64,000 nt of DNA from an uncultured Porticoccus sp. (lineage in GTDB: Bacteria > Pseudomonadota > Gammaproteobacteria > Pseudomonadales > Porticoccaceae), in the NCBI RefSeq assembly GCF_913061305.1, contig NZ_CAJXST010000003.1, forward strand, positions 248,001 to 312,000, read 5' to 3'. The translations under genes were made by a program, and so were the position numbers. The stretch's first letter is position 1. Each line of letters begins with the position of its first letter. The notes beneath the pieces were generated by a model, which ran no database searches, was not told where the DNA came from, and saw nothing but the letters and a program-made list of their open reading frames with translations. Shown here in pieces: positions 1 through 64,000 of this stretch.

Positions 1-523
1 GGATAAAACAGCCACCCGCGGGCAACAGCGTGAGGTAATCCTCTTCGGCAGCCTGCAGGCCAACCTCGTGAATGTGAGCGAACCCACCGGTCACTCGACG
101 GGTAAGCGCATCACCGAGTCGCTGCAACGGTCTGCCGAGCAACCGATCCAGGGCAGCGAACAGACCAAACAGTTTCCGCTCTGAAACCGATGGGGCTAAC
201 AGTGCTTCCCAGGTATGAAAGGTAGTGAAACTGGCCGTATCGCGAGCCAGTGTGCGGTGCAGGAAAGTCGTTCCACTGCGGGGTACGCCACTGATGAACA
301 GTGGCTGGCGGATTTCAACACGGCGCCAGCCGGAAAAAAACAGCTCGTCGAGCAGAAAACCCAGCCAGTGTATGGCCTGCAACAACAGGAACAGCGGAAA
401 CAGTATCAGCAGGACGGCCAGCCGCCGGGGACCCAGTGGCGCAGCGCGACGACCTTCTGTCCCGAAGGCTTCAATAAACCAGCGCGCGTGCAGTCGCACA
501 CTGAGCAGGAAAGCATCTCTCAT
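1..523 (-). CDS. Sulfotransferase family protein (partial, C-terminus beyond window)
   Basis: This gene runs off the left edge, so only the first 174 residues are visible. The start ATG overlaps the stop of the upstream GtrA-like gene (ATGA), so the two are probably translated together. A hydrophobic stretch at about residues 35-58 suggests a membrane anchor. Residues 79-90 read GVPRSGTTFLHR, which matches the 5'-phosphosulfate-binding loop of PAPS-dependent sulfotransferases, and a Trp-Glu (HTWEAL) follows about 20 residues later as in the bacterial sulfotransferase 3 family. The expected role is transfer of sulfate from PAPS to a lipid, sugar or polyketide acceptor. The acceptor cannot be inferred, although the coupling to a GtrA-type lipid-carrier flippase suggests a cell-surface glycolipid. 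The family is clear, the substrate is not. Confidence 0.8.
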   Translation of the reverse strand, partial: MRDAFLLSVRLHARWFIEAFGTEGRRAAPLGPRRLAVLLILFPLFLLLQAIHWLGFLLDELFFSGWRRVEIRQPLFISGVPRSGTTFLHRTLARDTASFTTFHTWEALLAPSVSERKLFGLFAALDRLLGRPLQRLGDALTRRVTGGFAHIHEVGLQAAEEDYLTLLPAGGCFI

Positions 524-993
524 GAAGCCGCACCGGGGTTTTCCGCCCGGTCGCTGAACACCAGCCTGCTGGACACAGAAAAGTTGAATGCCAGGCCGAC
601 CATTCCACCGATCCAGATGGCAACCAGTGGCAACAGCAGCAGTGACTGCGGCTGGATCAGATGACTGTGACCCAGCGCAATTACGCCGCTGAACACGGCG
701 TAGTTGAGAAGCCCTCCAGTGGTATGAACGCCGAAATGTCCGGCCATCTGGCGATGAAAGCTGCCGCGCTGGCCGCGCCCGAAAGTGAAGTAACGGTTGA
801 GCAGATAACCCACCATGATCGCTGTGGTCAGCGAAATGATACGGGCGACATATAAATTCATACCGAACAGCCAGGGCAGCAGGTAAGTGCCGCCGGCATC
901 GATTAAAGAAACCTTCACCCCAACGGTGGCGAAACGCAGAAACTGGGCGAGGCGGCTGTGCGAATGCAGGTAACGACTGAGGTACCACTTCAT
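520..993 (-). CDS. GtrA family membrane protein
   Basis: This 157-residue protein is predicted to have four membrane helices and fits the GtrA/DPMS family, small proteins that help move undecaprenyl-phosphate-linked sugars across the inner membrane. Family-like features are the LRFATVGVK start of the first helix, the VGYLLNRYFTF segment after the second, and a final helix ending in FNFSVSSRLVF. The length is typical of the family. Its stop overlaps the start of the downstream sulfotransferase gene by four bases, so both products may act on the same envelope glycolipid. The cargo is unknown. Confidence 0.82.
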   Translation of the reverse strand: MKWYLSRYLHSHSRLAQFLRFATVGVKVSLIDAGGTYLLPWLFGMNLYVARIISLTTAIMVGYLLNRYFTFGRGQRGSFHRQMAGHFGVHTTGGLLNYAVFSGVIALGHSHLIQPQSLLLLPLVAIWIGGMVGLAFNFSVSSRLVFSDRAENPGAAS

Positions 994-1120
994 CGGGAAC
1001 TTTTGCCGGGATTAAGACAGGAGCAACGGACATTATCGGATGCCGGCAGGAGCTGTCAATCCGCGTCTTTCGGGCACAAAGACGACATCCTTTCCGCCTC
1101 GGCCTGTGATCTGACTAAAA

Positions 1121-4100
1121 TCAACTGTCCAACGAATACCCCCGCCACAGGTAATACACCACGGGCAACACTAGCAATGTCAACACTACTGCGCTGATCA
1201 TGCCACCCACCATTGGCGCCGCAATCCTGCTAACCACTTCCGCTCCCGTGCCCGTACTGAGCATAATGGGCAGTAACCCGGCAATGGTGGAGACCGTAGT
1301 CATCATCACTGGCCTTACGCGAAGCCCGGCCCCCTGTATGACAGCCTCCAGGACCTCTCCCTTACGTGGTTTCACTCCCTGCTCACTGCACTGGCGCAAC
1401 AACCGAGAGTAAGATTGATTGAGGTAGGTGAGCATAATGATGCCTATCTCCACCGTAACACCGGCGAGCGCAATAAATCCAACGGCCACTGCAACTGAAA
1501 AATTGTAACCCAGAAGGTACATGAGCCAGATGGAACCGATCACAGCCAGCGGCAGTGTACCGAGGATGATGGCAATTTCAGTAAAGTTACGAAAGTTCAT
1601 ATACAGCAGCACGATAATGATGGCCAAAGTCAGCGGAATCACATAGGTCAGCTTTTCCTTGGCCCGCTGCATGTACTCATACTGGCCGGACCATGACACC
1701 GAATAGCCCGCAGGCAAATCCAGTTCGCTCTGAACAGTCGCCATGGCCTGTTCGACGTAACTGCCCACATCCACACCGTCAATATCGACAAAGATCCAAC
1801 CATTCAGCCGTGCGTTCTCGCTCTTGATGGCCGGAGGGCCGTCTTCTACATACACTCTCGCCACATCAGCCAACGCAATACGCTGGCCGCCAGGTGTGAC
1901 GATAGGCAACAGCGAGAGCTGTTCCGGTGAATCGCGGTAATCCTGTGGATAGCGCAGATTAATAGGATAACGCTCCAGTCCCTCAATGGTCTGTGCCACG
2001 TTCATACCACCAATAGCGGTAGCTAACACCTGCTGTACATCGGCAATATTGAGGCCATAGCGCGCGGCCTGTTCCCGCTGGATATCCACCTTGATATAAC
2101 GCCCGCCGGCCACCCGTTCGGAATAAACCGAGGCGGTGCCGGGCACATCCTTGAGAATCTGCTCCAATTGCTGACCGATTTTCTGGATTTCCATCAGGTC
2201 CTCTCCAGCCACTTTGATGCCAACCGGGGTCTTGATACCGGTGGCCAGCATGTCAATACGGGTCTTAATCGGCATTACCCAAGCGTTGGTCAGGCCAGGA
2301 AATTTCACCAGGGCATCCAGTTCCTTCTTCAGTTTCTCCGTGGTCATGCCCTCACGCCATTCATCTTTGTGCTTGAGTTGAATAAAGGTCTCGATCATGG
2401 TCAGCGGCGCCGGGTCAGTCGCTGTCTCAGCACGCCCAATTTTTCCAAATACTGTCTTCACCTCAGGTACAGTCGCGATCAACTTGTCAGTTTGCTGCAG
2501 CAACTCCCTGGCTTTGCCAACCGATAACCCCGGGTAAGTCGTGGGCATATACATGAGATCACCCTCATCCAGATCAGGTATGAACTCACTGCCAATTTTA
2601 TTGACCGGCCAGATACCGACCAGGAATATCACGACAGCCATTACGAGCGTGGTTTTTGGGAAAAGCAATACGCTCTTGAGCAGCGGCATATACCCTGCAA
2701 TCAGCAATCTGTTAACCGGATTCCTGCTTTCGGCGACTACCCTGCCTCTGATGAAATACCCCATCAAAACCGGGACTACTGTGACAGCAAGCGCCGCGCT
2801 GGCTGCCATGGCATAGGTTTTGGTGAAGGCCAGCGGACTGAACATGCGCCCTTCCTGCGCCTCCAGGGTAAATACCGGGACAAAGCTCACAGTGATAATC
2901 AACAGACTAAAGAACAACGCCGGTCCCACCTCGGCAGCCGATTCGGCCACTACCTTCCAGCGGTTTTCCGGCGTCAATGGCGTGCGCTCCATGTGCTTGT
3001 GCATGTTCTCGATCATGACGATAGCGCCATCAATCATGGCGCCGATCGCAATCGCAATACCCCCCAACGACATGATGTTGGCGTTGATCCCCTGCCAATA
3101 CATCACGATAAATGCTGTCAGAATTCCCAACGGCAGGCTGATCACTGCCACCAGTGATGATCTGACATGAAAAAGGAAAATGACACAAATCAGCGCTACG
3201 ATGGCAAGCTCTTCAACCAGGCTTGTCCACAAACTGTCAATGGCGCGAGAAATCAGCCCAGAGCGATCGTAGACGGTAACGACCTCAACCCCTTCAGGCA
3301 AACCCGCCTTGAGCTTCTCCAGCTTGGCCTTGACACCATCGATGGTCTTCTGGGCATTCTCGCCAAAGCGCATCACCACGATGCCGCCCACGGCCTCACC
3401 ATCACCATTAAGTTCGGCGATGCCCCGCCGCATCTGTGGCCCCAGATCAATATCCGCCACGTCCTTCAATAGCAGCGGCGCACCATTGGCATTGACGCCC
3501 AGGGGAATGGTGGCGAGGTCCTCAATGCCCTGGATGTAGCCGCTAGCCCGCACCATGTATTCGGCTTCGGCCATTTCCACCACCGAGGCACCGATCTCCT
3601 GGTTGCCCCTGCGAATGGCTGTTTGAATATGGGACAGCGGGATACCAAACGCGCGCAGTTTTTCCGGGTTCACTTTCACCTGGTACTGTTTGACCATGCC
3701 TCCGAGCGTCGCCACTTCCGAAACACCCGACACGGTTTGCAGTTCGTATTTCAAAAACCAGTCTTGCAGGCTGCGTAGCTGGCTGAGATCGTGTTTGCCA
3801 GTGCGATCCACCAAAGCATAAAGGTAGACCCAGCCAACGCCGGTGGCGTCCGGCCCCAGCTGTGGCCGGGCACCGGATGGCAATGTCGGTGCCACCTGAG
3901 ACAGGTACTCCAGCACCCGCGAGCGCGCCCAGTAGGCATCCGTCTCCTCGTCAAAAATCACGTAGACGTAGGAGTCGCCGAAGAAGGAGTAGCCACGCAC
4001 CGTGACCGCACCCGGAACCGATAGCATGGTGGTGGTCAGCGGATAGGTTACCTGGTCCTCCACGACTTGTGGTGCCTGCCCCGGATAACTGGTTTTGATG

Positions 4101-4243
4101 ATCACCTGGACGTCAGATAGGTCCGGAATAGCGTCCACTGGCGTGTTTTTCAGTGCAAACAGACCGCCACCAACCAATATCAGGGTGGCCAGCAATACAA
4201 AAAAGCGATTGCCAATCGACCAGCGGATAACGGATTCAATCAT
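1121..4243 (-). CDS. cusA: CusA-type heavy-metal RND efflux permease
   Basis: This 1040-residue protein is the inner-membrane proton-driven pump of a tripartite Cu(I)/Ag(I) exporter. It starts with MIESVIRWSIGNRFFV, the usual opening of HME-RND permeases, and carries the family signature GAMIDGAIVMIEN in the fourth-helix region, two large periplasmic loops and twelve expected helices. The ATG at 4243 is chosen over one seven codons upstream because GGGGGAG lies eight bases before it and the upstream ATG would extend the protein beyond the conserved start. The gene overlaps the end of cusB by eight bases, as expected for an operon. Cu/Ag specificity is inferred from the CusF-like domain in the partner and the Met/His-rich first gene; a Co/Zn/Cd pump is the alternative. 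Confidence 0.93.
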   Translation of the reverse strand: MIESVIRWSIGNRFFVLLATLILVGGGLFALKNTPVDAIPDLSDVQVIIKTSYPGQAPQVVEDQVTYPLTTTMLSVPGAVTVRGYSFFGDSYVYVIFDEETDAYWARSRVLEYLSQVAPTLPSGARPQLGPDATGVGWVYLYALVDRTGKHDLSQLRSLQDWFLKYELQTVSGVSEVATLGGMVKQYQVKVNPEKLRAFGIPLSHIQTAIRRGNQEIGASVVEMAEAEYMVRASGYIQGIEDLATIPLGVNANGAPLLLKDVADIDLGPQMRRGIAELNGDGEAVGGIVVMRFGENAQKTIDGVKAKLEKLKAGLPEGVEVVTVYDRSGLISRAIDSLWTSLVEELAIVALICVIFLFHVRSSLVAVISLPLGILTAFIVMYWQGINANIMSLGGIAIAIGAMIDGAIVMIENMHKHMERTPLTPENRWKVVAESAAEVGPALFFSLLIITVSFVPVFTLEAQEGRMFSPLAFTKTYAMAASAALAVTVVPVLMGYFIRGRVVAESRNPVNRLLIAGYMPLLKSVLLFPKTTLVMAVVIFLVGIWPVNKIGSEFIPDLDEGDLMYMPTTYPGLSVGKARELLQQTDKLIATVPEVKTVFGKIGRAETATDPAPLTMIETFIQLKHKDEWREGMTTEKLKKELDALVKFPGLTNAWVMPIKTRIDMLATGIKTPVGIKVAGEDLMEIQKIGQQLEQILKDVPGTASVYSERVAGGRYIKVDIQREQAARYGLNIADVQQVLATAIGGMNVAQTIEGLERYPINLRYPQDYRDSPEQLSLLPIVTPGGQRIALADVARVYVEDGPPAIKSENARLNGWIFVDIDGVDVGSYVEQAMATVQSELDLPAGYSVSWSGQYEYMQRAKEKLTYVIPLTLAIIIVLLYMNFRNFTEIAIILGTLPLAVIGSIWLMYLLGYNFSVAVAVGFIALAGVTVEIGIIMLTYLNQSYSRLLRQCSEQGVKPRKGEVLEAVIQGAGLRVRPVMMTTVSTIAGLLPIMLSTGTGAEVVSRIAAPMVGGMISAVVLTLLVLPVVYYLWRGYSLDS

Positions 4244-5834
4244 GGTCGCTCTCCCCCTGGTCATGACTACCCTGCTCCATGCCCTGGCCAGTACTGTGAT
4301 CCGGTGTCGGTGTTATCTCAGGTCCCGGGCCAGCATGTTGACCATGATTCCCTTCCGTTGGCGGTCTCTCACGAGCCTCTTCGGTGCCGGGAATGCGTAC
4401 CTGGGTCAACCGATAATTACCATCAGAGCTCCGGGTGACCTGCACGTGCAGACGCATGTCTGGGCTTAATTCACCCATGTCGACAGATTCGTCGACGGCA
4501 AAATTCATGGTCATGGCGGGCCACTGCCAGTCCGGGATAGCCTCGTGCTCAAGGGCGACCATGCGCTGATTTGGTGTCAGGCTGGCGATACGCGCAGCTA
4601 CCCAGACTGACAATGACGTTTCGTCCTCGGCATGCGACATCCGTTTGAAATCAGAGGTCTTGCTGGATTCCGAGTCAATCAGGAACTGCGCGGAGGTCAC
4701 AATACGCTCTCCTTCGTTAAGACCCGAGAGTATTTCCACCTGCCGTTCACCCACGCGTCCAGCCCTGACGGCAATGGACTTGAATTTACCCTCACCCAGA
4801 GCCAACACTACACGCATCTGGCTGCCAGTACGGATCAGTGCCTCCCGGGGGATCAACAGGGTTTCGGGGTCCGGTTGGGTATCAATGACTATTTGTGCAA
4901 ACATGCCGGGCTTCAAAAAACCGTCCGGATTGTCGAAATGCACACGAATCTGTGCGGTGCGCGTATTTTCGTTTAGCGACGGGTAGACATAGTCCACTTG
5001 GCCCAACCACTCCCTGCCAGGCAGGTAGTCCAGCCGCATGCGCACCTTGTCGTCGACCCTGACCAGACTCACCTGACGCTCGAAGACTTCACCGATGATC
5101 CAAAGGTGCTCCAGCTGTCCAATGGCCATCAGACGCATGCCGGGTTTTACATACATGCCCTCTCGCACGCCCAGATTGTCAATGATGCCGGACTGAGGCG
5201 CGGTAATGGTGATCGTCTGACTGACTCGACGAGTCTGGCGTAACTTCTCGACATCCGCTGGCGGCACCTGCAAAGCCGATAACCGCTCCACAGCGGCACG
5301 GATCAGGACCGGATTGTCGCGCTTCAGTGCCAACAGTAACTCCTCTTGAGCGTTGACCAGCGTCGGCGAATAGAGCGCATACAGGGGTTCTCCTTTTTCT
5401 ACCCGATCACCTGCGGCCTTGACATACAATTTTTCGATCCAGCCCTCCACCCTGGGGTGCATATGAACCAGGCGGTTCTCGTCATACTGCACATAGCCCA
5501 CCGTTTTGACCTCCAGATGCAGGTGACCCGATTCGACAGTGGCGGTGCGCACACCAAAATTGTTGACAACATCGGGCGAAATCAGAACTGTACCGGCCTC
5601 ACTCTCTTCGCCTTTCTCTTCGTAAACGGGGATCAAATCCATATTCATTGGCGATTTCCCGGGTTTGTCACGCCGGTAATTCGGATCCATAGGCGCCACC
5701 CAGTAGAGTGGTTCATGTTCGCCGTCAGTCGCATTGATGCCATCTTCCTTTAAATGACCCAACAACCAGCTGCCGCCTGCGCCAACCAGTACACCGATAA
5801 TGGCCCCCATCAAGATCTTTGAAAAAGCTTTCAT
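4236..5834 (-). CDS. cusB: CusB-type periplasmic adaptor with C-terminal CusF-like domain
   Basis: This 532-residue membrane-fusion protein links the RND pump to the outer-membrane channel. After an N-terminal membrane anchor comes a heavy-metal-binding motif (YWVAPMDPNYRRDKPG, then MNMDLIPVY), followed by the lipoyl/barrel-sandwich and alpha-hairpin regions. Residues about 430-505 form a CusF-like domain with WPAMTMNF, the Trp/Met Cu(I)/Ag(I)-binding core of CusF. The tail is rich in His and Asp. In E. coli CusF is a separate chaperone; here it is fused, so metal hand-over would occur within one protein. The start at 5834 is preferred to an in-frame ATG 42 codons upstream because GAGGTG sits just before it and the extra residues have no signal character. 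Confidence 0.92.
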   Translation of the reverse strand: MKAFSKILMGAIIGVLVGAGGSWLLGHLKEDGINATDGEHEPLYWVAPMDPNYRRDKPGKSPMNMDLIPVYEEKGEESEAGTVLISPDVVNNFGVRTATVESGHLHLEVKTVGYVQYDENRLVHMHPRVEGWIEKLYVKAAGDRVEKGEPLYALYSPTLVNAQEELLLALKRDNPVLIRAAVERLSALQVPPADVEKLRQTRRVSQTITITAPQSGIIDNLGVREGMYVKPGMRLMAIGQLEHLWIIGEVFERQVSLVRVDDKVRMRLDYLPGREWLGQVDYVYPSLNENTRTAQIRVHFDNPDGFLKPGMFAQIVIDTQPDPETLLIPREALIRTGSQMRVVLALGEGKFKSIAVRAGRVGERQVEILSGLNEGERIVTSAQFLIDSESSKTSDFKRMSHAEDETSLSVWVAARIASLTPNQRMVALEHEAIPDWQWPAMTMNFAVDESVDMGELSPDMRLHVQVTRSSDGNYRLTQVRIPGTEEARERPPTEGNHGQHAGPGPEITPTPDHSTGQGMEQGSHDQGESDHD

Positions 5835-5844
5835 TTTTAACACC

Positions 5845-7179
5845 TCAGAAGTCTTCAACCGGACGCGTCGAGTCAGGCGAGGCCTGGGCGAGCAGGTAAT
5901 TGATTTGGGCGATGGTCTTTTGGCGCTCCACTGAGATAGCGAGTGCTTCAATCTTGGCATTCAACTCGGCAATACGGGCACGCACGGCTTCGGCAAAATC
6001 GCCAGCGTCGTTGTTATAAGCAGTCAGAGAGGATTCAGCCAATTCCGCCATTTTCGGCAACAGCCGGTCGACGTAAAGTGCGTATCGCTCATCGAGACGC
6101 CCTAAGTGCACACTCGCCGTTTTCAGCTCCGCAATCAAACGACGGATCAATAATTGCTTATCAGTCCTGATCGACTCAGCATGGCTAATGGCGGCGCTGA
6201 CCGCCTTGTCCTGTCGGTTAGCGGTGAAAATGGGCAGATCAAAGGTGACCCCAACGGAAAGCAGATCTGACCTATCCCGCCCCATCGGGTCCCGATCACG
6301 ATAACCATACTGGGCACTGAGTCCCCATTCGGGCTTGTATTTCTGTCGCGCAAGATCGACATCGGTTTCCATAGCCTCAATTCTTCTGTCCAATGCCAAC
6401 AAGGTGGGATGGTTGCTTACCCATTCATACCGCTCCTGCTCAGAAGCGGAAGTCGACACCGGTACGGCGGGCGATTCCGTCGGCATCACCCGCGCAAGCC
6501 CATTGCCAGCTGGAGAGCCAACCCATTCGGACAGACGCATCTGGGCAGTTTCCTGTCGCTGTCTAAGCGCCGTCAATCGGTCCTCAAGCCGCGTCAACTC
6601 CAGTTGGGCGCGGATCACGTCCTGTTGTCGCGCGCGACCTGTGGCTGTCGAATAACTGGCCTCTGCCGCGTCGACCAGATATTCAAATAATGCCCGGTCT
6701 TTCTCGATCAATTGGATGCTTTCCTGAGCGATGTACGCATCCAGCCATATCTGTGCGACGGTCGCCGTCACTTTGGCCCGGCGGTCTTGCCGCAACAATG
6801 GGTGTTGCAGAGCGAGCTGCAGCTTCTGCCGTCTCGCCAGAGCGAGCGAATCGCCCCGCGGAAACATTTGGCTGACTCCTACTGAGAGTTGGGTCATCGC
6901 CTCCTGATCAATGTCGAAACTGTCGACAGGAAAATTGCTGGCCATCAAACTCATCCGGGGATCCGGTAGAGTCGCGGCAGCCGTTGCCTCATCGGTCAGA
7001 GCGGACTGCGTATAGCGGCTACCGGCCAGCCAGGGGTCAGCTGCAATGGCGATGTCCACGGCCTCCTTCAGTGTCAACCTCTCTTGTATTGTCTGTGCAT
7101 TGACGCATGTACTGCCGGTAATGAGCAGAGGGAGCATAATCAAACCAACTACAAGGCTTGTTACTCGCGATAGATTCAT
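5845..7179 (-). CDS. cusC: TolC-family outer-membrane efflux protein (CusC-like)
   Basis: This 444-residue protein has a signal peptide ending around residue 28 and two repeated helical halves typical of outer-membrane factors (LKEAVDIAIAADPWL near the N-terminus, then long alpha-helical segments). It should form the trimeric exit duct for the CusA/CusB pump encoded immediately downstream. GGAGGC lies six bases before the ATG. It is probably co-transcribed with cusB and cusA, since only ten bases separate it from cusB. No lipobox cysteine is evident at the processing site, unlike E. coli CusC, so it may not be lipid anchored. Confidence 0.88.
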   Translation of the reverse strand: MNLSRVTSLVVGLIMLPLLITGSTCVNAQTIQERLTLKEAVDIAIAADPWLAGSRYTQSALTDEATAAATLPDPRMSLMASNFPVDSFDIDQEAMTQLSVGVSQMFPRGDSLALARRQKLQLALQHPLLRQDRRAKVTATVAQIWLDAYIAQESIQLIEKDRALFEYLVDAAEASYSTATGRARQQDVIRAQLELTRLEDRLTALRQRQETAQMRLSEWVGSPAGNGLARVMPTESPAVPVSTSASEQERYEWVSNHPTLLALDRRIEAMETDVDLARQKYKPEWGLSAQYGYRDRDPMGRDRSDLLSVGVTFDLPIFTANRQDKAVSAAISHAESIRTDKQLLIRRLIAELKTASVHLGRLDERYALYVDRLLPKMAELAESSLTAYNNDAGDFAEAVRARIAELNAKIEALAISVERQKTIAQINYLLAQASPDSTRPVEDF

Positions 7180-7189
7180 ATTTGCCTCC

Positions 7190-7258
7190 GGCGATATATC
7201 GCCAATGGATTTCAGGTTCCCGCAACAAGGTTGCGTTTATGGTTCGGTCCTTCCGAAC
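7190..7258 (-). promoter_or_regulatory. Three consecutive short hairpins before the efflux channel gene
   Basis: The gap between the CopL-like gene and the TolC-type gene contains three perfect inverted repeats in a row: GTTCGG with a five-base loop (7242-7258), CGCAAC with a three-base loop (7221-7235), and the 14-bp palindrome GGCGATATATCGCC (7190-7203), which ends two bases before the GGAGGC ribosome-binding site. None has a U-tract. They could protect or process the mRNA, modulate translation of the channel gene, or bind a metal regulator. The structures are seen; the function is inference. Confidence 0.45.
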
Positions 7259-7302
7259 TAGGCAAATTTCTGGTGTCTATAGAACGGATTAGGCCCTTGA
7301 AA

Positions 7303-7803
7303 TCAGGCGATAGGAGGTCTTAGGAAAGGAAAAATCGGTGCCGGTGGAAAGACGGCAGGAAGGGAAACGATGCCACTAGAGCGGGTGTCCTGTGCCAGGG
7401 GTAAAGCCACCATCGGTATCAGCACTTGAACGGGCACGACACATCCCGATGTGACGCACCCCATTTCTGAATTGTCAGTAACACAACAATCCATCTCGTT
7501 ATGTTGTTGATCGTCAAGATTGAGCATTGCCTCATGGTTATTGTGCTCGGCAGCATCATGGGGGATTGCGGCACGCTCATTTGCTTCGTCGGCCATAGAG
7601 CAATAGACCGGAACCGCCGCGGCAGAGGTCTGCCACAGCAACGTTATTATCAAGAGAACTACAACACGTATGTCCCGGATCACCCAACCCCACTTTTGCT
7701 CGTACTGAATCGCCGATACTCTGCGCGATAGATCAACGTCTACCAGTCTGGCCCCTGCCCTGTTCGGAAGGGTTACAGATGACATCAACTTTATCATTGC
7801 CAA
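7303..7803 (-). CDS. Small exported Cys/His/Met-rich protein, CopL-like
   Basis: The protein is up to 166 residues. A hydrophobic signal-like helix (VVVLLIITLLWQTSAAA) is followed by a region rich in potential metal ligands (HDAAEHNNHEAM, HNEMDCC, MGC). It leads the copper efflux operon in the same orientation. Short Cys/His/Met-rich exported proteins of this kind, such as CopL of xanthomonads, often precede copper-resistance genes and affect their copper-dependent expression. Homology is inferred from composition and position only. The start is uncertain: about 40 residues before the signal helix look non-native, and a GTG just before VIRDIRVVVLL would give a cleaner signal peptide. A plain metal-binding periplasmic protein is the alternative. 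Confidence 0.5.
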   Translation of the reverse strand: MAMIKLMSSVTLPNRAGARLVDVDLSRRVSAIQYEQKWGWVIRDIRVVVLLIITLLWQTSAAAVPVYCSMADEANERAAIPHDAAEHNNHEAMLNLDDQQHNEMDCCVTDNSEMGCVTSGCVVPVQVLIPMVALPLAQDTRSSGIVSLPAVFPPAPIFPFLRPPIA

Positions 7804-7902
7804 TAATAAAAAGGCAGCGTCGATAGAAAGATTACTCCAAAATCACATCGTTGTAATCTTTGCGTTATGCTGCGGAAAGGGATTTCCCGCGATGCTCTCA
7901 GT

Positions 7903-8460
7903 CTAGCGCGGCTCGTCAGGCTGATGTAGATTGAAACGCGCCGATAGCGAGATGGTAAACCAGCAGACTTCCATCGCCAGCACCGGCCAGTTGGTGTCAA
8001 GGTAAAGCTGGGGCAACAGTACGAATGCCGCATAGGCATTCCACAGATGGTAGGGACCAATGGTCAGGCGACGTGCGGCGAACAACAGATAGGCGGCACT
8101 GAAAGCAAAGGTTGAACTCCAGCCAATGATCGCCACCGCCAACTGCCACTGCCAGAATAGCGCGGGCAGCGCGACCACCCAACAGAGCCCAACACCGGCT
8201 GTGAGGATGCCCGGCCCTACCCTTACGAACCTGAAACTTCCACCTATCAACAACCAGACACTGATCGCCGCCCAGAAAAAATTTATGCCCACCGCCTGCC
8301 AGGAGGCAATGGCTGCAGAAGATACCACCAGAGACAGGGCGGCAACGCCGTTGGCCGAGAAATACACGGGTCTGTGCCAGCGCGGATAAAAAGCGAGGTA
8401 AGCATAATTGGCAAGGTAAAGCAGGGTGCCGAACCAGCCCAGTAATTCAAAACCGGTCAT
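7903..8460 (-). CDS. CBU_0592-like membrane protein with internal duplication
   Basis: This 185-residue integral membrane protein is made of two similar halves, each with roughly three helices. The first starts LLGWFGTLLYLANYAYL and the second IIGWSSTFAFSAAYLLF, and each continues with a short polar loop and a second helix pair. This pattern fits the uncharacterised CBU_0592 family. It is the last of three closely packed minus-strand genes, starting two bases after the stop of the solute-binding-like gene. Function unknown. The tight packing suggests it works with the periplasmic and membrane products upstream, perhaps as a membrane partner or sensor component; that is inference. Confidence 0.55.
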   Translation of the reverse strand: MTGFELLGWFGTLLYLANYAYLAFYPRWHRPVYFSANGVAALSLVVSSAAIASWQAVGINFFWAAISVWLLIGGSFRFVRVGPGILTAGVGLCWVVALPALFWQWQLAVAIIGWSSTFAFSAAYLLFAARRLTIGPYHLWNAYAAFVLLPQLYLDTNWPVLAMEVCWFTISLSARFNLHQPDEPR

Positions 8461-8462
8461 AG

Positions 8463-9503
8463 CTATTCAATTTCGATATGCAGGTTCTTGACGTAGAGTT
8501 CACGACCAACGTGGGGGCCGTCGACGATGCGGATTTTCGATAATGCCACCATGGCAGCGTATAGTTTGGGCGAGTTGAACTCTTTAAATACTGCATCACT
8601 CCAATCCAGCACCAGTCCGCGGCTACCCGGCGGAATCATGACGTAGCGATTGTCGGGATGCTCTCTCTGCCGCTGAGTCTGTCCGATGATCACAGGATGC
8701 CCCTCCCCCACCACCAGGCGCACATAGCCAGTACTGCGTCCGGCATCCAGTGAGGTTTCCCGCACTTCATCCTGTTTTTTCACGCCAGCTAGCTTTTCCA
8801 GCGCCTCATCGAACGCCTTGATAAATGCCTCCCCCTGCGGATCGTCATGTGTCACCAGATGAACCGTATCCTGTGATAAATAGTCCTCACCGGGGATATG
8901 GCGAAAGGAACGGTATTGCCAGGGGAAATACTCCAGGACCAATGCCTGTCCTACGAGCCTGGTCATGGGCAACAGATCGATATCACCGTTGAACAAAGCG
9001 CGCAGGGCGAGCACTTCCGACTGATACTCCGTGGCACCGACCAGCCATGCCTCGAATTTCTCACCGTAGGCATACTCGGCCACGCGACCGAGTCGAAGAT
9101 CGCCGATGGAGTCCGGCGGTGAGGAAAAATCTTGGTGCTCACGGCTGTAATAGAGCACATTGTCCACTGTCATCAGGGGTGCCGAAAAGCGCACATCGGG
9201 ATAGAGTTGCTTGCGGCGAGCCGTTTCGAAATACGGAAATGACAGGCGGATTTCGTTATTGTTGACCATTTCGTAGGCCAGCGAAAAATCCACATATTGC
9301 CACTGCGGATCGAGTCGCATATTGCGCAGGGCAAGCTCGACAATACGTGTAATGGCCCCGGGCTCCTTGTCTGGCGCCCGGTTCACGTATGGCGGCCATG
9401 AGTCTGTGTAGACCTCCACTGCGGTGAAAGGCCCGGCGGCAACAACACCCGACAGCAGCAGAGAACACAACAGTGCAGCGTTAACGCAGTTTGAGAACCG
9501 CAT
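8463..9503 (-). CDS. Periplasmic solute-binding-like protein (family 3 type)
   Basis: This 346-residue exported protein has a signal peptide (AALLCSLLLSGVVAAG). It then follows the layout of family 3 amino-acid-binding proteins: VEVYTDSWPPYVN near the mature N-terminus and GDLRLGRVAEYAYGEKFEAW at the second lobe. The C-terminal region beyond about residue 255 is extra and has no recognised domain. No ABC permease or ATPase is adjacent, so it probably does not feed a classical transporter and may be a sensor or regulatory input. The ATG at 9503 is chosen over an upstream ATG because the signal peptide then begins normally. It overlaps the end of the preceding gene by 23 bases. Confidence 0.6.
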   Translation of the reverse strand: MRFSNCVNAALLCSLLLSGVVAAGPFTAVEVYTDSWPPYVNRAPDKEPGAITRIVELALRNMRLDPQWQYVDFSLAYEMVNNNEIRLSFPYFETARRKQLYPDVRFSAPLMTVDNVLYYSREHQDFSSPPDSIGDLRLGRVAEYAYGEKFEAWLVGATEYQSEVLALRALFNGDIDLLPMTRLVGQALVLEYFPWQYRSFRHIPGEDYLSQDTVHLVTHDDPQGEAFIKAFDEALEKLAGVKKQDEVRETSLDAGRSTGYVRLVVGEGHPVIIGQTQRQREHPDNRYVMIPPGSRGLVLDWSDAVFKEFNSPKLYAAMVALSKIRIVDGPHVGRELYVKNLHIEIE

Positions 9504-10731
9504 ACAACGCTCCCAGCAAAACCACAATCAGCAAATTAATTCCCATGAAAAGATCGATATTCCAGGTCGCCAGTACGCTGAGCAGCCCCGACGTCCGCTC
9601 GTCGTAGTAATTCAGTGTTGGTGAAGTCACCATCTCCCGGCTGTAGGTAACAAATTGAAGCGCGAGATCGAGTATGGCAAACAGACCAATCAGCGCCAGC
9701 AGGCTGTCGGTAAGAATCGAGGCCAGGGAGCGCTTTTTATTATTGATTTCGTTGATACGGGTCGAACAGACATCCACCATCCGCTGCGCATTTTCCAGCA
9801 GGTCATCGAAATCCCAGGCCTGCAGTATCTCTTCCATCCAGTGTTTTTTTGCGCGCACCAGGTGATTGCGTGCTTCGTAATAGGTCGTAATGTGAAGCTG
9901 CGTGCGGGCTCTGACCCGTTGCAGTTTCAGCTCGCTGGTTTTCAGATTCTTCTCGAGAAAGACATCGGAAATATCCGCAAGAAGATCGCGGTTGATGTAG
10001 TGTTGTACCGCATAAAAATACTGGGCCAGAATCATGGCTTCAATTTTCTGGCGATCTGTCTGGTGCTCCTGTGCGACTATCACATAATTCAGCCAGCGCA
10101 ACGAATGGCGCAGCCGACCATTGATTATGTCATCGGCATCTTCGGGCCGAATGGTCGCATCCAGCCATTGATGGAGCAGCATCTGGGTGTCTTTGCGCTG
10201 CACGTCCTCTGACGACAGGTTGAGTATACTGCCGACCCAGAGACACGTCAGACCGCTGCATTTTTCGCGCAATTGCAGGTTGTCAATATTTGCCTCGCGC
10301 AGAGCAGCCATAATGCGGGCAAATTCCCGGTTGGCAAATTGACTTATGGCGAGTTTGGTTTGCTCTTCGGCCCACTCTTTCAGTGCATGGGCGGCAATAT
10401 CCGGTGCCGGCTCCAGCACCAGTTCCACCACCGCCAGCTCGCTGTTGAAGCAGTGCAATGTCAGTTCAAAGCCGTCGACAGTTCGACCCCGCCAGTAACC
10501 CAGCCGTATATCGCGGTCGTCACGGGTGATATCCGAATAGGCAGTGGAGCCAGGCCGATCCACCTGGTCGCCCACCTCTGCGGGGCAATGCCAGTCCGGA
10601 GCGTGCAATACCTGCCCGTCTCCCAGTGCGGTTATACGCTGCACAAGTTCGCCATAGGCAGCGGAGAATTCGTTCACTCCTGCCCTGACCGACAGCGGAT
10701 AGTGAACCGGTGTGATTGTGGTGATCTGCAT
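9481..10731 (-). CDS. Uncharacterised protein with two C-terminal membrane helices
   Basis: I do not recognise this 416-residue protein. The first 320 residues are soluble and largely helical. Two hydrophobic segments follow at about 330-358 and 392-413, giving a hairpin anchor with almost no tail. The helical region before them is rich in charged residues. This architecture recalls CorA-like or Rmd1-like proteins (cytosolic helical domain plus a two-helix C-terminal membrane hairpin), but the CorA GMN loop motif is absent; GIN occurs within the last helix instead. It heads a three-gene set with a periplasmic binding-like protein and a membrane protein, which suggests a transmembrane signalling or transport assembly. 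Function unknown. Confidence 0.5.
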   Translation of the reverse strand: MQITTITPVHYPLSVRAGVNEFSAAYGELVQRITALGDGQVLHAPDWHCPAEVGDQVDRPGSTAYSDITRDDRDIRLGYWRGRTVDGFELTLHCFNSELAVVELVLEPAPDIAAHALKEWAEEQTKLAISQFANREFARIMAALREANIDNLQLREKCSGLTCLWVGSILNLSSEDVQRKDTQMLLHQWLDATIRPEDADDIINGRLRHSLRWLNYVIVAQEHQTDRQKIEAMILAQYFYAVQHYINRDLLADISDVFLEKNLKTSELKLQRVRARTQLHITTYYEARNHLVRAKKHWMEEILQAWDFDDLLENAQRMVDVCSTRINEINNKKRSLASILTDSLLALIGLFAILDLALQFVTYSREMVTSPTLNYYDERTSGLLSVLATWNIDLFMGINLLIVVLLGALYAVLKLR

Positions 10732-11237
10732 CTCCGGACTGCCCCTGGAACACTGGTCGAGCCAGTATACGCAACAGCGATAGTAAATTGGAGGGATTAC
10801 GCACTCAGACGTATACCATCAATAACCATTGACGTTTTCACAGCATCGATAGTACTGGTGCAAACAATAACAACAGGATGGCGCTTACGGCCAACGGCAA
10901 TGTATTCATGATTGATGCCTTTTACGGTTGAGAATCCTACTCATGAGCACGACTAAAATAATGTCATGTCGGCCTCAAGGCTTATACGCGCCGCCTGACG
11001 ACTACTTCAAGCTCGCTGAGTGTGGCTTTGAATAGCACCTCGTTCTTTATTCGCAACCGCGCAATGCTCGAAAATACCCTAGCTTGAATAATTGCAAGTT
11101 GAACAGGCGGCACCATGCCGCCGTATTGGAGAGTCGGTATCTGTTAGATCAAGTCTGAATTACTACAGATCATTTATCAGTGCTGGGGGGCAGAGTTAAT
11201 CGATTATTTTATTATCAGGTAACTTTGATTTTCTTGA
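10732..11237. other. 506-base gap with a possible 23-codon membrane peptide
   Basis: The gap separates the unknown membrane operon from sufE. The only gene-like element seen is a minus-strand ORF at 10838-10909. It would encode a 23-residue hydrophobic peptide (MNTLPLAVSAILLLLFAPVL plus three residues), preceded by AAAAGG eight bases before its ATG. It sits 106 bases upstream of the 416-residue protein and in the same direction, so it could head that operon. The remainder holds no clear terminator, RNA gene or repeat. Confidence 0.3.
10838..10909 (-). CDS. Possible 23-residue single-helix membrane peptide
   Basis: This very short ORF has a plausible ribosome-binding site (AAAAGG, eight bases before ATG) and encodes an almost wholly hydrophobic peptide that would form one membrane helix. 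It is too short for sequence-family recognition. Its position ahead of three membrane or periplasmic genes would fit a small accessory subunit or a leader peptide. It may equally be chance, since hydrophobic codons cluster easily in a stretch of this length. Confidence 0.25.
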   Translation of the reverse strand: MNTLPLAVSAILLLLFAPVLSML

Positions 11238-11687
11238 TTACCCTTTCGATTGACGGGCTGCGGATTGGATACTCTGGACCAGCGCACGCAAGCCGTTGCC
11301 GCGGGTGGCGCTAAGGTGGCGTATCAGGTCGAGAGCTTCGAAGTAGCCTTCGATATCAAAATCGAGGATATCCTGCGGAGTTTTGCCATTGTAAGCGGCG
11401 AGTATGATACCCAGCAGGCCCTTGACGATGAAGGCATCGCTGTCCACCTCGAAATACAGATGGTCATTTTCCTGCAGGGTGTTAAGCCAGACCTGGCTCT
11501 GGCAACCACGCACGATCCGCTCATCGGTTTTCAGTTCATCATCCATGGGAGGCAGTTCCTTGCCCAGATCGATGATGTACTGGTAGCGCTCTTCCCAGGT
11601 GTCGAAGAAGGCCAGTGTCTCCTTGATGTCCTCGGCACTGATGGTATTCCCAAAGGGATTGCCGGTACTGTTCTGGGTTGCCGTCAT
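11238..11687 (-). CDS. sufE: SufE sulfur acceptor
   Basis: SufE takes persulfide sulfur from the cysteine desulfurase SufS and passes it to the SufBCD scaffold in the cytoplasm. The 149-residue length is normal. The segment VRGCQSQVWL holds the reactive cysteine in its conserved context, and GLLGIILAAYNGKTP follows as in the family. It is the last gene of the suf operon, separated from sufT by 21 bases. Identification is firm. Confidence 0.95.
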   Translation of the reverse strand: MTATQNSTGNPFGNTISAEDIKETLAFFDTWEERYQYIIDLGKELPPMDDELKTDERIVRGCQSQVWLNTLQENDHLYFEVDSDAFIVKGLLGIILAAYNGKTPQDILDFDIEGYFEALDLIRHLSATRGNGLRALVQSIQSAARQSKG

Positions 11688-11708
11688 GATGAATGGGGTT
11701 TCCGGTAA

Positions 11709-12248
11709 CTAGAAAAACATGCCGGTTTCGAGCTGCGCCTCTTCGGACATCATCTCCCGGCTCCAGGGTGGATCGAAGACCAGCTCCACATGCGCACTCT
11801 TTACGTTCGGCACCTGCTTCACCCGTTGCTCCACATCGCCCACCAGTACCGGGCCCATGCCACAACCCGGGGCCGTCAAGGTCATCTGGATATCCACCCT
11901 GCCGCTGCCCTGATCGATGTCCAGATGGTAGATCAGCCCCAGGCTGCGCAGGTTGACGGGGATTTCGGGGTCGTAGACGGTCTCCAGCGCCTGCCAGACC
12001 TGGTCTTCATCGATGCGGCCATCGCCGGGATCAGAGAAATTCAACTCCAGTTTTTTCTGCCCCAGTGCATCGGCGTCCACGCCATCCACCCGTACCATAT
12101 TGCCCTGATGCACAACGGTATAGTTGCCGCCGAGGGACTGCACGATGGTGACGAAAGATCCGGCCGGAATTGTCACGGGATCACCCACCGGCACTAGTCG
12201 CCCCGGGCAGTCACGTGCAACATTGACGATACTGCGTTCCTGACTCAT
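11709..12248 (-). CDS. sufT: SufT, MIP18/DUF59 Fe-S assembly factor
   Basis: This 179-residue protein belongs to the SufT group, an auxiliary Fe-S maturation factor. The N-terminal part (VPVGDPVTIPAGSFVTIVQS) is the extension typical of SufT. The C-terminal half is a MIP18/DUF59 domain with VYDPEIPVNLRSLGLIY and LTAPGCGMGP, which includes the conserved cysteine. Its ATG overlaps the stop of the IscA-type gene by four bases (ATGA), so it is translationally coupled. SufT helps maturation of Fe-S proteins under high demand in organisms where it has been studied; a role here is inferred from homology and context. Confidence 0.92.
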   Translation of the reverse strand: MSQERSIVNVARDCPGRLVPVGDPVTIPAGSFVTIVQSLGGNYTVVHQGNMVRVDGVDADALGQKKLELNFSDPGDGRIDEDQVWQALETVYDPEIPVNLRSLGLIYHLDIDQGSGRVDIQMTLTAPGCGMGPVLVGDVEQRVKQVPNVKSAHVELVFDPPWSREMMSEEAQLETGMFF

Positions 12249-12610
12249 TCGTTCTCTATCTTGAGGTCAAAGCTCTCGCCGCAGCCACACATGTCGGTGA
12301 CATTGGGGTTTTCTATCTTCAGTGTCTGATTGACGCCCTCGCGGGTATAGTCAATTTCCATACCGCGCAGGGCAATGGCACCTTCACGACTGAAATAAAT
12401 GGCCACGCCATTATCCAGCGTCAGGGTTACATCGTTTTCCTCCGGAGCAGGCACTTCCTCGATAACATACTTGAAGCCAGTGCAGCCGCTTTTCTTCAAC
12501 CCGATGCGCACACCGGCACCGCCATTACGCTGCAGTTGTTCGCGAAAATGGGACGCGGCAGCCGGCGTAATGGTAATGGTCTGGGTCAGATCAAATTTCT
12601 CTACACTCAT
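12245..12610 (-). CDS. IscA/SufA-type Fe-S carrier
   Basis: This 121-residue A-type carrier binds and transfers iron-sulfur clusters. The three conserved cysteines are present: one in KSGCTGFKYV and two in CGCGESF near the C-terminus. It lies between sufS and sufT and overlaps sufT by four bases. By position it fills the SufA role, although the sequence alone does not separate SufA from IscA. Length is slightly above the E. coli IscA length. Confidence 0.93.
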   Translation of the reverse strand: MSVEKFDLTQTITITPAAASHFREQLQRNGGAGVRIGLKKSGCTGFKYVIEEVPAPEENDVTLTLDNGVAIYFSREGAIALRGMEIDYTREGVNQTLKIENPNVTDMCGCGESFDLKIENE

Positions 12611-12678
12611 AATGCTTTACCTTCCTGCGGCAATTTTATCCTGAATGGATACGGTGCCGCTCACCGTATGAAATTTTG

Positions 12679-13929
12679 TTACCGCAGCATCCGTCGCGCC
12701 TTGGCGAGTCCCTCGAACAGGCGGTCGACTTCTGCGCGGGTATTGTACAGGGCGAACGAGGCCCTGACCGTGCCGGGTATGCCATATTGTGCCATGATCG
12801 GCTGGGCGCAGTGATGGCCGGTGCGAACGGCAATGCCCTGCTGATCCAGCAACATGCCGACATCGGAGGGCGGTATGCCATCCAGCAGAAAGCTGAAAAC
12901 ACCGGCCACATGGTCTGCTTCACCGAAGCGGGTCAGTCCATCAAAGTCCGCCCCCTGCGCCAGGGCATATTCGAGTACATCGGCCTCGTGTGCTGCCACT
13001 GCCACAGGGTCCAGGCGCTGCAGGTAGTCCACCGCTGCGGCCAGCCCGATGGCACCGGCGATGTCCGGTGTCCCGGCCTCGAAGCGATACGGCAGCCCCT
13101 GATAACTGGTGCCGGCGAAACTGACCTGTTCTATCATTTCGCCGCCACCCTGCCACGGCGGCATGGCTTCCAGCAGTTCCCGGCGGCCCCATAGCACACC
13201 GATACCGGTGGGGCCGAACATCTTGTGCCCCGAAAAAGCATAGAAATCGCAATTCAGTGCCTGTACATCAACAGGGGTATGCGCTACCGCCTGGGCTCCG
13301 TCGATCAGGACTTTTGCCCCCACCCGATGAGCTCTCACCACAATGTCTGCCACCGGGTTCACTGTTCCCAGGGCATTGGAGATGTGACTGACAACCACCA
13401 TCTTCACGCGTTCATCGAGCAGCGCATCCAGCGCCGCCATGTCAATCTCGCCGCTTGGAGTTACCGGAATCGGCACCACTTCGGCACCGGTGGATTCAGT
13501 CGCCATTTGCCAGGGCACAATGCTGGAATGATGTTCCAGTATCGGGACCAGTACCCGATCGCCCGGCTTCAGATTGCTGCGGCCCCAGCTGTAAGCCACC
13601 AAATTGATAGCCTCAGTGGTGCCACGGGTCCAGAGCACCTGCTCAGGAGCGGGGCTATTGATAAAACCTGCCAGGGATTGACGCGCATTTTCTATTGCGG
13701 CCGTGGCCTTTTCCGCCAGAGTGTGGATGCCGCGATGTACGTTGGCATTGTAGCCACGGTAATAATCACTGATGGCGTCGATCACGGCATTGGGTTTCTG
13801 TGACGTGGCGGCATTGTCCAGGTACACCAGTGGATATCCGTTGACCTGCTGTTGCAGGATCGGGAAATCGCGGCGCACAGCCTCCACATCAAAAGCTTGC
13901 TGTCTGATGTTTTTTGCCAGTGTTTCCAT
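12679..13929 (-). CDS. sufS: SufS cysteine desulfurase
   Basis: SufS is a PLP enzyme that removes sulfur from L-cysteine and hands it to SufE. In this 416-residue protein the PLP lysine is in FSGHKMFGPTGIGVLWG and the catalytic cysteine loop reads RTGHHCAQP, which is the group II (SufS/CsdA) signature. FPILQQQVNGYPLVYLDNAA matches the N-terminal region of the family. It sits four bases after sufD. Identification is firm. Confidence 0.96.
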   Translation of the reverse strand: METLAKNIRQQAFDVEAVRRDFPILQQQVNGYPLVYLDNAATSQKPNAVIDAISDYYRGYNANVHRGIHTLAEKATAAIENARQSLAGFINSPAPEQVLWTRGTTEAINLVAYSWGRSNLKPGDRVLVPILEHHSSIVPWQMATESTGAEVVPIPVTPSGEIDMAALDALLDERVKMVVVSHISNALGTVNPVADIVVRAHRVGAKVLIDGAQAVAHTPVDVQALNCDFYAFSGHKMFGPTGIGVLWGRRELLEAMPPWQGGGEMIEQVSFAGTSYQGLPYRFEAGTPDIAGAIGLAAAVDYLQRLDPVAVAAHEADVLEYALAQGADFDGLTRFGEADHVAGVFSFLLDGIPPSDVGMLLDQQGIAVRTGHHCAQPIMAQYGIPGTVRASFALYNTRAEVDRLFEGLAKARRMLR

Positions 13930-13933
13930 GCGC

Positions 13934-15259
13934 CTATTCTGCCCTCTCTGTCTGTGTCACCTGCTGCGCAAACAGACCGCCCAGCACGGGCTTAAGGTAC
14001 TCGCCCAGAGAGGGGTGCTGCAGGTTGTTGATGAGTTCGTTGATGAAACCGGTGCTGAGCATCACTTGCGCGTGCTCTCTGGCGATGCCGCGGCTGCACA
14101 GATAATAGAGCGCATAGTCATCGAGCTGTGCGACCGTGGCCCCATGGGCACACTTGACATCGTCCGCATAGATCTCCAGTTCCGGCTTGGTGTCTACCTC
14201 GGCCTTGTTGCTGGTCAGTAGGTTCTTGTTGCGCAGTTCCGCCACTGTCTTCTGGGCATCCGGATGAATATGAATACGCCCGTTGAATACCGCCCGCGCG
14301 TTATCGCTGATGATACCCCGGAAAACCTCTTTGGTCGTGCAGTGCGGTCTGACATGCTCTATACAGGTGTGGTAGTCGATATGCTGACTGTGCCGTGGCA
14401 GATAGATGCCATTGAGGTCACAGTGGGCACCTTCACCTTCATGGCGCACCACCACATCCAGACGCTTGAGTATTGAGCCCAACCCCAGATGAAAGCTGTT
14501 GAGTCTGGCGTCACGATCGAGCCGGGCATGTACACCGCCGATATGCAGTGCGTGCTCCTCTTCCAGGTGCAGCCGGTAGTGGCAGAGTCGGGCATTGGCG
14601 GCCAACACCAGTTCGCTGACACCGTTGGTAAAACTGTTCTGCTGGGCCTCATTACTGGCGAAGTGTTCCACCACCGTAGCCTCACTGCCAGCCTCCATGA
14701 CAACCAGCAGTCGCTGGGACAGGCTGAAGGCTTCACGTTGAGGCACCGTCAGCCAGATGACGTGTAGCGGCGTCGTGACCTTGCGGTCCTGTTTTACATG
14801 CACGAATACGCCATCATTGAGCCAGCTATCGTTGAGGGCTGTGAACATGTATTTGTCGCGATCGGCGACCGTACCCAGGTGGCTGCGAATGGTTTCCACC
14901 TGTGTCTCATCAGCCTCGCTGAAGAGCACGACCTCCATGTTGCCCACGACCTCCCCACTGGACAGTTCGGGACTGTAGAAACCGTTCACAAACACCAGCA
15001 TGCGGGCGTCCAGCCCAGTGATGTGTATCTGATCACGCAGGGCCGTCAGCGCTGGCGATGAAGGGTCCTGGCATTCGGCCCGGTCCAGATAGGCGCCCTC
15101 TTCCAGAGCCCGCAGCCGGGTATATTTCCAGTCCTCGGTCTTGCGCGTGGGCATACTGCTGGATTTCCAGCTTGACCAGCCCCTGCGACGTTGCTCACTG
15201 AGCCAGTCCGGCGCCTCGGCGGGGACCATTTGCAGGGCTTCGGCGATAAAATCACTCAT
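13934..15259 (-). CDS. sufD: SufD, SufBCD scaffold subunit
   Basis: This 441-residue protein is a subunit of the SufBC2D scaffold on which clusters are built. The C-terminal half has the SufB/SufD beta-helix signatures HIDYHTCIEHVRPHCTTKEV and NKAEVDTKPELEIYADDVKC, followed by HGATVAQLDDYALYYL. Its start overlaps the sufC stop (TAATG), so translation is coupled. The N-terminus is diverged, as is usual for SufD. Confidence 0.95.
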   Translation of the reverse strand: MSDFIAEALQMVPAEAPDWLSEQRRRGWSSWKSSSMPTRKTEDWKYTRLRALEEGAYLDRAECQDPSSPALTALRDQIHITGLDARMLVFVNGFYSPELSSGEVVGNMEVVLFSEADETQVETIRSHLGTVADRDKYMFTALNDSWLNDGVFVHVKQDRKVTTPLHVIWLTVPQREAFSLSQRLLVVMEAGSEATVVEHFASNEAQQNSFTNGVSELVLAANARLCHYRLHLEEEHALHIGGVHARLDRDARLNSFHLGLGSILKRLDVVVRHEGEGAHCDLNGIYLPRHSQHIDYHTCIEHVRPHCTTKEVFRGIISDNARAVFNGRIHIHPDAQKTVAELRNKNLLTSNKAEVDTKPELEIYADDVKCAHGATVAQLDDYALYYLCSRGIAREHAQVMLSTGFINELINNLQHPSLGEYLKPVLGGLFAQQVTQTERAE

Positions 15260-16008
15260 TACACAGCCTCGCTTTCCAGCCAGCCATAGCCTTTATCTTC
15301 CAGTTCCAATGCCAGTGACTTGTCACCGGAACGGACGATACGGCCAGCCCCCAGCACGTGAACATGGTCCGGCTCAATGAAATCGAGCAGACGCTGATAG
15401 TGGGTGATCAATATAAAGGAGCGCTTGCTGTCGCGCATGCTGTTGATACCAGAGGCCACCAGCTGCAGTGCGTCGATATCCAGGCCCGAGTCGGTTTCAT
15501 CGAGGATACCCAAATGCGGTTCCAGCAGCATCATCTGCATCAGCTCATTGCGCTTTTTCTCGCCGCCCGAGAAGCCCTCGTTGACGCCGCGTTTGAGAAA
15601 ATTCTGGTCCAGGTCGACGCGCTTGCAGACCTCACGCGCCTGTTTCATGAAGCTCACGGAATCCAGCACTTCCAGGCCACGGTGCTTGCGCATCCCATCC
15701 ACGGCGGTTTTTAGAAATTCCATGTTGCTGACACCGGGAATTTCCACCGGGTACTGAAAAGCCAGGAACAGGCCGGTCAGGGCTCGCTCTTCCGGTGCCA
15801 GGGCCAGCAGATCCTGCCCCATAAAGGTGACTTCACCGGCGGTGACCTCATAGCCTTGACGACCGGTCAGCACGTGGCCGAGGGTGCTCTTGCCCGAACC
15901 GTTGGGGCCCATGATGGCATGTACTTCGCCTGCTCCGATGTCCAGGTCGAGACCACGCAGGATTTCCTTGCCCTCGACGGTGGCGTGCAAATTCTTGATA
16001 GATAACAT
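15259..16008 (-). CDS. sufC: SufC, scaffold ATPase
   Basis: This 249-residue ABC-type ATPase drives conformational changes in the SufBCD complex and is not a transporter. Walker A is GPNGSGKSTLGH, the signature motif is FSGGEKKRNELMQM, and the Walker B region reads LGILDETDSGLDIDAL, all characteristic of SufC. It lies 59 bases downstream of sufB and overlaps sufD. Confidence 0.97.
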   Translation of the reverse strand: MLSIKNLHATVEGKEILRGLDLDIGAGEVHAIMGPNGSGKSTLGHVLTGRQGYEVTAGEVTFMGQDLLALAPEERALTGLFLAFQYPVEIPGVSNMEFLKTAVDGMRKHRGLEVLDSVSFMKQAREVCKRVDLDQNFLKRGVNEGFSGGEKKRNELMQMMLLEPHLGILDETDSGLDIDALQLVASGINSMRDSKRSFILITHYQRLLDFIEPDHVHVLGAGRIVRSGDKSLALELEDKGYGWLESEAV

Positions 16009-16067
16009 CGTTACTCTAACTCTCCTGTATAAATTCTTTGAGACAGACCTTTATAGGACGGCACCTT

Positions 16068-17504
16068 CTAACCGACGGCACCTTCCAGACTGACTTCCAA
16101 CAGCTTGCCGGCTTCCACCGCAAACTCCATGGGCAATTCCCGGAACACTTCCTTGCAGAAACCATTGACGATCATGGAGACCGCTTTTTCCTCGCCGATG
16201 CCGCGTTGGCGGCACAGAAACAGCTGCTCGTCGCTGACTTTGGAGGTGGAGGCCTCGTGCTCAATGATGGCGGTAGGATTTTTACTTTCTATATAAGGGA
16301 ACGTGTGCGCACCACACTGGTCGCCGATCAGCAGCGAGTCACAGCGCGTGTAGTTGCGAGCACCGGTGGCGCCCGGGTTCATCCGTACCAGACCACGATA
16401 AGTGTTGGAGCCGTGCCCGGCGGCAATACCCTTGGAGATGATCGTCGAGCGGGTGTTCTTGCCCAGATGGATCATCTTGGTACCGGTATCCGCCTGTTGA
16501 AAATTGCTACTCAGCGCCACCGAATAGAATTCACCGATGCTGTTGTCGCCCTTGAGTACACAACTGGGGTATTTCATGGTGATGGCAGAGCCGGTTTCCA
16601 CCTGTGTCCAGGAAATGTGGGCGTTGGTATGCGCCACACCTCGCTTGGTAACGAAGTTGTAAATACCGCCCTTGCCTTCCTCGTCGCCGGGGTACCAGTT
16701 CTGCACCGTAGAATATTTTATTTTTGCGTTGTCCAGGGCCACCAGCTCTACCACTGCGGCGTGCAGCTGGTTTTCGTCCCGCATGGGTGCCGTGCACCCT
16801 TCCAGATAGCTGACCTCACTACCCTCGTCAGCCACGATCAGAGTGCGCTCGAACTGGCCGGTCTTGGCCTCATTGATACGGAAATAAGTGGACAACTCCA
16901 TGGGACACTTCACGCCCTTGGGAATGTAGACGAAGGAACCGTCACTGAAGACCGCGCTGTTGAGGGCCGCATAATAATTGTCTTTCTGCGGCACGACTGT
17001 GCCCAGGTGCTGACGCACCAATTCAGGGTGGTCCTGCAGGGCCTCGCTGATGGAGCAGAAGATCACTCCGGCTTCATACAGCTTCTTGCGGAAAGTGGTA
17101 CCCACTGACACGGAGTCGAACACAGCATCCACGGCCACGCCGGCGAGCATTTCCTGCTCATGCAGGGGAATACCCAGCTTGTCGTAGGTCTCACGCAGCT
17201 TCGGGTCCACCTCATCCAGGCTCTGGGGTCGGTCTTCATCGCGCTTGGGCGCAGAGAAGTAGGACATGGCGTTGAAGTCAATATCCGGATAGCTCACATG
17301 CGCCCAGTGCGGCTCGACCATTTCCAGCCAGGCACGATAGGCTTTTAGTCGCCACTCCAGCATCCATTCCGGCTCGTTTTTCTTGGCCGAAATGAAGCGG
17401 ATAACATCTGCGTTCAGCCCCGGTGGCAGGGTGTCCGATTCGATATCGGTAACGAAGCCTGCCGCATAGTGGCTTTTGATAAGATCGTCAATTTGTTCCG
17501 ACAT
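16068..17504 (-). CDS. sufB: SufB, SufBCD scaffold subunit
   Basis: This 478-residue protein is the main scaffold subunit for cluster assembly. Family motifs include [40 protein letters not shown] and [20 protein letters not shown], the last holding the cysteine region needed for assembly. The length is close to the E. coli protein. It is the first structural gene after the regulator. A 12-base direct repeat (16057-16068 and 16074-16085) spans its stop codon, a small duplication of its own 3' end. Confidence 0.97.
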
Positions 17505-17553
17505 GGTGTTTGCTGCTCTCTGTCTGTACTCTAAATTTTAATACGGAATTCGG

Positions 17554-18030
17554 CTATTGCTCGACAGACTCGATCCTTTCATCCTTACCGGAATCTGACG
17601 GGCACAGGGAACTGCCTCCGGATTCAGCTTCGCGAGCCATGACATCGGCCAGAGTTATGCCCTGCAGATAGCCCCGTATGTGCTCGTTCAGGGCCTCCCA
17701 CAGATGATGGGTCAGGCAGATTGCTCCATGCTGGCAGTTGCCCTCTCCCTGGCAACGGGTGGTGTCCATATTTTCGCTGACGGCAGCTGTGACCTGAGCC
17801 ACGCTGATATCTTCCGGCCGCCCTCCGAGCCGATAACCGCCCCGGGGCCCCCGGAAGCCGACCACCAGCCCTTCCCTGCGCAACCCGGCAAACAGTTGCT
17901 CCAGGTACGATAGAGAAATATCCTGCCGCTCGGCGATCGCGGCCAGGCTCACCGCGTACCGGCTCGGCTCATGGCGAGCCAGATCCAGTAAAGCCCGGAG
18001 AGCGTAATGTGCCTTGCTTGTTACCCGCAA
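17554..18030 (-). CDS. Rrf2-family Fe-S-sensing regulator, IscR-like, heading the suf operon
   Basis: This 158-residue Rrf2-type winged-helix regulator begins MRVTSKAHYALRALLDLA with the DNA-recognition region SLSYLEQLFAGLRREGLV. It carries three cysteines in CQGEGNCQHGAICL, spaced like the [2Fe-2S] ligands of IscR, and a nearby His. It should sense cluster supply and repress the operon when its own cluster is present. A matching IscR type-1-like site overlaps the promoter 45-69 bases upstream. In proteobacteria such a gene heading suf is usually annotated as sufR or iscR; the symbol is left open because the two cannot be separated here. Confidence 0.9.
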   Translation of the reverse strand: MRVTSKAHYALRALLDLARHEPSRYAVSLAAIAERQDISLSYLEQLFAGLRREGLVVGFRGPRGGYRLGGRPEDISVAQVTAAVSENMDTTRCQGEGNCQHGAICLTHHLWEALNEHIRGYLQGITLADVMAREAESGGSSLCPSDSGKDERIESVEQ

Positions 18031-18074
18031 TGAAACCTCCTGGAACGTTTCGAATCCTAGGCCTACACTGTCTC

Positions 18075-18099
18075 AAATCCGAGTAATTTAGTCAAGTAT
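18075..18099 (-). promoter_or_regulatory. suf operon promoter with IscR type-1-like site
   Basis: Read on the minus strand, ATACTTGACT at 18099-18090 is followed by AAATTACTCGGATTT. This resembles the type 1 IscR site (ATA-TTGACT-TA-TCGG) that covers the iscR promoter of enterobacteria. TTGACT also serves as a -35 box, and a weak -10 (GACAGT) lies 17 bases on. The start codon of the Rrf2 gene is 45 bases beyond the site. The match supports autorepression by the cluster-loaded regulator. Confidence 0.6.
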
Positions 18100-18120
18100 T
18101 TGACCGGGGTTTGATAAGGG

Positions 18121-18401
18121 GTTAATGGGTAGAAAATGGGCTTTCCCGGGTGCGCACGGTCTCGTTGTGCGCAGCTCCTGAACCCTCAAACCACGCAGGA
18201 TCATGTAGACGGAGGTGACGTGCAGGGTTGCACCAATGATCTCCCTGTAATGAAAAACCCCAACTCCATAGGCCCGCTGAGGATTCCGACCATGGCATCG
18301 GAATGGCCGTTCAGATCCCTGATGGCGCTATACACCACCAGACCGGATCCCTCATCCAGTGGCATCTGGTTGACCGGCGTAGCAAAAGTATTGTCGACAA
18401 T
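18121..18401 (-). pseudogene. Remnant of a Cys/Met-metabolism PLP enzyme (cystathionine lyase/synthase type)
   Basis: Read on the minus strand, 18401 to about 18262 encodes VDNTFATPVNQMPLDEG and then LVVYSAIRDLNGHSD, clearly related to the active-site region of cystathionine gamma-lyase, gamma-synthase or methionine gamma-lyase. The normal SATKYLNGH has become SAIRDLNGH, losing the PLP lysine. Homology continues in another frame (about 18249-18121) with IIGATLHVTSVYMILRGLRV, which corresponds to the family segment around the MRGIKTL motif. A stop codon precedes the first part and no start is present. It is a decayed fragment of about 90 codons, ending 22 bases from the suf promoter. Confidence 0.7.
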
Positions 18402-18660
18402 ATGGCGTCATCACTATATCCCTCGCAATGACCAATTAATCAGAGGCTTCTTAAACGATATAAATGGGGTTAGGCAAGCGTCGAACAATCCAATTGACAG
18501 CTTACCGGCAAGCCCCTCTTGGCTAAGTGCACAACCGCACAGACCAGTGTTGTAGATCTTCCTATTGTTCATTACACGCCTACTCTTCGGTAGTAACTGC
18601 CGCTACAGCTGGCGCCTTTACAGATTATTTTACCAACAGTGGTTCTAATAAGGATTAAGG
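18402..18660. other. Non-coding stretch between gene remnant and ice-binding-like gene
   Basis: The 5' part of the lyase remnant is not recognisable here. No clear terminator, repeat or RNA gene is seen. The last 60 bases should hold the promoter and leader of the PEP-CTERM gene, whose ribosome-binding site (AAGGATTAAGG) ends at the ATG. Confidence 0.4.
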
Positions 18661-19593
18661 ATGATGACAACACTAAAATATTTATCGTTACTACCATTGG
18701 TACTGATCGGATCGCTTTACGTTTCTACCCCGGCATCGGCAACCCCGATCCTGGGTTCGGATTTGGCCAGTTTTACTGTTCTGGGTGCCTCGACGGTCAC
18801 CAATGTTCCCACAAGTACTATCGTCGGCAATGTCGGTGTCTGGTCAAGTGGTGGTGCGAATGCAATCACTGGCTTTAATTCTTCACCTGGCGTTGGGGTC
18901 TCGGACCTGCAGGTTACAGGAGGAAGCGTATACGCCGGTGGCGCACTCGCACAGTCGGCTCAAGGACAACTCACTACCGCGAGAAACAATCTTGCCTCTC
19001 TGGGAATAGGAACTGCGTTGGCGGCCGATCTGAGTGGTCTCACACTCGGGCCGGGGGTTTATACCGTTGCCGCTGGAACAACCAATTTGTCGGGAGCACT
19101 GACGCTCGACGGCGGGGGCAACGCCAATGCCGCCTGGGTGTTTCAAATGCCCAGTAGGCTGATCACCTCGCCCAACTCGGTTGTGAATGTGATCAATACC
19201 GGTTCTGGTGCAGGTGTGTATTGGAATGTTGGCAGTTCCGCAACGATCGACGTCAACACCTCATTCCTGGGGAATATTCTCGCGCTGGCTAGTATTACCT
19301 TCAACACCTCCGCATCAGATCTTTGCGGTAGAGCCCTGGCGGACACGGGTGCCGTGACTCTGGATCAGAACAACCTCTCCGGGGTTTGCATGGACACTCT
19401 GGCTGACAGCACGGGTTTGAGCGGCGGTCTTGATGTTACAAGCATGGCAGGCGAGCCGGATGTGGTTGATTTTCTTCCATTCGTTCAGGTAGGAGGTGAT
19501 GATGGAGATAGGGCCGTACCCGCGCCGGCCACGCTGATGCTGCTGGGACTGGGTCTTGCGGGACTTGGCGCTAGTCGACGTCGGCAGAATTAA
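18661..19593 (+). CDS. Ice-binding-like (DUF3494) protein with PEP-CTERM sorting signal
   Basis: This 310-residue exported protein has a signal peptide ending near ASA (residue 27). Residues about 30-240 match the DUF3494 ice-binding-like beta-solenoid: LGSDLASFTVLGASTVTN, then TTARNNLASL, then ALTLDGGGNANAAWVFQMPS, and SFLGNILALASITFN. The C-terminus is a PEP-CTERM-type sorting signal (PAPATLMLLGLGLAGLGASR) with the usual basic end, so an exosortase elsewhere in the genome should process it. DUF3494 proteins include ice-binding proteins, adhesins and extracellular matrix components; an ice function is not proven. GGATTAAGG directly precedes the ATG. Confidence 0.82.
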   Translation: MMTTLKYLSLLPLVLIGSLYVSTPASATPILGSDLASFTVLGASTVTNVPTSTIVGNVGVWSSGGANAITGFNSSPGVGVSDLQVTGGSVYAGGALAQSAQGQLTTARNNLASLGIGTALAADLSGLTLGPGVYTVAAGTTNLSGALTLDGGGNANAAWVFQMPSRLITSPNSVVNVINTGSGAGVYWNVGSSATIDVNTSFLGNILALASITFNTSASDLCGRALADTGAVTLDQNNLSGVCMDTLADSTGLSGGLDVTSMAGEPDVVDFLPFVQVGGDDGDRAVPAPATLMLLGLGLAGLGASRRRQN

Positions 19594-19924
19594 GAAAGAA
19601 TAGAGATATTTCAATCCAATCGTCCTCAGCATGCACAGTCCATCACGCCAGGTAATGATTCACTAGGGTGTGGCGGCTGCGCATACTGTTTCAATGGTAT
19701 CCACAATCAACCTACCATGAGGCATGGTCGCGTTAATAGCCTGTCGGCAATTTGCTTATCTAATAATGTAAGGGCTTTCATTCCGATATTTTGAACCCTT
19801 GGCGCCTTTCCTGATGTACCTTTTTCGTGCCGGCTTGCGCCCGACTGTCAGACTCCCGTTCTGGCACAGATCTGCTACCCTGTAAATCGGTAAACCGGGC
19901 TGCTGCAGCCCCGCAGGAAACTTA
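19594..19924. other. 331-base gap before the MgtC-like gene
   Basis: No gene is seen. A GC-rich hairpin (GGGCT, five-base loop, AGCCC) lies at about 19899-19913, just upstream of the GGAAA ribosome-binding site of the next gene, and could affect its translation. I could not match the region to a known magnesium-responsive leader. Confidence 0.35.
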
Positions 19925-21172
19925 ATGGACTCGCAACTCTTGCTGTTACTGGTAGCGTTGGCGCTCGGAATGCTAATCGGGCTTCAGCGCGGCTGGCACG
20001 AACGCGACACCCCGGCAGGTGGTCGCATTGCCGGAATCCGTACCTTCGGTCTGCTGGCACTGAGTGGCGCACTGGCAGGCGTACTGACGACACCGCTCGG
20101 CCCCGGTATCGCTATCGCCATGGGTCTTGCCGTCACCCTACTGCTCGGGCTGGCCCACTGGCTCGATTCCAATAATGACCACGACTACGGCATAACGACC
20201 GTAGTCGCTGGCATCGTGACCTATCTCATAGGACTGCTTACCATACTTGGCGACCTTAGCCTTGCGGTCGCCGTAGCCGTAATCACTACCATCGTGCTGC
20301 ACTTCAAACAGACCCTGCATCAGGCGATGGGGCACCTGAGTGACAGTGAAATGCGCGGTATCCTGCAGCTGGCACTGATTTCAGCCGTGTTGTTGCCGGT
20401 ATTGCCCAACCAGAGCTATGGTCCTTGGGGTGCGCTTAACCCCTACGAGATCTGGTTGATGGTGGTGCTGATCGCTGGCATCAGCCTGGCGGGTTACTTC
20501 GCCATGCGTCTGACCGGTCCTAACAAGGGGGTGATGATCACCAGCGTACTCGGTGGCCTCGCATCCAGTACTGCACTGACCCTGAGCCTGGCACGTATGA
20601 ACGCCCGTGTTCCCATGCCGCGCCTGCTGGCCTGTGGCATTCTACTGGCCTCGGCAATCATGTACCCACGAATTTTGCTGGAAGTCGCCGTCATCAATCC
20701 CGCACTCCTGCCGACTCTGCTTCCCCCCATGCTGGCCATGACACTGGGTTGTGTGCTCGGCGCTTTCTTTTTGTGGCGCAAGCGTGAATCCAGCACAAAC
20801 ATAAATACCGAGAAATTGGCGACACAACCTTTCCAGCTCATTCCTGCGCTGAAATTTGGTGCTCTGCTGGCCGGGATTCTGCTGATCGCACACGGTATTC
20901 AAGAACATATGGGAGAACAGGGTCTTTGGCTGGTATCGATCGTGGCCGGCCTGACCGATGTGGATGCGATCACCCTGACTCTGGCCCGCATGGCACAAGA
21001 CAGCATCGGCACGGATACCGCCGTAACCGGCATCACGCTGGCGGCAATCACCAACACGCTGGTCAAAGGTGGCTTGGCCTTGTTTGCAGGACATGCCTCA
21101 CTTTGCCGCCCTCTCTGGCCCGGATTATTGCTCGCCGTTGTGCTGGCACTGCTAACCCTATGGATACTCTGA
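19925..21172 (+). CDS. MgtC/SapB and DUF4010 membrane protein
   Basis: This 415-residue polytopic membrane protein opens with an MgtC/SapB-like domain: GMLIGLQRGWHER near the N-terminus, then AGIRTFGLLALSGALAG. A DUF4010 region follows in the C-terminal two thirds (TSVLGGLASSTALTLSLARM and GLTDVDAITLTLARMA). The fused MgtC-DUF4010 type is widespread and of unknown transport or regulatory role. Some MgtC proteins affect magnesium homeostasis and ATP synthase, but that should not be assumed for this branch. It appears monocistronic. Confidence 0.85.
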   Translation: MDSQLLLLLVALALGMLIGLQRGWHERDTPAGGRIAGIRTFGLLALSGALAGVLTTPLGPGIAIAMGLAVTLLLGLAHWLDSNNDHDYGITTVVAGIVTYLIGLLTILGDLSLAVAVAVITTIVLHFKQTLHQAMGHLSDSEMRGILQLALISAVLLPVLPNQSYGPWGALNPYEIWLMVVLIAGISLAGYFAMRLTGPNKGVMITSVLGGLASSTALTLSLARMNARVPMPRLLACGILLASAIMYPRILLEVAVINPALLPTLLPPMLAMTLGCVLGAFFLWRKRESSTNINTEKLATQPFQLIPALKFGALLAGILLIAHGIQEHMGEQGLWLVSIVAGLTDVDAITLTLARMAQDSIGTDTAVTGITLAAITNTLVKGGLALFAGHASLCRPLWPGLLLAVVLALLTLWIL

Positions 21173-21303
21173 GTCCGCAATAATGAAAGCTGATAGGCAA
21201 AAGACCCCCGTACACACCTTCGTTGTGATATTGAAGCGCTGGGACAGCCTCGTGGACCGGATGCTATCCAGTTTGCCATCGGCATCGACGATCCGGATGC
21301 TGG

Positions 21304-22905
21304 ATGTCGTTCGTCATTGCCCGACCCCTCAAGGCTAACGTAATATCAAGCCGCAATCCCGACCATCTGGGCCCTATTCCGACCGCTACCATGCCTGAGT
21401 CACGAATGCCGAGAGACAAGCTGAACAAGGCACCACCAGCGAAAGCATTGGCTTTCTTGCAATCACTTCGCCTCCACCCGGTGGCCTGGCTGGTCGGCAT
21501 TTTGCTGATCGTTTACTCAGGCACGTTCGTCTGGCATGTCCACAAGCCGCTGCCGGACGGCCTGGACACGGGCTATCCGCTGCGTGCGGCAAGTGATGTC
21601 AATTTTCTGGTCGACAGCACCTGGCTCGACGCCGATGGTCAGCAGCACCAGCGCAGCGAGATCTTCGAGACGTTGTTTGCCCTGATCGATGGCGCCGAGC
21701 AGCTGATTGTGCTCGAGATGTTTTTGATCAACGAGTTCGCCGGCCAAGCCGGCGACGGACATCGCGCGCTTTCCAGCCAGGTATTCGATCGATTGCTGGC
21801 GCGTCGGCAGGCCCGCCCCGACATGCAGATCGTGCTGATTGTCGACCCCTTCAACCGGCTCTACGGCGGCGTCGAATCCGCCCGCCTTGATGCCCTCAAA
21901 GACGCGGGAATTGACGTTATCGAAACCGATCTGACGGTGCTGCGCGACTCCAATCCGCTGTGGTCAGCGGCCTGGAGAATGTGCTGCCAGTGGTTCGACA
22001 ACTCACCCAACGGCTGGCTGCCAAACCCGGTCGGCGGGAACCCGGTTAGCCTGAGGACCTGGCTGACCCTGCTCAATTTCAAGGCCAATCACCGCAAGGC
22101 ACTGGTCGTCGACCAGGGCGGACAGCTTCGAGGCTGGGTGTCCTCGGGTAACGCGCATGATGCCAGCAGCCGACACAGCAACGTGGCACTGACATTCTCG
22201 GGGTTGGCTGCAGCCGATCTGCTCGCGAGCATGCGCGCCACGGCCACGCTGTCCGGTCAGGTTCCAGACTGGCCTAATCAATGGGCACCGCCGCCCCGTG
22301 AGCCCGCCGTCTCTGGAGCGGCGATACAGGTCCTGACAGAAGCGGCCACCCGCGATGTGGCGCTAAAACGGATCGAACGGGCCGAAAGCGGTGACCGCTT
22401 GGACGTGGCAATGTTCTACCTGTCTCATCGCGCATTGATCGAGGCCCTGATCCGGGCTCACCAGCGCGGCGTAGAGTTGCGCATTTTGCTCGACCCCAAT
22501 GAGGACGCCTTCGGGCGCAAGAAGAACGGGATACCCAATCGCCAGGTTGCCAGCGAGCTGCATGCGGCCGGCGTTCCACTGCGTTGGTGCAACACGCGCG
22601 GCGAGCAATGCCACTTCAAGTACATGCTGCACCAGGGTAGTGACGACCAGCCGGTCTGGCTACTGCTGGGTTCTGCCAATTTCACCCGGCGCAATCTTGA
22701 CAACTACAACCTCGAAACCCAGGTCGCCCTGCAAGCCGACTCCGAACATCCCGCCGCGCAGCGTGCGCTGGCCTTTTTCGAGCAGCAGTGGAATAACAAC
22801 GGAGAGCGATTCCACAGCCTGCCCTACGGGGCGTATGCCGATGAATCCGCCCTGCACTACTGGCGTTATCGCCTGATGGAAGCGAGCGGGCTGTCAACGT
22901 TCTGA
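21304..22905 (+). CDS. Phospholipase D-like domain protein, membrane anchored
   Basis: The protein is up to 533 residues, with an N-terminal membrane helix (VAWLVGILLIVYSGTFVW) and two PLD half-domains. The first HKD motif is intact (NHRKALVVDQ). The second has HFKYMLHQGS followed by LLGSANFTRRNLDN, with H and K present but Gln where Asp usually stands. The fold suggests phosphatidyl transfer or hydrolysis at the periplasmic face, as in cardiolipin synthase-like proteins, but the family is broad and function open. The start is uncertain: ATGs at 21304, 21391 and 21406 are in frame and none has a good ribosome-binding site; 21406 would place the membrane helix nearer the N-terminus. Confidence 0.8.
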   Translation: MSFVIARPLKANVISSRNPDHLGPIPTATMPESRMPRDKLNKAPPAKALAFLQSLRLHPVAWLVGILLIVYSGTFVWHVHKPLPDGLDTGYPLRAASDVNFLVDSTWLDADGQQHQRSEIFETLFALIDGAEQLIVLEMFLINEFAGQAGDGHRALSSQVFDRLLARRQARPDMQIVLIVDPFNRLYGGVESARLDALKDAGIDVIETDLTVLRDSNPLWSAAWRMCCQWFDNSPNGWLPNPVGGNPVSLRTWLTLLNFKANHRKALVVDQGGQLRGWVSSGNAHDASSRHSNVALTFSGLAAADLLASMRATATLSGQVPDWPNQWAPPPREPAVSGAAIQVLTEAATRDVALKRIERAESGDRLDVAMFYLSHRALIEALIRAHQRGVELRILLDPNEDAFGRKKNGIPNRQVASELHAAGVPLRWCNTRGEQCHFKYMLHQGSDDQPVWLLLGSANFTRRNLDNYNLETQVALQADSEHPAAQRALAFFEQQWNNNGERFHSLPYGAYADESALHYWRYRLMEASGLSTF

Positions 22906-23124
22906 GAGCTATCCAGCTGCCCTCACTAAGCTACAACTTCATCATCTTCGTTAAATTCAATCCACTATCGCGGGCAATCATTATTGCAAAAAACGGTTTT
23001 TTCGGGCCAAAAAATCAACATGACCGAAAAGCTGATGATTTTGCTTGCAATGCGCTGATTTTTTTTACAGTGTGAAGTTGCATTGTCACTAAACCGTGAT
23101 TTGCGAGCCACAATAGGGGGAGCC

Positions 23125-24309
23125 ATGTCAGATAGCTGGCAGGAAACCATCGCCAACGCAGAAAAGATGCGACGGGATTTACACGCGCATCCTGAGTTGG
23201 GCTGGCAGGAATACCGTACCGCTGATCGCATTCGCGAGATGCTCAATACGTTGAATATTGCCTGGCGTGCTTGTGCTGGCACCGGCACCCTGGCCTGGCT
23301 GAACCCGACCGGCAAAGGCCCGCATCTTGCGCTGCGCGGTGATATTGACGCGTTGCCCCTCACTGAAAACAACCAAACAAACTGGACTTCGCAACAGCCA
23401 GGCTGCATGCATGCCTGCGGACACGACGGCCACACCGCAACACTGATGGCCACCGCGCACTGGCTGAAAATGCATGAAGCCTTATTGCCAGGTCCGGTGA
23501 CCTTGATTTTTCAGCCTGCTGAAGAAGGCGGTCATGGTGCCAGGGAAATGATCTACGACGGCGCGTTAGACGGCATTGATACGATTTATGGTTGGCATAA
23601 CTGGCCGGCGATCCCATTTGGTAAATTGGTCTGCCCCGATGACATTGTCATGTCTGGCAATGGCACATTTGAACTGATTGTTAACGGCTTGGGCGGTCAT
23701 GCCAGTCAGCCTGAGTTATGCCGGGATCCAGTGCTGGCCGCCAGTGCCATCACCTTAAACCTGCAGCAGATCATCAGCCGGCGCCTACCACCGCAACAGG
23801 CCGCAGTATTAAGTGTTACGTCCATTGAAGCGCCCAGCGCGCCGACCGTGATACCGCAACAGGCCAAAATTGGTGGCAGCATCCGCGTTCCCGATAAAGC
23901 CACGCGCGAAACGCTTAACCGACTTATCACTGAAATCAGTCAACAGACCGCGATCAGTTATGGCGTGCAATGCGAGGTCAATATTTATCCGCGCTACGAA
24001 GCGACCACCAACCACGCCCTGCCGGCTTTGCAGATGCGCGAACAGTGGCAGACTTTATTCGGCGCTGATGCCCTGCATAGCGATATTCGCTTGCCAATTA
24101 TGGCTTCGGAAGATTTCAGTTATTACCTGCAGGAAATCCCCGGCGCTTTTGCGTTGATTGGCAGCGATGATGGTCCTGATCACCAGGCACCGTGCCACAG
24201 CCCATACTATGATTTTAACGACCGGTTGATCCCTTTGGTCACGGCCCTGTTTGCGCGTCTTTGTGGCGCACCTGTTCCGGAGGATCTGCCCAACGTCGGC
24301 AAGGCGTAA
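23125..24309 (+). CDS. doeB2: N2-acetyl-L-2,4-diaminobutanoate deacetylase DoeB2 (M20 family)
   Basis: This 394-residue M20 amidohydrolase resembles hippurate hydrolase-type enzymes: RRDLHAHPELGWQEYRTA, then metal and catalytic motifs CMHACGHDGHTA and FQPAEEGGHGA. In ectoine breakdown an enzyme of this type removes the acetyl group from acetyl-diaminobutyrate produced by DoeA. The call rests on the neighbours, doeD, doeA and doeC, which follow in one operon. ATG 23125 is chosen because AGGGGGAG lies just before it; an ATG 14 codons upstream has no such signal. Confidence 0.82.
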   Translation: MSDSWQETIANAEKMRRDLHAHPELGWQEYRTADRIREMLNTLNIAWRACAGTGTLAWLNPTGKGPHLALRGDIDALPLTENNQTNWTSQQPGCMHACGHDGHTATLMATAHWLKMHEALLPGPVTLIFQPAEEGGHGAREMIYDGALDGIDTIYGWHNWPAIPFGKLVCPDDIVMSGNGTFELIVNGLGGHASQPELCRDPVLAASAITLNLQQIISRRLPPQQAAVLSVTSIEAPSAPTVIPQQAKIGGSIRVPDKATRETLNRLITEISQQTAISYGVQCEVNIYPRYEATTNHALPALQMREQWQTLFGADALHSDIRLPIMASEDFSYYLQEIPGAFALIGSDDGPDHQAPCHSPYYDFNDRLIPLVTALFARLCGAPVPEDLPNVGKA

Positions 24310-24327
24310 ATACGTAAGGAGAATTAG

Positions 24328-25605
24328 ATGAGCATATTTGAACAAAGAGAATCGGCAATTCGGGCTTATTGCCGGGTGTATCCGGTGGTCTTTGATAAGG
24401 CGTTGAATGCCCGGCAAACTGATGAAAATGGCCGGGAATATATCGACTTTTTCGCCGGTGCCGGGGTGCTGAATTTTGGCCACAACAATCCGCGAATGAC
24501 CGAAGCGGTGATTGCCTACATTCAATCGAATGGAGTCACCCACAGTCTCGATATGCATACCACTGCCAAGCGGCAATATATGGAACATTTCACCAAGACC
24601 ATTCTTGAACCGCGCAATATGCCGCACAAAATGCAGTTCATGGGTCCGACCGGCACCAATGCCGTTGAAGCCGCCATGAAAATGGCCCGTCGGGTGACCG
24701 GCCGGCAGGATATTGTTGCTTTCAGTCATGGTTTTCACGGCATGACCCTGGGGGCGCTGAGTGCCACCGCTAACCAGCATTTCCGTAATGCGGCCGGTGT
24801 GCCACTGAGCCATGTTCAACATTTCCCGTTTGGTTGCGAAACCGTCTGTCCCGGCTGTGAACTGGGTTGTGGCATGCAGAGCATCGAACAACTGCGCGCC
24901 ATTTATGCTGACAGCTCCAGTGGTATTGCACCACCAGCGGCTTTTCTGCTGGAAACCATTCAGGCCGAAGGTGGCGTCAAAGTTGCCGATAAAGACTGGT
25001 TACAGGCCTTGGCCAAACTTGCCAAAGAAATCGGCGCCCTGCTGATCGTCGATGATATTCAGGTCGGCGTCGGTCGCACCGGTTCGTTTTTTAGTTTCGA
25101 TGATCTGGATCTGGACCCCGATATTATTTGCCTTGCCAAAGGCATCGGCGGCCTGGGCACGCCAATGGCCATGAATCTGGTCAAACCCGAACATGACCAA
25201 CATTGGTTGCCGGGCGAACATACCGGTACCTTTCGTGGCCAGGATATTTCCTTTATCGCCGGCGATCAGGCACTGACGTATTTTGACGACGATGCACTGA
25301 TGAAAACCGTTAAAGCCCATGGCGCCATGATGGCAGATAGCCTGCAGCCATTGGTGGATCGGCATCCGCTGGTGAATCTGACTGGCAAAGGCATGATTCT
25401 GGGCCTCGATGTCGGTAATGGGGATCGCGCCAAGCAAATTGTCAGTCAATGTTTTGAGTCCGGTCTGATAATTGCCAGTTGCGGCACCGGTGGCCGGGTA
25501 GTCAAGTTGATCCCGCCGTTGACCACGCCCAAAGCCGATTTGGAAGAAGGTCTGCAAATCCTCATTAAAGCCACTGATAGCGTCATGATGCAGGAGGCAG
25601 CATGA
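24328..25605 (+). CDS. doeD: Diaminobutyrate aminotransferase DoeD (class III)
   Basis: This 425-residue class III PLP aminotransferase has PTGTNAVEAAMKMAR, AFSHGFHGMTLGALS, the metal-independent active-site aspartate in LLIVDDIQVGVGRTGSFF and the PLP lysine in ICLAKGIGGLGTPMA. It should convert L-2,4-diaminobutyrate to aspartate semialdehyde. The related biosynthetic EctB works in the opposite direction, but the ectA and ectC biosynthesis genes are absent and the neighbours are catabolic. A GGAG ribosome-binding site precedes the ATG, and the stop overlaps the doeA start. Confidence 0.85.
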   Translation: MSIFEQRESAIRAYCRVYPVVFDKALNARQTDENGREYIDFFAGAGVLNFGHNNPRMTEAVIAYIQSNGVTHSLDMHTTAKRQYMEHFTKTILEPRNMPHKMQFMGPTGTNAVEAAMKMARRVTGRQDIVAFSHGFHGMTLGALSATANQHFRNAAGVPLSHVQHFPFGCETVCPGCELGCGMQSIEQLRAIYADSSSGIAPPAAFLLETIQAEGGVKVADKDWLQALAKLAKEIGALLIVDDIQVGVGRTGSFFSFDDLDLDPDIICLAKGIGGLGTPMAMNLVKPEHDQHWLPGEHTGTFRGQDISFIAGDQALTYFDDDALMKTVKAHGAMMADSLQPLVDRHPLVNLTGKGMILGLDVGNGDRAKQIVSQCFESGLIIASCGTGGRVVKLIPPLTTPKADLEEGLQILIKATDSVMMQEAA

Positions 25606-26858
25606 GAAAACGCGATGATATGACCTTTCCTTTTGAGGAATATGAGCGACGATTGCGCGAATTGCGTGAGCGGATAGCCGAACGCCGCATGGATGCGGTG
25701 GTAATTTCCGATCCGGAAAACATTATGTATCTGACGGATTATCAGACTACCGGTTATTCCTTCTTTCAGGCCTTGGTCGTACCGCTCGAAGATGAGCCGT
25801 TTATGATCACCCGAAAGCTGGAGGAGTCGAATATCACGGCCCGCACCTGGGTGGAAATCACCCGGCCGTATCCGGACACCGGTGATGCGATTCAAATGCT
25901 GGTCGATGCCCTGCGTGAGTTTCGTCTTGATAAAAAACGTATCGGCTATGAGCGCAACAGCTACTTCTTCCCCGCGTATCATCAGGATTGTATTCACAAC
26001 ACACTGACCGATGGCAAATTGCTGGATTGTTTTGGCATTGTTGAAGAGGGCCGGGTCTGCAAGTCACCGGTAGAGATTGCCATAATGCAAAATGCCACAA
26101 GAGCTACCGAAGCGGGCATGCAGGCTGGTATCGATGCGACAGAAGCGGGCGTCACTGAAAATGAAATTGGCGCGGCGATAAGTTCTGCCATGTTTAAGGC
26201 TGGCGGAGAACCGCCGGCTGTGATGCCTTATGTGACATCCGGACCGCGCACCATGATTGGTCATGCCACCTGGGAAGGCCGCGTTGTGCAACCCGGTGAG
26301 CATGTGTTTCTCGAAGTCGCTGGCTGTTACCGCCGTTATCACACAGCGATGATGCGCACCGTTGTGCTCGGCAGACTCAGCCCGTCAATGTACAAGGCCC
26401 AGGAAATCATGAAGATGGCTCTGGATGTCGTACACAATAAATTTCAGCCGGGTATGACGGTGTCGGATGCCGATAATATGATCCGCAATATCATTACCAA
26501 AAATGATGTTGGTGCCCGGCTGGTGACCCGCTCCGGTTATTCTATTGGCATCGCTTTTCCACCCAGTTGGGATGAGGGCTATATCGTCAGTCTTAAGCAA
26601 GGTGAATCCGCAGTACTCAAACCCGGCATGACCTTCCATATCATTCCCTGGATGTGGGGTGTCGATGGCGATAAAACCTGCGGTATTTCTGACACCATCT
26701 ACATTACAGAAGATGGCTGCGAGTCTTTCTTTACGATGGATCGGGATTTTAGCGTCAAGCCGGCGAGCAATAGTAAAAAACTGCTGAGTCTGGATAGCTC
26801 GCGTCATAACGAGGCGACCACGGACGTTAAAAATGCCACCGCCAAACACCCTTCCTGA
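25602..26858 (+). CDS. doeA: Ectoine hydrolase DoeA (M24 fold)
   Basis: This 418-residue protein has the creatinase/Xaa-Pro dipeptidase (M24) fold, with an N-terminal domain containing ISDPENIMYLTDYQTTGYS and a C-terminal pita-bread domain. DoeA opens the ectoine ring to give acetylated diaminobutyrate. The first canonical metal-binding position of M24 peptidases is replaced here: the segment reads FLEVAGCYRRYHTAMMRT instead of a D-containing motif, as expected for a non-peptidase member. The ATG overlaps the doeD stop (ATGA), with GGAGG nine bases upstream. The last 40 residues are an ordinary polar tail. Confidence 0.88.
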   Translation: MRKRDDMTFPFEEYERRLRELRERIAERRMDAVVISDPENIMYLTDYQTTGYSFFQALVVPLEDEPFMITRKLEESNITARTWVEITRPYPDTGDAIQMLVDALREFRLDKKRIGYERNSYFFPAYHQDCIHNTLTDGKLLDCFGIVEEGRVCKSPVEIAIMQNATRATEAGMQAGIDATEAGVTENEIGAAISSAMFKAGGEPPAVMPYVTSGPRTMIGHATWEGRVVQPGEHVFLEVAGCYRRYHTAMMRTVVLGRLSPSMYKAQEIMKMALDVVHNKFQPGMTVSDADNMIRNIITKNDVGARLVTRSGYSIGIAFPPSWDEGYIVSLKQGESAVLKPGMTFHIIPWMWGVDGDKTCGISDTIYITEDGCESFFTMDRDFSVKPASNSKKLLSLDSSRHNEATTDVKNATAKHPS

Positions 26859-26865
26859 GGACATT

Positions 26866-28227
26866 ATGCTAATAGCAACTAATCCCTATAACGGACAACA
26901 GCTCGAAGTTTTCCCCTCACTTGATAAAAATCAAATGTACGCCCGCATTGGTGATGCAAGCGCCGCCTTTACGGGGTGGCGCACCACAAGCTTTGCCGAG
27001 CGCGCCAACGTGCTGAAAGCCGTCGCCAAACAATTGCGCGCCGAAAAAAATGGCATTGCCGAATTAATGGCACTGGAAATGGGCAAGCCTATCAAAGAAG
27101 GCGTTGCGGAAGTCGAAAAAGCAGCGACCTGCGCCGAGTATTACGCCGACCATGCCGAGACCTATCTGGCCGACGAGACCCTGCCATCCGATGCCAGCCT
27201 TAGTTATGTGACCTATCAGCCGCTCGGTACCCTGCTGGGTATTTTGCCGTGGAATGCACCATTGTGGCTGGCGTTCCGCTATTTGGCACCGGCACTGATG
27301 GCTGGCAATACCTGTGTGATGAAACATGATCCGCATGTACCGCGATCTGCCCAGGCGATTGCCAACGCATTTTTAAAGGCCGGTGCACCGGATAATATTA
27401 TGGTCAACCTGCCACTGGAAACACCGGAAGTGGAACTGGCGATTCGCGATCCACGCATAGCGGCAGTGTCGTTTACCGGCTCCAACAGCGCGGGCAAACA
27501 AGTGGCGGCCATAGCCGGCAGTGAAGTTAAGCCCTGTGTATTGGAACTCGGCGGTTCGGATCCAGTACTGGTATTAAACGATGCCGATCTCGAACAAGCG
27601 GCGGATATTATCTGCCTGTCGCGGATCATTAATGCCGGCCAGTCCTGCATTGCTGCCAAGCGGGTAATCGTTGAGACGGATGTCCATGATCGTTTTATCG
27701 AGCTGGTCGAACAGCGACTTGGCAAGTTACGGCTTGGTGATCCCCTGCAGGCCGACACGGATATCGGCCCAATTGCCCGTGAGGATCTACAGCTGAACCT
27801 GCACCGTCAGGTCGAAGAGACGGTTGCTGCCGGTGCAAAATGTCTGTTGGGCGGTCACTTGCCGGAAGATGCCGGGTTCTTCTATCCGGTGACATTACTG
27901 ACTGGTGTGACACCCAACATGTGCGCCTTTCGGGAGGAAACTTTTGGACCGGTGATGGTGATCATCAGGGCGGATGATGTTGATCAGGCACTTGAAATGG
28001 CCAATGACACTGAATATGGCCTGGGTGCCGGGATCTGGACAGAAAATGCCTCGCTGGCAAAATCACTGGCTTTACAAATCGACTCTGGTCAGGTGGCCAT
28101 TAATGGCATTGTTAAAACCGATCCACGACTGCCCAGTGGCGGGATCAAAGGTTCCGGTTATGGCCGTGAGCTGGGGCCGCAAGGGATTAGAGAATTTGTT
28201 AATGCCAAGCAGATTTGGATCAAGTGA
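26866..28227 (+). CDS. doeC: Aspartate-semialdehyde dehydrogenase DoeC (ALDH family)
   Basis: This 453-residue NAD(P)-dependent aldehyde dehydrogenase is of the succinate-semialdehyde type. The catalytic glutamate is in LELGGSDPVLVLNDAD, the nucleophilic cysteine in NAGQSCIAAKRV, and the cofactor motif in SFTGSNSAGKQVA. In the ectoine route it oxidises aspartate semialdehyde to aspartate, the last step. The ATG at 26866 is preferred because TGAGGA precedes it by six bases and begins at the doeA stop; an upstream in-frame ATG would overlap doeA. Symbol by context; by sequence alone a generic SSADH would also fit. Confidence 0.82.
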   Translation: MLIATNPYNGQQLEVFPSLDKNQMYARIGDASAAFTGWRTTSFAERANVLKAVAKQLRAEKNGIAELMALEMGKPIKEGVAEVEKAATCAEYYADHAETYLADETLPSDASLSYVTYQPLGTLLGILPWNAPLWLAFRYLAPALMAGNTCVMKHDPHVPRSAQAIANAFLKAGAPDNIMVNLPLETPEVELAIRDPRIAAVSFTGSNSAGKQVAAIAGSEVKPCVLELGGSDPVLVLNDADLEQAADIICLSRIINAGQSCIAAKRVIVETDVHDRFIELVEQRLGKLRLGDPLQADTDIGPIAREDLQLNLHRQVEETVAAGAKCLLGGHLPEDAGFFYPVTLLTGVTPNMCAFREETFGPVMVIIRADDVDQALEMANDTEYGLGAGIWTENASLAKSLALQIDSGQVAINGIVKTDPRLPSGGIKGSGYGRELGPQGIREFVNAKQIWIK

Positions 28228-28567
28228 TTAGTGCAAACCGGCTGTGAAAGCCAAGTGGTGCTGCCAAATGGTCTGGTAAGCTCACGGGTCATCCTGATAG
28301 GCGAAAAGAAGGCAGCCAGAGATGGAGTTTCATGACTCTGCTGCTCCCATGAGTTGTTACGGGGCATAGTGCGAGAATTAGGGACGTGGGACGATAGTAA
28401 ATCTATTCGGTGGGTGGGGTGGTTTTTCTAAGCCTTCTTGCACAGCCTGATCATGACCGAAAGCCTACGTCCAGCAGCGTACATTGTGACTTACACTGGA
28501 AGCTTTTTTCATCACGAAAAGCTAGAGGAGCACATCGGATAACTCCTTAAACTCATTGCTCTGGAGA
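28228..28567. other. 340-base gap between convergent doeC and the helicase operon
   Basis: The two gene blocks converge here, so terminators are expected. One hairpin (AGCTTTT at 28501-28507 with AAAAGCT at 28517-28523) is U/A-rich on both strands and lies close to the end of the minus-strand operon. No gene, integrase remnant, tRNA or direct repeat was recognised. Base composition changes from the doe genes to the AT-richer operon across this gap. Confidence 0.4.
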
Positions 28568-29989
28568 CTATAGTTTACTGAGAGAACCAATATCTCTGGG
28601 GTTTTCAAAAGAGATTATTCCTCCTACGTACTCCTGGACCAGCCTTTCCGCTAATTCCACCATCTTTTGATCAGTAGTTATGTAACCCACTGGAAGGCTG
28701 ACGGGTAGGCTCTCAGGCCTGGATATGTGATAGCAAACTACGACCATATGCCCAGACAGAAGCAACACTTCAACATTCCCATCCATAAACCCTTCGACTA
28801 GCGCATGAGCGTTAGACAGATGATCTGAAAACACCTGCTTCCAGCGACCAATAGCCCTGCGGTCGTCCGAATCTTGCACCGGAAGATAGAGCTTTGGATT
28901 ATATAGGCGAATTGTGCTTTTCCCTTTAGTGACCGCGCGATCTACAATTTCGCTGAAACACGCAGAAATTCTGAGACTCTGCCCCCAGAATCCGTCAGAT
29001 GGGGCAATCCATACTAAATCAGCTATATGATCGTTGCTCTTTTTTAGATCATCTAAATATCGCTCGAAATAACCGCTGACCAATTGCCAGTTATCTTTCG
29101 AATAGAGCGGTCCGACAAAGGGCGTCCATTTCCCCCCATCTAACTCTCCAGACTGCTGACCAAGCATTAGTTTCACAATATCAACAGAATGATCGTTGAA
29201 AAGTGTTCTTGTCTTCTGATCGCCGAATGCTGCCATCGCCTCCCCAACCTGTTTAAAGTTCATTGGTTTTTGTGCTGAGGCGATAGCATCAGTAACCAAC
29301 TCCTGGATGGCAGATGACTCATCCAAAGTATCAAAGCCATCTCGTTCGACAGGTATCCCCTCTGGGTCAATAGTAAACAAACTGGTTAGCCTAAGCGGCT
29401 CTTGTCCCAATTTTCGAACTGACTCCATGGTATAAATACTTGGCCTGCCCGGCTCGTCGTCGAAGGATTTGTGCTCCCAAAAACCCTGCTCCTGAATCTT
29501 ATGGAAGTTCTTCTGAAACTTACGCTTCGCTAACCGCTCGCTGTTGGCAACAGTCTCATTTGGCACTTCTAACTGCAAACCCGATACCCATTTCTCGCCG
29601 GTGCGTTTTCTGCCTACACAGTTAAAACCAGCCAATTCGAATGCAAATTGGCCACCGCTCTCAAGCAGCGATGAAACTAAGGGCGTCGAGCCTAACCCGA
29701 CAAAATATCCCCGAGATTTAGACGTAAGATCAATCTGACCATTTTCGGAAAACTGTAGATCTCCCTTGTCGACTAGATCGCTGACCGCCTCCTCAACCTC
29801 AATTTTAGAAAATCCAAAAAAAGTGGCGAGATCAGTCAGTATCATCGGAGAGATATGAACAAGTCTGAGTACGAACTCTCTGGTGAACGGAAGACCCTTT
29901 TTAGTCACATACGAAAATCGGATATCGAATCGATGAACCGGCAGCAGAAAATCCACTTCATGGTAAGCGATGTTAAGTTCCTCACTCAT
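28568..29989 (-). CDS. Partner of the NERD/kinase/helicase protein; winged-helix N-terminus, PLD-like C-terminus
   Basis: This 473-residue protein is encoded directly after the 1660-residue protein with a four-base ATGA overlap. Residues about 45-90 (ILTDLATFFGFSKIEVEEAV, then LVDKGDLQF) look like a winged-helix DNA-binding unit. The C-terminal third has the beta-strand and helix order of a phospholipase D-like half (WIAPSDGFWG, VEVLLLSGHMVVVCYHIS, VPLP-like run, VGYITTD), but the HxK motif is missing: the histidine is followed by Met-Val. If it is the equivalent of the MkoB nuclease of type I Mokosh, its catalytic motif is degenerate. Composition is AT-rich like its partner. Function inferred from linkage only. 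Confidence 0.5.
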   Translation of the reverse strand: MSEELNIAYHEVDFLLPVHRFDIRFSYVTKKGLPFTREFVLRLVHISPMILTDLATFFGFSKIEVEEAVSDLVDKGDLQFSENGQIDLTSKSRGYFVGLGSTPLVSSLLESGGQFAFELAGFNCVGRKRTGEKWVSGLQLEVPNETVANSERLAKRKFQKNFHKIQEQGFWEHKSFDDEPGRPSIYTMESVRKLGQEPLRLTSLFTIDPEGIPVERDGFDTLDESSAIQELVTDAIASAQKPMNFKQVGEAMAAFGDQKTRTLFNDHSVDIVKLMLGQQSGELDGGKWTPFVGPLYSKDNWQLVSGYFERYLDDLKKSNDHIADLVWIAPSDGFWGQSLRISACFSEIVDRAVTKGKSTIRLYNPKLYLPVQDSDDRRAIGRWKQVFSDHLSNAHALVEGFMDGNVEVLLLSGHMVVVCYHISRPESLPVSLPVGYITTDQKMVELAERLVQEYVGGIISFENPRDIGSLSKL

Positions 29990-32900
29990 TTTCTACGCAC
30001 TCCTTGATCGTTGCTCACTTGTGAAGTTACAAATCGATATCCTCCATCCTGACCTTTCTCTTCCATGAAGCTTGAAACACGCCCAAGCGGTAAACGCTTG
30101 TTGTTTGAGCGCCACATCTGTACCGAGCCAACAATCAACAATCGGTCCATTGCACGAGATAGAGCTACATTTATCCGATTTGGAGCCCTAAGGAAGCCAG
30201 GACTCTGCCGCTGATCAGAACGAGTGAGAGATAGAATAATGATTCTGTTTTCCTTGCCTTGATAGCTATCGACAGTATCTATCTTCACCAGCGACCTGAA
30301 ATCCTCATCCCACTGAACTTCATTAAATTTCTGCCTAAGCAGTCTCTTTTGCTCGCCATACATGCATATCACTCCAATGGCTGGCTCCTCTTCTTTGACC
30401 AACGATTTGAGCTCATAGACAAAATTGCGATCTTCTGCCACTTGCTTTAGTAAGTTAATGATAAGGTCCGCCTCACACCGGTTATAAATACTTACACCTT
30501 TATCGGCTTGATGGTACGCCCGATGCCCCAATCCTGACGTATCCATCCATGTTACAGGTGATTGCAAAACCTCTGGCAAATGGCTGTATATTTCCGGGAT
30601 CACTCGATCTCCGTTTTCCAATTTTCCATCGTAGAAAGCGTTCGATACGAGATTCCCAATTTCTGGAGCCATTCGATATTGTGTTAGCAGCGTTGCACCA
30701 ACATGATCGCCAAAGCTTGATTCAAAAGCGCGAGCGAAGTCGCTTTGAAGCATGATGTCTAAATCACTTTCAACTGAAGAAATTCCAAGCCTTCGGGCAA
30801 GAGCTTTTTTATGCGGAGCCGTATATAGCGGCGGCAGTTGCTGATGGTCCCCGACCAATAGGATTCGCTTACCAGCTTGCATAGCGATAGCCAGCTCACT
30901 TGCTATCGAACGAGCGGCCTCATCGATTATGACCCAATCATATTGATTCTCTCGAATACCGATGTGGCGCTGCCCAATACCTACACAGGTACCGGTTACC
31001 AACTGACGGGATCTTGCAAGAAACTCATCATAGTTAACCTCGTCAGTTTCCAGTACATCCAGCATATCTCTGGAAACTTTCGCGAGCGCCTTAGCTCGCA
31101 ATGACTCGTCTGGTCTTACTGCGTAATCGCGGTTTAACTTTTCAATCACTCGTTGCTTGGCCGATTCGTGGTTTTCATCCTTTCCAAGATCAATTCCAAA
31201 CTCATCCTGCAATGACCCGCGAATCGATTCATCCAATTCAAGCAACGATTTCTTCAGTTGCTTCTCGTCCTCATTTTCCATCTCGTGGTCAATGAGAGAT
31301 TTCATTGATGAGTTAAAGTGATCTATTTGCCTAAAGAGCTTTAGCTCGGCACTGACCAGATCAGATAAGTAACGAGGCTGCAGGCCCAATGCCCTGCCAA
31401 GTGCAGCTACTCTATGCCTTGCCTCGGCTCGGAACAGCTCTCTCTTTTCCGCAATAATTGAGTTTGAATATACGTCCTTTAGCCCGGTAGAAACTGCGCC
31501 TTCTCGGTTACTGAAGCGGACGACTTCAAGTTTGGTCTCTAACCTTGCACAGTGGTTTCGTATCCTCTCGGCAGCCGTATTGACGGCTTCGTGAGACTGA
31601 CTCACCAGCAGCACCCTCTGTACACTCTGCTTCTCGATCAAATAGTGCACAAAGGCGGCTATAAACTCTGTTTTACCGGTTCCGGGAGGGCCTTGCAAAA
31701 GAGATACGGGACCATTCCGTATAAGCCTCTGGAAGGCTCCGCGTTGCTGATCATTTAGGCTTATTTTATTACCTTGATCATCGGTTCGATCGTATCGAGA
31801 AAAATCATCTTCGGACACAACAATGTCATAGGTTATAGCGGGTAATGTACAAGCTGGGTCGAAGTACGAAACAAGGTCACTGATTACCCCCTCCTTGTCC
31901 AGAAGACACTTCAGGGCAGCCTTTCTCTTTTCGTACGAAGCGCGGTCCTGTTTGGTACGAAAGAAAACTAGATCGCCTTCAGATAGGGAGTGAGCCTTAA
32001 AGCGTAACTTGGACAGTCGGACTTCATTCAGTGCAGATTGCTTTAGTATAACTTCCCCTATTGGAGTTTCCTTCTCACCCACGATAGTCAATGCTTCAAT
32101 GCAATCGGACTTGCTAAAGTGTCCCAAAGCATCAATGTCTGCGCGATAGGGTATGATCAGTTGGTCTTTTGAATCTTTGACCTCCCGTGCACTTCCAGAA
32201 ACTTCTATGTAGGGATACGACTCAGTTTCCGTTTCAAGAATTGCCTTCCAGAGATTCGCAGTAGATATCTTTAACTGCGGTTCGCTCTGCTCACTTTTTT
32301 CTTGCTGTAATCTTTCAAAGGCGTTCTTCATCTCAAGAGTTAAATCGTCAGCAGCAACAACTTCGGATACATCTTCCTTGAGCGCAAGATCCACCGCAAG
32401 AATAAAGCTCTCGTTAGATTCAAGTCTTTTCGACAGTTCAGAGAGGTCATGCACTCTTCCAGGAGCAATACTAATCGGAAAGTCCAGTTCCAGATGACTG
32501 TTATCAGCATCGGAGCGTCGTATAGAAGATCTAACTCGTGGCTTAAATCCGACAACAAAGGCCCTATCTTTTGTACTAAAGATTAAGTCTACGCTACCTC
32601 CAATGCCAAAAATCCGAACACGAGCATCTAACCGTTCTTTTTTGCTCGACTCAATCTGGAGATAGAGATGGCCGTTATCCGGGTAGATAGTGACCGGTTC
32701 AAAATCACCTCTCAGCATGACCTTGACGGGTTCAACCAAGTCACTTTCCGGTGCATCAATGACCGATTTAAAGCGGGAAAGATCCTTAAACCCATAAAGA
32801 GAATCTGTTAGCTCCTGATCAACAGCATTAGCAATTTCTTCATATTCGGAAGACTCTTCTCCCCATCTCAAGCCTAGTAGCTCACAAGCCATTCGCATAA

Positions 32901-34968
32901 CAGCGAAGTTGTCTCGCTCAAACGCAGTGCAGGTATCTATGTTGTCGGGGCTATATCGATGATTGAACATCTCCGCTGAATCTTCGCAGTAATCAGGGAT
33001 ATCGATCAATGAGAGGAAATATTCGCCGCCCTCCTGGCCGACGATTACATTCCCCGGGTGGAGATCTCCGTGCGGGATATGCATAGTATGCAAATGTTCT
33101 ACAGACTCAATGAGCTTTTTTATAACAACCAACTTATCTTCTTCATTGATATCCAAATCATTCCAATGGAATCCCTCCGCTTTATCCATAACCAAATAAA
33201 GACTGGAGGATTTCGTCGCAATACCAAACTCCCTTATGCAAGGAATATAGGGCGGAGATACCGTTTTAAGTTTTTCTATCCGCCTCAAAAAATGGAGAAG
33301 TTTGTAGCCCGCAGGGTCGCTATTGTCGATAGAACCAATGTTCAGCCACGCTTTTACAATCTGACCATTAGACAGGTATATCTCCCTCTCTTCTGTCTCT
33401 ACCAGAAACTCATCATCCTCTCTGAATTGCCGCGAATGGTTTATCGATTTCCTGTACGGTTCCAGTTCAGACTGATCGAAAACTGCCTGGCTCTCATCGA
33501 CGGGTTCCGCCTCCTTGAGCGCATCAAAAAATTCGGTGGCATTTGAGAAAAACCCACGCTGTAGCGCTCTGAGAATAACAGGAGCATAGAAAATCTCACT
33601 TTGTTCCAAATCTCTTTCTATACTATCTACACTTTTTGGCGAGATACGCTGAGCCGTAAGGATGTGCCAAGAAATCAGCCCCAGCGCGTAAACATCGGCC
33701 TCGTATGGCGTCTCGACAGCTTCCTGGCCAGCAGCAACACACACATCGTTAACGGAAAGTAACTGCCGATAATCGCCAACAGTCCCTACCGGTTTATGAT
33801 AGGCAGATATAAAGTTGGAAAGAGCCACCTCTTTACTTGGTGATATCCAAATACTGTGATCACCTAGGTCTCGGTGCGCAACGTTAATTTGATGCAAGTC
33901 AGCAAATTTGGCGACAAGCAGCTTCATCAGATTTGAACGATCGCTATCAGAAAATGACGGCCCGTATTTGCCAATGAATTCATTGAATCTTGCATGGTTA
34001 GGCGGAAGCTCGTAGACCTCCGAGTATTCGGTAGTAACTTCATCTTTCTGAACGCTGGTTAATGAGCGAAGGCAGTGCTTATACAGATCATGATCCTGAT
34101 GCTTAATGAACTGCAGCACCTCACGCTCGCGGGATACAATCGCGAACCGACCATCTGTTGTCTTTGCTTTAACTCCATCTAGTTTGTCAAAATTCCACAG
34201 CCGTAATAGCGCTTCATCACCTCTGGATATCTCAGATACGGCCTGAAATTCCTTATAGACTTTGCGTGGATGTTCAAATATGAGGGCAGTAGCTTTGTAA
34301 CCATCAATTCGAATATGTTTTGGTGCTGTATTGTTTCCTAGGAATAGCTTGTCGAAAACATCGAAGTCCTGGTTCAGTACTTTAGCTTTCGGATGAGGTC
34401 TGAACTTCTTGTTAAATATATCTTCGTCAGAAAACTCCAAGAATTCTGCAAGACTTAATGTGTGGCTTTTCTCTTGATCCCTGATTTTTTCAAATCGTGC
34501 ATTTCCAGTCATCAGAACCAAATGATGAATGAAAGGCGTACGCCCGTCGTTACTGAACTTATTCCGAATGCGGTCGAGCTTATTCTTCAGCAAATAGACC
34601 TTATTCTGAGTGACGCTGACGGGAGAGCGGCCCATGTCTACATCATTTTTGTACCAACGGTCACCACAGGATACGACCTCGCCGTTATTCCAGTCTTTGA
34701 GCTCAATAATCAGTACATTACAGTGGGTGACGATAACGAGATCGAACTCACCTTCATTTCCTTTTGCGTCAACAAACCGAAAGCCCGCATACCCCTTCCA
34801 GGGTAAGATTGGATTGCCCCCTAAACTTCGTAATTGATCTTTTAGTGAGCCACTGCTCGCCGACTTCGATCGGCTCGAAATTGGCTTGGCGGAAAACGCT
34901 TCCTGAATAGATTCAATCGCCTTAATTTCCTGCGACTGCAAGCCGCCTTCCCACAGTTTGACTTCCAT
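29986..34968 (-). CDS. NERD nuclease-like, pseudokinase, kinase and SF1 helicase fusion (Mokosh MkoA-like)
   Basis: This 1660-residue multidomain protein begins with a NERD domain (about residues 45-175) carrying EFDLVIV and VLIIELKDW, the D and E-x-K of the nuclease fold. A first kinase-like domain (about 200-490) has HRDLGDHSIW but lacks the DFG aspartate (ALSNF), so it is probably a pseudokinase. A second (about 520-740) has VKAW, HGDLHPGNVIV and SLIDIPDY, so catalytic residues are present. After a linker region comes a UPF1/Dna2-type SF1 helicase: GPPGTGKTEF near 1095, VIIDEAARS near 1345, VGDHQQLPPLY near 1367, TQYRMAPEIG, VDSYQGKENRIII and NVALSRAMDRLLIVG near 1600. The kinase plus COG1112-type helicase arrangement resembles MkoA of the Mokosh anti-phage system. 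AAGGG lies seven bases before the ATG. Confidence 0.75.
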   Translation of the reverse strand: MEVKLWEGGLQSQEIKAIESIQEAFSAKPISSRSKSASSGSLKDQLRSLGGNPILPWKGYAGFRFVDAKGNEGEFDLVIVTHCNVLIIELKDWNNGEVVSCGDRWYKNDVDMGRSPVSVTQNKVYLLKNKLDRIRNKFSNDGRTPFIHHLVLMTGNARFEKIRDQEKSHTLSLAEFLEFSDEDIFNKKFRPHPKAKVLNQDFDVFDKLFLGNNTAPKHIRIDGYKATALIFEHPRKVYKEFQAVSEISRGDEALLRLWNFDKLDGVKAKTTDGRFAIVSREREVLQFIKHQDHDLYKHCLRSLTSVQKDEVTTEYSEVYELPPNHARFNEFIGKYGPSFSDSDRSNLMKLLVAKFADLHQINVAHRDLGDHSIWISPSKEVALSNFISAYHKPVGTVGDYRQLLSVNDVCVAAGQEAVETPYEADVYALGLISWHILTAQRISPKSVDSIERDLEQSEIFYAPVILRALQRGFFSNATEFFDALKEAEPVDESQAVFDQSELEPYRKSINHSRQFREDDEFLVETEEREIYLSNGQIVKAWLNIGSIDNSDPAGYKLLHFLRRIEKLKTVSPPYIPCIREFGIATKSSSLYLVMDKAEGFHWNDLDINEEDKLVVIKKLIESVEHLHTMHIPHGDLHPGNVIVGQEGGEYFLSLIDIPDYCEDSAEMFNHRYSPDNIDTCTAFERDNFAVMRMACELLGLRWGEESSEYEEIANAVDQELTDSLYGFKDLSRFKSVIDAPESDLVEPVKVMLRGDFEPVTIYPDNGHLYLQIESSKKERLDARVRIFGIGGSVDLIFSTKDRAFVVGFKPRVRSSIRRSDADNSHLELDFPISIAPGRVHDLSELSKRLESNESFILAVDLALKEDVSEVVAADDLTLEMKNAFERLQQEKSEQSEPQLKISTANLWKAILETETESYPYIEVSGSAREVKDSKDQLIIPYRADIDALGHFSKSDCIEALTIVGEKETPIGEVILKQSALNEVRLSKLRFKAHSLSEGDLVFFRTKQDRASYEKRKAALKCLLDKEGVISDLVSYFDPACTLPAITYDIVVSEDDFSRYDRTDDQGNKISLNDQQRGAFQRLIRNGPVSLLQGPPGTGKTEFIAAFVHYLIEKQSVQRVLLVSQSHEAVNTAAERIRNHCARLETKLEVVRFSNREGAVSTGLKDVYSNSIIAEKRELFRAEARHRVAALGRALGLQPRYLSDLVSAELKLFRQIDHFNSSMKSLIDHEMENEDEKQLKKSLLELDESIRGSLQDEFGIDLGKDENHESAKQRVIEKLNRDYAVRPDESLRAKALAKVSRDMLDVLETDEVNYDEFLARSRQLVTGTCVGIGQRHIGIRENQYDWVIIDEAARSIASELAIAMQAGKRILLVGDHQQLPPLYTAPHKKALARRLGISSVESDLDIMLQSDFARAFESSFGDHVGATLLTQYRMAPEIGNLVSNAFYDGKLENGDRVIPEIYSHLPEVLQSPVTWMDTSGLGHRAYHQADKGVSIYNRCEADLIINLLKQVAEDRNFVYELKSLVKEEEPAIGVICMYGEQKRLLRQKFNEVQWDEDFRSLVKIDTVDSYQGKENRIIILSLTRSDQRQSPGFLRAPNRINVALSRAMDRLLIVGSVQMWRSNNKRLPLGRVSSFMEEKGQDGGYRFVTSQVSNDQGVRRK

Positions 34969-35029
34969 ATTCAGCCCTTAATCCGAAGTACCTAAGTAAA
35001 TTGCCTGCGATAGGATTAATCGTCCCACT

Positions 35030-35620
35030 CTAATCTGCATCTCCAGATCGCCGCACTCTCTCTACCACTTGAGCTGCCTGCTGACTATCTATCCCCGCCC
35101 CATGTATTCCGTTAGTTTTGGCTCTGAGATCCTCAACACCCAGCGCTTCCGTCAACGTATCTAACGACGGTCCCCTCTGGCTGCACGGGAGATTCATCGC
35201 CTGCGCCCAAGCAATAGCGGCTTTCTGGCTGCAAAATACACCTTGAATTGGCGGCATTGGCAAACCGTATCGGGCAACGTGATCCAGCAGGATTGGCCAG
35301 TCAAAACTGGCATTGTGGATGACTATCAGTTGTTCTATTAGGTATTCCGCGATCTGGTTCCATTGGGAATCAAAGGAATCAAATTCTGCAGCCTGTTCGT
35401 TGGTAATACCGTGTATCGACTGTGCTTCTTCTGAAATGTTTTTTTGTGGCCGTGTTTTAAACTCGATGGATTCCGCTACCTCTCGATTTCTCACCACGGT
35501 GATGCCAAGTGTCACGATATCCGGCGGGCCGTTTTCGTCAGGGAGTCCGGTGGTTTCGGTATCGAGGACGATGTAATCGTCCGGGAGTTGGGTGAAGATC
35601 CACAGCAGCTCTTTATACAT
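35030..35620 (-). CDS. DnaQ-like DEDDh 3'-5' exonuclease
   Basis: This 196-residue protein has all exonuclease motifs of the DEDDh class: VLDTETTGLPDENGP (D and E), IVIHNASFDWPILL (D) and HGAGIDSQQA (H and D). It is shorter than the DNA polymerase III epsilon subunit and lacks its polymerase-binding tail, so it is a stand-alone nuclease of DNA or RNA. The ATG at 35620 is chosen because AGGAGG lies eight bases upstream; GTG 35629 and ATG 35626 are too close to that site. The preceding RES gene stops at 35626, eight bases before this start, and the helicase gene begins 61 bases downstream. Confidence 0.85.
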   Translation of the reverse strand: MYKELLWIFTQLPDDYIVLDTETTGLPDENGPPDIVTLGITVVRNREVAESIEFKTRPQKNISEEAQSIHGITNEQAAEFDSFDSQWNQIAEYLIEQLIVIHNASFDWPILLDHVARYGLPMPPIQGVFCSQKAAIAWAQAMNLPCSQRGPSLDTLTEALGVEDLRAKTNGIHGAGIDSQQAAQVVERVRRSGDAD

Positions 35621-35625
35621 TGCCA

Positions 35626-36330
35626 TCACCTCCTGCCACGGCCGCCACTATTGCCATCGAGGGATTCAACGTTGACGATCGTCCCCTGGTCATAGTGGTA
35701 GCGCAGATAGCGCCAGTGGATCGCATCGGACAACACTCGGGCACGCATCACGCCGTAGCACTCCCCTTTCGTTCTCACGCTTTGGTAGTGAACACCAAAG
35801 CTTTTGGCATCGCGTAACGCGTAACCGAGCTGCTGGGCTTCAGCGTAGTCATCAGGATGGTAAATAGCGTGTCCGGCCAGGTGCCGCACATCGTGAAGAG
35901 TTGTCGGTCCCAACTGCGCACGAATCACGCGCATTTCCTGGGTGGTCTTGTGGATTCGGGATTCCCGCAGAAAGCGCGCCCGATGGAAGGACGATTCAGC
36001 GATGGCGACTGCCTCATCGGCAGCGCAGTAATAGATACCGAAGTCCCGGTTGAAGCGACCGCCCCGTCTGTCCACCGGCAGATGAGTGAAGGTAGCCATG
36101 ATCCAGGAGGCACCATCGCCATAGACGCGGTCTTCCGACGGCACCAGACGAATATCGCCGACTTCATCGCGCAGCCGGGGGTTAGTCAGGGACTCGACGG
36201 CGTAGAGCACATCCCAATCCTGTGGATTGGAGACACGCTCGAACAGGTGGATCTGCGGGTAGCGCGCCAGTATGACCCGATAGACCGGTTCATTGACCTC
36301 GCTACTGGGTAGCGTATCGATTGCGATCAC
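35626..36330 (-). CDS. RES-domain toxin
   Basis: This 234-residue protein carries the RES domain: YRVI near the N-terminus, GGRFNRDFGIYYCAADEAVAI with Arg and Tyr, and AESSFHRARFL with Glu. RES toxins of Xre-RES modules degrade NAD+, which halts growth or kills the cell unless the antitoxin is present. The GTG start overlaps the antitoxin stop (GTGA), so the two are translationally coupled. The family is clear. Activity is not shown by sequence alone. Confidence 0.88.
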   Translation of the reverse strand: MIAIDTLPSSEVNEPVYRVILARYPQIHLFERVSNPQDWDVLYAVESLTNPRLRDEVGDIRLVPSEDRVYGDGASWIMATFTHLPVDRRGGRFNRDFGIYYCAADEAVAIAESSFHRARFLRESRIHKTTQEMRVIRAQLGPTTLHDVRHLAGHAIYHPDDYAEAQQLGYALRDAKSFGVHYQSVRTKGECYGVMRARVLSDAIHWRYLRYHYDQGTIVNVESLDGNSGGRGRR

Positions 36331-36728
36331 CAGCCACCCCGCGCCGCATCAAGGAAATTCCTCACCACCGCCAGATCGACCACATGGCCCGCCAGTAACC
36401 GGTCCAGCGGTGCGGTGCCATTGAACAGCGGATTGTCGTTAGGAGTGCCCAGCCACTGGTCGGCCAACGCCTGGTCGGGCAACAGGATTTGCAGGGATTT
36501 GTAGATCCCCAAAATGTAGCTGGTCCGTTCCAACAGGTCTCGCGTCAGCTTGGCCTTCTCGGGTTGGCTCTTCCAGTTATAGAGGGTCTTCTCGTTGCTG
36601 AGCCCCAGCAGTGTCATCTGCTGGGCGCCGGTCAGACGCCATTGGCTGAAGATATTGAAAATCGCCGGCAGCAAGGAACTGGTGACACTGGAGCCCCGTT
36701 GCAGCAGTTGCTCGGCTTGAGCGATCAT
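36327..36728 (-). CDS. Xre/MbcA/ParS-type antitoxin of the RES pair
   Basis: This 133-residue protein has an N-terminal helix-turn-helix region (LTGAQQMTLLGLSNEKTLYNW) and a C-terminal MbcA/ParS/Xre toxin-binding domain (WLGTPNDNPLFNGTAPLDRL and VVRNFLDAARGGW). It should bind and neutralise the RES toxin and repress its own promoter. Two perfect inverted repeats of the same sequence lie 25-77 bases upstream of its start. AGGAGG precedes the ATG. Confidence 0.88.
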   Translation of the reverse strand: MIAQAEQLLQRGSSVTSSLLPAIFNIFSQWRLTGAQQMTLLGLSNEKTLYNWKSQPEKAKLTRDLLERTSYILGIYKSLQILLPDQALADQWLGTPNDNPLFNGTAPLDRLLAGHVVDLAVVRNFLDAARGGW

Positions 36729-36752
36729 GATTACCTCCTAAGCAGCACTTAT

Positions 36753-36805
36753 ACTGTATTTTTACAGTGCTTAAATGCAGCCTAACAGACTGTAATAATA
36801 CAGTC
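36753..36805 (-). promoter_or_regulatory. Two identical palindromic operators upstream of the Xre/RES operon
   Basis: ACTGTA-TTTT-TACAGT occupies 36753-36768, and GACTGTA-ATAA-TACAGTC occupies 36788-36805. The shared core is ACTGTA-N4-TACAGT, and the centres are 36 bases apart. Read on the minus strand, the upstream copy contains TTGACT, a likely -35 box. Paired identical sites in the promoter of an Xre-RES module are expected for binding by the HTH antitoxin or the toxin-antitoxin complex. The pattern is directly visible; the binder is inferred. Confidence 0.65.
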
Positions 36806-36884
36806 AATTGTGTCAGGGATACTTTTTGAAACCTCTGGCACTAATGTCAGTGGAAAGTAAATATTGCTTAGCAATACCTGTAAC

Positions 36885-36913
36885 AAAAAAGCCCAGCGAA
36901 AATGCTGGGCTTT
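36885..36913 (-). terminator. Intrinsic terminator (minus strand)
   Basis: GCCCAGC (36891-36897), a six-base loop and GCTGGGC (36904-36910) form a perfect stem, followed on the minus strand by six U residues (A-run at 36885-36890). It ends transcription from the metE side before the Xre/RES promoter. A fair A-run on the other side could also serve the plus strand. Confidence 0.8.
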
Positions 36914-37013
36914 GAAAACTTTCCCCCTCTGTTGCTGCCAGAAGTTGCCTGCCAGTACCGCGTCGCCCCCTCCCACTCGATGGTAAATAATAAGCATTTA
37001 ATTTACTTTATTT

Positions 37014-37124
37014 TCATTTAGTTACAAATCGACGCATCTCTAACAGCATGCTCAAAATGGACTTTAAGGCGGCAAAGACTTTCGGGGCTATAGGATCCAG
37101 AAAAAATTGTTCTCGATCAAACAT
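37014..37124 (-). CDS. Possible 36-residue protein downstream of metE
   Basis: This short ORF would encode a 36-residue peptide beginning MFDREQFFLDPIAPKVFAAL and ending in a basic tail (LEMRRFVTK). GGAGG sits eight bases before its ATG, the best ribosome-binding site spacing in this neighbourhood. It lies 61 bases after metE in the same direction and before the terminator at 36885-36913, so it could be on the metE transcript. A 20-base GC-rich palindrome (37145-37165) separates the two. The helix-forming segment KVFAALKSILSMLLEM is amphipathic. No family recognised; it could be a remnant. Confidence 0.35.
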   Translation of the reverse strand: MFDREQFFLDPIAPKVFAALKSILSMLLEMRRFVTK

Positions 37125-37144
37125 TGATAGCGCCTCCAAGTAGT

Positions 37145-37165
37145 ATCCCGGCCCTGGGCCGGGAT
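37145..37165 (-). promoter_or_regulatory. Strong palindrome after metE
   Basis: ATCCCGGCC-CTG-GGCCGGGAT forms a nine-base-pair hairpin 21 bases after the metE stop codon. There is no U-tract, so it is more likely an mRNA 3'-stabilising structure or a weak terminator than an efficient intrinsic terminator. Confidence 0.5.
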
Positions 37166-37185
37166 TATGAGGTCATTGAAATCGG

Positions 37186-39465
37186 TTAACCGGCATTTTT
37201 GCGAAGCGTCTTGGCCGCCGACACCATGTTTTGCAACGCCGGGATAACTTCCTCCCACTGGCGGGTTTTGAGTCCGCAATCGGGATTGACCCACAGCCGT
37301 TCGGCCGGAATACGTTCCGCTGCCTTCGTCATTAACTTCACCGCCTGTTCGACCGAGGGGATATTGGGTGAGTGGATATCGTATACACCGGGGCCAATTT
37401 CGTTCGGGTACTCAAACTCCTCGAACACGTTCAGTAGCTCCATATCCGAGCGCGAGGTTTCAATCGTAATCACGTCGGCGTCCATGTGGGCGATGGCTTC
37501 GATGATGTCGTTAAACTCGGAATAGCACATATGGGTGTGAATCTGGGTTTCATCAGCGACACCATTGGCCGCAATTCGGAAGGACTCCACTGCCCAGTCG
37601 AGATAGCTCTGCCACGCTGATTTACGCAGTGGCAGGCCTTCACGCAACGCGGCTTCGTCAATCTGGATAATGTTGACACCGGCGGCCTCCAGATCCAACA
37701 CTTCCTGGCGAACCGCCAGAGCCAGTTGCAGGCAGGACTCACTGCGCGGCTGGTCGTCACGCACGAAGGACCAGTTGAGAATCGTGACCGGTCCGGTCAG
37801 CATGCCTTTCATCGGTTTGTCGGTGAGCGACTGGGCGTATTGGATCCATTCAACGGTCATCGCTTTGGGTCGACTGATATCGCCGAACAGAATCGGCGGC
37901 TTGACACAGCGCGAGCCGTAGGACTGCACCCAGCCGAACTGACTGAATGCATAACCTTCCAACTGCTCGCCAAAGTATTCCACCATGTCATTGCGCTCGG
38001 CCTCGCCATGTACCAGCACGTCCAGCCCCAGCTTTTCCTGTTCACTCACGGCGTGTTCAATCTCGGCCCTCATGGTTGCGGTGTATTGTTCCGCAGACAT
38101 TTCCTGTTTCTTCAGGGCCAAGCGCGCTTTGCGGATATCCGGCGTCTGTGGGAAGGAGCCAATGGTCGTCGTCGGATACAGGGGCAACTTCAGGTGCGCG
38201 CGCTGTTTGGCAATGCGCTCAACATAGGGGCTCTGACGTTGGCCCAACTCGGCGGTTATATTTTTTACAGTCGCTTTGACTTGTGGATTGTGTACCCGCT
38301 CAGAATTTTTACGGCTGTCGACAGCCACCTTGTTGGCGGCCAGTTCATCACCAACTGCTGCACGACCTTGGTTGATCGCCTTGCCCAGCACCGAGAGCTC
38401 CGCCAGCTTCTGTTTGGCAAAGGCCAACCAGCTGCGGATATCGGTATCGAGCTTCTGTTCACTGTCCAGATCCACCGGCACATGCAACAGCGAGCAGGAC
38501 GGCGCGATCCACAGACGCTCACCAAGTTTTTGGGCGACCGGTTCCAGCCAGTCGAGGGTGGCATTCAGGTCGGTCTTCCAGATGTTGCGGCCATTGATCG
38601 CACCCACCGACAACACCTTGTACTCCGGCAACCAGTCCAGTACGACTCTCAATTCATCACGACCACGCACGGCATCCACATGCAGCCCGTCCACAGGGAG
38701 GTTACAGGCGAGTCGGAGATTCTCTTTCAACGTGCCGAAATAGGTGGCCAGCAGCAGTTTGACACGGCTGGACCTCAGAACATGATAGGCAGTTTCAAAC
38801 GCACGTTGCCAATCCTCGTCCAATTCAGTCACCAGGGCGGGTTCATCTATCTGCACCCATTCAGCGCCGGCGTCAGCCAGTTTGTCCAGCAACTGTCCGT
38901 ACACCGGCAACAATTTAGACAGTAGGTCCAAGCGGTTGGAAGTATCTTTTTCCTTGCTCAGCCACAAATAGGTCACCGGGCCAATAATCACCGGCTTGGC
39001 TTTAACCCCTGCGGCCTGCGCTTCAGCCAGCTGACTCAGGATGCGTTCGGCATTCAGTGAGAACGTGGTATTCGCAGTAACTTCTGGGACAATGTAGTGG
39101 TAGTTAGTGTCAAACCATTTGGTCATCTCGCCGGCGTGGATACAGTTGCAGTCCGTATCATTGGCAGAGCGGCCACGGGCCACGCGGAAATAATTGTCCA
39201 GTTCGCTACCCTCCAGGCCCTCTACCCGGTCGGGCAGATTGCCGAGGGTAAAGCTCATATCCAGCACCTGATCATAGAGGGAGAAATCGCCTACCGGCAC
39301 CCAGTCCAGTGCCTGCTGAGCCTGCCAGTTGTGAGTGCGAAGTTGTTTTGCCGTGCCCAGTAATTCTGCGTCGGAAGCCTGGCCTTTCCAGAACGTCTCC
39401 AGGGCAAATTTCAGTTCGCGCCTTGCGCCAATACGGGGGAATCCAAGATTGTGAATCAAAGCCAT
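37186..39465 (-). CDS. metE: Cobalamin-independent methionine synthase MetE
   Basis: This 759-residue enzyme transfers the methyl group from 5-methyltetrahydropteroyltri-glutamate to homocysteine to form methionine, without vitamin B12. The N-terminal domain begins [21 protein letters not shown]. The catalytic zinc ligands are in HTHMCYSEF and [11 protein letters not shown] near the C-terminus. Length is as in E. coli. It is divergent from metR with 112 bases between them, and no cobalamin riboswitch fits in that gap. MetR presumably activates it. Confidence 0.97.
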
Positions 39466-39488
39466 CGTGCTACCTGTGTAATCCGTTG

Positions 39489-39569
39489 ATGAATAATGGT
39501 GGGGAGCATAGGCGACTTAACAAATGAATAAAAATGGTATATTTTCAATAATCCATTAACATTATTCAT
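39489..39569. promoter_or_regulatory. Three ATGAATAA motifs in the metE-metR intergenic region
   Basis: ATGAATAAT occurs at 39489-39497, ATGAATAA at 39524-39531, and the inverted form ATTATTCAT at 39561-39569. Each contains TGAA or its complement TTCA, the half-site of MetR operators (TGAA-N5-TTCA), but no close TGAA-N5-TTCA pair was found. The copies are spaced about 35-37 bases apart. They lie between the two divergent starts and are candidates for MetR binding. Confidence 0.4.
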
Positions 39570-39577
39570 GTGAAGAT

Positions 39578-40486
39578 ATGCTAGAACGTATTCATTTAGC
39601 GGTGATTCAGGCAGTTGATCAGCACGGTTCTCTGACGGCTGCTGCGCGACGCCTTCACCTCACGCAGTCGGCGCTGAGCCACACCATACGGAAGTTAGAG
39701 CACAATCTCGGCACCGCCATCTGGCTGCGAGAGGGTCGCAGCCTGCGCCTGACACAGACGGGGGAGTATTTGCTAAGCATCGCCAACCGTGTGCTGCCAC
39801 AACTCGAACATGCCGAAAGCAAGCTCAAACAAATGGTCCAGGGCGAGCGCGGTACACTGCGTATCGGTATGGAATGCCACCCTTGCTATCAGTGGCTACT
39901 GAAGGTGGTGTCCCCCTTTCTGGAGCACTGGCCGGATGTGGATGTGGACGTGAAGCAAAAGTTCCAGTTCGGCGGCGTAGGTGCCCTGCTCGGCTATGAA
40001 ATCGACTTACTGGTCACGCCGGACCCTTTCTATAAAACCGGACTACGATTCGATCCTGTATTCGACTACGAGCAGGTACTGGTGGTCCCCGACCACCACC
40101 CTCTGGCGGCACGAAGCTATCTCAATGCGGAAGACCTGCGCAACCAGGTTCTGCTGACCTACCCTGTACCACCGGATCGACTGGATATCTATATGCAATT
40201 TCTCAACCCCGCCGGCGTGGTGCCTAAACGCCACAAAACCATCGAGACCACTGATATCATGCTGCAAATGGTGGCCAGTGGCCGCGGCGTAGCCGCCCTA
40301 CCACGCTGGCTGGCGGAAGAGTACAGCACCAGACTGCCTCTGAAAGCCGTTCGTTTGGGTCGCAAGGGCATTGCCAAGCAGATTTATCTGGGGTCCCGTG
40401 AAAGCGACGGCGATATCGAATACCTCAATGCATTCATTCAGTTGGCACGTAGCCATGAACACCCGGCAGCGGGGACCCACCGCTGA
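39578..40486 (+). CDS. metR: LysR-type regulator MetR
   Basis: This 302-residue LysR-family regulator has an N-terminal winged helix-turn-helix (LTAAARRLHLTQSALSHTIRKLE) and an effector domain with GTLRIGMECHPCYQWLL, which matches MetR, the homocysteine-responsive activator of methionine genes. The divergent placement next to metE is the classic arrangement. GAAGAT precedes the start. Autorepression is likely, as in enterobacteria. Confidence 0.93.
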   Translation: MLERIHLAVIQAVDQHGSLTAAARRLHLTQSALSHTIRKLEHNLGTAIWLREGRSLRLTQTGEYLLSIANRVLPQLEHAESKLKQMVQGERGTLRIGMECHPCYQWLLKVVSPFLEHWPDVDVDVKQKFQFGGVGALLGYEIDLLVTPDPFYKTGLRFDPVFDYEQVLVVPDHHPLAARSYLNAEDLRNQVLLTYPVPPDRLDIYMQFLNPAGVVPKRHKTIETTDIMLQMVASGRGVAALPRWLAEEYSTRLPLKAVRLGRKGIAKQIYLGSRESDGDIEYLNAFIQLARSHEHPAAGTHR

Positions 40487-40649
40487 GCCATCATTGATCG
40501 ACGCCTGGGTCGCTTCGACAAATCAGCCTGCATTAGCATCAGAATGACCCTACCCATTGATGCTGGTCGTGCGAGTTACGACCCTATTTCTCGGGCAAGG
40601 CTAACTGTTTTATTGAGAACAAATCGCTGTGACGATACGTTAGATTAGG

Positions 40650-40667
40650 GCACTGGGAATACAGTGC
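40650..40667 (+). promoter_or_regulatory. Perfect palindrome ahead of the ECF42 sigma gene
   Basis: GCACTG-GGAATA-CAGTGC forms a perfect inverted repeat 43 bases before the sigma-factor start, and flanking TAGGG and CCCTA extend it imperfectly. A second inverted repeat (GGTCGT, seven-base loop, ACGACC) lies at about 40563-40581. They could be operators or stem-loops of the leader. No -35/-10 pair of obvious quality was found. Confidence 0.4.
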
Positions 40668-40710
40668 GACCCTATCTAGACCATGGTTGCCACGAATTAT
40701 ACACTGCATC

Positions 40711-41961
40711 ATGCCTCCCCCACTTTCCATTGAACAACGTATTGCAGCGATCTATCGCAACGAATCCGGTCGAGTGCTGGCCACGCTGATTCGTCTGCTG
40801 CAGGGCAATTTTGATCTCGCCGAAGATGCCCTGCAAGATGCTTTTATGGCAGCGCTATCGCAATGGCCACGCGATGGCATTCCCGACAACCCACGGGCAT
40901 GGCTGGTGTCCACTGGCCGCTTCAAGGCCATCGACCGATTGCGCAAACACGTGCGCCAGGACAGCTACCTGGAAGAACTGGCCCAAACCCTGGAAAACGC
41001 AACACAAACCCAGCCACTGGAAGACGACGACACCATCGAAGATGATCGTCTGCGGCTGATTTTTACCTGCTGTCACCCCAGCCTGGCGATGGAAGCCCGC
41101 GTCGCGCTAACCTTGAGGGAAGTCTGCAGCCTGACCACCGAGGCCATCGCCGCAGCGTTTCTGGTGCCGGTGCCGACGCTGGCCCAGCGCATCGTACGTG
41201 CGAAAAATAAAATCCGCAATGCGGGTATTCCCTACCAAGTGCCGGAACCGGAAGCTTTACCGGAGCGTCTGGAAGCCGTACTGCCGGTTATTTACCTGGT
41301 TTTCAATGAAGGCTACTCGGCATCCAGTGGTGCGCAGATCACCCAGCATGATTTGTCGGCGGAAGCCATTCGGCTGGGCCGGCTACTGCAAATTTTATTG
41401 CCTGACGCCGAAGTCATCGGCCTGCTGGCTCTAATGCTATTGCACGATGCCAGACGCGGAGGACGCACAAGCGCCAATGGTGATTTAATTCCTCTGGAAG
41501 AGCAGGATCGCATGCTGTGGAACCACGCCCAGATACGCGAAGGTTGTGATCTGGTAGTACAGGCCCTGCAGTCTGGCCCACCCGGTGTATATACCCTGCA
41601 AGCGGCCATTGCCGCTGTCCATGCCGAAGCGCCAACGGCTGAGGCTACCGACTGGGCAGAAATCACCGGACTCTACGATGTTCTGCTGGGCATCAACCCT
41701 TCCCCAATCGTGGAGCTCAACCGCGCCGTTGCCCTGGCCATGCGTGACGGCCCGGAGGCCGGATTGCAAGCCATTGACAAGCTGAGGGATCACAAAGACT
41801 TACAGCGCTACCATCTTCTGCACGCCGCCCGGGCCGACTTGTTCCGACGTCTCGGTCAATCGCAGGACGCCATCCGTTGCTATCAACAGGCGTTGGACCT
41901 GGTAAAACAGGAACCAGAGCGGCACTTTCTGCAACAGCGTTTGGCCTCGCTACAACAATAA
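40711..41961 (+). CDS. ECF42-type RNA polymerase sigma factor with C-terminal extension
   Basis: This 416-residue protein pairs an ECF sigma factor with a long helical C-terminal domain. Region 2 reads GNFDLAEDALQDAFMAAL and region 4 reads TEAIAAAFLVPVPTLAQRI. The C-terminal half, with VYLVFNEGYSASSG, LLGINPSPIVELNRAVAL and TPR-like helices, is typical of the ECF42 group. These sigma factors lack a classical anti-sigma factor, and their C-terminal domain takes part in control. The downstream genes include DGPF/YciI proteins, the expected companions and targets. The ATG at 40711 is chosen over an upstream TTG; no strong ribosome-binding site is visible. Confidence 0.85.
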   Translation: MPPPLSIEQRIAAIYRNESGRVLATLIRLLQGNFDLAEDALQDAFMAALSQWPRDGIPDNPRAWLVSTGRFKAIDRLRKHVRQDSYLEELAQTLENATQTQPLEDDDTIEDDRLRLIFTCCHPSLAMEARVALTLREVCSLTTEAIAAAFLVPVPTLAQRIVRAKNKIRNAGIPYQVPEPEALPERLEAVLPVIYLVFNEGYSASSGAQITQHDLSAEAIRLGRLLQILLPDAEVIGLLALMLLHDARRGGRTSANGDLIPLEEQDRMLWNHAQIREGCDLVVQALQSGPPGVYTLQAAIAAVHAEAPTAEATDWAEITGLYDVLLGINPSPIVELNRAVALAMRDGPEAGLQAIDKLRDHKDLQRYHLLHAARADLFRRLGQSQDAIRCYQQALDLVKQEPERHFLQQRLASLQQ

Positions 41962-42057
41962 ATAAAAAAATTTTGAGACTGTCGAAATCGCGATCTGATT
42001 ATCGACTATTGGGTGACAGTACCTTATCAATACGCCAGTAGTCAGGAGAATCAAACA

Positions 42058-42465
42058 ATGGCAGCTATGATTTTTGTTAACTTGCCTGTCACCAATCTCA
42101 ACGCATCGATGGCCTTTTACCAGGCGCTCGGCTTTGAGAACAATCCCCAATTCACCGATGACACCGCCGCCTGCATGGTGTGGAGTGAAGCGATAAATGT
42201 CATGTTACTCACCCATGATAAATGGCGCCAGTTCACCGACCGAGCGATTCCTCCGGCCAACGTCAGCGAAGTGATGCTGGCCTTATCGCTGGATAACCGA
42301 GAAGCCGTCGACACCATGAACGTAGCGACCGCAGACAACGGCGGCACCGCCGACATCAATCCTGTACAGGATTTGGGATTTATGTACAGCCGGGCCATGG
42401 CGGATCCCGATGGCCACATATGGGAAGCGATATGGATGGACCCGGCAACAATGCCTACCGAATAG
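42058..42465 (+). CDS. VOC-family protein
   Basis: This 135-residue single-module vicinal-oxygen-chelate (glyoxalase/bleomycin resistance) protein begins MIFVNLPVTNLNASMAFYQAL and ends with MADPDGHIWEAIWMDP, the typical C-terminal strand with a metal-ligand Glu. AGGAGA lies eight bases before the ATG. As the first gene after the ECF42 sigma factor it probably belongs to its regulon. Substrate unknown. Confidence 0.85.
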   Translation: MAAMIFVNLPVTNLNASMAFYQALGFENNPQFTDDTAACMVWSEAINVMLLTHDKWRQFTDRAIPPANVSEVMLALSLDNREAVDTMNVATADNGGTADINPVQDLGFMYSRAMADPDGHIWEAIWMDPATMPTE

Positions 42466-42563
42466 ACAACGATTGTTGAAAAACCATTTTCAAGCCTGTC
42501 GATTTTCGGCGGGAGTCAACGACTGGTAGATAGCACCACTCATCACAACAGAGGATCTGAACC

Positions 42564-42935
42564 GTGAGCTACATCGACGGATTTATTCTTGCCGTACCCA
42601 AGGCCAACAAAGAAAAATTCAGCCAACACGCGGAGGTTGCCGATGCCGTTTTTATCGAATGGGGCGCCACCCGCATTTTCGAATGCTGGGAGGACGACGT
42701 GCCCGATGGCAAGGTCACCGACTTTCGCCGGGCAGTGCAGGCCAAAGAAGACGAAGCCGTGGTATTTTCCTGGATCGAGTGGCCCGATAAAGCCACCCGC
42801 GATGCCGGGATGGAAAAAATAATGGCGGCCATGGACAGCGACCCACGCCTCAATCCCGAGAAAAACCCCATGCCCTTTGATGGCATGCGGATGATCTTTG
42901 GTGGCTTTGCGCCAGTGGTCGCGCTCGGAAAATAA
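42564..42935 (+). CDS. DUF1428 family protein
   Basis: This 123-residue protein is a close match to the DUF1428 (YbaA-like) pattern: YIDGFILAVPKANKEKF at the start, GATRIFECWEDDVPDGKVTD in the middle, and MPFDGMRMIFGGFAPVV at the end. The family has a ferredoxin-like dimeric alpha-beta barrel fold and unknown function. The start codon is GTG with AGAGGATC upstream. It recurs beside ECF42-type sigma factors and DGPF proteins. Confidence 0.88.
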   Translation: MSYIDGFILAVPKANKEKFSQHAEVADAVFIEWGATRIFECWEDDVPDGKVTDFRRAVQAKEDEAVVFSWIEWPDKATRDAGMEKIMAAMDSDPRLNPEKNPMPFDGMRMIFGGFAPVVALGK

Positions 42936-42973
42936 TCACACACTATCCACCGAGAGGAAACAGGGAGAGCATC

Positions 42974-43768
42974 ATGTCCAACCAACATGGCGAGTTTATC
43001 TGGTACGAATTATTAACTGACAATAGCGATGCAGCGCTGAAGTTTTACAGCGCAATTCTTGGCTGGCAATGTACTGACAGCGGTCAACCCGGTATGGACT
43101 ACCGCATTCTTCACACCCGGGATGAGAACACCGGAGAACCACACGATATCGGCGGTCTGATGCAACTGACAGACGAAATGTGCCAAGCCGGTGCCAGGCC
43201 TGTATGGCTGGGCTATATCGGCGTCGAGGATGTGGATCAGACGGTCGCCAATATCGTCGCAGCAGGGGGTAATGAGCAAATGTCCCCAACTGATATTCCC
43301 GATGTAGGCCGGATCGCCCTGGTCACCGATCCCCAGGATATCCCTTTCTACGTGATGCGGGGACTCAGCAATCAAACCAGTTTGGCCTTTGCCTCAGACA
43401 AGCCCCGCGTCGGTCACTGTGCCTGGAATGAACTGATAACCACCGACCCCGAAGCAGCGAAAGCATTTTATTTCAAAGAATTTGGCTGGACTAAAGACGG
43501 CGAGATGGACATGGGACCCATGGGCAATTACGAATTTATCCGACATAACGGGGTTATCGGCGCCATCATGCCCAAACCCGAGGAGATACCGATACCGATG
43601 TGGCACTACTACTTCCGTTGCGCCGATATAGACACCACTTTCAACGCCATCATCGCCAATGGCGGACAAATCCTGCACGGCCCCGATGAAATTCCCGGCG
43701 GTGACTTTATCCTCAAGGGCTTCGATCCACAGGGAGCACTATTTGCCCTGGTTGGTGCAAGAAAATAG
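42974..43768 (+). CDS. Two-module VOC-family protein
   Basis: This 264-residue protein consists of two glyoxalase-like modules. The first begins FIWYELLTDNSDAALKFYSA and the second HCAWNELITTDPEAAKAFYF, each a beta-alpha-beta-beta-beta unit. This two-domain form occurs with ECF42/DGPF clusters and in CFP30-like proteins. Substrate unknown. GGGAGAG precedes the ATG. Confidence 0.86.
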   Translation: MSNQHGEFIWYELLTDNSDAALKFYSAILGWQCTDSGQPGMDYRILHTRDENTGEPHDIGGLMQLTDEMCQAGARPVWLGYIGVEDVDQTVANIVAAGGNEQMSPTDIPDVGRIALVTDPQDIPFYVMRGLSNQTSLAFASDKPRVGHCAWNELITTDPEAAKAFYFKEFGWTKDGEMDMGPMGNYEFIRHNGVIGAIMPKPEEIPIPMWHYYFRCADIDTTFNAIIANGGQILHGPDEIPGGDFILKGFDPQGALFALVGARK

Positions 43769-43823
43769 TGGTCATAAGAAAGTAACTGCTTCAAAAAATG
43801 ACGGTAATGCGAGGAACGACAGT

Positions 43824-44192
43824 ATGAAATACCTATGTTTGGTCTATTACGACGAAAAGAAAATACAGCAACTTTCCCAACAGGAGTGGGATAGCCTAAA
43901 TCGAGAGTGCATGGAATGCGTGGAGGGGTTAACCCAAGGCGGTCACTTTCTCGATGGCGCGCCACTATTATCCACCGAAACTGCGACCACCCTGCGCGTA
44001 CGCGACAACAAACCACTGATTACCGATGGTCCCTTCGCAGAAACGAAAGAGCAACTGGCCGGTTTTTATATGCTGGAAGCCCGGGATATGAATGAAGCCA
44101 TACGCCTGGCGGAAAAAATTCCACCGGCGCGTTATGGCTGCGTGGAAATTCGTCCGGTGCGGGAGTTAATGGAACAGGACAACCGTCGCTAA
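43824..44192 (+). CDS. YciI-like DGPF-domain protein
   Basis: This 122-residue protein begins MKYLCLVYYDEKK and carries the motif LITDGPFAETKEQLAGFYML that defines DGPF proteins. These are small dimeric ferredoxin-fold proteins typically encoded next to ECF41/ECF42 sigma factors and thought to be their targets. The ATG at 43824 is chosen because the conserved N-terminus starts there and GAGG lies upstream; longer in-frame extensions are not homologous. Confidence 0.9.
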   Translation: MKYLCLVYYDEKKIQQLSQQEWDSLNRECMECVEGLTQGGHFLDGAPLLSTETATTLRVRDNKPLITDGPFAETKEQLAGFYMLEARDMNEAIRLAEKIPPARYGCVEIRPVRELMEQDNRR

Positions 44193-44236
44193 TGTTTGAC
44201 AGATTAACGTTTTTAACGAATCCATAGGAGATTACC

Positions 44237-44695
44237 ATGCCTAATGAAACCGGCACCGTCCGACTACACCGCGTACTGCCAGCCCCTGTGGAGCGAGTCT
44301 ACCAAGCATTTATCGACAAACAGGCATTGGAATACTGGCTTCCGCCCTACGGTTTTACCGGCACGATCCATGAATTGGATATCCGCGTGGGTGGCGGCTA
44401 TCGCATGTCTTTCACCAATTTCGGAACGGGCAGCAGTCATTCGTTTACAGTTGAGTATGTCGAACTGGTGCCCAACGAACGCATCCGCCACACAGATCGC
44501 TTTGACGATGAAAACCTGGCTGGCGAAATGCAGGTGACCATTGAACTGAGGGCGGTGTCCTGTGGCACCGAGATACAGATTGTCCAGGCAGGCATTCCAT
44601 CGCTCATTCCCGTCGAAGCCTGTTACCTTGGCTGGCAGGAATCACTGGAGCAACTTGCCAAGCTGGTTGAGCCGGATATTCCAGATAATGGGTAA
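44237..44695 (+). CDS. SRPBCC/AHSA1-like protein
   Basis: This 152-residue protein belongs to the activator of Hsp90 ATPase/SRPBCC (START-like) group: LHRVLPAPVERVYQAFIDKQ at the start, then the large curved-sheet pattern, and GTEIQIVQAGIP followed by YLGWQESLEQLAKLVE at the C-terminal helix. Such proteins are common in ECF41/42 neighbourhoods. The fold has a hydrophobic cavity but the ligand is not predictable. It is the last gene of the sigma-factor cluster. Confidence 0.88.
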   Translation: MPNETGTVRLHRVLPAPVERVYQAFIDKQALEYWLPPYGFTGTIHELDIRVGGGYRMSFTNFGTGSSHSFTVEYVELVPNERIRHTDRFDDENLAGEMQVTIELRAVSCGTEIQIVQAGIPSLIPVEACYLGWQESLEQLAKLVEPDIPDNG

Positions 44696-45124
44696 GAGAA
44701 AATAGCAACAGGGCGTACCGGAGTCCATTCCATTAGCGGGCTGTTACTTGGACTGACAAGCGATCCTGAATAATTTAAATCCTATGTTGAATCGCAGTAG
44801 TAAATAACAGAAGACAAACAGTGACCAAAGTAATAACCCACATCATGTTTCAAGGCGATGCGAATAAATTCATCCCCAGTGAATACTCTGTGCGCCTGCT
44901 CTTCACGAATGGTCTCGATCAGAACAATATACCGATGTAGTGTTGTTATGATCTGGTGAATGTACTTCATAATACGAACAATCCTTGTCGATGACGTGCT
45001 ATCGCGATCAGTGGCAACGTAGAATTAGATTAAGCACTTTAAACGATCTTGCTGCCACATTCCCACGATGGGGAAGAAAAACCACGCCTCAGAATTTTAT
45101 TTATATAATTCAATAGAATACAGG
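44696..45124. other. Gap of about 430 bases with one weak minus-strand ORF
   Basis: The region is AT-rich in its second half and contains no terminator or repeat of note. A 62-codon minus-strand ORF (44782-44970) has only a distant AAGGA upstream. Beyond this nothing supported is seen up to the palindromic promoter of the Fic module. Confidence 0.35.
44782..44970 (-). CDS. Weakly supported 62-residue hypothetical protein
   Basis: The ORF would encode MKYIHQIITTLHRYIVLIET followed by a charged middle and a His/Cys/Tyr-containing end. No family is recognised. AAGGA lies about 13 bases before the ATG, which is too far for a strong site. It is divergent from the Fic module and convergent with the SRPBCC gene. 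It may be a chance ORF in AT-rich DNA. Confidence 0.2.
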   Translation of the reverse strand: MKYIHQIITTLHRYIVLIETIREEQAHRVFTGDEFIRIALKHDVGYYFGHCLSSVIYYCDST

Positions 45125-45174
45125 TATTCCAATCAGTATAGACATTGGAATATTTGGCTATTGCACGTTATAAT
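45125..45174 (+). promoter_or_regulatory. Promoter with palindromic operator for the YhfG-like/Fic operon
   Basis: TATTCCAAT (45125-45133) and ATTGGAATA (45144-45152) form a perfect nine-base inverted repeat separated by ten bases. The second arm contains TTGGAA, a possible -35, and a perfect TATAAT -10 follows at 45169-45174 with 18-base spacing. A bound regulator would block the -35. The winged-helix protein encoded just downstream is the obvious candidate. Confidence 0.65.
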
Positions 45175-45208
45175 GCCTATATAAGCATCTTATATGGAGC
45201 GCTTTCAC

Positions 45209-45676
45209 ATGAACTACGAAATGGCTGTACTAGCCGCCCTTGTTCAACTGGATAAGCCTACCCGCCCCAAGATCACCGAGGAGACGGGTATCTCTGCCCA
45301 ACGGGTCAATACCGCGATCAACTACCTCAAAGACCTTCTCAATATCGGTATCTACTGGCATGGCGCTAAGAAAACCGGCTATTACCAAATTGAGTCATGG
45401 GGCGCCTTTGAAAGTGGTAAATCCATCCGCCGCAAAGCCTATGCGCTGGATCTGAGCATTTATAAAACGGAGAGAACCTTTGAGTACAACGCTCTGCGTT
45501 TTAAGAAGCATTACGCCAACGAGGTGAAGCTACAAAACTACCGACACAGTCTGAAGCTGGAGGGTTTTGATACACCAACCTCTCACCCCTCAACCCGCAG
45601 CCCTGAAGAACGTGCGGAACGCCGTGCAGCCTTAAAGAAAAAATACACCAAACCCCAGCTAAGTGCGGCACGCTAG
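45209..45676 (+). CDS. Winged-helix protein with YhfG-like C-terminus, Fic partner
   Basis: This 155-residue protein combines two parts. Residues 1-70 form a winged helix-turn-helix (EMAVLAALVQLDKPTRPKIT, then GISAQRVNTAINYLKDL). Residues about 95-125 (FKKHYANEVKLQNYRHSLKL, then EGF) resemble YhfG, the small antitoxin-like partner of class I Fic proteins, whose core contains N-x-x-x-S-x-x-LEG. E. coli YhfG is only about 55 residues and has no DNA-binding domain, so here an autoregulator seems fused to the antitoxin. ATG 45209 is chosen because GGAG lies nine bases before it. The fic gene follows after one base. Confidence 0.65.
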   Translation: MNYEMAVLAALVQLDKPTRPKITEETGISAQRVNTAINYLKDLLNIGIYWHGAKKTGYYQIESWGAFESGKSIRRKAYALDLSIYKTERTFEYNALRFKKHYANEVKLQNYRHSLKLEGFDTPTSHPSTRSPEERAERRAALKKKYTKPQLSAAR

Positions 45677-45677
45677 G

Positions 45678-46280
45678 ATGGCGCTGGATAAATATGGCAC
45701 TGGCGATGATCCCTACTGCTACCCCGGTAGCAATGTATTGCGAAATCTCCTGAATATTGAGGACGATGAAGAACTGGCCGAAGCTGAGGCCGAATTGACT
45801 GAGCTAGCTGTTGGAGAAATTGAATTCGACGCTCCCCCGTATGATCTGGACTATTTCCAGTCTCTTCATCGACAGGTCTTTGAGGATGTTTATGAATGGG
45901 CAGGTGAACTTCGCAGCATTGATATGTCAAAAGGGACCACGCGCTTTTGCACCTGTAAGCGTATTGAGCCAGAAGCCAACAAATTGTTTCGGCAGCTAGC
46001 CGATCAAAACTATTACGATGACTATGAACGGGAGGCCTTCGTTGCAGCCATCGCTGAGTTCTATATTGAGATGAATATGGTTCACCCCTTTCGCGAAGGC
46101 AATGGCCGTGCTCAGCGGCTTTTGTCCGAGCACATCATTATCAATGCAGGCTTCGAATTTGATCTTGAAGGTATTACGCAACAAGAGTGGGTAGCAGCTA
46201 ATATCGCTGGTGTAAGTTGTGACTATGAGCCTATGACTGCGTTGTTTGATCGTTGTATTGGAGCTTCGTTAAACGATTAG
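45678..46280 (+). CDS. fic: Fic-domain adenylyltransferase-type protein
   Basis: This 200-residue protein resembles FicA of E. coli: GDDPYCYPGSNVLRNLLNI at the N-terminus, LHRQVFEDVYEWAGELRSID, and the complete catalytic motif HPFREGNGRAQR (His, acidic residue and the two Arg present). Fic proteins usually AMPylate targets; class I members are kept off by a small partner protein whose helix carries the S/T-x-x-x-E/D-G motif. The YhfG-like gene directly upstream matches that role. The ATG at 45678 follows the upstream TAG by a single base, so translation is probably coupled. Confidence 0.9.
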   Translation: MALDKYGTGDDPYCYPGSNVLRNLLNIEDDEELAEAEAELTELAVGEIEFDAPPYDLDYFQSLHRQVFEDVYEWAGELRSIDMSKGTTRFCTCKRIEPEANKLFRQLADQNYYDDYEREAFVAAIAEFYIEMNMVHPFREGNGRAQRLLSEHIIINAGFEFDLEGITQQEWVAANIAGVSCDYEPMTALFDRCIGASLND

Positions 46281-46310
46281 TCTCGCGATAACTTATTGAT
46301 TTATCGATCA

Positions 46311-46461
46311 AATACCATGATTTAAAAAAGCCCTAAATACATACATAAGGTCTTTAAAATCAATATGCTATGTATTCCCAATACCATGACTCATTTGAAA
46401 CACTCTTCATGGTATTGAAGCTTGACCTTAACTAGGCCTCAGTCAATACCATGAAAAGTGT
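46311..46461. repeat. Four copies of AATACCATGA between fic and guaA
   Basis: The 10-mer occurs at 46311-46320, 46380-46389 and 46445-46454 on the plus strand and inverted (TCATGGTATT) at 46407-46416. The last two copies extend to a 19-base inverted repeat (46400-46418 against 46443-46461) with a single mismatch, and copies two and three form a second hairpin. The copies lie between the 3' ends of two convergent genes, so classical operators are not expected. Confidence 0.7.
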
Positions 46462-46531
46462 CATTAATAATGCAGAATAACTCGTCAAATAGATTTATTT
46501 TTTCTTATATATTAATGAGTTAAATTTCCGG

Positions 46532-48106
46532 CTACTCCCACTCAATTGTCGCCGGAGGCTTGCTAGAAACATCATAAACAACCCTTGATACTCCACTGAT
46601 TTCATTAATAATTCTATTAGAAACCTGCTCCAGGAGTTGATAGGGCAAATGCGCCCAGCGAGCCGTCATGAAGTCGATAGTTTCCACCGCGCGCAGGGCA
46701 ATCACCCATTCGTAGCGACGGGCATCGCCCACCACACCCACAGACTTGACCGGCAGGAACACGGCGAACGCCTGGCTGGTTTTGTGGTACCAGTCGGCTT
46801 TGTGGAGTTCTTCGATAAAAATGGCATCGGCTTCCCTGAGGATATCGGCGTACTCTTTTTTTACTTCACCGAGAATCCTCACACCCAACCCCGGCCCCGG
46901 GAATGGGTGTCGATACACCATGTCGTAGGGCAGCCCCAGTTCCAGTCCGATCTTGCGGACTTCGTCCTTGAACAGTTCCCGCAGGGGTTCTACCAGCGCC
47001 ATTTTCATGGTCTCGGGCAGGCCTCCTACATTGTGGTGGGATTTGATCACATGGGCCTTGCCGGTCTTGGCCGCCGCCGATTCGATGACATCGGGGTAGA
47101 TAGTACCCTGGGCCAGCCAGTTAACGTCTTTGAGGGTGGTGGCCTCCACATCGAAAACATCAATGAACGTGTTGCCAATGATTTTGCGCTTTTTCTCCGG
47201 GTCAGCCTCCCCCTCCAATTTGCTCAAAAACTGTTCTTCTGCGTCCACACGGATGACTTTCACCCCCATGTTTTTGGCGAACATGTCCATGACCTGATCG
47301 CCTTCGTGCTTGCGCAGCAGGCCGTTGTCGACAAAAACACAGGTGAGCTGGTCGCCGATGGCCTTGTGCAACAACGCTGCGACCACGGATGAATCGACGC
47401 CTCCTGAAAGTCCCAGCAACACCTTGTCACTGCCGACCTGGGCACGCACCCTGGCAATACTGTCCTCAATAATCTGAGCGGGCGTCCAGAGTGCCTCGCA
47501 GCCACAGATATCAAGCACGAAGTGCTCAAACATCCGCATGCCCTGCAGGGTGTGTGTCACCTCCGGGTGAAACTGGACACCATAAAAGTCTTTTTCGGGA
47601 CAACACATGCCGGCAATGGCGCAGGAACCCGTCGATGCCATAAGCTCGAAACCGGTTGGCAGGGTAACCACTTTATCGCCATGACTCATCCAGACATCAA
47701 GCAGTGTGCCCCCGTCATGATCCACATGGTCAGCCACACCCTGGAACAGGCGACTGTTGCCGTGGGTCTTGATCTGGGCATAGCCAAATTCCTGAATGGA
47801 GGAGCCTTCCACGGCGCCACCGAGCTGGGCAGCCATGGTCTGCATGCCATAACAGATACCCAGAACCGGGATACCCAGCTCGAAAACCAGCTGGGGAGCC
47901 CGGGGCGATTCCACGGCGGTGACCGACTCCGGCCCCCCCGCCAGGATGATGCCTTTCGGACCGAAGGCAATGATCTCGGCTGCATCCATATCCCAGGCGC
48001 GGATTTCCGAGTAGACCCCGACTTCGCGTACACGGCGGGCGATCAACTGCGTATATTGGGAGCCGAAATCCAGTATCAGGATTTTGTGAGAATGAATATC
48101 TGTCAT
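46532..48106 (-). CDS. guaA: GMP synthase (glutamine-hydrolysing)
   Basis: This 524-residue enzyme converts XMP to GMP with ATP and glutamine. The N-terminal amidotransferase has the nucleophile loop [16 protein letters not shown] and the His-Glu pair in [10 protein letters not shown]. The ATP pyrophosphatase domain has the P-loop [14 protein letters not shown], and the C-terminal dimerisation domain ends [11 protein letters not shown] as in all bacterial GuaA. It follows guaB by 73 bases. Confidence 0.98.
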
Positions 48107-48122
48107 AGTCAGTTACCAATCT

Positions 48123-48146
48123 AAAAGGGCTGCTCTAGGCAGCCCT
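48123..48146 (-). terminator. Intercistronic terminator-like hairpin between guaB and guaA
   Basis: On the minus strand AGGGCTGC, a five-base loop and GCAGCCCT are followed by UUUU. This stem of eight pairs sits between guaB and guaA and could partly terminate transcription, lowering guaA relative to guaB, or stabilise the guaB message. The U-tract is short. Confidence 0.6.
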
Positions 48147-48179
48147 GTCGGGTCGTTTTCAACACACCGGAAACCCGGG

Positions 48180-49649
48180 CTATTCACGCCGGTAGTTTGG
48201 AGCTTCCTTGGTGATGGATACATCGTGCACGTGACTTTCACTCATACCCGCAGAGGTCACCCTGACGAAACTGGGTTTGCTGCGCAGGGTTTCAATATCA
48301 ACACTACCGGTATAACCCATGGCTGAACGCACGCCGCCCATCAGCTGGTGAATGATCGCCGATAAAGGGCCCTTGTAGGGAACGCGGCCTTCAATGCCCT
48401 CAGGCACCAGTTTTTCAGTACCCTGGCTTGCATCCTGAAAATAACGGTCGCTGGAACCGCTGGTCTGGGACATTGCGCCCATGGATCCCATGCCGCGATA
48501 GGATTTATAGGTTCGCCCCTGGTATAGCTCAATCTCACCCGGCGCTTCCTCTGTGCCGGCAAACATCGAGCCCATCATGACAGCATGGGCACCGGCGACC
48601 AGCGCTTTGGCGATATCGCCTGAAAAACGGATACCCCCGTCGGCAATAACAGGTATCTGATAACTTGCCAATGCTTCAACCACATTGGCGACGGCAGAAA
48701 TTTGTGGCACACCGATGCCGGTTACAATGCGCGTGGTGCAAATCGAGCCGGGGCCAATACCCACCTTGATACCGTCCGCACCGGCTTTGGCCAGCGCCAA
48801 AGCAGCCTCGGCCGTGGCAATATTGCCACCGATCACATCAACCTCAGGGAACTGGGCCTTGATCTGGCGCACCCGGTTGAGAACATTGCGGGAATGGCCG
48901 TGGGCGGTGTCGACCACCAACACATCCACGCCCTCCCGAACCAGGGCAATAATACGTTCATCGGTGTCGGCGCTGGTGCCCACGGAGGCCCCTACCCGCA
49001 ATCTTCCCTGATCATCCTTGCAGGCGTTGGGATATTTTTCGGCCTTGTCGATATCCTTGACGGTAATCAGTCCACGCAGCTCGAAATCGGCGTTTACGAC
49101 CAATACCTTTTCAATGCGGTGCTTGTGCAGCAGTGCTTTGATCTCGTCTGCGTTGGCCCCTTCCCGCACGGTTACCAGTCGATCCTTGGGCGTCATGATG
49201 GCCGATACCGGCAAATCCAGACTGGGTTCAAAGCGAACGTCGCGGCGGGTGACAATGCCCACCAGCTCCCCGTTATCCAGCACCGGCACACCGGAGATAT
49301 TGTGTTCACGGGTCAGGGACAGCAAGGCACTGACAGGTGCCGAGGCGTCTATGGTAATCGGGTCTTTGACCACACCGCTTTCGAACTTCTTGACGGCGCG
49401 CACTTCCAGGGCCTGTTTTTCAATGGACATGCTCTTGTGAATAATACCGATACCACCTTCCTGGGCGAGCGCGATGGAGAGTCGCGCCTCGGTAACGGTA
49501 TCCATCGCGGCAGAGACGAGCGGAATATTCAGTCCAATGTTCCGCGTCAGGCGGCTTTTAAGAGAAACATCTTTTGCGGTAATGTCGGAATAACCGGGTA
49601 CCAGCAGTACGTCATCGAAGGTGAGAGCTTCTTCTGCGATTCGCAACAT
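48180..49649 (-). CDS. guaB: Inosine-5'-monophosphate dehydrogenase
   Basis: This 489-residue NAD-dependent enzyme makes XMP from IMP, the first step of GMP synthesis. The catalytic cysteine loop is [15 protein letters not shown], and the flap region contains [11 protein letters not shown] pair of CBS domains is inserted at about residues 95-205. Gene order guaB-guaA is standard. xseA lies divergently, as in many gammaproteobacteria. Confidence 0.98.
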
Positions 49650-49865
49650 CAGGATGGCTTACCTCGTCAGGGGAGTGGATTTCAGCGCTTGAGCGTCAGA
49701 CAATGGATCGTTACCGTGCCATAGCTCAAGGATAAAAGTAAGCGCGCTATTATAAAGGCATGGTCGGCTAAAAAATACTTTTTTCAATAGGTCTGGTGAC
49801 CACCGGTTATAGCCAATAGCTATTATTTATAATTGACTCGATTCACTGGTGATGGACAATGCGCT

Positions 49866-51209
49866 ATGCCTGACATACCAATCACTTTGACCGTTACCCA
49901 ACTAAACCGTCGCGCCAGACAGTTGCTTGAAACCCACTTTCCCCTGGTCTGGGTCGAGGGTGAAATATCCAACCTCTCCCGCCCCGGCTCCGGACACTGG
50001 TATTTCACGCTCAAGGACGAACAGGCCCAGGTTCGCTGTGCGATGTTTGCCAATCGAAATGCCCATGTCCGTTTCAGCCCCGAACATGGCAATCATGTAT
50101 TGGCCCGCTGCAGGGTCAGCCTGTATGAAGGCCGGGGTGACTTCCAGTTGATTGTTGAACACCTCGAAGAAGCCGGTTTCGGGGCATTGCAGCGTCAATT
50201 TGATGCACTGAAACAGCGCTTGCATGCCGAGGGGCTTTTTAACGATCGTCACAAACAGCCACTGCCGACCCAGCCGCAGCGGCTGGGTATCATTACATCG
50301 CCTACCGGCGCGGCCCTGAAGGACATTCTCGCGGTGCTGAAACGCCGCTTTCCGGCCATCGCAGTGAGAGTTTACCCTGCGCTGGTTCAGGGAAAAGCCG
50401 CTGCCGCACAGATCGCAGCGGCCATTGAGCTGGCCAACCACGATAATTACTGTGATGTGCTGATTGTCGGCCGCGGCGGCGGTTCCATTGAGGATCTATG
50501 GCCTTTTAACGAAGAGATCGTCGCCAGAGCAATTTACCGCAGCCGGATTCCGATTGTGAGTGCGGTGGGCCATGAGATTGATTTCACGATCAGTGACTTT
50601 GTCGCTGACTACCGTGCGCCTACCCCATCCGCCGCGGCCGAAGTGTTGAGCCCCGACGGCAACAAACTGCTCGACCAATTGCGCGGTTATGAAAAGTTAC
50701 TTTGCGAAACCATTTCGCGGCGGCTGCAATCAACTTCGCAGCGCCTGGACAGCCTGACCCGTCAATTGCGGGATCCCGGAGAACGGCTCAAACATCAAGC
50801 GCAACAGCTCCAGGCCCTGCAAGCGCGACTGGTCCGAACCACCGCGGGACAACACCAACAGCTGGATACGCAGTTACAGCATTTGCGTACCCGCCTGGAG
50901 CAAGTGGGCCCCGGTTATCGAATCGACCGTTTGAGCAACAGCCTGAATTTGCTGACTCACCGGCTGGAACGCGCCATCGACACTCTGCTTGAGCAAAAGA
51001 AAATCCGGTGGCACAACGCCCTACAACTGCTCAACGCCGTGAGCCCGCTGAAAACGCTGGAACGGGGGTATGCTATTGTTACAGACCAACAGCACCACAT
51101 ATTGCGGGGCGTCGCAACCGTACAGGTCGGTGACAGCATTACCACACGGCTGGCGAATGGTTCCCTGAAATGCAAAGTCGATAAAATTTTTCCGGATTCA
51201 GAGTCATGA
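49866..51209 (+). CDS. xseA: Exodeoxyribonuclease VII large subunit
   Basis: This 447-residue protein is the catalytic subunit of exonuclease VII, which degrades single-stranded DNA. It has an N-terminal OB-fold (LTVTQLNRRARQLLETHFPL, then VEGEISNLSRPGSGHWYFTL), the catalytic domain (RLGIITSPTGAALKDI, IVGRGGGSIEDLWPFNEEI, SAVGHEIDFTISDFVADYRA) and a long coiled-coil C-terminal region. ATG 49866 is chosen over an upstream TTG, since homology begins at this Met. The small subunit XseB is not adjacent. Confidence 0.96.
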   Translation: MPDIPITLTVTQLNRRARQLLETHFPLVWVEGEISNLSRPGSGHWYFTLKDEQAQVRCAMFANRNAHVRFSPEHGNHVLARCRVSLYEGRGDFQLIVEHLEEAGFGALQRQFDALKQRLHAEGLFNDRHKQPLPTQPQRLGIITSPTGAALKDILAVLKRRFPAIAVRVYPALVQGKAAAAQIAAAIELANHDNYCDVLIVGRGGGSIEDLWPFNEEIVARAIYRSRIPIVSAVGHEIDFTISDFVADYRAPTPSAAAEVLSPDGNKLLDQLRGYEKLLCETISRRLQSTSQRLDSLTRQLRDPGERLKHQAQQLQALQARLVRTTAGQHQQLDTQLQHLRTRLEQVGPGYRIDRLSNSLNLLTHRLERAIDTLLEQKKIRWHNALQLLNAVSPLKTLERGYAIVTDQQHHILRGVATVQVGDSITTRLANGSLKCKVDKIFPDSES

Positions 51210-53101
51210 AACGATACCTCGGTCTTTGTCTGCTTGCGATTACAATCCAGACACCGACTGAATCAACCGCTGAACCCTTGCCGACACCCCAGTCGGAACC
51301 ACCTGCTTCTATCTGGGATATCTCCGATCTGTATCCGGATATCGCCAGCTGGGATGACGCACGCAATAGTGCCACCACACAAATCAGTGCCATCAGTGAG
51401 TGCGAAGGTATGCTCGGTGGCAGCGCGGACGTGTTGGCTGATTGCCTGAACCAGATTACCAACACCTACAAGGCCCTGCTCAGACTTTACGTTTATGCCT
51501 TTCTGAACAAAGACACCAACCAGAGCAATATCCAGTATCAGGAACGTGCGTCAGCTGCCCAGGCATTACTTGCCGAGTTCACAGAGGCCACGCGCTTTGT
51601 GAAGCCGGAGCTCAGTCATATCGGAGAGGCAACCCTCAACCGTTACCTCGATGAAAGCGCACGACTTGAAGAGCACGATTTTTTTATCCGCAATACCCTG
51701 CGCCAATCTGAACATATTCTCAGTGAAGAGGGGGAGCGCGTGCTCACAGCAGCCTCAGATGCGCTGCAATCGGCCTCAAGCACCTACAGTGTGCTGGTCA
51801 ACAACGACATTCCCTGGCCGGAAATCACCCTGTCGGATGGCACGAAAGTCACGCTCAGCCCGATGGCCTATGAAGTCCACCGGGCATCGGCAAACCGCAA
51901 CGACAGAAAACGGGTATTTGAGAGCTTCTGGGGTACCTACCAGCATTTTCGCCAGACCCTTGCCATTACCCTGGAGGGTCAGGTAAAAAAAGAGGCGATG
52001 GTAGCCCGAGTGCGCGGTTTCGACTCATCGCTGGATCGCGCCCTGTCCCAGGACAACATCCCTGAAGCGGTTTACCGGACACTGTTGTCGACCGCCAATG
52101 AGCACCTCGCATCGCTCCACCGCCTGCTTGGGCTGCGTCAACGAATACTCGGCCTCGGGAAATCCCGTTACTACGACCTCTACACACCCGCCGTCACCCT
52201 GCCCCGGGAATATACACTTGAGGACGCCACTACCCTGACACAGGCCGCGCTCAGGCCCCTGGGCAGTGATTATGGCGAATCACTCAGCGAGGCGCTGAAA
52301 CAACACTGGCTACATGCGTATCCTGCACCAGACAAGCGCAAGGGTGCCTATGTGATGGGAGCCGCCTATGATGTCCACCCTTTCCTGATGTTGAATTTTG
52401 AAGGTACCTTTGACGCTGTCAGTACCTTTGCCCACGAATGGGGGCACGCCATGCACTCCCTGATGGCTAACAGTCATCAACCCTTCAGCAAATCAGCTTA
52501 TTCCGGTTTTATTTCAGAAATCCCCTCGGCGGTTAATGAATTACTCCTTTTTGATTATCTCCGCGACAACGCATCAAGCGACGATGAACAATTGTTTTAT
52601 CTGTTTCGCGAACTGAATCTTTTGCGAGGTGCTTTTTTTCGACAGGCCCAGTTTGCTGAATTCGAACTGGCTATCCATGAGCAGGTTGAGAGCGGCGGCA
52701 ATCTGTCCGGTGATAAATTGAATACGCTGTATGGGACCATTCAGAAACGTCATGCGGGCCACAGCATGGGTATCATGCAAGTTGATGAACCCTATACCGT
52801 GGAGTGGGCCTCCATTCCACATTTCTACCGCAACTTTTCTGTGTATCAGTATGCGACGTCTATGGTTGCCGCCTACAACCTGGTAGATCGCATCGCAACC
52901 AGTGGTGAAGAAGCACGGCAACAGTACCTTGACCTTCTCCAGGCGGGTGGGTCTGACTACCCCTACAGACTACTCAAAAACTCGGGGGTGGATCTGGCTG
53001 ATCCGGCCGCGTATCACCCCATAATTCAACGAATGACCCGATTGATGGACGAGGTCGAGCAGATTCTCGACCGGCAGGATGCAAAAAATACATCCCGGTG
53101 A
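51206..53101 (+). CDS. M3 family oligoendopeptidase F-like metallopeptidase
   Basis: This 631-residue zinc peptidase has an N-terminal signal-like segment (YLGLCLLAITIQ). The zinc-binding motif is FAHEWGHAMHSLM, with a second glutamate ligand in the helix beginning FISEIPSAVNELL. The oligoendopeptidase F pattern is seen in SIWDISDLYPDIASWDDA at the mature N-terminus. It probably hydrolyses short peptides in the periplasm. The ATG overlaps the xseA stop (ATGA). Confidence 0.9.
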   Translation: MKRYLGLCLLAITIQTPTESTAEPLPTPQSEPPASIWDISDLYPDIASWDDARNSATTQISAISECEGMLGGSADVLADCLNQITNTYKALLRLYVYAFLNKDTNQSNIQYQERASAAQALLAEFTEATRFVKPELSHIGEATLNRYLDESARLEEHDFFIRNTLRQSEHILSEEGERVLTAASDALQSASSTYSVLVNNDIPWPEITLSDGTKVTLSPMAYEVHRASANRNDRKRVFESFWGTYQHFRQTLAITLEGQVKKEAMVARVRGFDSSLDRALSQDNIPEAVYRTLLSTANEHLASLHRLLGLRQRILGLGKSRYYDLYTPAVTLPREYTLEDATTLTQAALRPLGSDYGESLSEALKQHWLHAYPAPDKRKGAYVMGAAYDVHPFLMLNFEGTFDAVSTFAHEWGHAMHSLMANSHQPFSKSAYSGFISEIPSAVNELLLFDYLRDNASSDDEQLFYLFRELNLLRGAFFRQAQFAEFELAIHEQVESGGNLSGDKLNTLYGTIQKRHAGHSMGIMQVDEPYTVEWASIPHFYRNFSVYQYATSMVAAYNLVDRIATSGEEARQQYLDLLQAGGSDYPYRLLKNSGVDLADPAAYHPIIQRMTRLMDEVEQILDRQDAKNTSR

Positions 53102-53217
53102 GCATCCTGCTGCGCAGGAAAAGCCCTTTCGTCAAAATTTATACAGCGCGCAGGTCAACCGAATCCTTATTCTGGCGTTAAAAGCATCACGTCTTTAATC
53201 ACCAATGAGGAAATACC

Positions 53218-53547
53218 ATGCGACTACTACTATTACTGGCGGGCATTGCTCTCGCCACATCCAGCTTCGCCGAGCCAACAACAAAATCCGATCAGCCCGG
53301 CGATAGAAAAAGTTATACCGGTGCCATGTTTCAAAATATGGATACGGACCAGGACGGCAACATATCAAGAGCAGAGTATGAAGCGGGCCTCCAGAAAAAA
53401 ATGGAAAAACGCATGGCCCACTTCAACGCGATGGACGCGGATGGCAACGGATTGGTGAGTAAAACCGAGGCCATGGAGGCCAGGACGCGAATGAAAGCAG
53501 AATGGAAGGAAAAACGTCGCCTGCATTGTAATAAAGCCGATAAATAG
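53218..53547 (+). CDS. Small exported EF-hand protein
   Basis: This 109-residue protein has a signal peptide (LLLLAGIALATSSFA). It carries two EF-hand calcium loops: DTDQDGNISRAEYE and DADGNGLVSKTEAM, each with Asp at positions 1, 3 and 5 (Asn once) and Glu at 12. The linker and tail are basic. It may buffer or sense calcium in the periplasm; similar proteins are common in proteobacteria and not characterised. AGGAAA lies before the ATG. Confidence 0.85.
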   Translation: MRLLLLLAGIALATSSFAEPTTKSDQPGDRKSYTGAMFQNMDTDQDGNISRAEYEAGLQKKMEKRMAHFNAMDADGNGLVSKTEAMEARTRMKAEWKEKRRLHCNKADK

Positions 53548-53564
53548 GATTGCCCGTGCCCGAC

Positions 53565-53594
53565 AGCCCCGGTTATCACATGGCCGGGGTTGTT
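53565..53594 (+). terminator. Intrinsic terminator after the EF-hand gene
   Basis: AGCCCCGG (53565-53572) pairs with CCGGGGTT (53584-53591) across an 11-base loop, followed by a short U-rich stretch (GTTT). It should end the xseA/M3/EF-hand transcripts before the nitrate region. Confidence 0.65.
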
Positions 53595-53815
53595 TAATAA
53601 CCCATCATTGTTAGCTCGACCACGCCTCACCCCTGGCAAACATACACGCATATTTCATCCCGCCAAATCCTTCGCTGTTGCTATTAGCCAAATACTGATT
53701 TTTGCCCCAAATTACTCCGCACCTGCTTTTTTATCGCACCAAATTCAAACAAAAATTCCTTACCGAGTGCCCTACAGACCGCTCATGACAACTAAAACAG
53801 CCATGATTCAATACA

Positions 53816-53831
53816 TGGCACGCGTTATGCT
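53816..53831 (+). promoter_or_regulatory. Sigma-54 promoter for the porin gene
   Basis: TGGCACGCGTTATGCT matches the -24/-12 consensus TGGCACG-N4-TTGCT with one mismatch, and GG and GC are ten bases apart as required. Transcription would start near 53842, just before the leader hairpin at 53859. Sigma-54 control with an enhancer-binding protein such as NtrC is usual for nitrogen assimilation genes. No clear NtrC site was identified. Confidence 0.7.
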
Positions 53832-53858
53832 TATAAATTTCTGACACTACATCCTACT

Positions 53859-53908
53859 GGGTAATGAAGCCCGTGCGCACCATCCTGCGTACGGGCATTT
53901 TTATTTTT
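53859..53908 (+). promoter_or_regulatory. NasT/ANTAR-responsive leader with terminator, upstream of porin
   Basis: GGGT (53859-53862), loop AATGAA and GCCC (53869-53872) form a hairpin whose hexaloop has A at position 1 and G at position 4, the recognition bases of ANTAR proteins. The GCCC arm is also the start of the 11-bp terminator stem GCCCGTGCGCA/TGCGTACGGGC (53869-53879 with 53886-53896), followed by ATTTTTATTTTT. The two structures exclude each other, so NasT binding would prevent termination and allow porin expression. The nrtA leader has the same design. Confidence 0.75.
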
Positions 53909-53940
53909 GTTTTGGGGAAAACAAACTCGAGGAATTTCAT

Positions 53941-55149
53941 ATGAAACCGAGATCTATTCGACTTTCTGCTTTTGCATTACTGTTTGGCCTGCACCCTCTG
54001 ATGATGGCGAGCGCTGAAGAAGCCACCAGTTTTTCAGAAATATTCACCAAGAGTGATACCAGCTTTACTTTTCGCTATCGATTTGAGCATGTGGATGATG
54101 AAACTGCCGAGAAGAATGCCAACGCATCGACGCTCAAGTCGCGCATAACCTGGGCTTCGGCCAGCTATCACGGCTTTTCCGGCTTACTGGAAGTCGATGA
54201 TGTAAGCCATATTGGCGGCGAAAACTACGCGACACCCTCCAACGGAAAAGTCGGCGAATATCCCATCGTTGCCGATCCGGATGGCACCGATATCAATCAG
54301 GTCTATCTCAAGTATCAACAGGATGGCTTTACCGGTACAGCCGGTCGCCAGCGCATTCTTCATTCCGGCCAGCGGTTTGTCGGCGGTGTGGGCTGGCGCC
54401 AGAACGAACAGACCTATGACTCTGTACGGGTTCAATTGCCCATCGGGCCCGTCACATTGGATTACAGCTATATCTGGGATGTAAACCGAATTTTCGGGCC
54501 CGATACGGGTGGCGCACAGCCGCGTCGCTACGACTCTGACTCTCATGCGCTTTACCTTTCATTTTCGCCATTTGAAGGTCACAAGTTGGCCGCCTTTGCC
54601 TATCTGCTGGATTTTGATAATGCAGCGGCCAATTCATCGCAGACCTATGGTATTGAGTACAGTGGTGCCGTTGGCCCTGTCACCCTGGCAGCCAGTGCTG
54701 CCAGCCAGACCGATTATGCCGATGGGCCAGTGGATTACGACGCCGACTACTACATGGCCGAGATTGGTACAAAAATCAAGGGCATCGGCCTGGGCATCGG
54801 CTATGAATTACTGGGCAGTGATGACGGGATGAAAGCGTTCAGCACGCCCCTCGCCACCCTCCACAAGTTTCAGGGCTGGGCGGATCAGTTTTTGGTCACA
54901 CCGGCCGATGGTATCGAGGATATTTACTTCAAGATGACGGGCAGCGTTGGCAAAACCAATCTGGCCTTTTTCTACCACGATTATTCCGCCGATGAGGGCA
55001 GCGCCGACTATGGCGAGGAATATAATGCCGTGGCAAGCTACCCGATCAACAAATACGTCGGCGTTGAGCTGAAGTACGCCAAATACGATGCCGATGAATT
55101 TTCCCAGGACACGGACAAAATCTGGTTTTCAGTCAATGTGAAGTTCTGA
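53941..55149 (+). CDS. Outer-membrane porin, probably for nitrate/nitrite
   Basis: This 402-residue protein has a signal peptide (ending near MASAEE) and an alternating amphipathic beta-strand pattern with a C-terminal Phe (WFSVNVKF), typical of outer-membrane barrels of the alginate-export/OprD-like kind. The leader before it carries a NasT-type antitermination signal, and nasT and nasS follow. A role in nitrate or nitrite entry is inferred from that control and position, not from a motif. Confidence 0.72.
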   Translation: MKPRSIRLSAFALLFGLHPLMMASAEEATSFSEIFTKSDTSFTFRYRFEHVDDETAEKNANASTLKSRITWASASYHGFSGLLEVDDVSHIGGENYATPSNGKVGEYPIVADPDGTDINQVYLKYQQDGFTGTAGRQRILHSGQRFVGGVGWRQNEQTYDSVRVQLPIGPVTLDYSYIWDVNRIFGPDTGGAQPRRYDSDSHALYLSFSPFEGHKLAAFAYLLDFDNAAANSSQTYGIEYSGAVGPVTLAASAASQTDYADGPVDYDADYYMAEIGTKIKGIGLGIGYELLGSDDGMKAFSTPLATLHKFQGWADQFLVTPADGIEDIYFKMTGSVGKTNLAFFYHDYSADEGSADYGEEYNAVASYPINKYVGVELKYAKYDADEFSQDTDKIWFSVNVKF

Positions 55150-55176
55150 TCCCGGAATATCATCGTGGAATCTCTA

Positions 55177-55214
55177 TCAGTGGCAGGCTATGATTCTCCT
55201 GCCACTGATTTTTT
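55177..55214 (+). terminator. Strong intrinsic terminator between porin and nasT
   Basis: TCAGTGGCAGG (55177-55187) and CCTGCCACTGA (55198-55208) form a perfect 11-bp stem with a ten-base loop, followed by TTTTTT. It separates porin expression from nasT, which begins 49 bases downstream. nasT and nasS therefore depend on read-through or on a promoter in or near this terminator. Confidence 0.88.
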
Positions 55215-55262
55215 CGCACTTTTAAATCTATCCTTCCAACGAATTACTCCAAATCGAGCCCC

Positions 55263-55874
55263 ATGACACCACCTTCAGCCAGGGACCCCATTCGTATCAT
55301 GCTGGTCGATGATCATGTCGAACGATCTGCCAGTGTCGAAGAAAAACTCCGGGATTCCGGTTTTGAAGTCATTTCGCGGTTGCCATCGGCGACCGGATTA
55401 CTGTTCCAGATCGAACAGCATCAGCCAGACCTGGTATTAATCGACATTCAGTCGCCCGGTCGTGATGTGCTGGAGAGTCTCTCGGTGGTCAACCACCACA
55501 ATCCGCGACCGGTAGTCATGTTTTCCCATGAAGAAGATCCCGCTTTTATCGAACAGGCCGTGGACGCCGGAGTGACTGCCTACCTGATGGATGAGCTGAA
55601 CCCGGACCGGGTCAAACCGGTTATTGATCTGGCCATTGCCCAGTTCAAGTCCTACCAGTCCCTGCGCAAGGCCCTGGATGACGCACGCACCAAGCTTGCC
55701 AGTCAGTCTGTGATAGAAGAGGCAAAACAACTGCTGATGGCTCAACGTGGCATCAGCGAAGACAAGGCACACAAAACCTTGCGGACACTCTCGATGGACA
55801 CCAACCAGAGTTTACCCGAGGCAGCTCGGTCAGTGATTAATATTCTGGGAAAGCCCAGTAACAACGCGAGATAA
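55263..55874 (+). CDS. nasT: NasT-type ANTAR antiterminator
   Basis: This 203-residue protein has an N-terminal receiver-like domain (IRIMLVDDHVERSASVEEKL, with the VLIDIQSPG acidic region) and a C-terminal ANTAR RNA-binding domain (SQSVIEEAKQLLMAQRGISE and KAHKTLRTLSMDTNQ). NasT binds hexaloop hairpins in nitrate-assimilation leaders and stops termination when released from NasS by nitrate or nitrite. Two such leaders are present, at 53859 and 57309. The gene is followed by nasS after two bases. Confidence 0.92.
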   Translation: MTPPSARDPIRIMLVDDHVERSASVEEKLRDSGFEVISRLPSATGLLFQIEQHQPDLVLIDIQSPGRDVLESLSVVNHHNPRPVVMFSHEEDPAFIEQAVDAGVTAYLMDELNPDRVKPVIDLAIAQFKSYQSLRKALDDARTKLASQSVIEEAKQLLMAQRGISEDKAHKTLRTLSMDTNQSLPEAARSVINILGKPSNNAR

Positions 55875-55876
55875 TC

Positions 55877-57100
55877 ATGCAGACGACGACCCATAAATTA
55901 CCGGCCGGCGAACGGCAGAACCTTAATATCGGCTATATGCGACTGAGTGACAGCGCGCCGTTGATCATCGCCCAGGAACTGGGGCTTTTTGCCAAATACG
56001 GCCTGGATGTAACGCTTTGCAGAGAAGTCTCATGGGCCAATATCCGCGATAAACTGATCGCCGGGAATTTTGACGCCTGTCAGATGCTGGCACCCATGCC
56101 ACTGGTGACAACGTTGGGGGCTGCGGGGATACGCGCACCGATTGTCACCGGATTGGTGCTATCGCTCAACGGTAACGGGATTACCCTGTCCCGCCCCCTC
56201 TGGGAACAAATGGTCAATCAGTCAGACATTCCCCTGCAGCCTAACCAACCCCTGGCAAGTGCCAGGGCACTCAAAAAAGTATTGGATAAACAGCCCAGCA
56301 ACCAGACAATTACCCTCGCTACTGTTCACTCTTTCTCCACGCACACACAATTGCTTCGGATGTGCCTCGAGGCAGGGGGTATTGATCCGGATCGCGATGT
56401 CAGGGTGATCGTGCTGCCACCGGAACAGATGGTGGATAGCCTGGCTCAGGGCGTAATTGACGGTTTCTGTGCCGGGGAACCCTGGAACAGTATCGCGGTG
56501 GAATATGGTGTCGGCGTACTGGCTACCACAGGGTTCCACGTCTGGAACAATGCACCGGAAAAAGTATTGGGTGTCATGGAGGAATGGCATACCCGCAATC
56601 CCGCCACTCACCTCCGGTTGCGGTTGGCATTGATGGAGGCCTGTCAGTGGCTGGCCGACATGGGCAACCGTGAAGCGACTGTGCAAATGTTGACTCGCCC
56701 GGACTACCTGGATTTACCCACCAACTATTTGCGGCCATCACTGACCGGCAACCTGGTCTACGACCGCGGATGTGCAGCTGAACACCACCCGAATTTCCAC
56801 GTTTTTGCCAGTTACAGTGCCGGCTTTCCATGGCGATCCCAGGCGGAATTTCTTCTGCATCACTGTGAACCGCTGCTGGGCAAGGTTTTCGATCGCGACA
56901 AAATAGTGTCTATCACGCAACAGTGTTTCCGGACAGATTTATACCGCGAAGCTGCCCGGCTGCTGGGTTACCCCACACCGGATCAGGACCACAAGAGTGA
57001 AGGGACCCATGCTGAGCCCTATTGGTTTAACGATCAGATTGAATTGGGTAGCGACCTGATGGTATCTCCCCAAATGCTGCAAGAAAATCGCGACGACTAG
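55877..57100 (+). CDS. nasS: NasS-type nitrate/nitrite sensor
   Basis: This 407-residue protein is related to the NrtA periplasmic nitrate-binding proteins but has no signal peptide, so it is cytoplasmic. It begins LNIGYMRLSDSAPLIIAQEL and contains LVLSLNGNGITLSRPLWEQM and GFCAGEPWNSIAVEYGVG, the ligand-binding segments seen also in NrtA in this window. NasS holds NasT inactive without nitrate. The two genes are translationally adjacent. Confidence 0.9.
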   Translation: MQTTTHKLPAGERQNLNIGYMRLSDSAPLIIAQELGLFAKYGLDVTLCREVSWANIRDKLIAGNFDACQMLAPMPLVTTLGAAGIRAPIVTGLVLSLNGNGITLSRPLWEQMVNQSDIPLQPNQPLASARALKKVLDKQPSNQTITLATVHSFSTHTQLLRMCLEAGGIDPDRDVRVIVLPPEQMVDSLAQGVIDGFCAGEPWNSIAVEYGVGVLATTGFHVWNNAPEKVLGVMEEWHTRNPATHLRLRLALMEACQWLADMGNREATVQMLTRPDYLDLPTNYLRPSLTGNLVYDRGCAAEHHPNFHVFASYSAGFPWRSQAEFLLHHCEPLLGKVFDRDKIVSITQQCFRTDLYREAARLLGYPTPDQDHKSEGTHAEPYWFNDQIELGSDLMVSPQMLQENRDD

Positions 57101-57235
57101 CCCTCCCCGCAACAACCAGACCCAAGGTCACCTCTTGGTGCAGCCTGACTGAAAAGCGCCCCATAATTGTGCCGGCCAGCCCGGTTACTCCCTCACCTCT
57201 CATCTCAACACCTTGTTTTTGCCGACTTTCTTATT

Positions 57236-57251
57236 TGGCATACATTTTGTA
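57236..57251 (+). promoter_or_regulatory. Sigma-54-like promoter for the nrtA operon
   Basis: TGGCATACATTTTGTA resembles the -24/-12 consensus TGGCACR-N4-TTGCA with two mismatches (the C of the -12 GC is T). The GG element and spacing are correct. Transcription would start near 57262, before the NasT leader hairpins. It is weaker than the porin promoter, so confidence is moderate. Confidence 0.5.
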
Positions 57252-57285
57252 TATCTAATAGATAAGACACCAATAACGCACCGAC

Positions 57286-57356
57286 TAATACCTGTCCAAT
57301 GGTATTAAGGGCAATGAAGCCCCCCTGCACATAAAACCGGCAGGTGGGCTTTTTTT
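57286..57356 (+). promoter_or_regulatory. NasT/ANTAR-responsive leader with terminator, upstream of nrtA
   Basis: A first stem TAATACC/GGTATTA (57286-57307) with an eight-base loop is followed one base later by GGGC-AATGAA-GCCC (57309-57322), which has the same A1/G4 hexaloop as the porin leader. Its 3' arm is part of the terminator stem AAGCCC-C-CCTGC (57317-57328) with GCAGG-T-GGGCTT (57340-57351), followed by TTTTTTT. Hairpin and terminator cannot coexist. NasT binding should favour read-through into nrtABC and the nitrite reductase genes. Confidence 0.78.
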
Positions 57357-57391
57357 ATGCAAGTGACATTCACAGTTGAGGTACCCGTTAA

Positions 57392-58783
57392 ATGAACAGC
57401 AATCTTCAAGACTCCCCGGTACAGAAAAGATTGAAATTTCCACAATGGATCCTGTTGACCCTGTCCTTTTTGGTCATGGGCAGCTGGGCACATGCTGAAC
57501 TGGGACCACCTGAAAAGGACGAGCTCAAGTTTGGCTTTATCAAGCTGACGGACATGGCGCCTATCGCTATCGCCTACGAAAACGGTTATTTCGAAGATGA
57601 GGGGCTTTACGTCACCATCGAGGCACAGGCTAACTGGAAAGTGCTATTGGATGGGGTTATCGACGGCAAACTCGATGGCGCACATATGCTTGCTGGCCAG
57701 CCCCTGGCGGCCACCATCGGCTTTGGCACCAAGGCCCACATCGTTACGCCATTCAGTATGGACCTCAACGGAAATGGTATTACCGTTTCCAATGCTGTCT
57801 GGGAGAAAATGAAAGCCCACGTACCAATGGCTGAGGGCAAACCGGTCCACCCGATCAAAGCCGACTATCTGAAACCGGTCGTCGATCAAATGCGGGCGCA
57901 GGGCACGCCATTTAAAATGGGCATGGTTTTCCCGGTCTCCACGCACAACTACGAGTTGCGCTACTGGCTAGCGGCCGGCGGGATTCATCCCGGCTTCTAC
58001 GCACCACACAAGGGCGATACCAGCGGCAATATCAATGCCGAAGCCCTGCTGTCTGTTACGCCTCCCCCTCAGATGCCTGCCACCCTTGAGGCTGGCACCA
58101 TTCACGGCTACTGCGTCGGTGAGCCGTGGAACCAGCAAGCGGTATTCATGGGTATCGGGGTTCCAGTCATCACGGATTATGAGATCTGGAAAAACAACCC
58201 GGAAAAAGTCTTTGGCATGACCAAGGAATTTACCGAGAAGTACCCGAACACCACCGCCCGCCTGGTCAAGGCCATGCTGCGTGCCGCCAAGTGGCTGGAT
58301 GAAAACAACAATGCCAACCGCCCGGAAGCCGTTGAAATCCTCTCCCGTTCGGAATACGTCGGTGCGGATTATGACGTCATTGCCAATAGCATGACGGGAA
58401 CCTTTGAATACGAGAAGGGTGATAAACGCGACGTGCCCGACTTCAATGTGTTCTTCCGTCATTTTGCCACCTACCCCTATTACTCCGATGCCGTCTGGTA
58501 TTTAACCCAGATGCGCCGCTGGGGACAGATTGCCGAGCCCAAAAGTGATGAGTGGTATTTCGAGACCGCCAGGAAAGTCTATCTCCCAGACATCTATGCC
58601 ACCGCTGCCAAAGCATTGATTGCCGAAGGGCTGATGTCTGCGGAGGATTTCCCGGACCTGGACAGTGAATCCGGCTTCAAACCACCTCAATCAGAGTTTA
58701 TCGACGACATCGCGTTCGATGGCACGCAACCCAACGCCTACCTGGAAAAGTTTTCCATTGGCCTGAAAGACGAAACGCTCTGA
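57392..58783 (+). CDS. nrtA: NrtA, nitrate ABC transporter substrate-binding protein
   Basis: This 463-residue exported protein of the NrtA/CmpA family has a signal peptide ([14 protein letters not shown]). It carries [37 protein letters not shown] and [18 protein letters not shown], the nitrate/nitrite-binding segments. It delivers nitrate to NrtB/NrtC. CmpA (bicarbonate) is the alternative, but the NasT leader and the nitrite reductase genes support nitrate. A stem-loop separates it from nrtB. Confidence 0.93.
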
Positions 58784-58812
58784 TGGGCGACGCCAAATCT
58801 TAAGTAAAGCAC

Positions 58813-58830
58813 GGGCAGTCAAGGCTGCCC
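58813..58830 (+). promoter_or_regulatory. Intercistronic stem-loop between nrtA and nrtB
   Basis: GGGCAG, a six-base loop and CTGCCC, without a U-tract, lie in the 71-base gap. Such stems usually protect the upstream binding-protein message, giving more NrtA than NrtB. This is a position-based inference. Confidence 0.55.
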
Positions 58831-58854
58831 ATTAGCCACCGAAGGATCTATTAC

Positions 58855-59856
58855 ATGACTGACCTTGCTGCTATTTTCAGGAATGAACAGGGAATCGCCC
58901 GCTTCTCTATCTCACAACTGAGCAGTATTGCCCGCACCGTGGGTAAAACCCTCGCCCTCCCCCTTGCGGGTATCCTGATTTTTTTAATGCTCTGGCAGGG
59001 TGTCGCCAACAACATCAACACCTCACTGGGGCAGTTTCCGGGACCGGTTCAAGTCTGGGAGCAATCCAAAGGCTTGCTGGCCGAGCACCAGCGCGAACGC
59101 AAAAAAGCGGCCGCTTTCTACCAGCGGCAAGAGGATAGAAATGCCAAACGGCTGGCCAAAAACCCCGATGCGGAAGTAAAAATTCGCAGCTATACCGGCA
59201 AGGCCACCTTCCTGGATCAGGTGATAACCAGCCTCTATACCGTGTCTTTCGGATTTCTGATCGCCACGGTGATTGCGGTGCCTCTGGGCATCGTCTGCGG
59301 CTTAAGTGAAAAGGTGTACCAGTCGGTCAACCCGATCATCCAGACATTCAAGCCGGTCTCACCCCTGGCATGGCTACCGCTGGTGACAATGGTGGTATCG
59401 GCCCTTTATGTCACCGATGACCCCATGTTTGAAAAGGCCTTTCTGACCTCCGCATTTACAGTGGCCCTCTGTTGCCTTTGGCCCACCGTAATCAACACCA
59501 CAGTGGGCGTTACCAGTATCGATCGCGATCTGGTCAACGTCAGCCGGGTTCTGCAACTGCCTTCGCTGGTACATGTCCGAAAAATTGTTATCCCCTCCGC
59601 CATACCCATGATTTTCACCGGCATGCGGTTATCACTGGCCACTGGCTGGATGGTATTGATTGCCGCCGAAATGCTGGCCCAGAACCCCGGTTTGGGCAAA
59701 TTTATCTGGGATGAGTTTCAGAACGGCTCATCGGATTCACTGGGTCGCATTATGGTGGCTGTGGTGACCATTGGACTGATCGGTTTTCTGCTGGATCGCC
59801 TCATGCTGCTCCTTCAGAAACGTATCAGCTGGGACAAACAGGCAATTCTCCGCTAA
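58855..59856 (+). CDS. nrtB: NrtB, nitrate ABC transporter permease
   Basis: This 333-residue inner-membrane permease is of the NitT/TauT class. A long cytoplasmic or periplasmic segment rich in Lys, Arg and Gln (about residues 72-115) separates the first helix from the conserved permease core, which begins LYTVSFGFLIATVIAVPLGI. The EAA-like loop reads VIPSAIPMIFTGMRLSLATG, and AAEMLAQNPGLGKFIWDEF follows. It pairs with NrtC. The extended N-terminal segment occurs in other proteobacterial NrtB proteins. Confidence 0.92.
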   Translation: MTDLAAIFRNEQGIARFSISQLSSIARTVGKTLALPLAGILIFLMLWQGVANNINTSLGQFPGPVQVWEQSKGLLAEHQRERKKAAAFYQRQEDRNAKRLAKNPDAEVKIRSYTGKATFLDQVITSLYTVSFGFLIATVIAVPLGIVCGLSEKVYQSVNPIIQTFKPVSPLAWLPLVTMVVSALYVTDDPMFEKAFLTSAFTVALCCLWPTVINTTVGVTSIDRDLVNVSRVLQLPSLVHVRKIVIPSAIPMIFTGMRLSLATGWMVLIAAEMLAQNPGLGKFIWDEFQNGSSDSLGRIMVAVVTIGLIGFLLDRLMLLLQKRISWDKQAILR

Positions 59857-59886
59857 CAGCGGCGGACAGCAGTCAAGGAGCAACCT

Positions 59887-60807
59887 ATGAAAAACCCCTA
59901 TCTGGAAATCAGCCATATCGGCATCGAGTTTGCCACCGATGGTGAACCGTTCCGCGCCCTGCAGGATGTCGACCTATCAATCGACAAGGGCCAGTTTGTC
60001 TCGCTGATTGGCCACTCAGGCTGCGGCAAGTCCACGGTATTGAACATCATCGCCGGTCTCTATGAGGCCAGCGAAGGCGGCGTCATTCTCGAGGGACGCG
60101 AAGTCGACAAACCGGGACCCGACCGGGCAGTGGTCTTCCAGAACCATGCCCTGTTGCCGTGGCTGACCGTGTACCAGAATGTCGAACTGGCGGTAAAAAG
60201 GGTCTTTCGCAAGACCAAAAACAAGGCGGAAATGCACGAGTGGATTGAACACAACCTCTCGCTGGTTCACATGGACCACGCCCTGCACAAACTGCCCGGA
60301 GAAATATCCGGCGGTATGAAACAGCGCGTCGGTATCGCCCGCTGTCTGGCCATGCAACCCAAAGTATTGCTGATGGATGAGCCGTTTGGCGCACTGGATG
60401 CCCTGACCCGCGCTCACCTGCAGGATTCACTGATGGAAATCCAGACCAGTCTGGGCAACACGGTGATCATGATTACCCACGATGTGGATGAGGCCGTTTT
60501 GTTGTCGGATCGAATCGTCATGATGACCAACGGCCCCGCCGCCACCATTGGCGAAATACTCGACGTCAATTTACCCCGCCCGCGGGACAGGCTGGCCCTG
60601 GCTGAAGACGCCGATTTCATTCACTACCGTCAGCAGGTCCTGGAATTTCTCTACGACAAGCAGAAAAACCCTCAGATTGAAAAAAAGCCGACCGACTCTG
60701 CCAGGAAGTTACAGGAGGTGGCATGTAAACCGGCCTCTTCACAGGACGATGCCGCTGTCGATACCGGTAAGACAACGACCGGTACCGACAAAACCAGGGC
60801 AGCCTGA
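59887..60807 (+). CDS. nrtC: NrtC-type ATP-binding subunit of nitrate transporter
   Basis: This 306-residue ABC ATPase of the NitT/TauT class has Walker A GHSGCGKSTVLNIIAG, signature ISGGMKQRVGIARCLAM, Walker B VLLMDEPFGALDAL and the His switch in MITHDVDEAVLLSDR. It lacks the extra NrtA-like C-terminal domain of cyanobacterial NrtC, so it resembles NrtD or the short proteobacterial type. The last 50 residues are polar and low-complexity. The reductase gene starts after three bases. Confidence 0.9.
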   Translation: MKNPYLEISHIGIEFATDGEPFRALQDVDLSIDKGQFVSLIGHSGCGKSTVLNIIAGLYEASEGGVILEGREVDKPGPDRAVVFQNHALLPWLTVYQNVELAVKRVFRKTKNKAEMHEWIEHNLSLVHMDHALHKLPGEISGGMKQRVGIARCLAMQPKVLLMDEPFGALDALTRAHLQDSLMEIQTSLGNTVIMITHDVDEAVLLSDRIVMMTNGPAATIGEILDVNLPRPRDRLALAEDADFIHYRQQVLEFLYDKQKNPQIEKKPTDSARKLQEVACKPASSQDDAAVDTGKTTTGTDKTRAA

Positions 60808-60810
60808 GCA

Positions 60811-62031
60811 ATGGCAGATTCTATTGCGATTGTCGGGACCGGTATGGCAGGCGCCCGCCTCGCCGAAGCGCTGGTGAATGGCGGTTTTTCGGGGTCAATT
60901 ACCATGATTGGTGAAGAGCCAGTCAAGGCCTATAACCGCGTACAGCTGTCCTCGTTACTCACCGGCGATAAGACCGTGGATTGCCTGCCATTGCTCAGCG
61001 ACGACTGGTATCGCGCCAACAATATTCGTCTGCGTTGTGGCGACCCGCTGATCCAGCTGGATACCGGCAATCTGGCCATAACCACCGCTTCAGGGTGGCA
61101 AGAACAGTTTTCCCGTATTGTGATTGCCACCGGCTCGAGGCCCGTTGTACCGGCGATTCCGGGAAACAGCTTGCCCGGTGTCATGTCCTTTCGCACCCTC
61201 GATGATGTCGCCCTCATGCAGGATTTCGCCCTACAGGGTCAACGCGCTGTGGTGGTTGGCGGTGGTCTGCTGGGGCTCGAAGCCGCCTATGGTCTGAATC
61301 ATCTCGGTCTGGATGTCACCGTGGTGCACAACAGCGACAACCTGATGAATCGGCAACTCGATGCGACCGCCGCAGCCATGCTGAAAAAAAGCCTGGAAGA
61401 CCGGGGTATCTCTGTGCTCACCGGGGTAAGAACCAAAGCCGTTACCGGCAGCGAACGCGCAGATGGCCTGATGCTTGAAAACGGCGACTGGCTACCGGGC
61501 GAGCTGGTGGTGTTTGCTACCGGGATATCACCCAATGTACAGGTATTCAGGGACAGCGGACTGAAGATCAACCGTGGCATCGTCGTCGACGACCAGATGC
61601 ATACGTCCATCAAACATATCTATGCCCTCGGTGAGTGTTCGGAACACAACAACACCACCGTGGGTATTGTTGCGCCGATCTGGGAACAGGCAAAAGTCCT
61701 CGCCGAAACCCTGCTGGGCAACTCCGCCTGTTATCGACCCAGAGAACACTCGACCCAACTCAAGGTATCGGGAATTGATGTGTTCTCGGCGGGACGTCTA
61801 AACGCAGGAAACAGTGAACGCAATATTGTGATCAACGACCCGTCTGCCGGTATTTATCGACGTCTGGTGATTGACGATAACCGCTTACAGGCCGCCCTGC
61901 TGTTTGGTGACAAAAGTCTGTGCAGCCATTACGAGACCCTGATCAGCGACGGGCAACCACTTGGTGTCAATGCAAATCAATTGATGTTCAGTGACCAGAC
62001 CGGTCAGGACGTCGTACGCGAAATGAAATAG
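60811..62031 (+). CDS. FAD-dependent NAD(P)H reductase subunit for nitrate assimilation
   Basis: This 406-residue pyridine nucleotide-disulphide oxidoreductase-like flavoprotein has an FAD-binding N-terminus (IAIVGTGMAGARLAEALV), a NAD-binding motif (AVVVGGGLLGLEAAYGL) and an ATG-type motif (VFATGISPNVQV). It resembles the N-terminal part of NirB and the separate electron-transfer subunit of assimilatory nitrate reductase (NasC of Klebsiella, NasB of Bacillus). It should pass NADH electrons to the nitrate reductase, whose gene would lie beyond the window. No C-terminal iron-sulfur cysteine domain is present. Confidence 0.83.
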   Translation: MADSIAIVGTGMAGARLAEALVNGGFSGSITMIGEEPVKAYNRVQLSSLLTGDKTVDCLPLLSDDWYRANNIRLRCGDPLIQLDTGNLAITTASGWQEQFSRIVIATGSRPVVPAIPGNSLPGVMSFRTLDDVALMQDFALQGQRAVVVGGGLLGLEAAYGLNHLGLDVTVVHNSDNLMNRQLDATAAAMLKKSLEDRGISVLTGVRTKAVTGSERADGLMLENGDWLPGELVVFATGISPNVQVFRDSGLKINRGIVVDDQMHTSIKHIYALGECSEHNNTTVGIVAPIWEQAKVLAETLLGNSACYRPREHSTQLKVSGIDVFSAGRLNAGNSERNIVINDPSAGIYRRLVIDDNRLQAALLFGDKSLCSHYETLISDGQPLGVNANQLMFSDQTGQDVVREMK

Positions 62032-62052
62032 AGCAATAGCAGGTAACAGGAC

Positions 62053-64000
62053 ATGTTGAAAATTGTCGTTATAGGAAATGGAATGGTGGGCCACCACTAC
62101 GTGGAACAACTGGCCGGATCCGGCGTTACCGCCAAAATCACCGTCCTCGGGGCCGAACCCCGCCCCGCTTACGACCGGGTTCACCTGTCGGAATACTTCG
62201 CGGGTCGCAAACCGGAAGAGTTGGCTCTGACCACCCGAGAACACTACCAATCGATCGGCGTGGATGCCTACTTCGGCGATGCCGTGGCAACCATAGACCG
62301 CGAAGCCAAAACGGTCACCACCGAGGGTGGCCGCAGCTTCCGTTACGACAAACTGGTGCTGGCCACCGGCTCCTACCCGTTTGTACCACCGATTCCCGGG
62401 GCTGACCTGCCAGACTGTCTGGTGTATCGCACCATCGACGATCTGGGCATGATTCAGGCCAGAAGCAAGGACGCCAAAGTCGGCGTCGTGGTCGGCGGGG
62501 GTCTGCTTGGACTGGAGGCGGCCAATGCCCTCCAGAATCTCGGCCTGAAAACTCACGTGGTGGAATTTGCCCCCGGTCTGATGGGTGTGCAGCTCGACAA
62601 TGGCGGCAGTGCCATGCTGCGCCGCAAAATTGAAGCCCTGGATGTTCAGGTACATACCAGCAAGGCAACCCAGACCATTACCGAAACTGATGGCAAGGAC
62701 ACTCGCCTGGTGATGAACTTCGCCGATGACGAAACCCTGGCCACCGATGTGATCGTATTCTCCGCCGGGATTCGCCCCTCGGACCAGCTGGCCAGAGACT
62801 GCGGTCTAGAGGTGGGACCACGCGGTGGTATTACCATCGACTACCACTGTCGCACCAGTGATTCCGACATTTTTGCGATCGGCGAATGTGCCCTGTATGG
62901 CGGCATGATCTTCGGTCTGGTCGCTCCCGGCTACCGCATGGCGGAAGTGGCTGTCAGCCAGCTGACTGGCGAGCACAACGCTTTCCAGGGCGCGGATATG
63001 AGCACCAAGCTGAAACTGCTGGGTGTCAACGTGGGTTCCATCGGCGATTCCCACGGCAAAACTCCGGGTGCCATCGCCTACACCTTCAGTGACGAGCGCG
63101 AGGAAGTCTACAAACGCCTGGTTGTCAGCGCAGACGGTAAAACCGCTCTGGGGGCAGTGCTGGTGGGCGACTGCTCCGACTACGACACCCTGCTGCAGTA
63201 TTACCTCAATGGCATCGAACTGCCCGCCAACCCTGAAACCATGATTCTGCCTGCCAGCGAAGGTGGCGCGCCACTGCTGGGCGCGGCGGCCCTGCCCGCC
63301 ACGGCCACCATCTGCTCCTGCCACAACGTCAGCAAGGGCGACATCATCAGCGCCATCGACGGCGGCTGCTGCTCCCTGGCGGACGTGAAGTCCTGCACTG
63401 CGGCCAGTACCGGCTGTGGTGGCTGTGCGGCGCTGCTGAAGAATGTGGTGGACGACGAAATGGCTGCACGCGGTATGGAGGTGAACAAGTCCATCTGCGA
63501 GCACTTCCAGTTCACCCGCCAGGAGCTGTTCCACATTATCAAGGTGGAATCCATCAAGTCTTTTGAGGAATTGATTGGTAAACACGGTAGCGGCCGCGGT
63601 TGCGAGATCTGCAAACCGGCAGCGGCCTCCATCCTCGCCTCCCTGTGGAATGACTACATCCTCGAAGAGAAACATGTGGGCCTGCAGGATACCAACGACA
63701 CCTTTCTCGCCAATATGCAGAAGAATGGCACCTATTCCGTGGTGCCGCGGGTACCGGGCGGCGAAATTACCCCGGAAAAACTGATTGTGCTCGGCGAGGT
63801 GGGCAAAAAATACAATCTCTACACCAAGATTACCGGCGGGCAGCGGATCGACCTGTTTGGGGCCAGAGTGGATCAGTTGCCGGATATCTGGAAAGAACTG
63901 ATCGACGCCGGTTTTGAAACCGGCCACGCGTACGGCAAGGCACTGCGCACCGTCAAATCCTGTGTCGGCAGCACCTGGTGCCGCTACGGGGTACAGGACA
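62053..64000 (+). CDS. nirB: NirB, NADH-dependent nitrite reductase large subunit (partial)
   Basis: The first 649 residues are seen; the gene continues past the window. It has FAD (IVVIGNGMVGHHYVEQL) and NAD (VVVGGGLLGLEAANALQN) domains and a BFD-like [2Fe-2S] region with cysteines in CSCHNVSKGD and SCTAASTGCGGCAALL. It then enters the siroheme reductase half: VPRVPGGEITPEKLIVLGEV matches the ferredoxin-like segment, and SCVGSTWCRYG begins the siroheme [4Fe-4S] region. It reduces nitrite to ammonium in the cytoplasm. AACAGGAC lies before the ATG. nirD and the nitrate reductase gene probably follow. Confidence 0.95.
   Translation, partial: MLKIVVIGNGMVGHHYVEQLAGSGVTAKITVLGAEPRPAYDRVHLSEYFAGRKPEELALTTREHYQSIGVDAYFGDAVATIDREAKTVTTEGGRSFRYDKLVLATGSYPFVPPIPGADLPDCLVYRTIDDLGMIQARSKDAKVGVVVGGGLLGLEAANALQNLGLKTHVVEFAPGLMGVQLDNGGSAMLRRKIEALDVQVHTSKATQTITETDGKDTRLVMNFADDETLATDVIVFSAGIRPSDQLARDCGLEVGPRGGITIDYHCRTSDSDIFAIGECALYGGMIFGLVAPGYRMAEVAVSQLTGEHNAFQGADMSTKLKLLGVNVGSIGDSHGKTPGAIAYTFSDEREEVYKRLVVSADGKTALGAVLVGDCSDYDTLLQYYLNGIELPANPETMILPASEGGAPLLGAAALPATATICSCHNVSKGDIISAIDGGCCSLADVKSCTAASTGCGGCAALLKNVVDDEMAARGMEVNKSICEHFQFTRQELFHIIKVESIKSFEELIGKHGSGRGCEICKPAAASILASLWNDYILEEKHVGLQDTNDTFLANMQKNGTYSVVPRVPGGEITPEKLIVLGEVGKKYNLYTKITGGQRIDLFGARVDQLPDIWKELIDAGFETGHAYGKALRTVKSCVGSTWCRYGVQD

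What the first reader, a model, noticed from the sequence alone, without database searches (positions are those of the whole stretch)
29986..34968. NERD, pseudokinase, kinase and SF1 helicase in one 1660-residue protein
The protein combines a NERD nuclease-like domain, two kinase-like domains and a UPF1-type helicase. The first kinase lacks DFG (ALSNF) while the second keeps HGDLHPGN and a DFG-position Asp. A pseudokinase next to an active-looking kinase suggests internal sensing or autoinhibition. The outline matches MkoA of type I Mokosh (kinase plus helicase), but the NERD domain and duplicated kinase domain may mark an undescribed variant. AT-rich composition suggests horizontal transfer.
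Basis: partly seen in the sequence, partly recalled or inferred. Interest (0 to 1): 0.85.

Follow-up and report, generated by a model that had tools for sequence, protein, structure and literature searches.

The report
Mokosh defence variant with NERD nuclease
These two genes look like a bacterial anti-virus system called Mokosh, in a form where the cutting domain usually described for one protein cannot be detected and a different predicted cutting domain sits in its partner, which changes where one should look for the part that does the damage.

Summary
Observation confirmed. The 1660-residue ORF (29986-34968, minus) holds NERD, a degenerate kinase, an active-looking kinase and a UPF1-like helicase. 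It matches PADLOC's MkoA over its full length (2048.9 bits); the next gene (28568-29989) is full-length MkoB (383.7 bits). By HMM this is type I Mokosh. NERD lies inside that existing model and was listed for Mokosh in 2023, so "undescribed NERD variant" is only partly right.

What I did not find described is a nuclease exchange. Type I is described with a PLD nuclease. In the window's clade no PLD family is among the 25 of 31 Pfam families shown for 42 MkoB, while NERD catalytic residues are invariant in MkoA (17 of 17 found without NERD patterns; 79 of 79 in all). In a sister clade MkoB has two HxK motifs (9 of 9) and MkoA has no NERD (0 of 10). Kinase 1 lacks the DFG Asp in 79 of 79; kinase 2 keeps its catalytic Asp in 69 of 79. 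Likeliest effector: NERD, gated by the kinase pair and fed by the helicase.

The parts
29986..34968 (-). mkoA, NERD-type, 1660 aa
   Evidence: PADLOC MkoA PDLC03921, residues 1-1650 to model 1-1601 of 1607, 2048.9 bits
34510..34836 (-). NERD nuclease-like domain (residues 45-153); catalytic-type residues D76, E89, K91 plus invariant E74
   Evidence: Pfam NERD 1.1e-9; E74, D76, E89, K91 in 79 of 79 and in 17 of 17 found without NERD-derived patterns
33439..34293 (-). kinase-like domain 1, predicted pseudokinase (residues about 226-510; boundary approximate)
   Evidence: DFG Asp position is Ser in 79 of 79; catalytic-loop Asn position is His in 76 of 79; Arg in 79 of 79 at the position read by eye as the VAIK Lys; but the HRD Asp is kept in 79 of 79
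32734..33438 (-). kinase domain 2, active-looking (residues about 511-745; boundary approximate)
   Evidence: Pkinase 559-655; K539 and D656 in 79 of 79, catalytic D635 in 69 of 79, N640 in 72 of 79
31789..32733 (-). linking region without a family match (residues about 746-1060)
   Evidence: no Pfam match there; no profile similarity to the corresponding part of PLD-type MkoA (0.3%)
30121..31758 (-). UPF1-like SF1 helicase core (residues 1071-1616)
   Evidence: AAA_11/AAA_12; Walker A GPPGTGKT in 79 of 79, DE of motif II in 79 of 79
28568..29989 (-). mkoB, short form, 473 aa, overlaps mkoA by 4 bp
   Evidence: PADLOC MkoB PDLC03923 4-472, 383.7 bits; 42 of 42 members of a non-redundant set of the gene downstream of mkoA match the same model
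29603..29950 (-). MkoB N-terminal part shared with PLD-type MkoB (residues 14-129), probably a winged helix
   Evidence: profile-profile 96.1%, E 3.2e-9; weak winged-helix Pfam hits in some relatives
28571..29284 (-). MkoB C-terminal domain of unknown fold (residues 236-473), where PLD-type MkoB has its PLD domains
   Evidence: no PLD match; hhalign to PLD1/PLD2 0.5% and 0.3%; W327, W335, E407, P433 in 81 of 81, H421 in 78 of 81

Best explanation
The two genes are a type I Mokosh-family anti-phage system of a NERD-bearing subtype. Shown by sequence: MkoA carries NERD, a kinase-like domain without DFG Asp, a kinase and a UPF1-like helicase; MkoB shares only its N-terminal part with the PLD-nuclease MkoB of the sister subtype. 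Inferred: MkoA and MkoB form one complex; the helicase and the MkoB winged helix load on invader nucleic acid (RNA or DNA not decided); the NERD domain, a PD-(D/E)XK-type nuclease with its D...ExK kept, does the cutting that PLD does in the other subtypes; the pseudokinase and kinase couple binding to release of the nuclease, by analogy with the same three-domain module in PglW and DndF.
For: Full-length MkoA and MkoB HMM matches. NERD residues invariant in 17 of 17 MkoA found without NERD patterns and in 79 of 79 overall. No PLD among the 25 of 31 Pfam families shown for 42 short MkoB, against PLDc_2 in 9 of 9 PLD-type MkoB. A NERD profile finds 3 of 3 left-out distant NERD-type MkoA and the Leaf58 NERD-kinase ORF, but 0 of 10 PLD-type MkoA, while the helicase profile finds all 10. 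The two subtypes separate in an unrooted helicase tree (splits 0.942 and 1.0), and together are split from MkoC and other helicases with support 1.0. The NERD-kinase half scores against the MAD6 and PglW models (106.4 and 87.5 bits). Kinase 2 lost its catalytic Asp in 10 of 79, the NERD residues in none.
Against: No activity was measured and no structure model was obtained. 62 of the 79 MkoA were found with patterns from the NERD region, so their NERD conservation is partly by construction. 36 of 42 short MkoB also match PADLOC's PLD-type MkoB model at 1e-5; where the stretch was shown (window, P0010, P0011) it covers only the N-terminal half. MkoB's C-terminal domain has strongly conserved E407 and H421 of unknown role and could be an enzyme itself. 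Kinase 1 keeps its HRD Asp (79 of 79). Only 9 intact PLD-type MkoB and 10 PLD-type MkoA were read. Which nuclease is ancestral was not resolved.
Confidence: 0.6

Rival explanations
1. MkoB remains the nuclease. Its C-terminal domain is a strongly diverged PLD or a new nuclease fold, and NERD in MkoA binds or presents nucleic acid.
For: H421 (78 of 81) and G435 (80 of 81) are 14 residues apart, the H-to-G spacing of HxKx4Dx6GSxN (motif recalled); K is at +2 in 6 of 81; E407, W327, W335 and P433 are invariant in 81. The PDB search that found no PLD for short MkoB is weak evidence, since even PLD-type MkoB found only three phospholipases at 0.0014-0.0056.
Against: The Lys of the motif is absent in 75 of 81 at that position and GSxN is not kept; profile comparison with PLD1 and PLD2 gives 0.5% and 0.3% while PLD1 against PLD2 gives 97.9%; no PLD among the 25 of 31 Pfam families shown for 42 members.
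Confidence: 0.2
2. The second kinase is the effector: infection releases it to phosphorylate host or phage proteins and stop growth; NERD is regulatory or a back-up.
For: K539 and D656 are kept in 79 of 79 and D635 in 69 of 79; models of PD-T4-6, recalled as a kinase defence protein, score against kinase 2.
Against: 10 of 79 lack the catalytic Asp while keeping NERD and helicase residues; in the sister subtype the single kinase-like domain lacks the catalytic Asp in 9 of 9, read by eye from an alignment.
Confidence: 0.13
3. The genes are not a defence system but serve nucleic-acid quality control of the host.
For: UPF1-like helicases act in RNA decay (recalled); one search shows them as nearest solved relatives.
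Against: Patchy: in 369 class genomes only the window's own MkoB-short is full-length, the other 16 matching genomes score 18-29 bits over short stretches; relatives on 150 plasmid records and near an integrase in a Pseudomonas phage record; beside a methyltransferase, helicase and GIY-YIG nuclease in E. coli G5.
Confidence: 0.04

Closest known systems
Mokosh type I (MkoA + MkoB), PADLOC models PDLC03921 and PDLC03923
   Same: full-length match of both proteins, same gene order, overlapping genes
   Different: the published description names a PLD nuclease for type I (passage of PMC11672841); none is detectable in MkoB here
Mokosh type I, PLD-type (PDLC03920 + PDLC03922)
   Same: helicase core and MkoB N-terminal part are homologous (hhalign 100% and 96.1%); kinase 2 profile resembles its kinase-like domain (97.2%)
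   Different: no NERD (0 of 10), one kinase-like domain without catalytic Asp (9 of 9), MkoB with two HxK motifs (9 of 9; Asp of the second kept in 8 of 9) and PLDc_2 (9 of 9)
PglW of BREX type 2, DndF of DndFGH, MAD6 of MADS
   Same: NERD followed by inactive and active kinase is described for PglW and some DndF (passages); MAD6 and PglW models score over residues 67-453 and 56-441
   Different: scores far below the curated cutoffs (106.4 against 460; 87.5 against 990); followed here by an SF1 helicase and partnered with MkoB; no DndF model was compared
Mokosh type II (MkoC)
   Same: related SF1 helicase (111.6 bits)
   Different: MkoC is a single protein; two of three full or near-full MkoC fetched were inspected and both have an HKD motif near the C-terminus

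Membership tests
Mokosh type I (HMM definition) | full-length MkoA match | tested here: met
   PDLC03921, 1-1650, 2048.9 bits
Mokosh type I (HMM definition) | adjacent full-length MkoB | tested here: met
   PDLC03923, 4-472, 383.7 bits, 4-bp overlap
Mokosh type I (published domain description, passage of PMC11672841) | COG1112-type RNA helicase | tested here: met
   AAA_11/AAA_12 and UPF1/NAM7-type nearest solved sequences; COG1112 itself not searched
Mokosh type I (published domain description, passage of PMC11672841) | serine-threonine kinase domain | tested here: met
   Pkinase 5.8e-12; kinase 2 of the window keeps the catalytic residues
Mokosh type I (published domain description, passage of PMC11672841) | PLD-family nuclease in the second gene | tested here: not met
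   no PLD hit in the window's MkoB; none among the 25 of 31 families shown for the set of 42; hhalign 0.5% and 0.3%
Mokosh type I | anti-phage activity | not testable with these tools
   needs plaque assays
BREX type 2 PglW | full-length PglW above curated cutoff | tested here: not met
   87.5 bits against 990, residues 56-441 only
MADS MAD6 | full-length MAD6 above curated cutoff | tested here: not met
   106.4 bits against 460
Mokosh type II | helicase and PLD in one protein (MkoC) | tested here: not met
   MkoC 111.6 bits, best stretch 1341-1635 only; no PLD among Pfam families of P0001
DndF | P-loop nucleotide kinase core after the kinase module | not tested
   no DndF model was compared; an SF1 helicase follows here

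The most novel reading that the evidence does not exclude
Type I Mokosh consists of two sister subtypes that keep the same helicase and MkoB N-terminal part but exchange the effector: a PLD nuclease in MkoB in one, a PglW/DndF-like NERD + pseudokinase + kinase cassette in MkoA in the other. The cassette would then be a plug-in effector unit used by several defence families (BREX type 2, DndFGH, Mokosh and, from its model score, perhaps MADS), and the usual statement that Mokosh acts through PLD would not hold for the subtype found here and in E. coli.
Probability: 0.6. Interest if true: 0.65.

Novelty: new variant of a known kind. Interest (0 to 1): 0.5.

Why it matters
The description of type I Mokosh that I could read names PLD as its nuclease. 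If the clade carried by the window, by many plasmids and, judged by DNA similarity to a NERD-type pair, by 332 of 5426 complete E. coli genomes lacks it, experiments and reviews look at the wrong active site. The split seen so far (NERD with short MkoB, PLD with long MkoB) gives a direct test of whether two unrelated nucleases can be driven by the same helicase chassis, and whether the NERD-pseudokinase-kinase module is a transferable effector.

Tried and rejected
Undescribed fusion: rejected, since PADLOC's second MkoA model covers the whole protein and NERD in Mokosh type I is in print. Duplicated kinase as unique: rejected, the module is described in PglW and some DndF. DEDDh exonuclease and RES/Xre as Mokosh components: by tblastn (E 1e-3) against the loci held, the window's DEDDh protein matches only the window's own genome (L001), and its RES and Xre match only L001 and L030, a locus fetched for a PLD-like hit; RES-family genes of other sequence are annotated in three PLD-type loci, so the link is weak rather than excluded. 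Direct repeats at island borders: only short imperfect ones in 27900-37400, nothing convincing. Degenerate PLD in MkoB: the 14-residue H-G spacing suggested it, profile tests did not support it; kept as a rival. hmmsearch with the kinase 1 and kinase 2 profiles found only 1 of 10 PLD-type MkoA, weakly (L135, 1.3e-4), although hhalign relates them. A genome scan with P0001 alone found nothing, with alignment A1 it found 74 loci; the one viral-contig scan that ran gave none. First hhalign run was in a wrong mode and was repeated; a tree script failed and was repeated.

Rows dropped: 12 of the 74 genome loci gave no intact MkoA (6 not recovered, 6 under 1600 aa), 9 gave no MkoB, 3 short MkoB pieces were left out. 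L044 (mkoA cut by an IS) and L052 (split gene) were left out of the MkoA table. Pfam scans used 42 of 81 MkoB and 41 of 79 MkoA. The tree used 24 of 79 NERD-type helicases, 9 PLD-type, and 6 others of which three (L145-L147) are not shown to be MkoC. I read 16 of 150 plasmid records with MkoB-short matches (some of the 150 match only half of the protein), and 7 of 48 with PLD-type matches plus one more (L149) from a second query.
Full report
Observation. The ORF at 29986-34968 (minus strand) encodes 1660 residues. Pfam finds NERD at 45-153, protein kinase in two stretches, and AAA_11 and AAA_12 of an SF1 helicase; the nearest solved sequences are UPF1/NAM7-type helicases. The next gene, 28568-29989, overlaps by 4 bp and encodes 473 residues.

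Identity. PADLOC matches the large protein to MkoA model PDLC03921 over its whole length (2048.9 bits) and the small one to MkoB model PDLC03923 (383.7 bits). The other MkoA model's best stretch is residues 898-1639, and the other MkoB model matches only residues 12-238. The locus is therefore type I Mokosh by HMM. A 2023 paper lists NERD for Mokosh type I in a table (PMC10952713, passages); it was the only paper found that holds both words. Papers on BREX and Dnd systems describe NERD, inactive kinase and active kinase in a row in PglW and in some DndF (PMC12839542, PMC10853773, passages); the word Mokosh occurs in neither text. The NERD-kinase half here scores against MAD6 (106.4 bits, cutoff 460) and PglW (87.5 bits, cutoff 990).

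Relatives. tblastn with MkoB found 150 plasmid records, 127 with at least 80% cover. I fetched 16 of these and two phage records. In 16 of the 18, MkoA of 1626-1730 residues is followed by MkoB of 460-526 residues; in L044 an IS splits mkoA, and in L052 NERD-kinases and helicase are separate ORFs. A scan of named genomes with the MkoA N-terminal alignment gave 74 loci, by record title mostly Gamma- and Betaproteobacteria. In complete E. coli genomes, DNA similar to the Citrobacter mkoAB is present in 332 of 5426, 309 with at least 80% cover, 335 of 337 places chromosomal; I read one of them (E. coli G5), which has the NERD, HRD, HGD and YH motifs. The subtype is patchy: of 369 genomes of the class only the window's own has a full-length MkoB-short; 16 others have weak partial matches.

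Residues. In 79 intact MkoA, NERD E74, D76, E89 and K91 are invariant. Because 62 of these came from a scan that used patterns from the NERD region, the fair number is 17 of 17: the window, 14 plasmid loci found through MkoB and two phage-record loci found with the whole protein. Kinase 1 has Ser at the DFG Asp in 79 of 79, His at the catalytic Asn in 76 of 79, and Arg at what I read by eye as the VAIK Lys in 79 of 79; it keeps the HRD Asp in 79 of 79. Kinase 2 keeps K539 and D656 in 79, D635 in 69, N640 in 72; the 10 without D635 are from Acinetobacter or a phage record named for it (L047, L048, L053, L106-L110, L113, L121). Walker A and the motif II DE are 79 of 79.

The missing PLD. [quoted passage not shown] In the window MkoB no Pfam family reaches E 0.1, and among the 25 of 31 families shown for the set of 42 there is no PLD. 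Two full-length long MkoB were found among 398 phylum genomes, and 48 plasmid records matched one of them. In the 9 intact loci read (L131-L139), MkoB has two HxK motifs in 9 of 9, with the Asp of the second kept in 8 of 9 (not in L131), and PLDc_2 in 9 of 9. Their MkoA (1111-1199 residues) has one kinase-like domain whose catalytic Asp is replaced in 9 of 9 (read by eye); of the two scanned, Pkinase reaches its cutoff in one. A NERD profile found 3 of 3 left-out NERD-type controls and 0 of 10 PLD-type MkoA (the nine and one of TTH0-4), while the helicase profile found all 10. Profile comparison joins the helicases (100%) and the MkoB N-terminal parts (96.1%), but MkoB-short's C-terminal part does not match PLD1 or PLD2 (0.5%, 0.3%; control PLD1 to PLD2 97.9%). 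Against a clean split: 36 of 42 short MkoB match the PLD-type MkoB model at 1e-5, but in the three whose stretch was shown the match is N-terminal. The helicase tree, unrooted, separates the subtypes (0.942, 1.0) and splits both from MkoC and other helicases (1.0); I cannot say which effector came first.

Mechanism. Shown: domain content, invariance, exchange of nuclease domains. Inferred: NERD is the effector, the helicase and MkoB sense or load on nucleic acid, the pseudokinase and kinase gate the nuclease. That NERD residues are never lost in this set while kinase 2 sometimes loses its catalytic Asp argues for NERD over kinase as the essential effector. Against it stand the conserved E407 and H421 of MkoB. 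H421 and G435 lie 14 apart, as in HKD motifs (recalled), but the other motif residues are missing in most, so a diverged PLD is kept as a rival; the PDB search offers little here, since it barely finds phospholipases for the PLD-type MkoB either.

Setting. MkoA and MkoB have 45.6% and 46.1% GC against 53.5% for the window; the neighbouring RES and Xre genes do not share this (58.6%, 59.0%). ARAGORN finds no tRNA in the window and no convincing flanking repeats were seen. Acquisition by transfer is likely but not shown.

Limits. No structure model could be made. The original Mokosh paper is not held; what I know of its experiments is recalled, and I do not know which subtype was tested. Print searches were made, in openly licensed papers only, and papers were read as passages; within these I found no description of the NERD/PLD exchange.

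Noticed in passing
window 35030-36728, minus strand: Xre antitoxin, RES toxin and a DEDDh exonuclease with 4-bp overlaps, 61 bp upstream of mkoA on the same strand; apart from the window's own genome only L030 matches the RES and Xre proteins among loci held.
   Followed up: yes
window 45194-46280, plus strand: A Fic-like protein (45663-46280) behind a small ORF in a second low-GC patch (46.4% for 45001-47000); family recalled from the motif, not searched.
   Followed up: no
window 18661-19593, plus strand: Secreted protein with a PEP-CTERM-like tail that resembles ice-binding (DUF3494) proteins by eye; not searched.
   Followed up: no
L047 and L149 (plasmid NZ_MT742182.1): One Acinetobacter plasmid carries both subtypes: NERD-type mkoAB and, elsewhere, a PLD-type pair whose mkoB is interrupted by an IS3 element.
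   Followed up: partly
L052 1331-6294: In Pseudomonas sp. Leaf58 the NERD-kinase part and the helicase are two overlapping ORFs, so the module may be separable.
   Followed up: partly
L055 14911-16674: Methylobacter MkoB has a Cys-rich C-terminal extension (587 aa in all) that looks like zinc ribbons by eye.
   Followed up: no
L047, L048, L053, L106-L110, L113, L121: Ten MkoA from Acinetobacter or an Acinetobacter phage record have lost the catalytic Asp of kinase 2 (Arg in 9, His in 1) while keeping NERD and helicase motifs.
   Followed up: partly
L135, L136, L138: RES-family genes are annotated near PLD-type Mokosh in three alphaproteobacterial plasmids.
   Followed up: no
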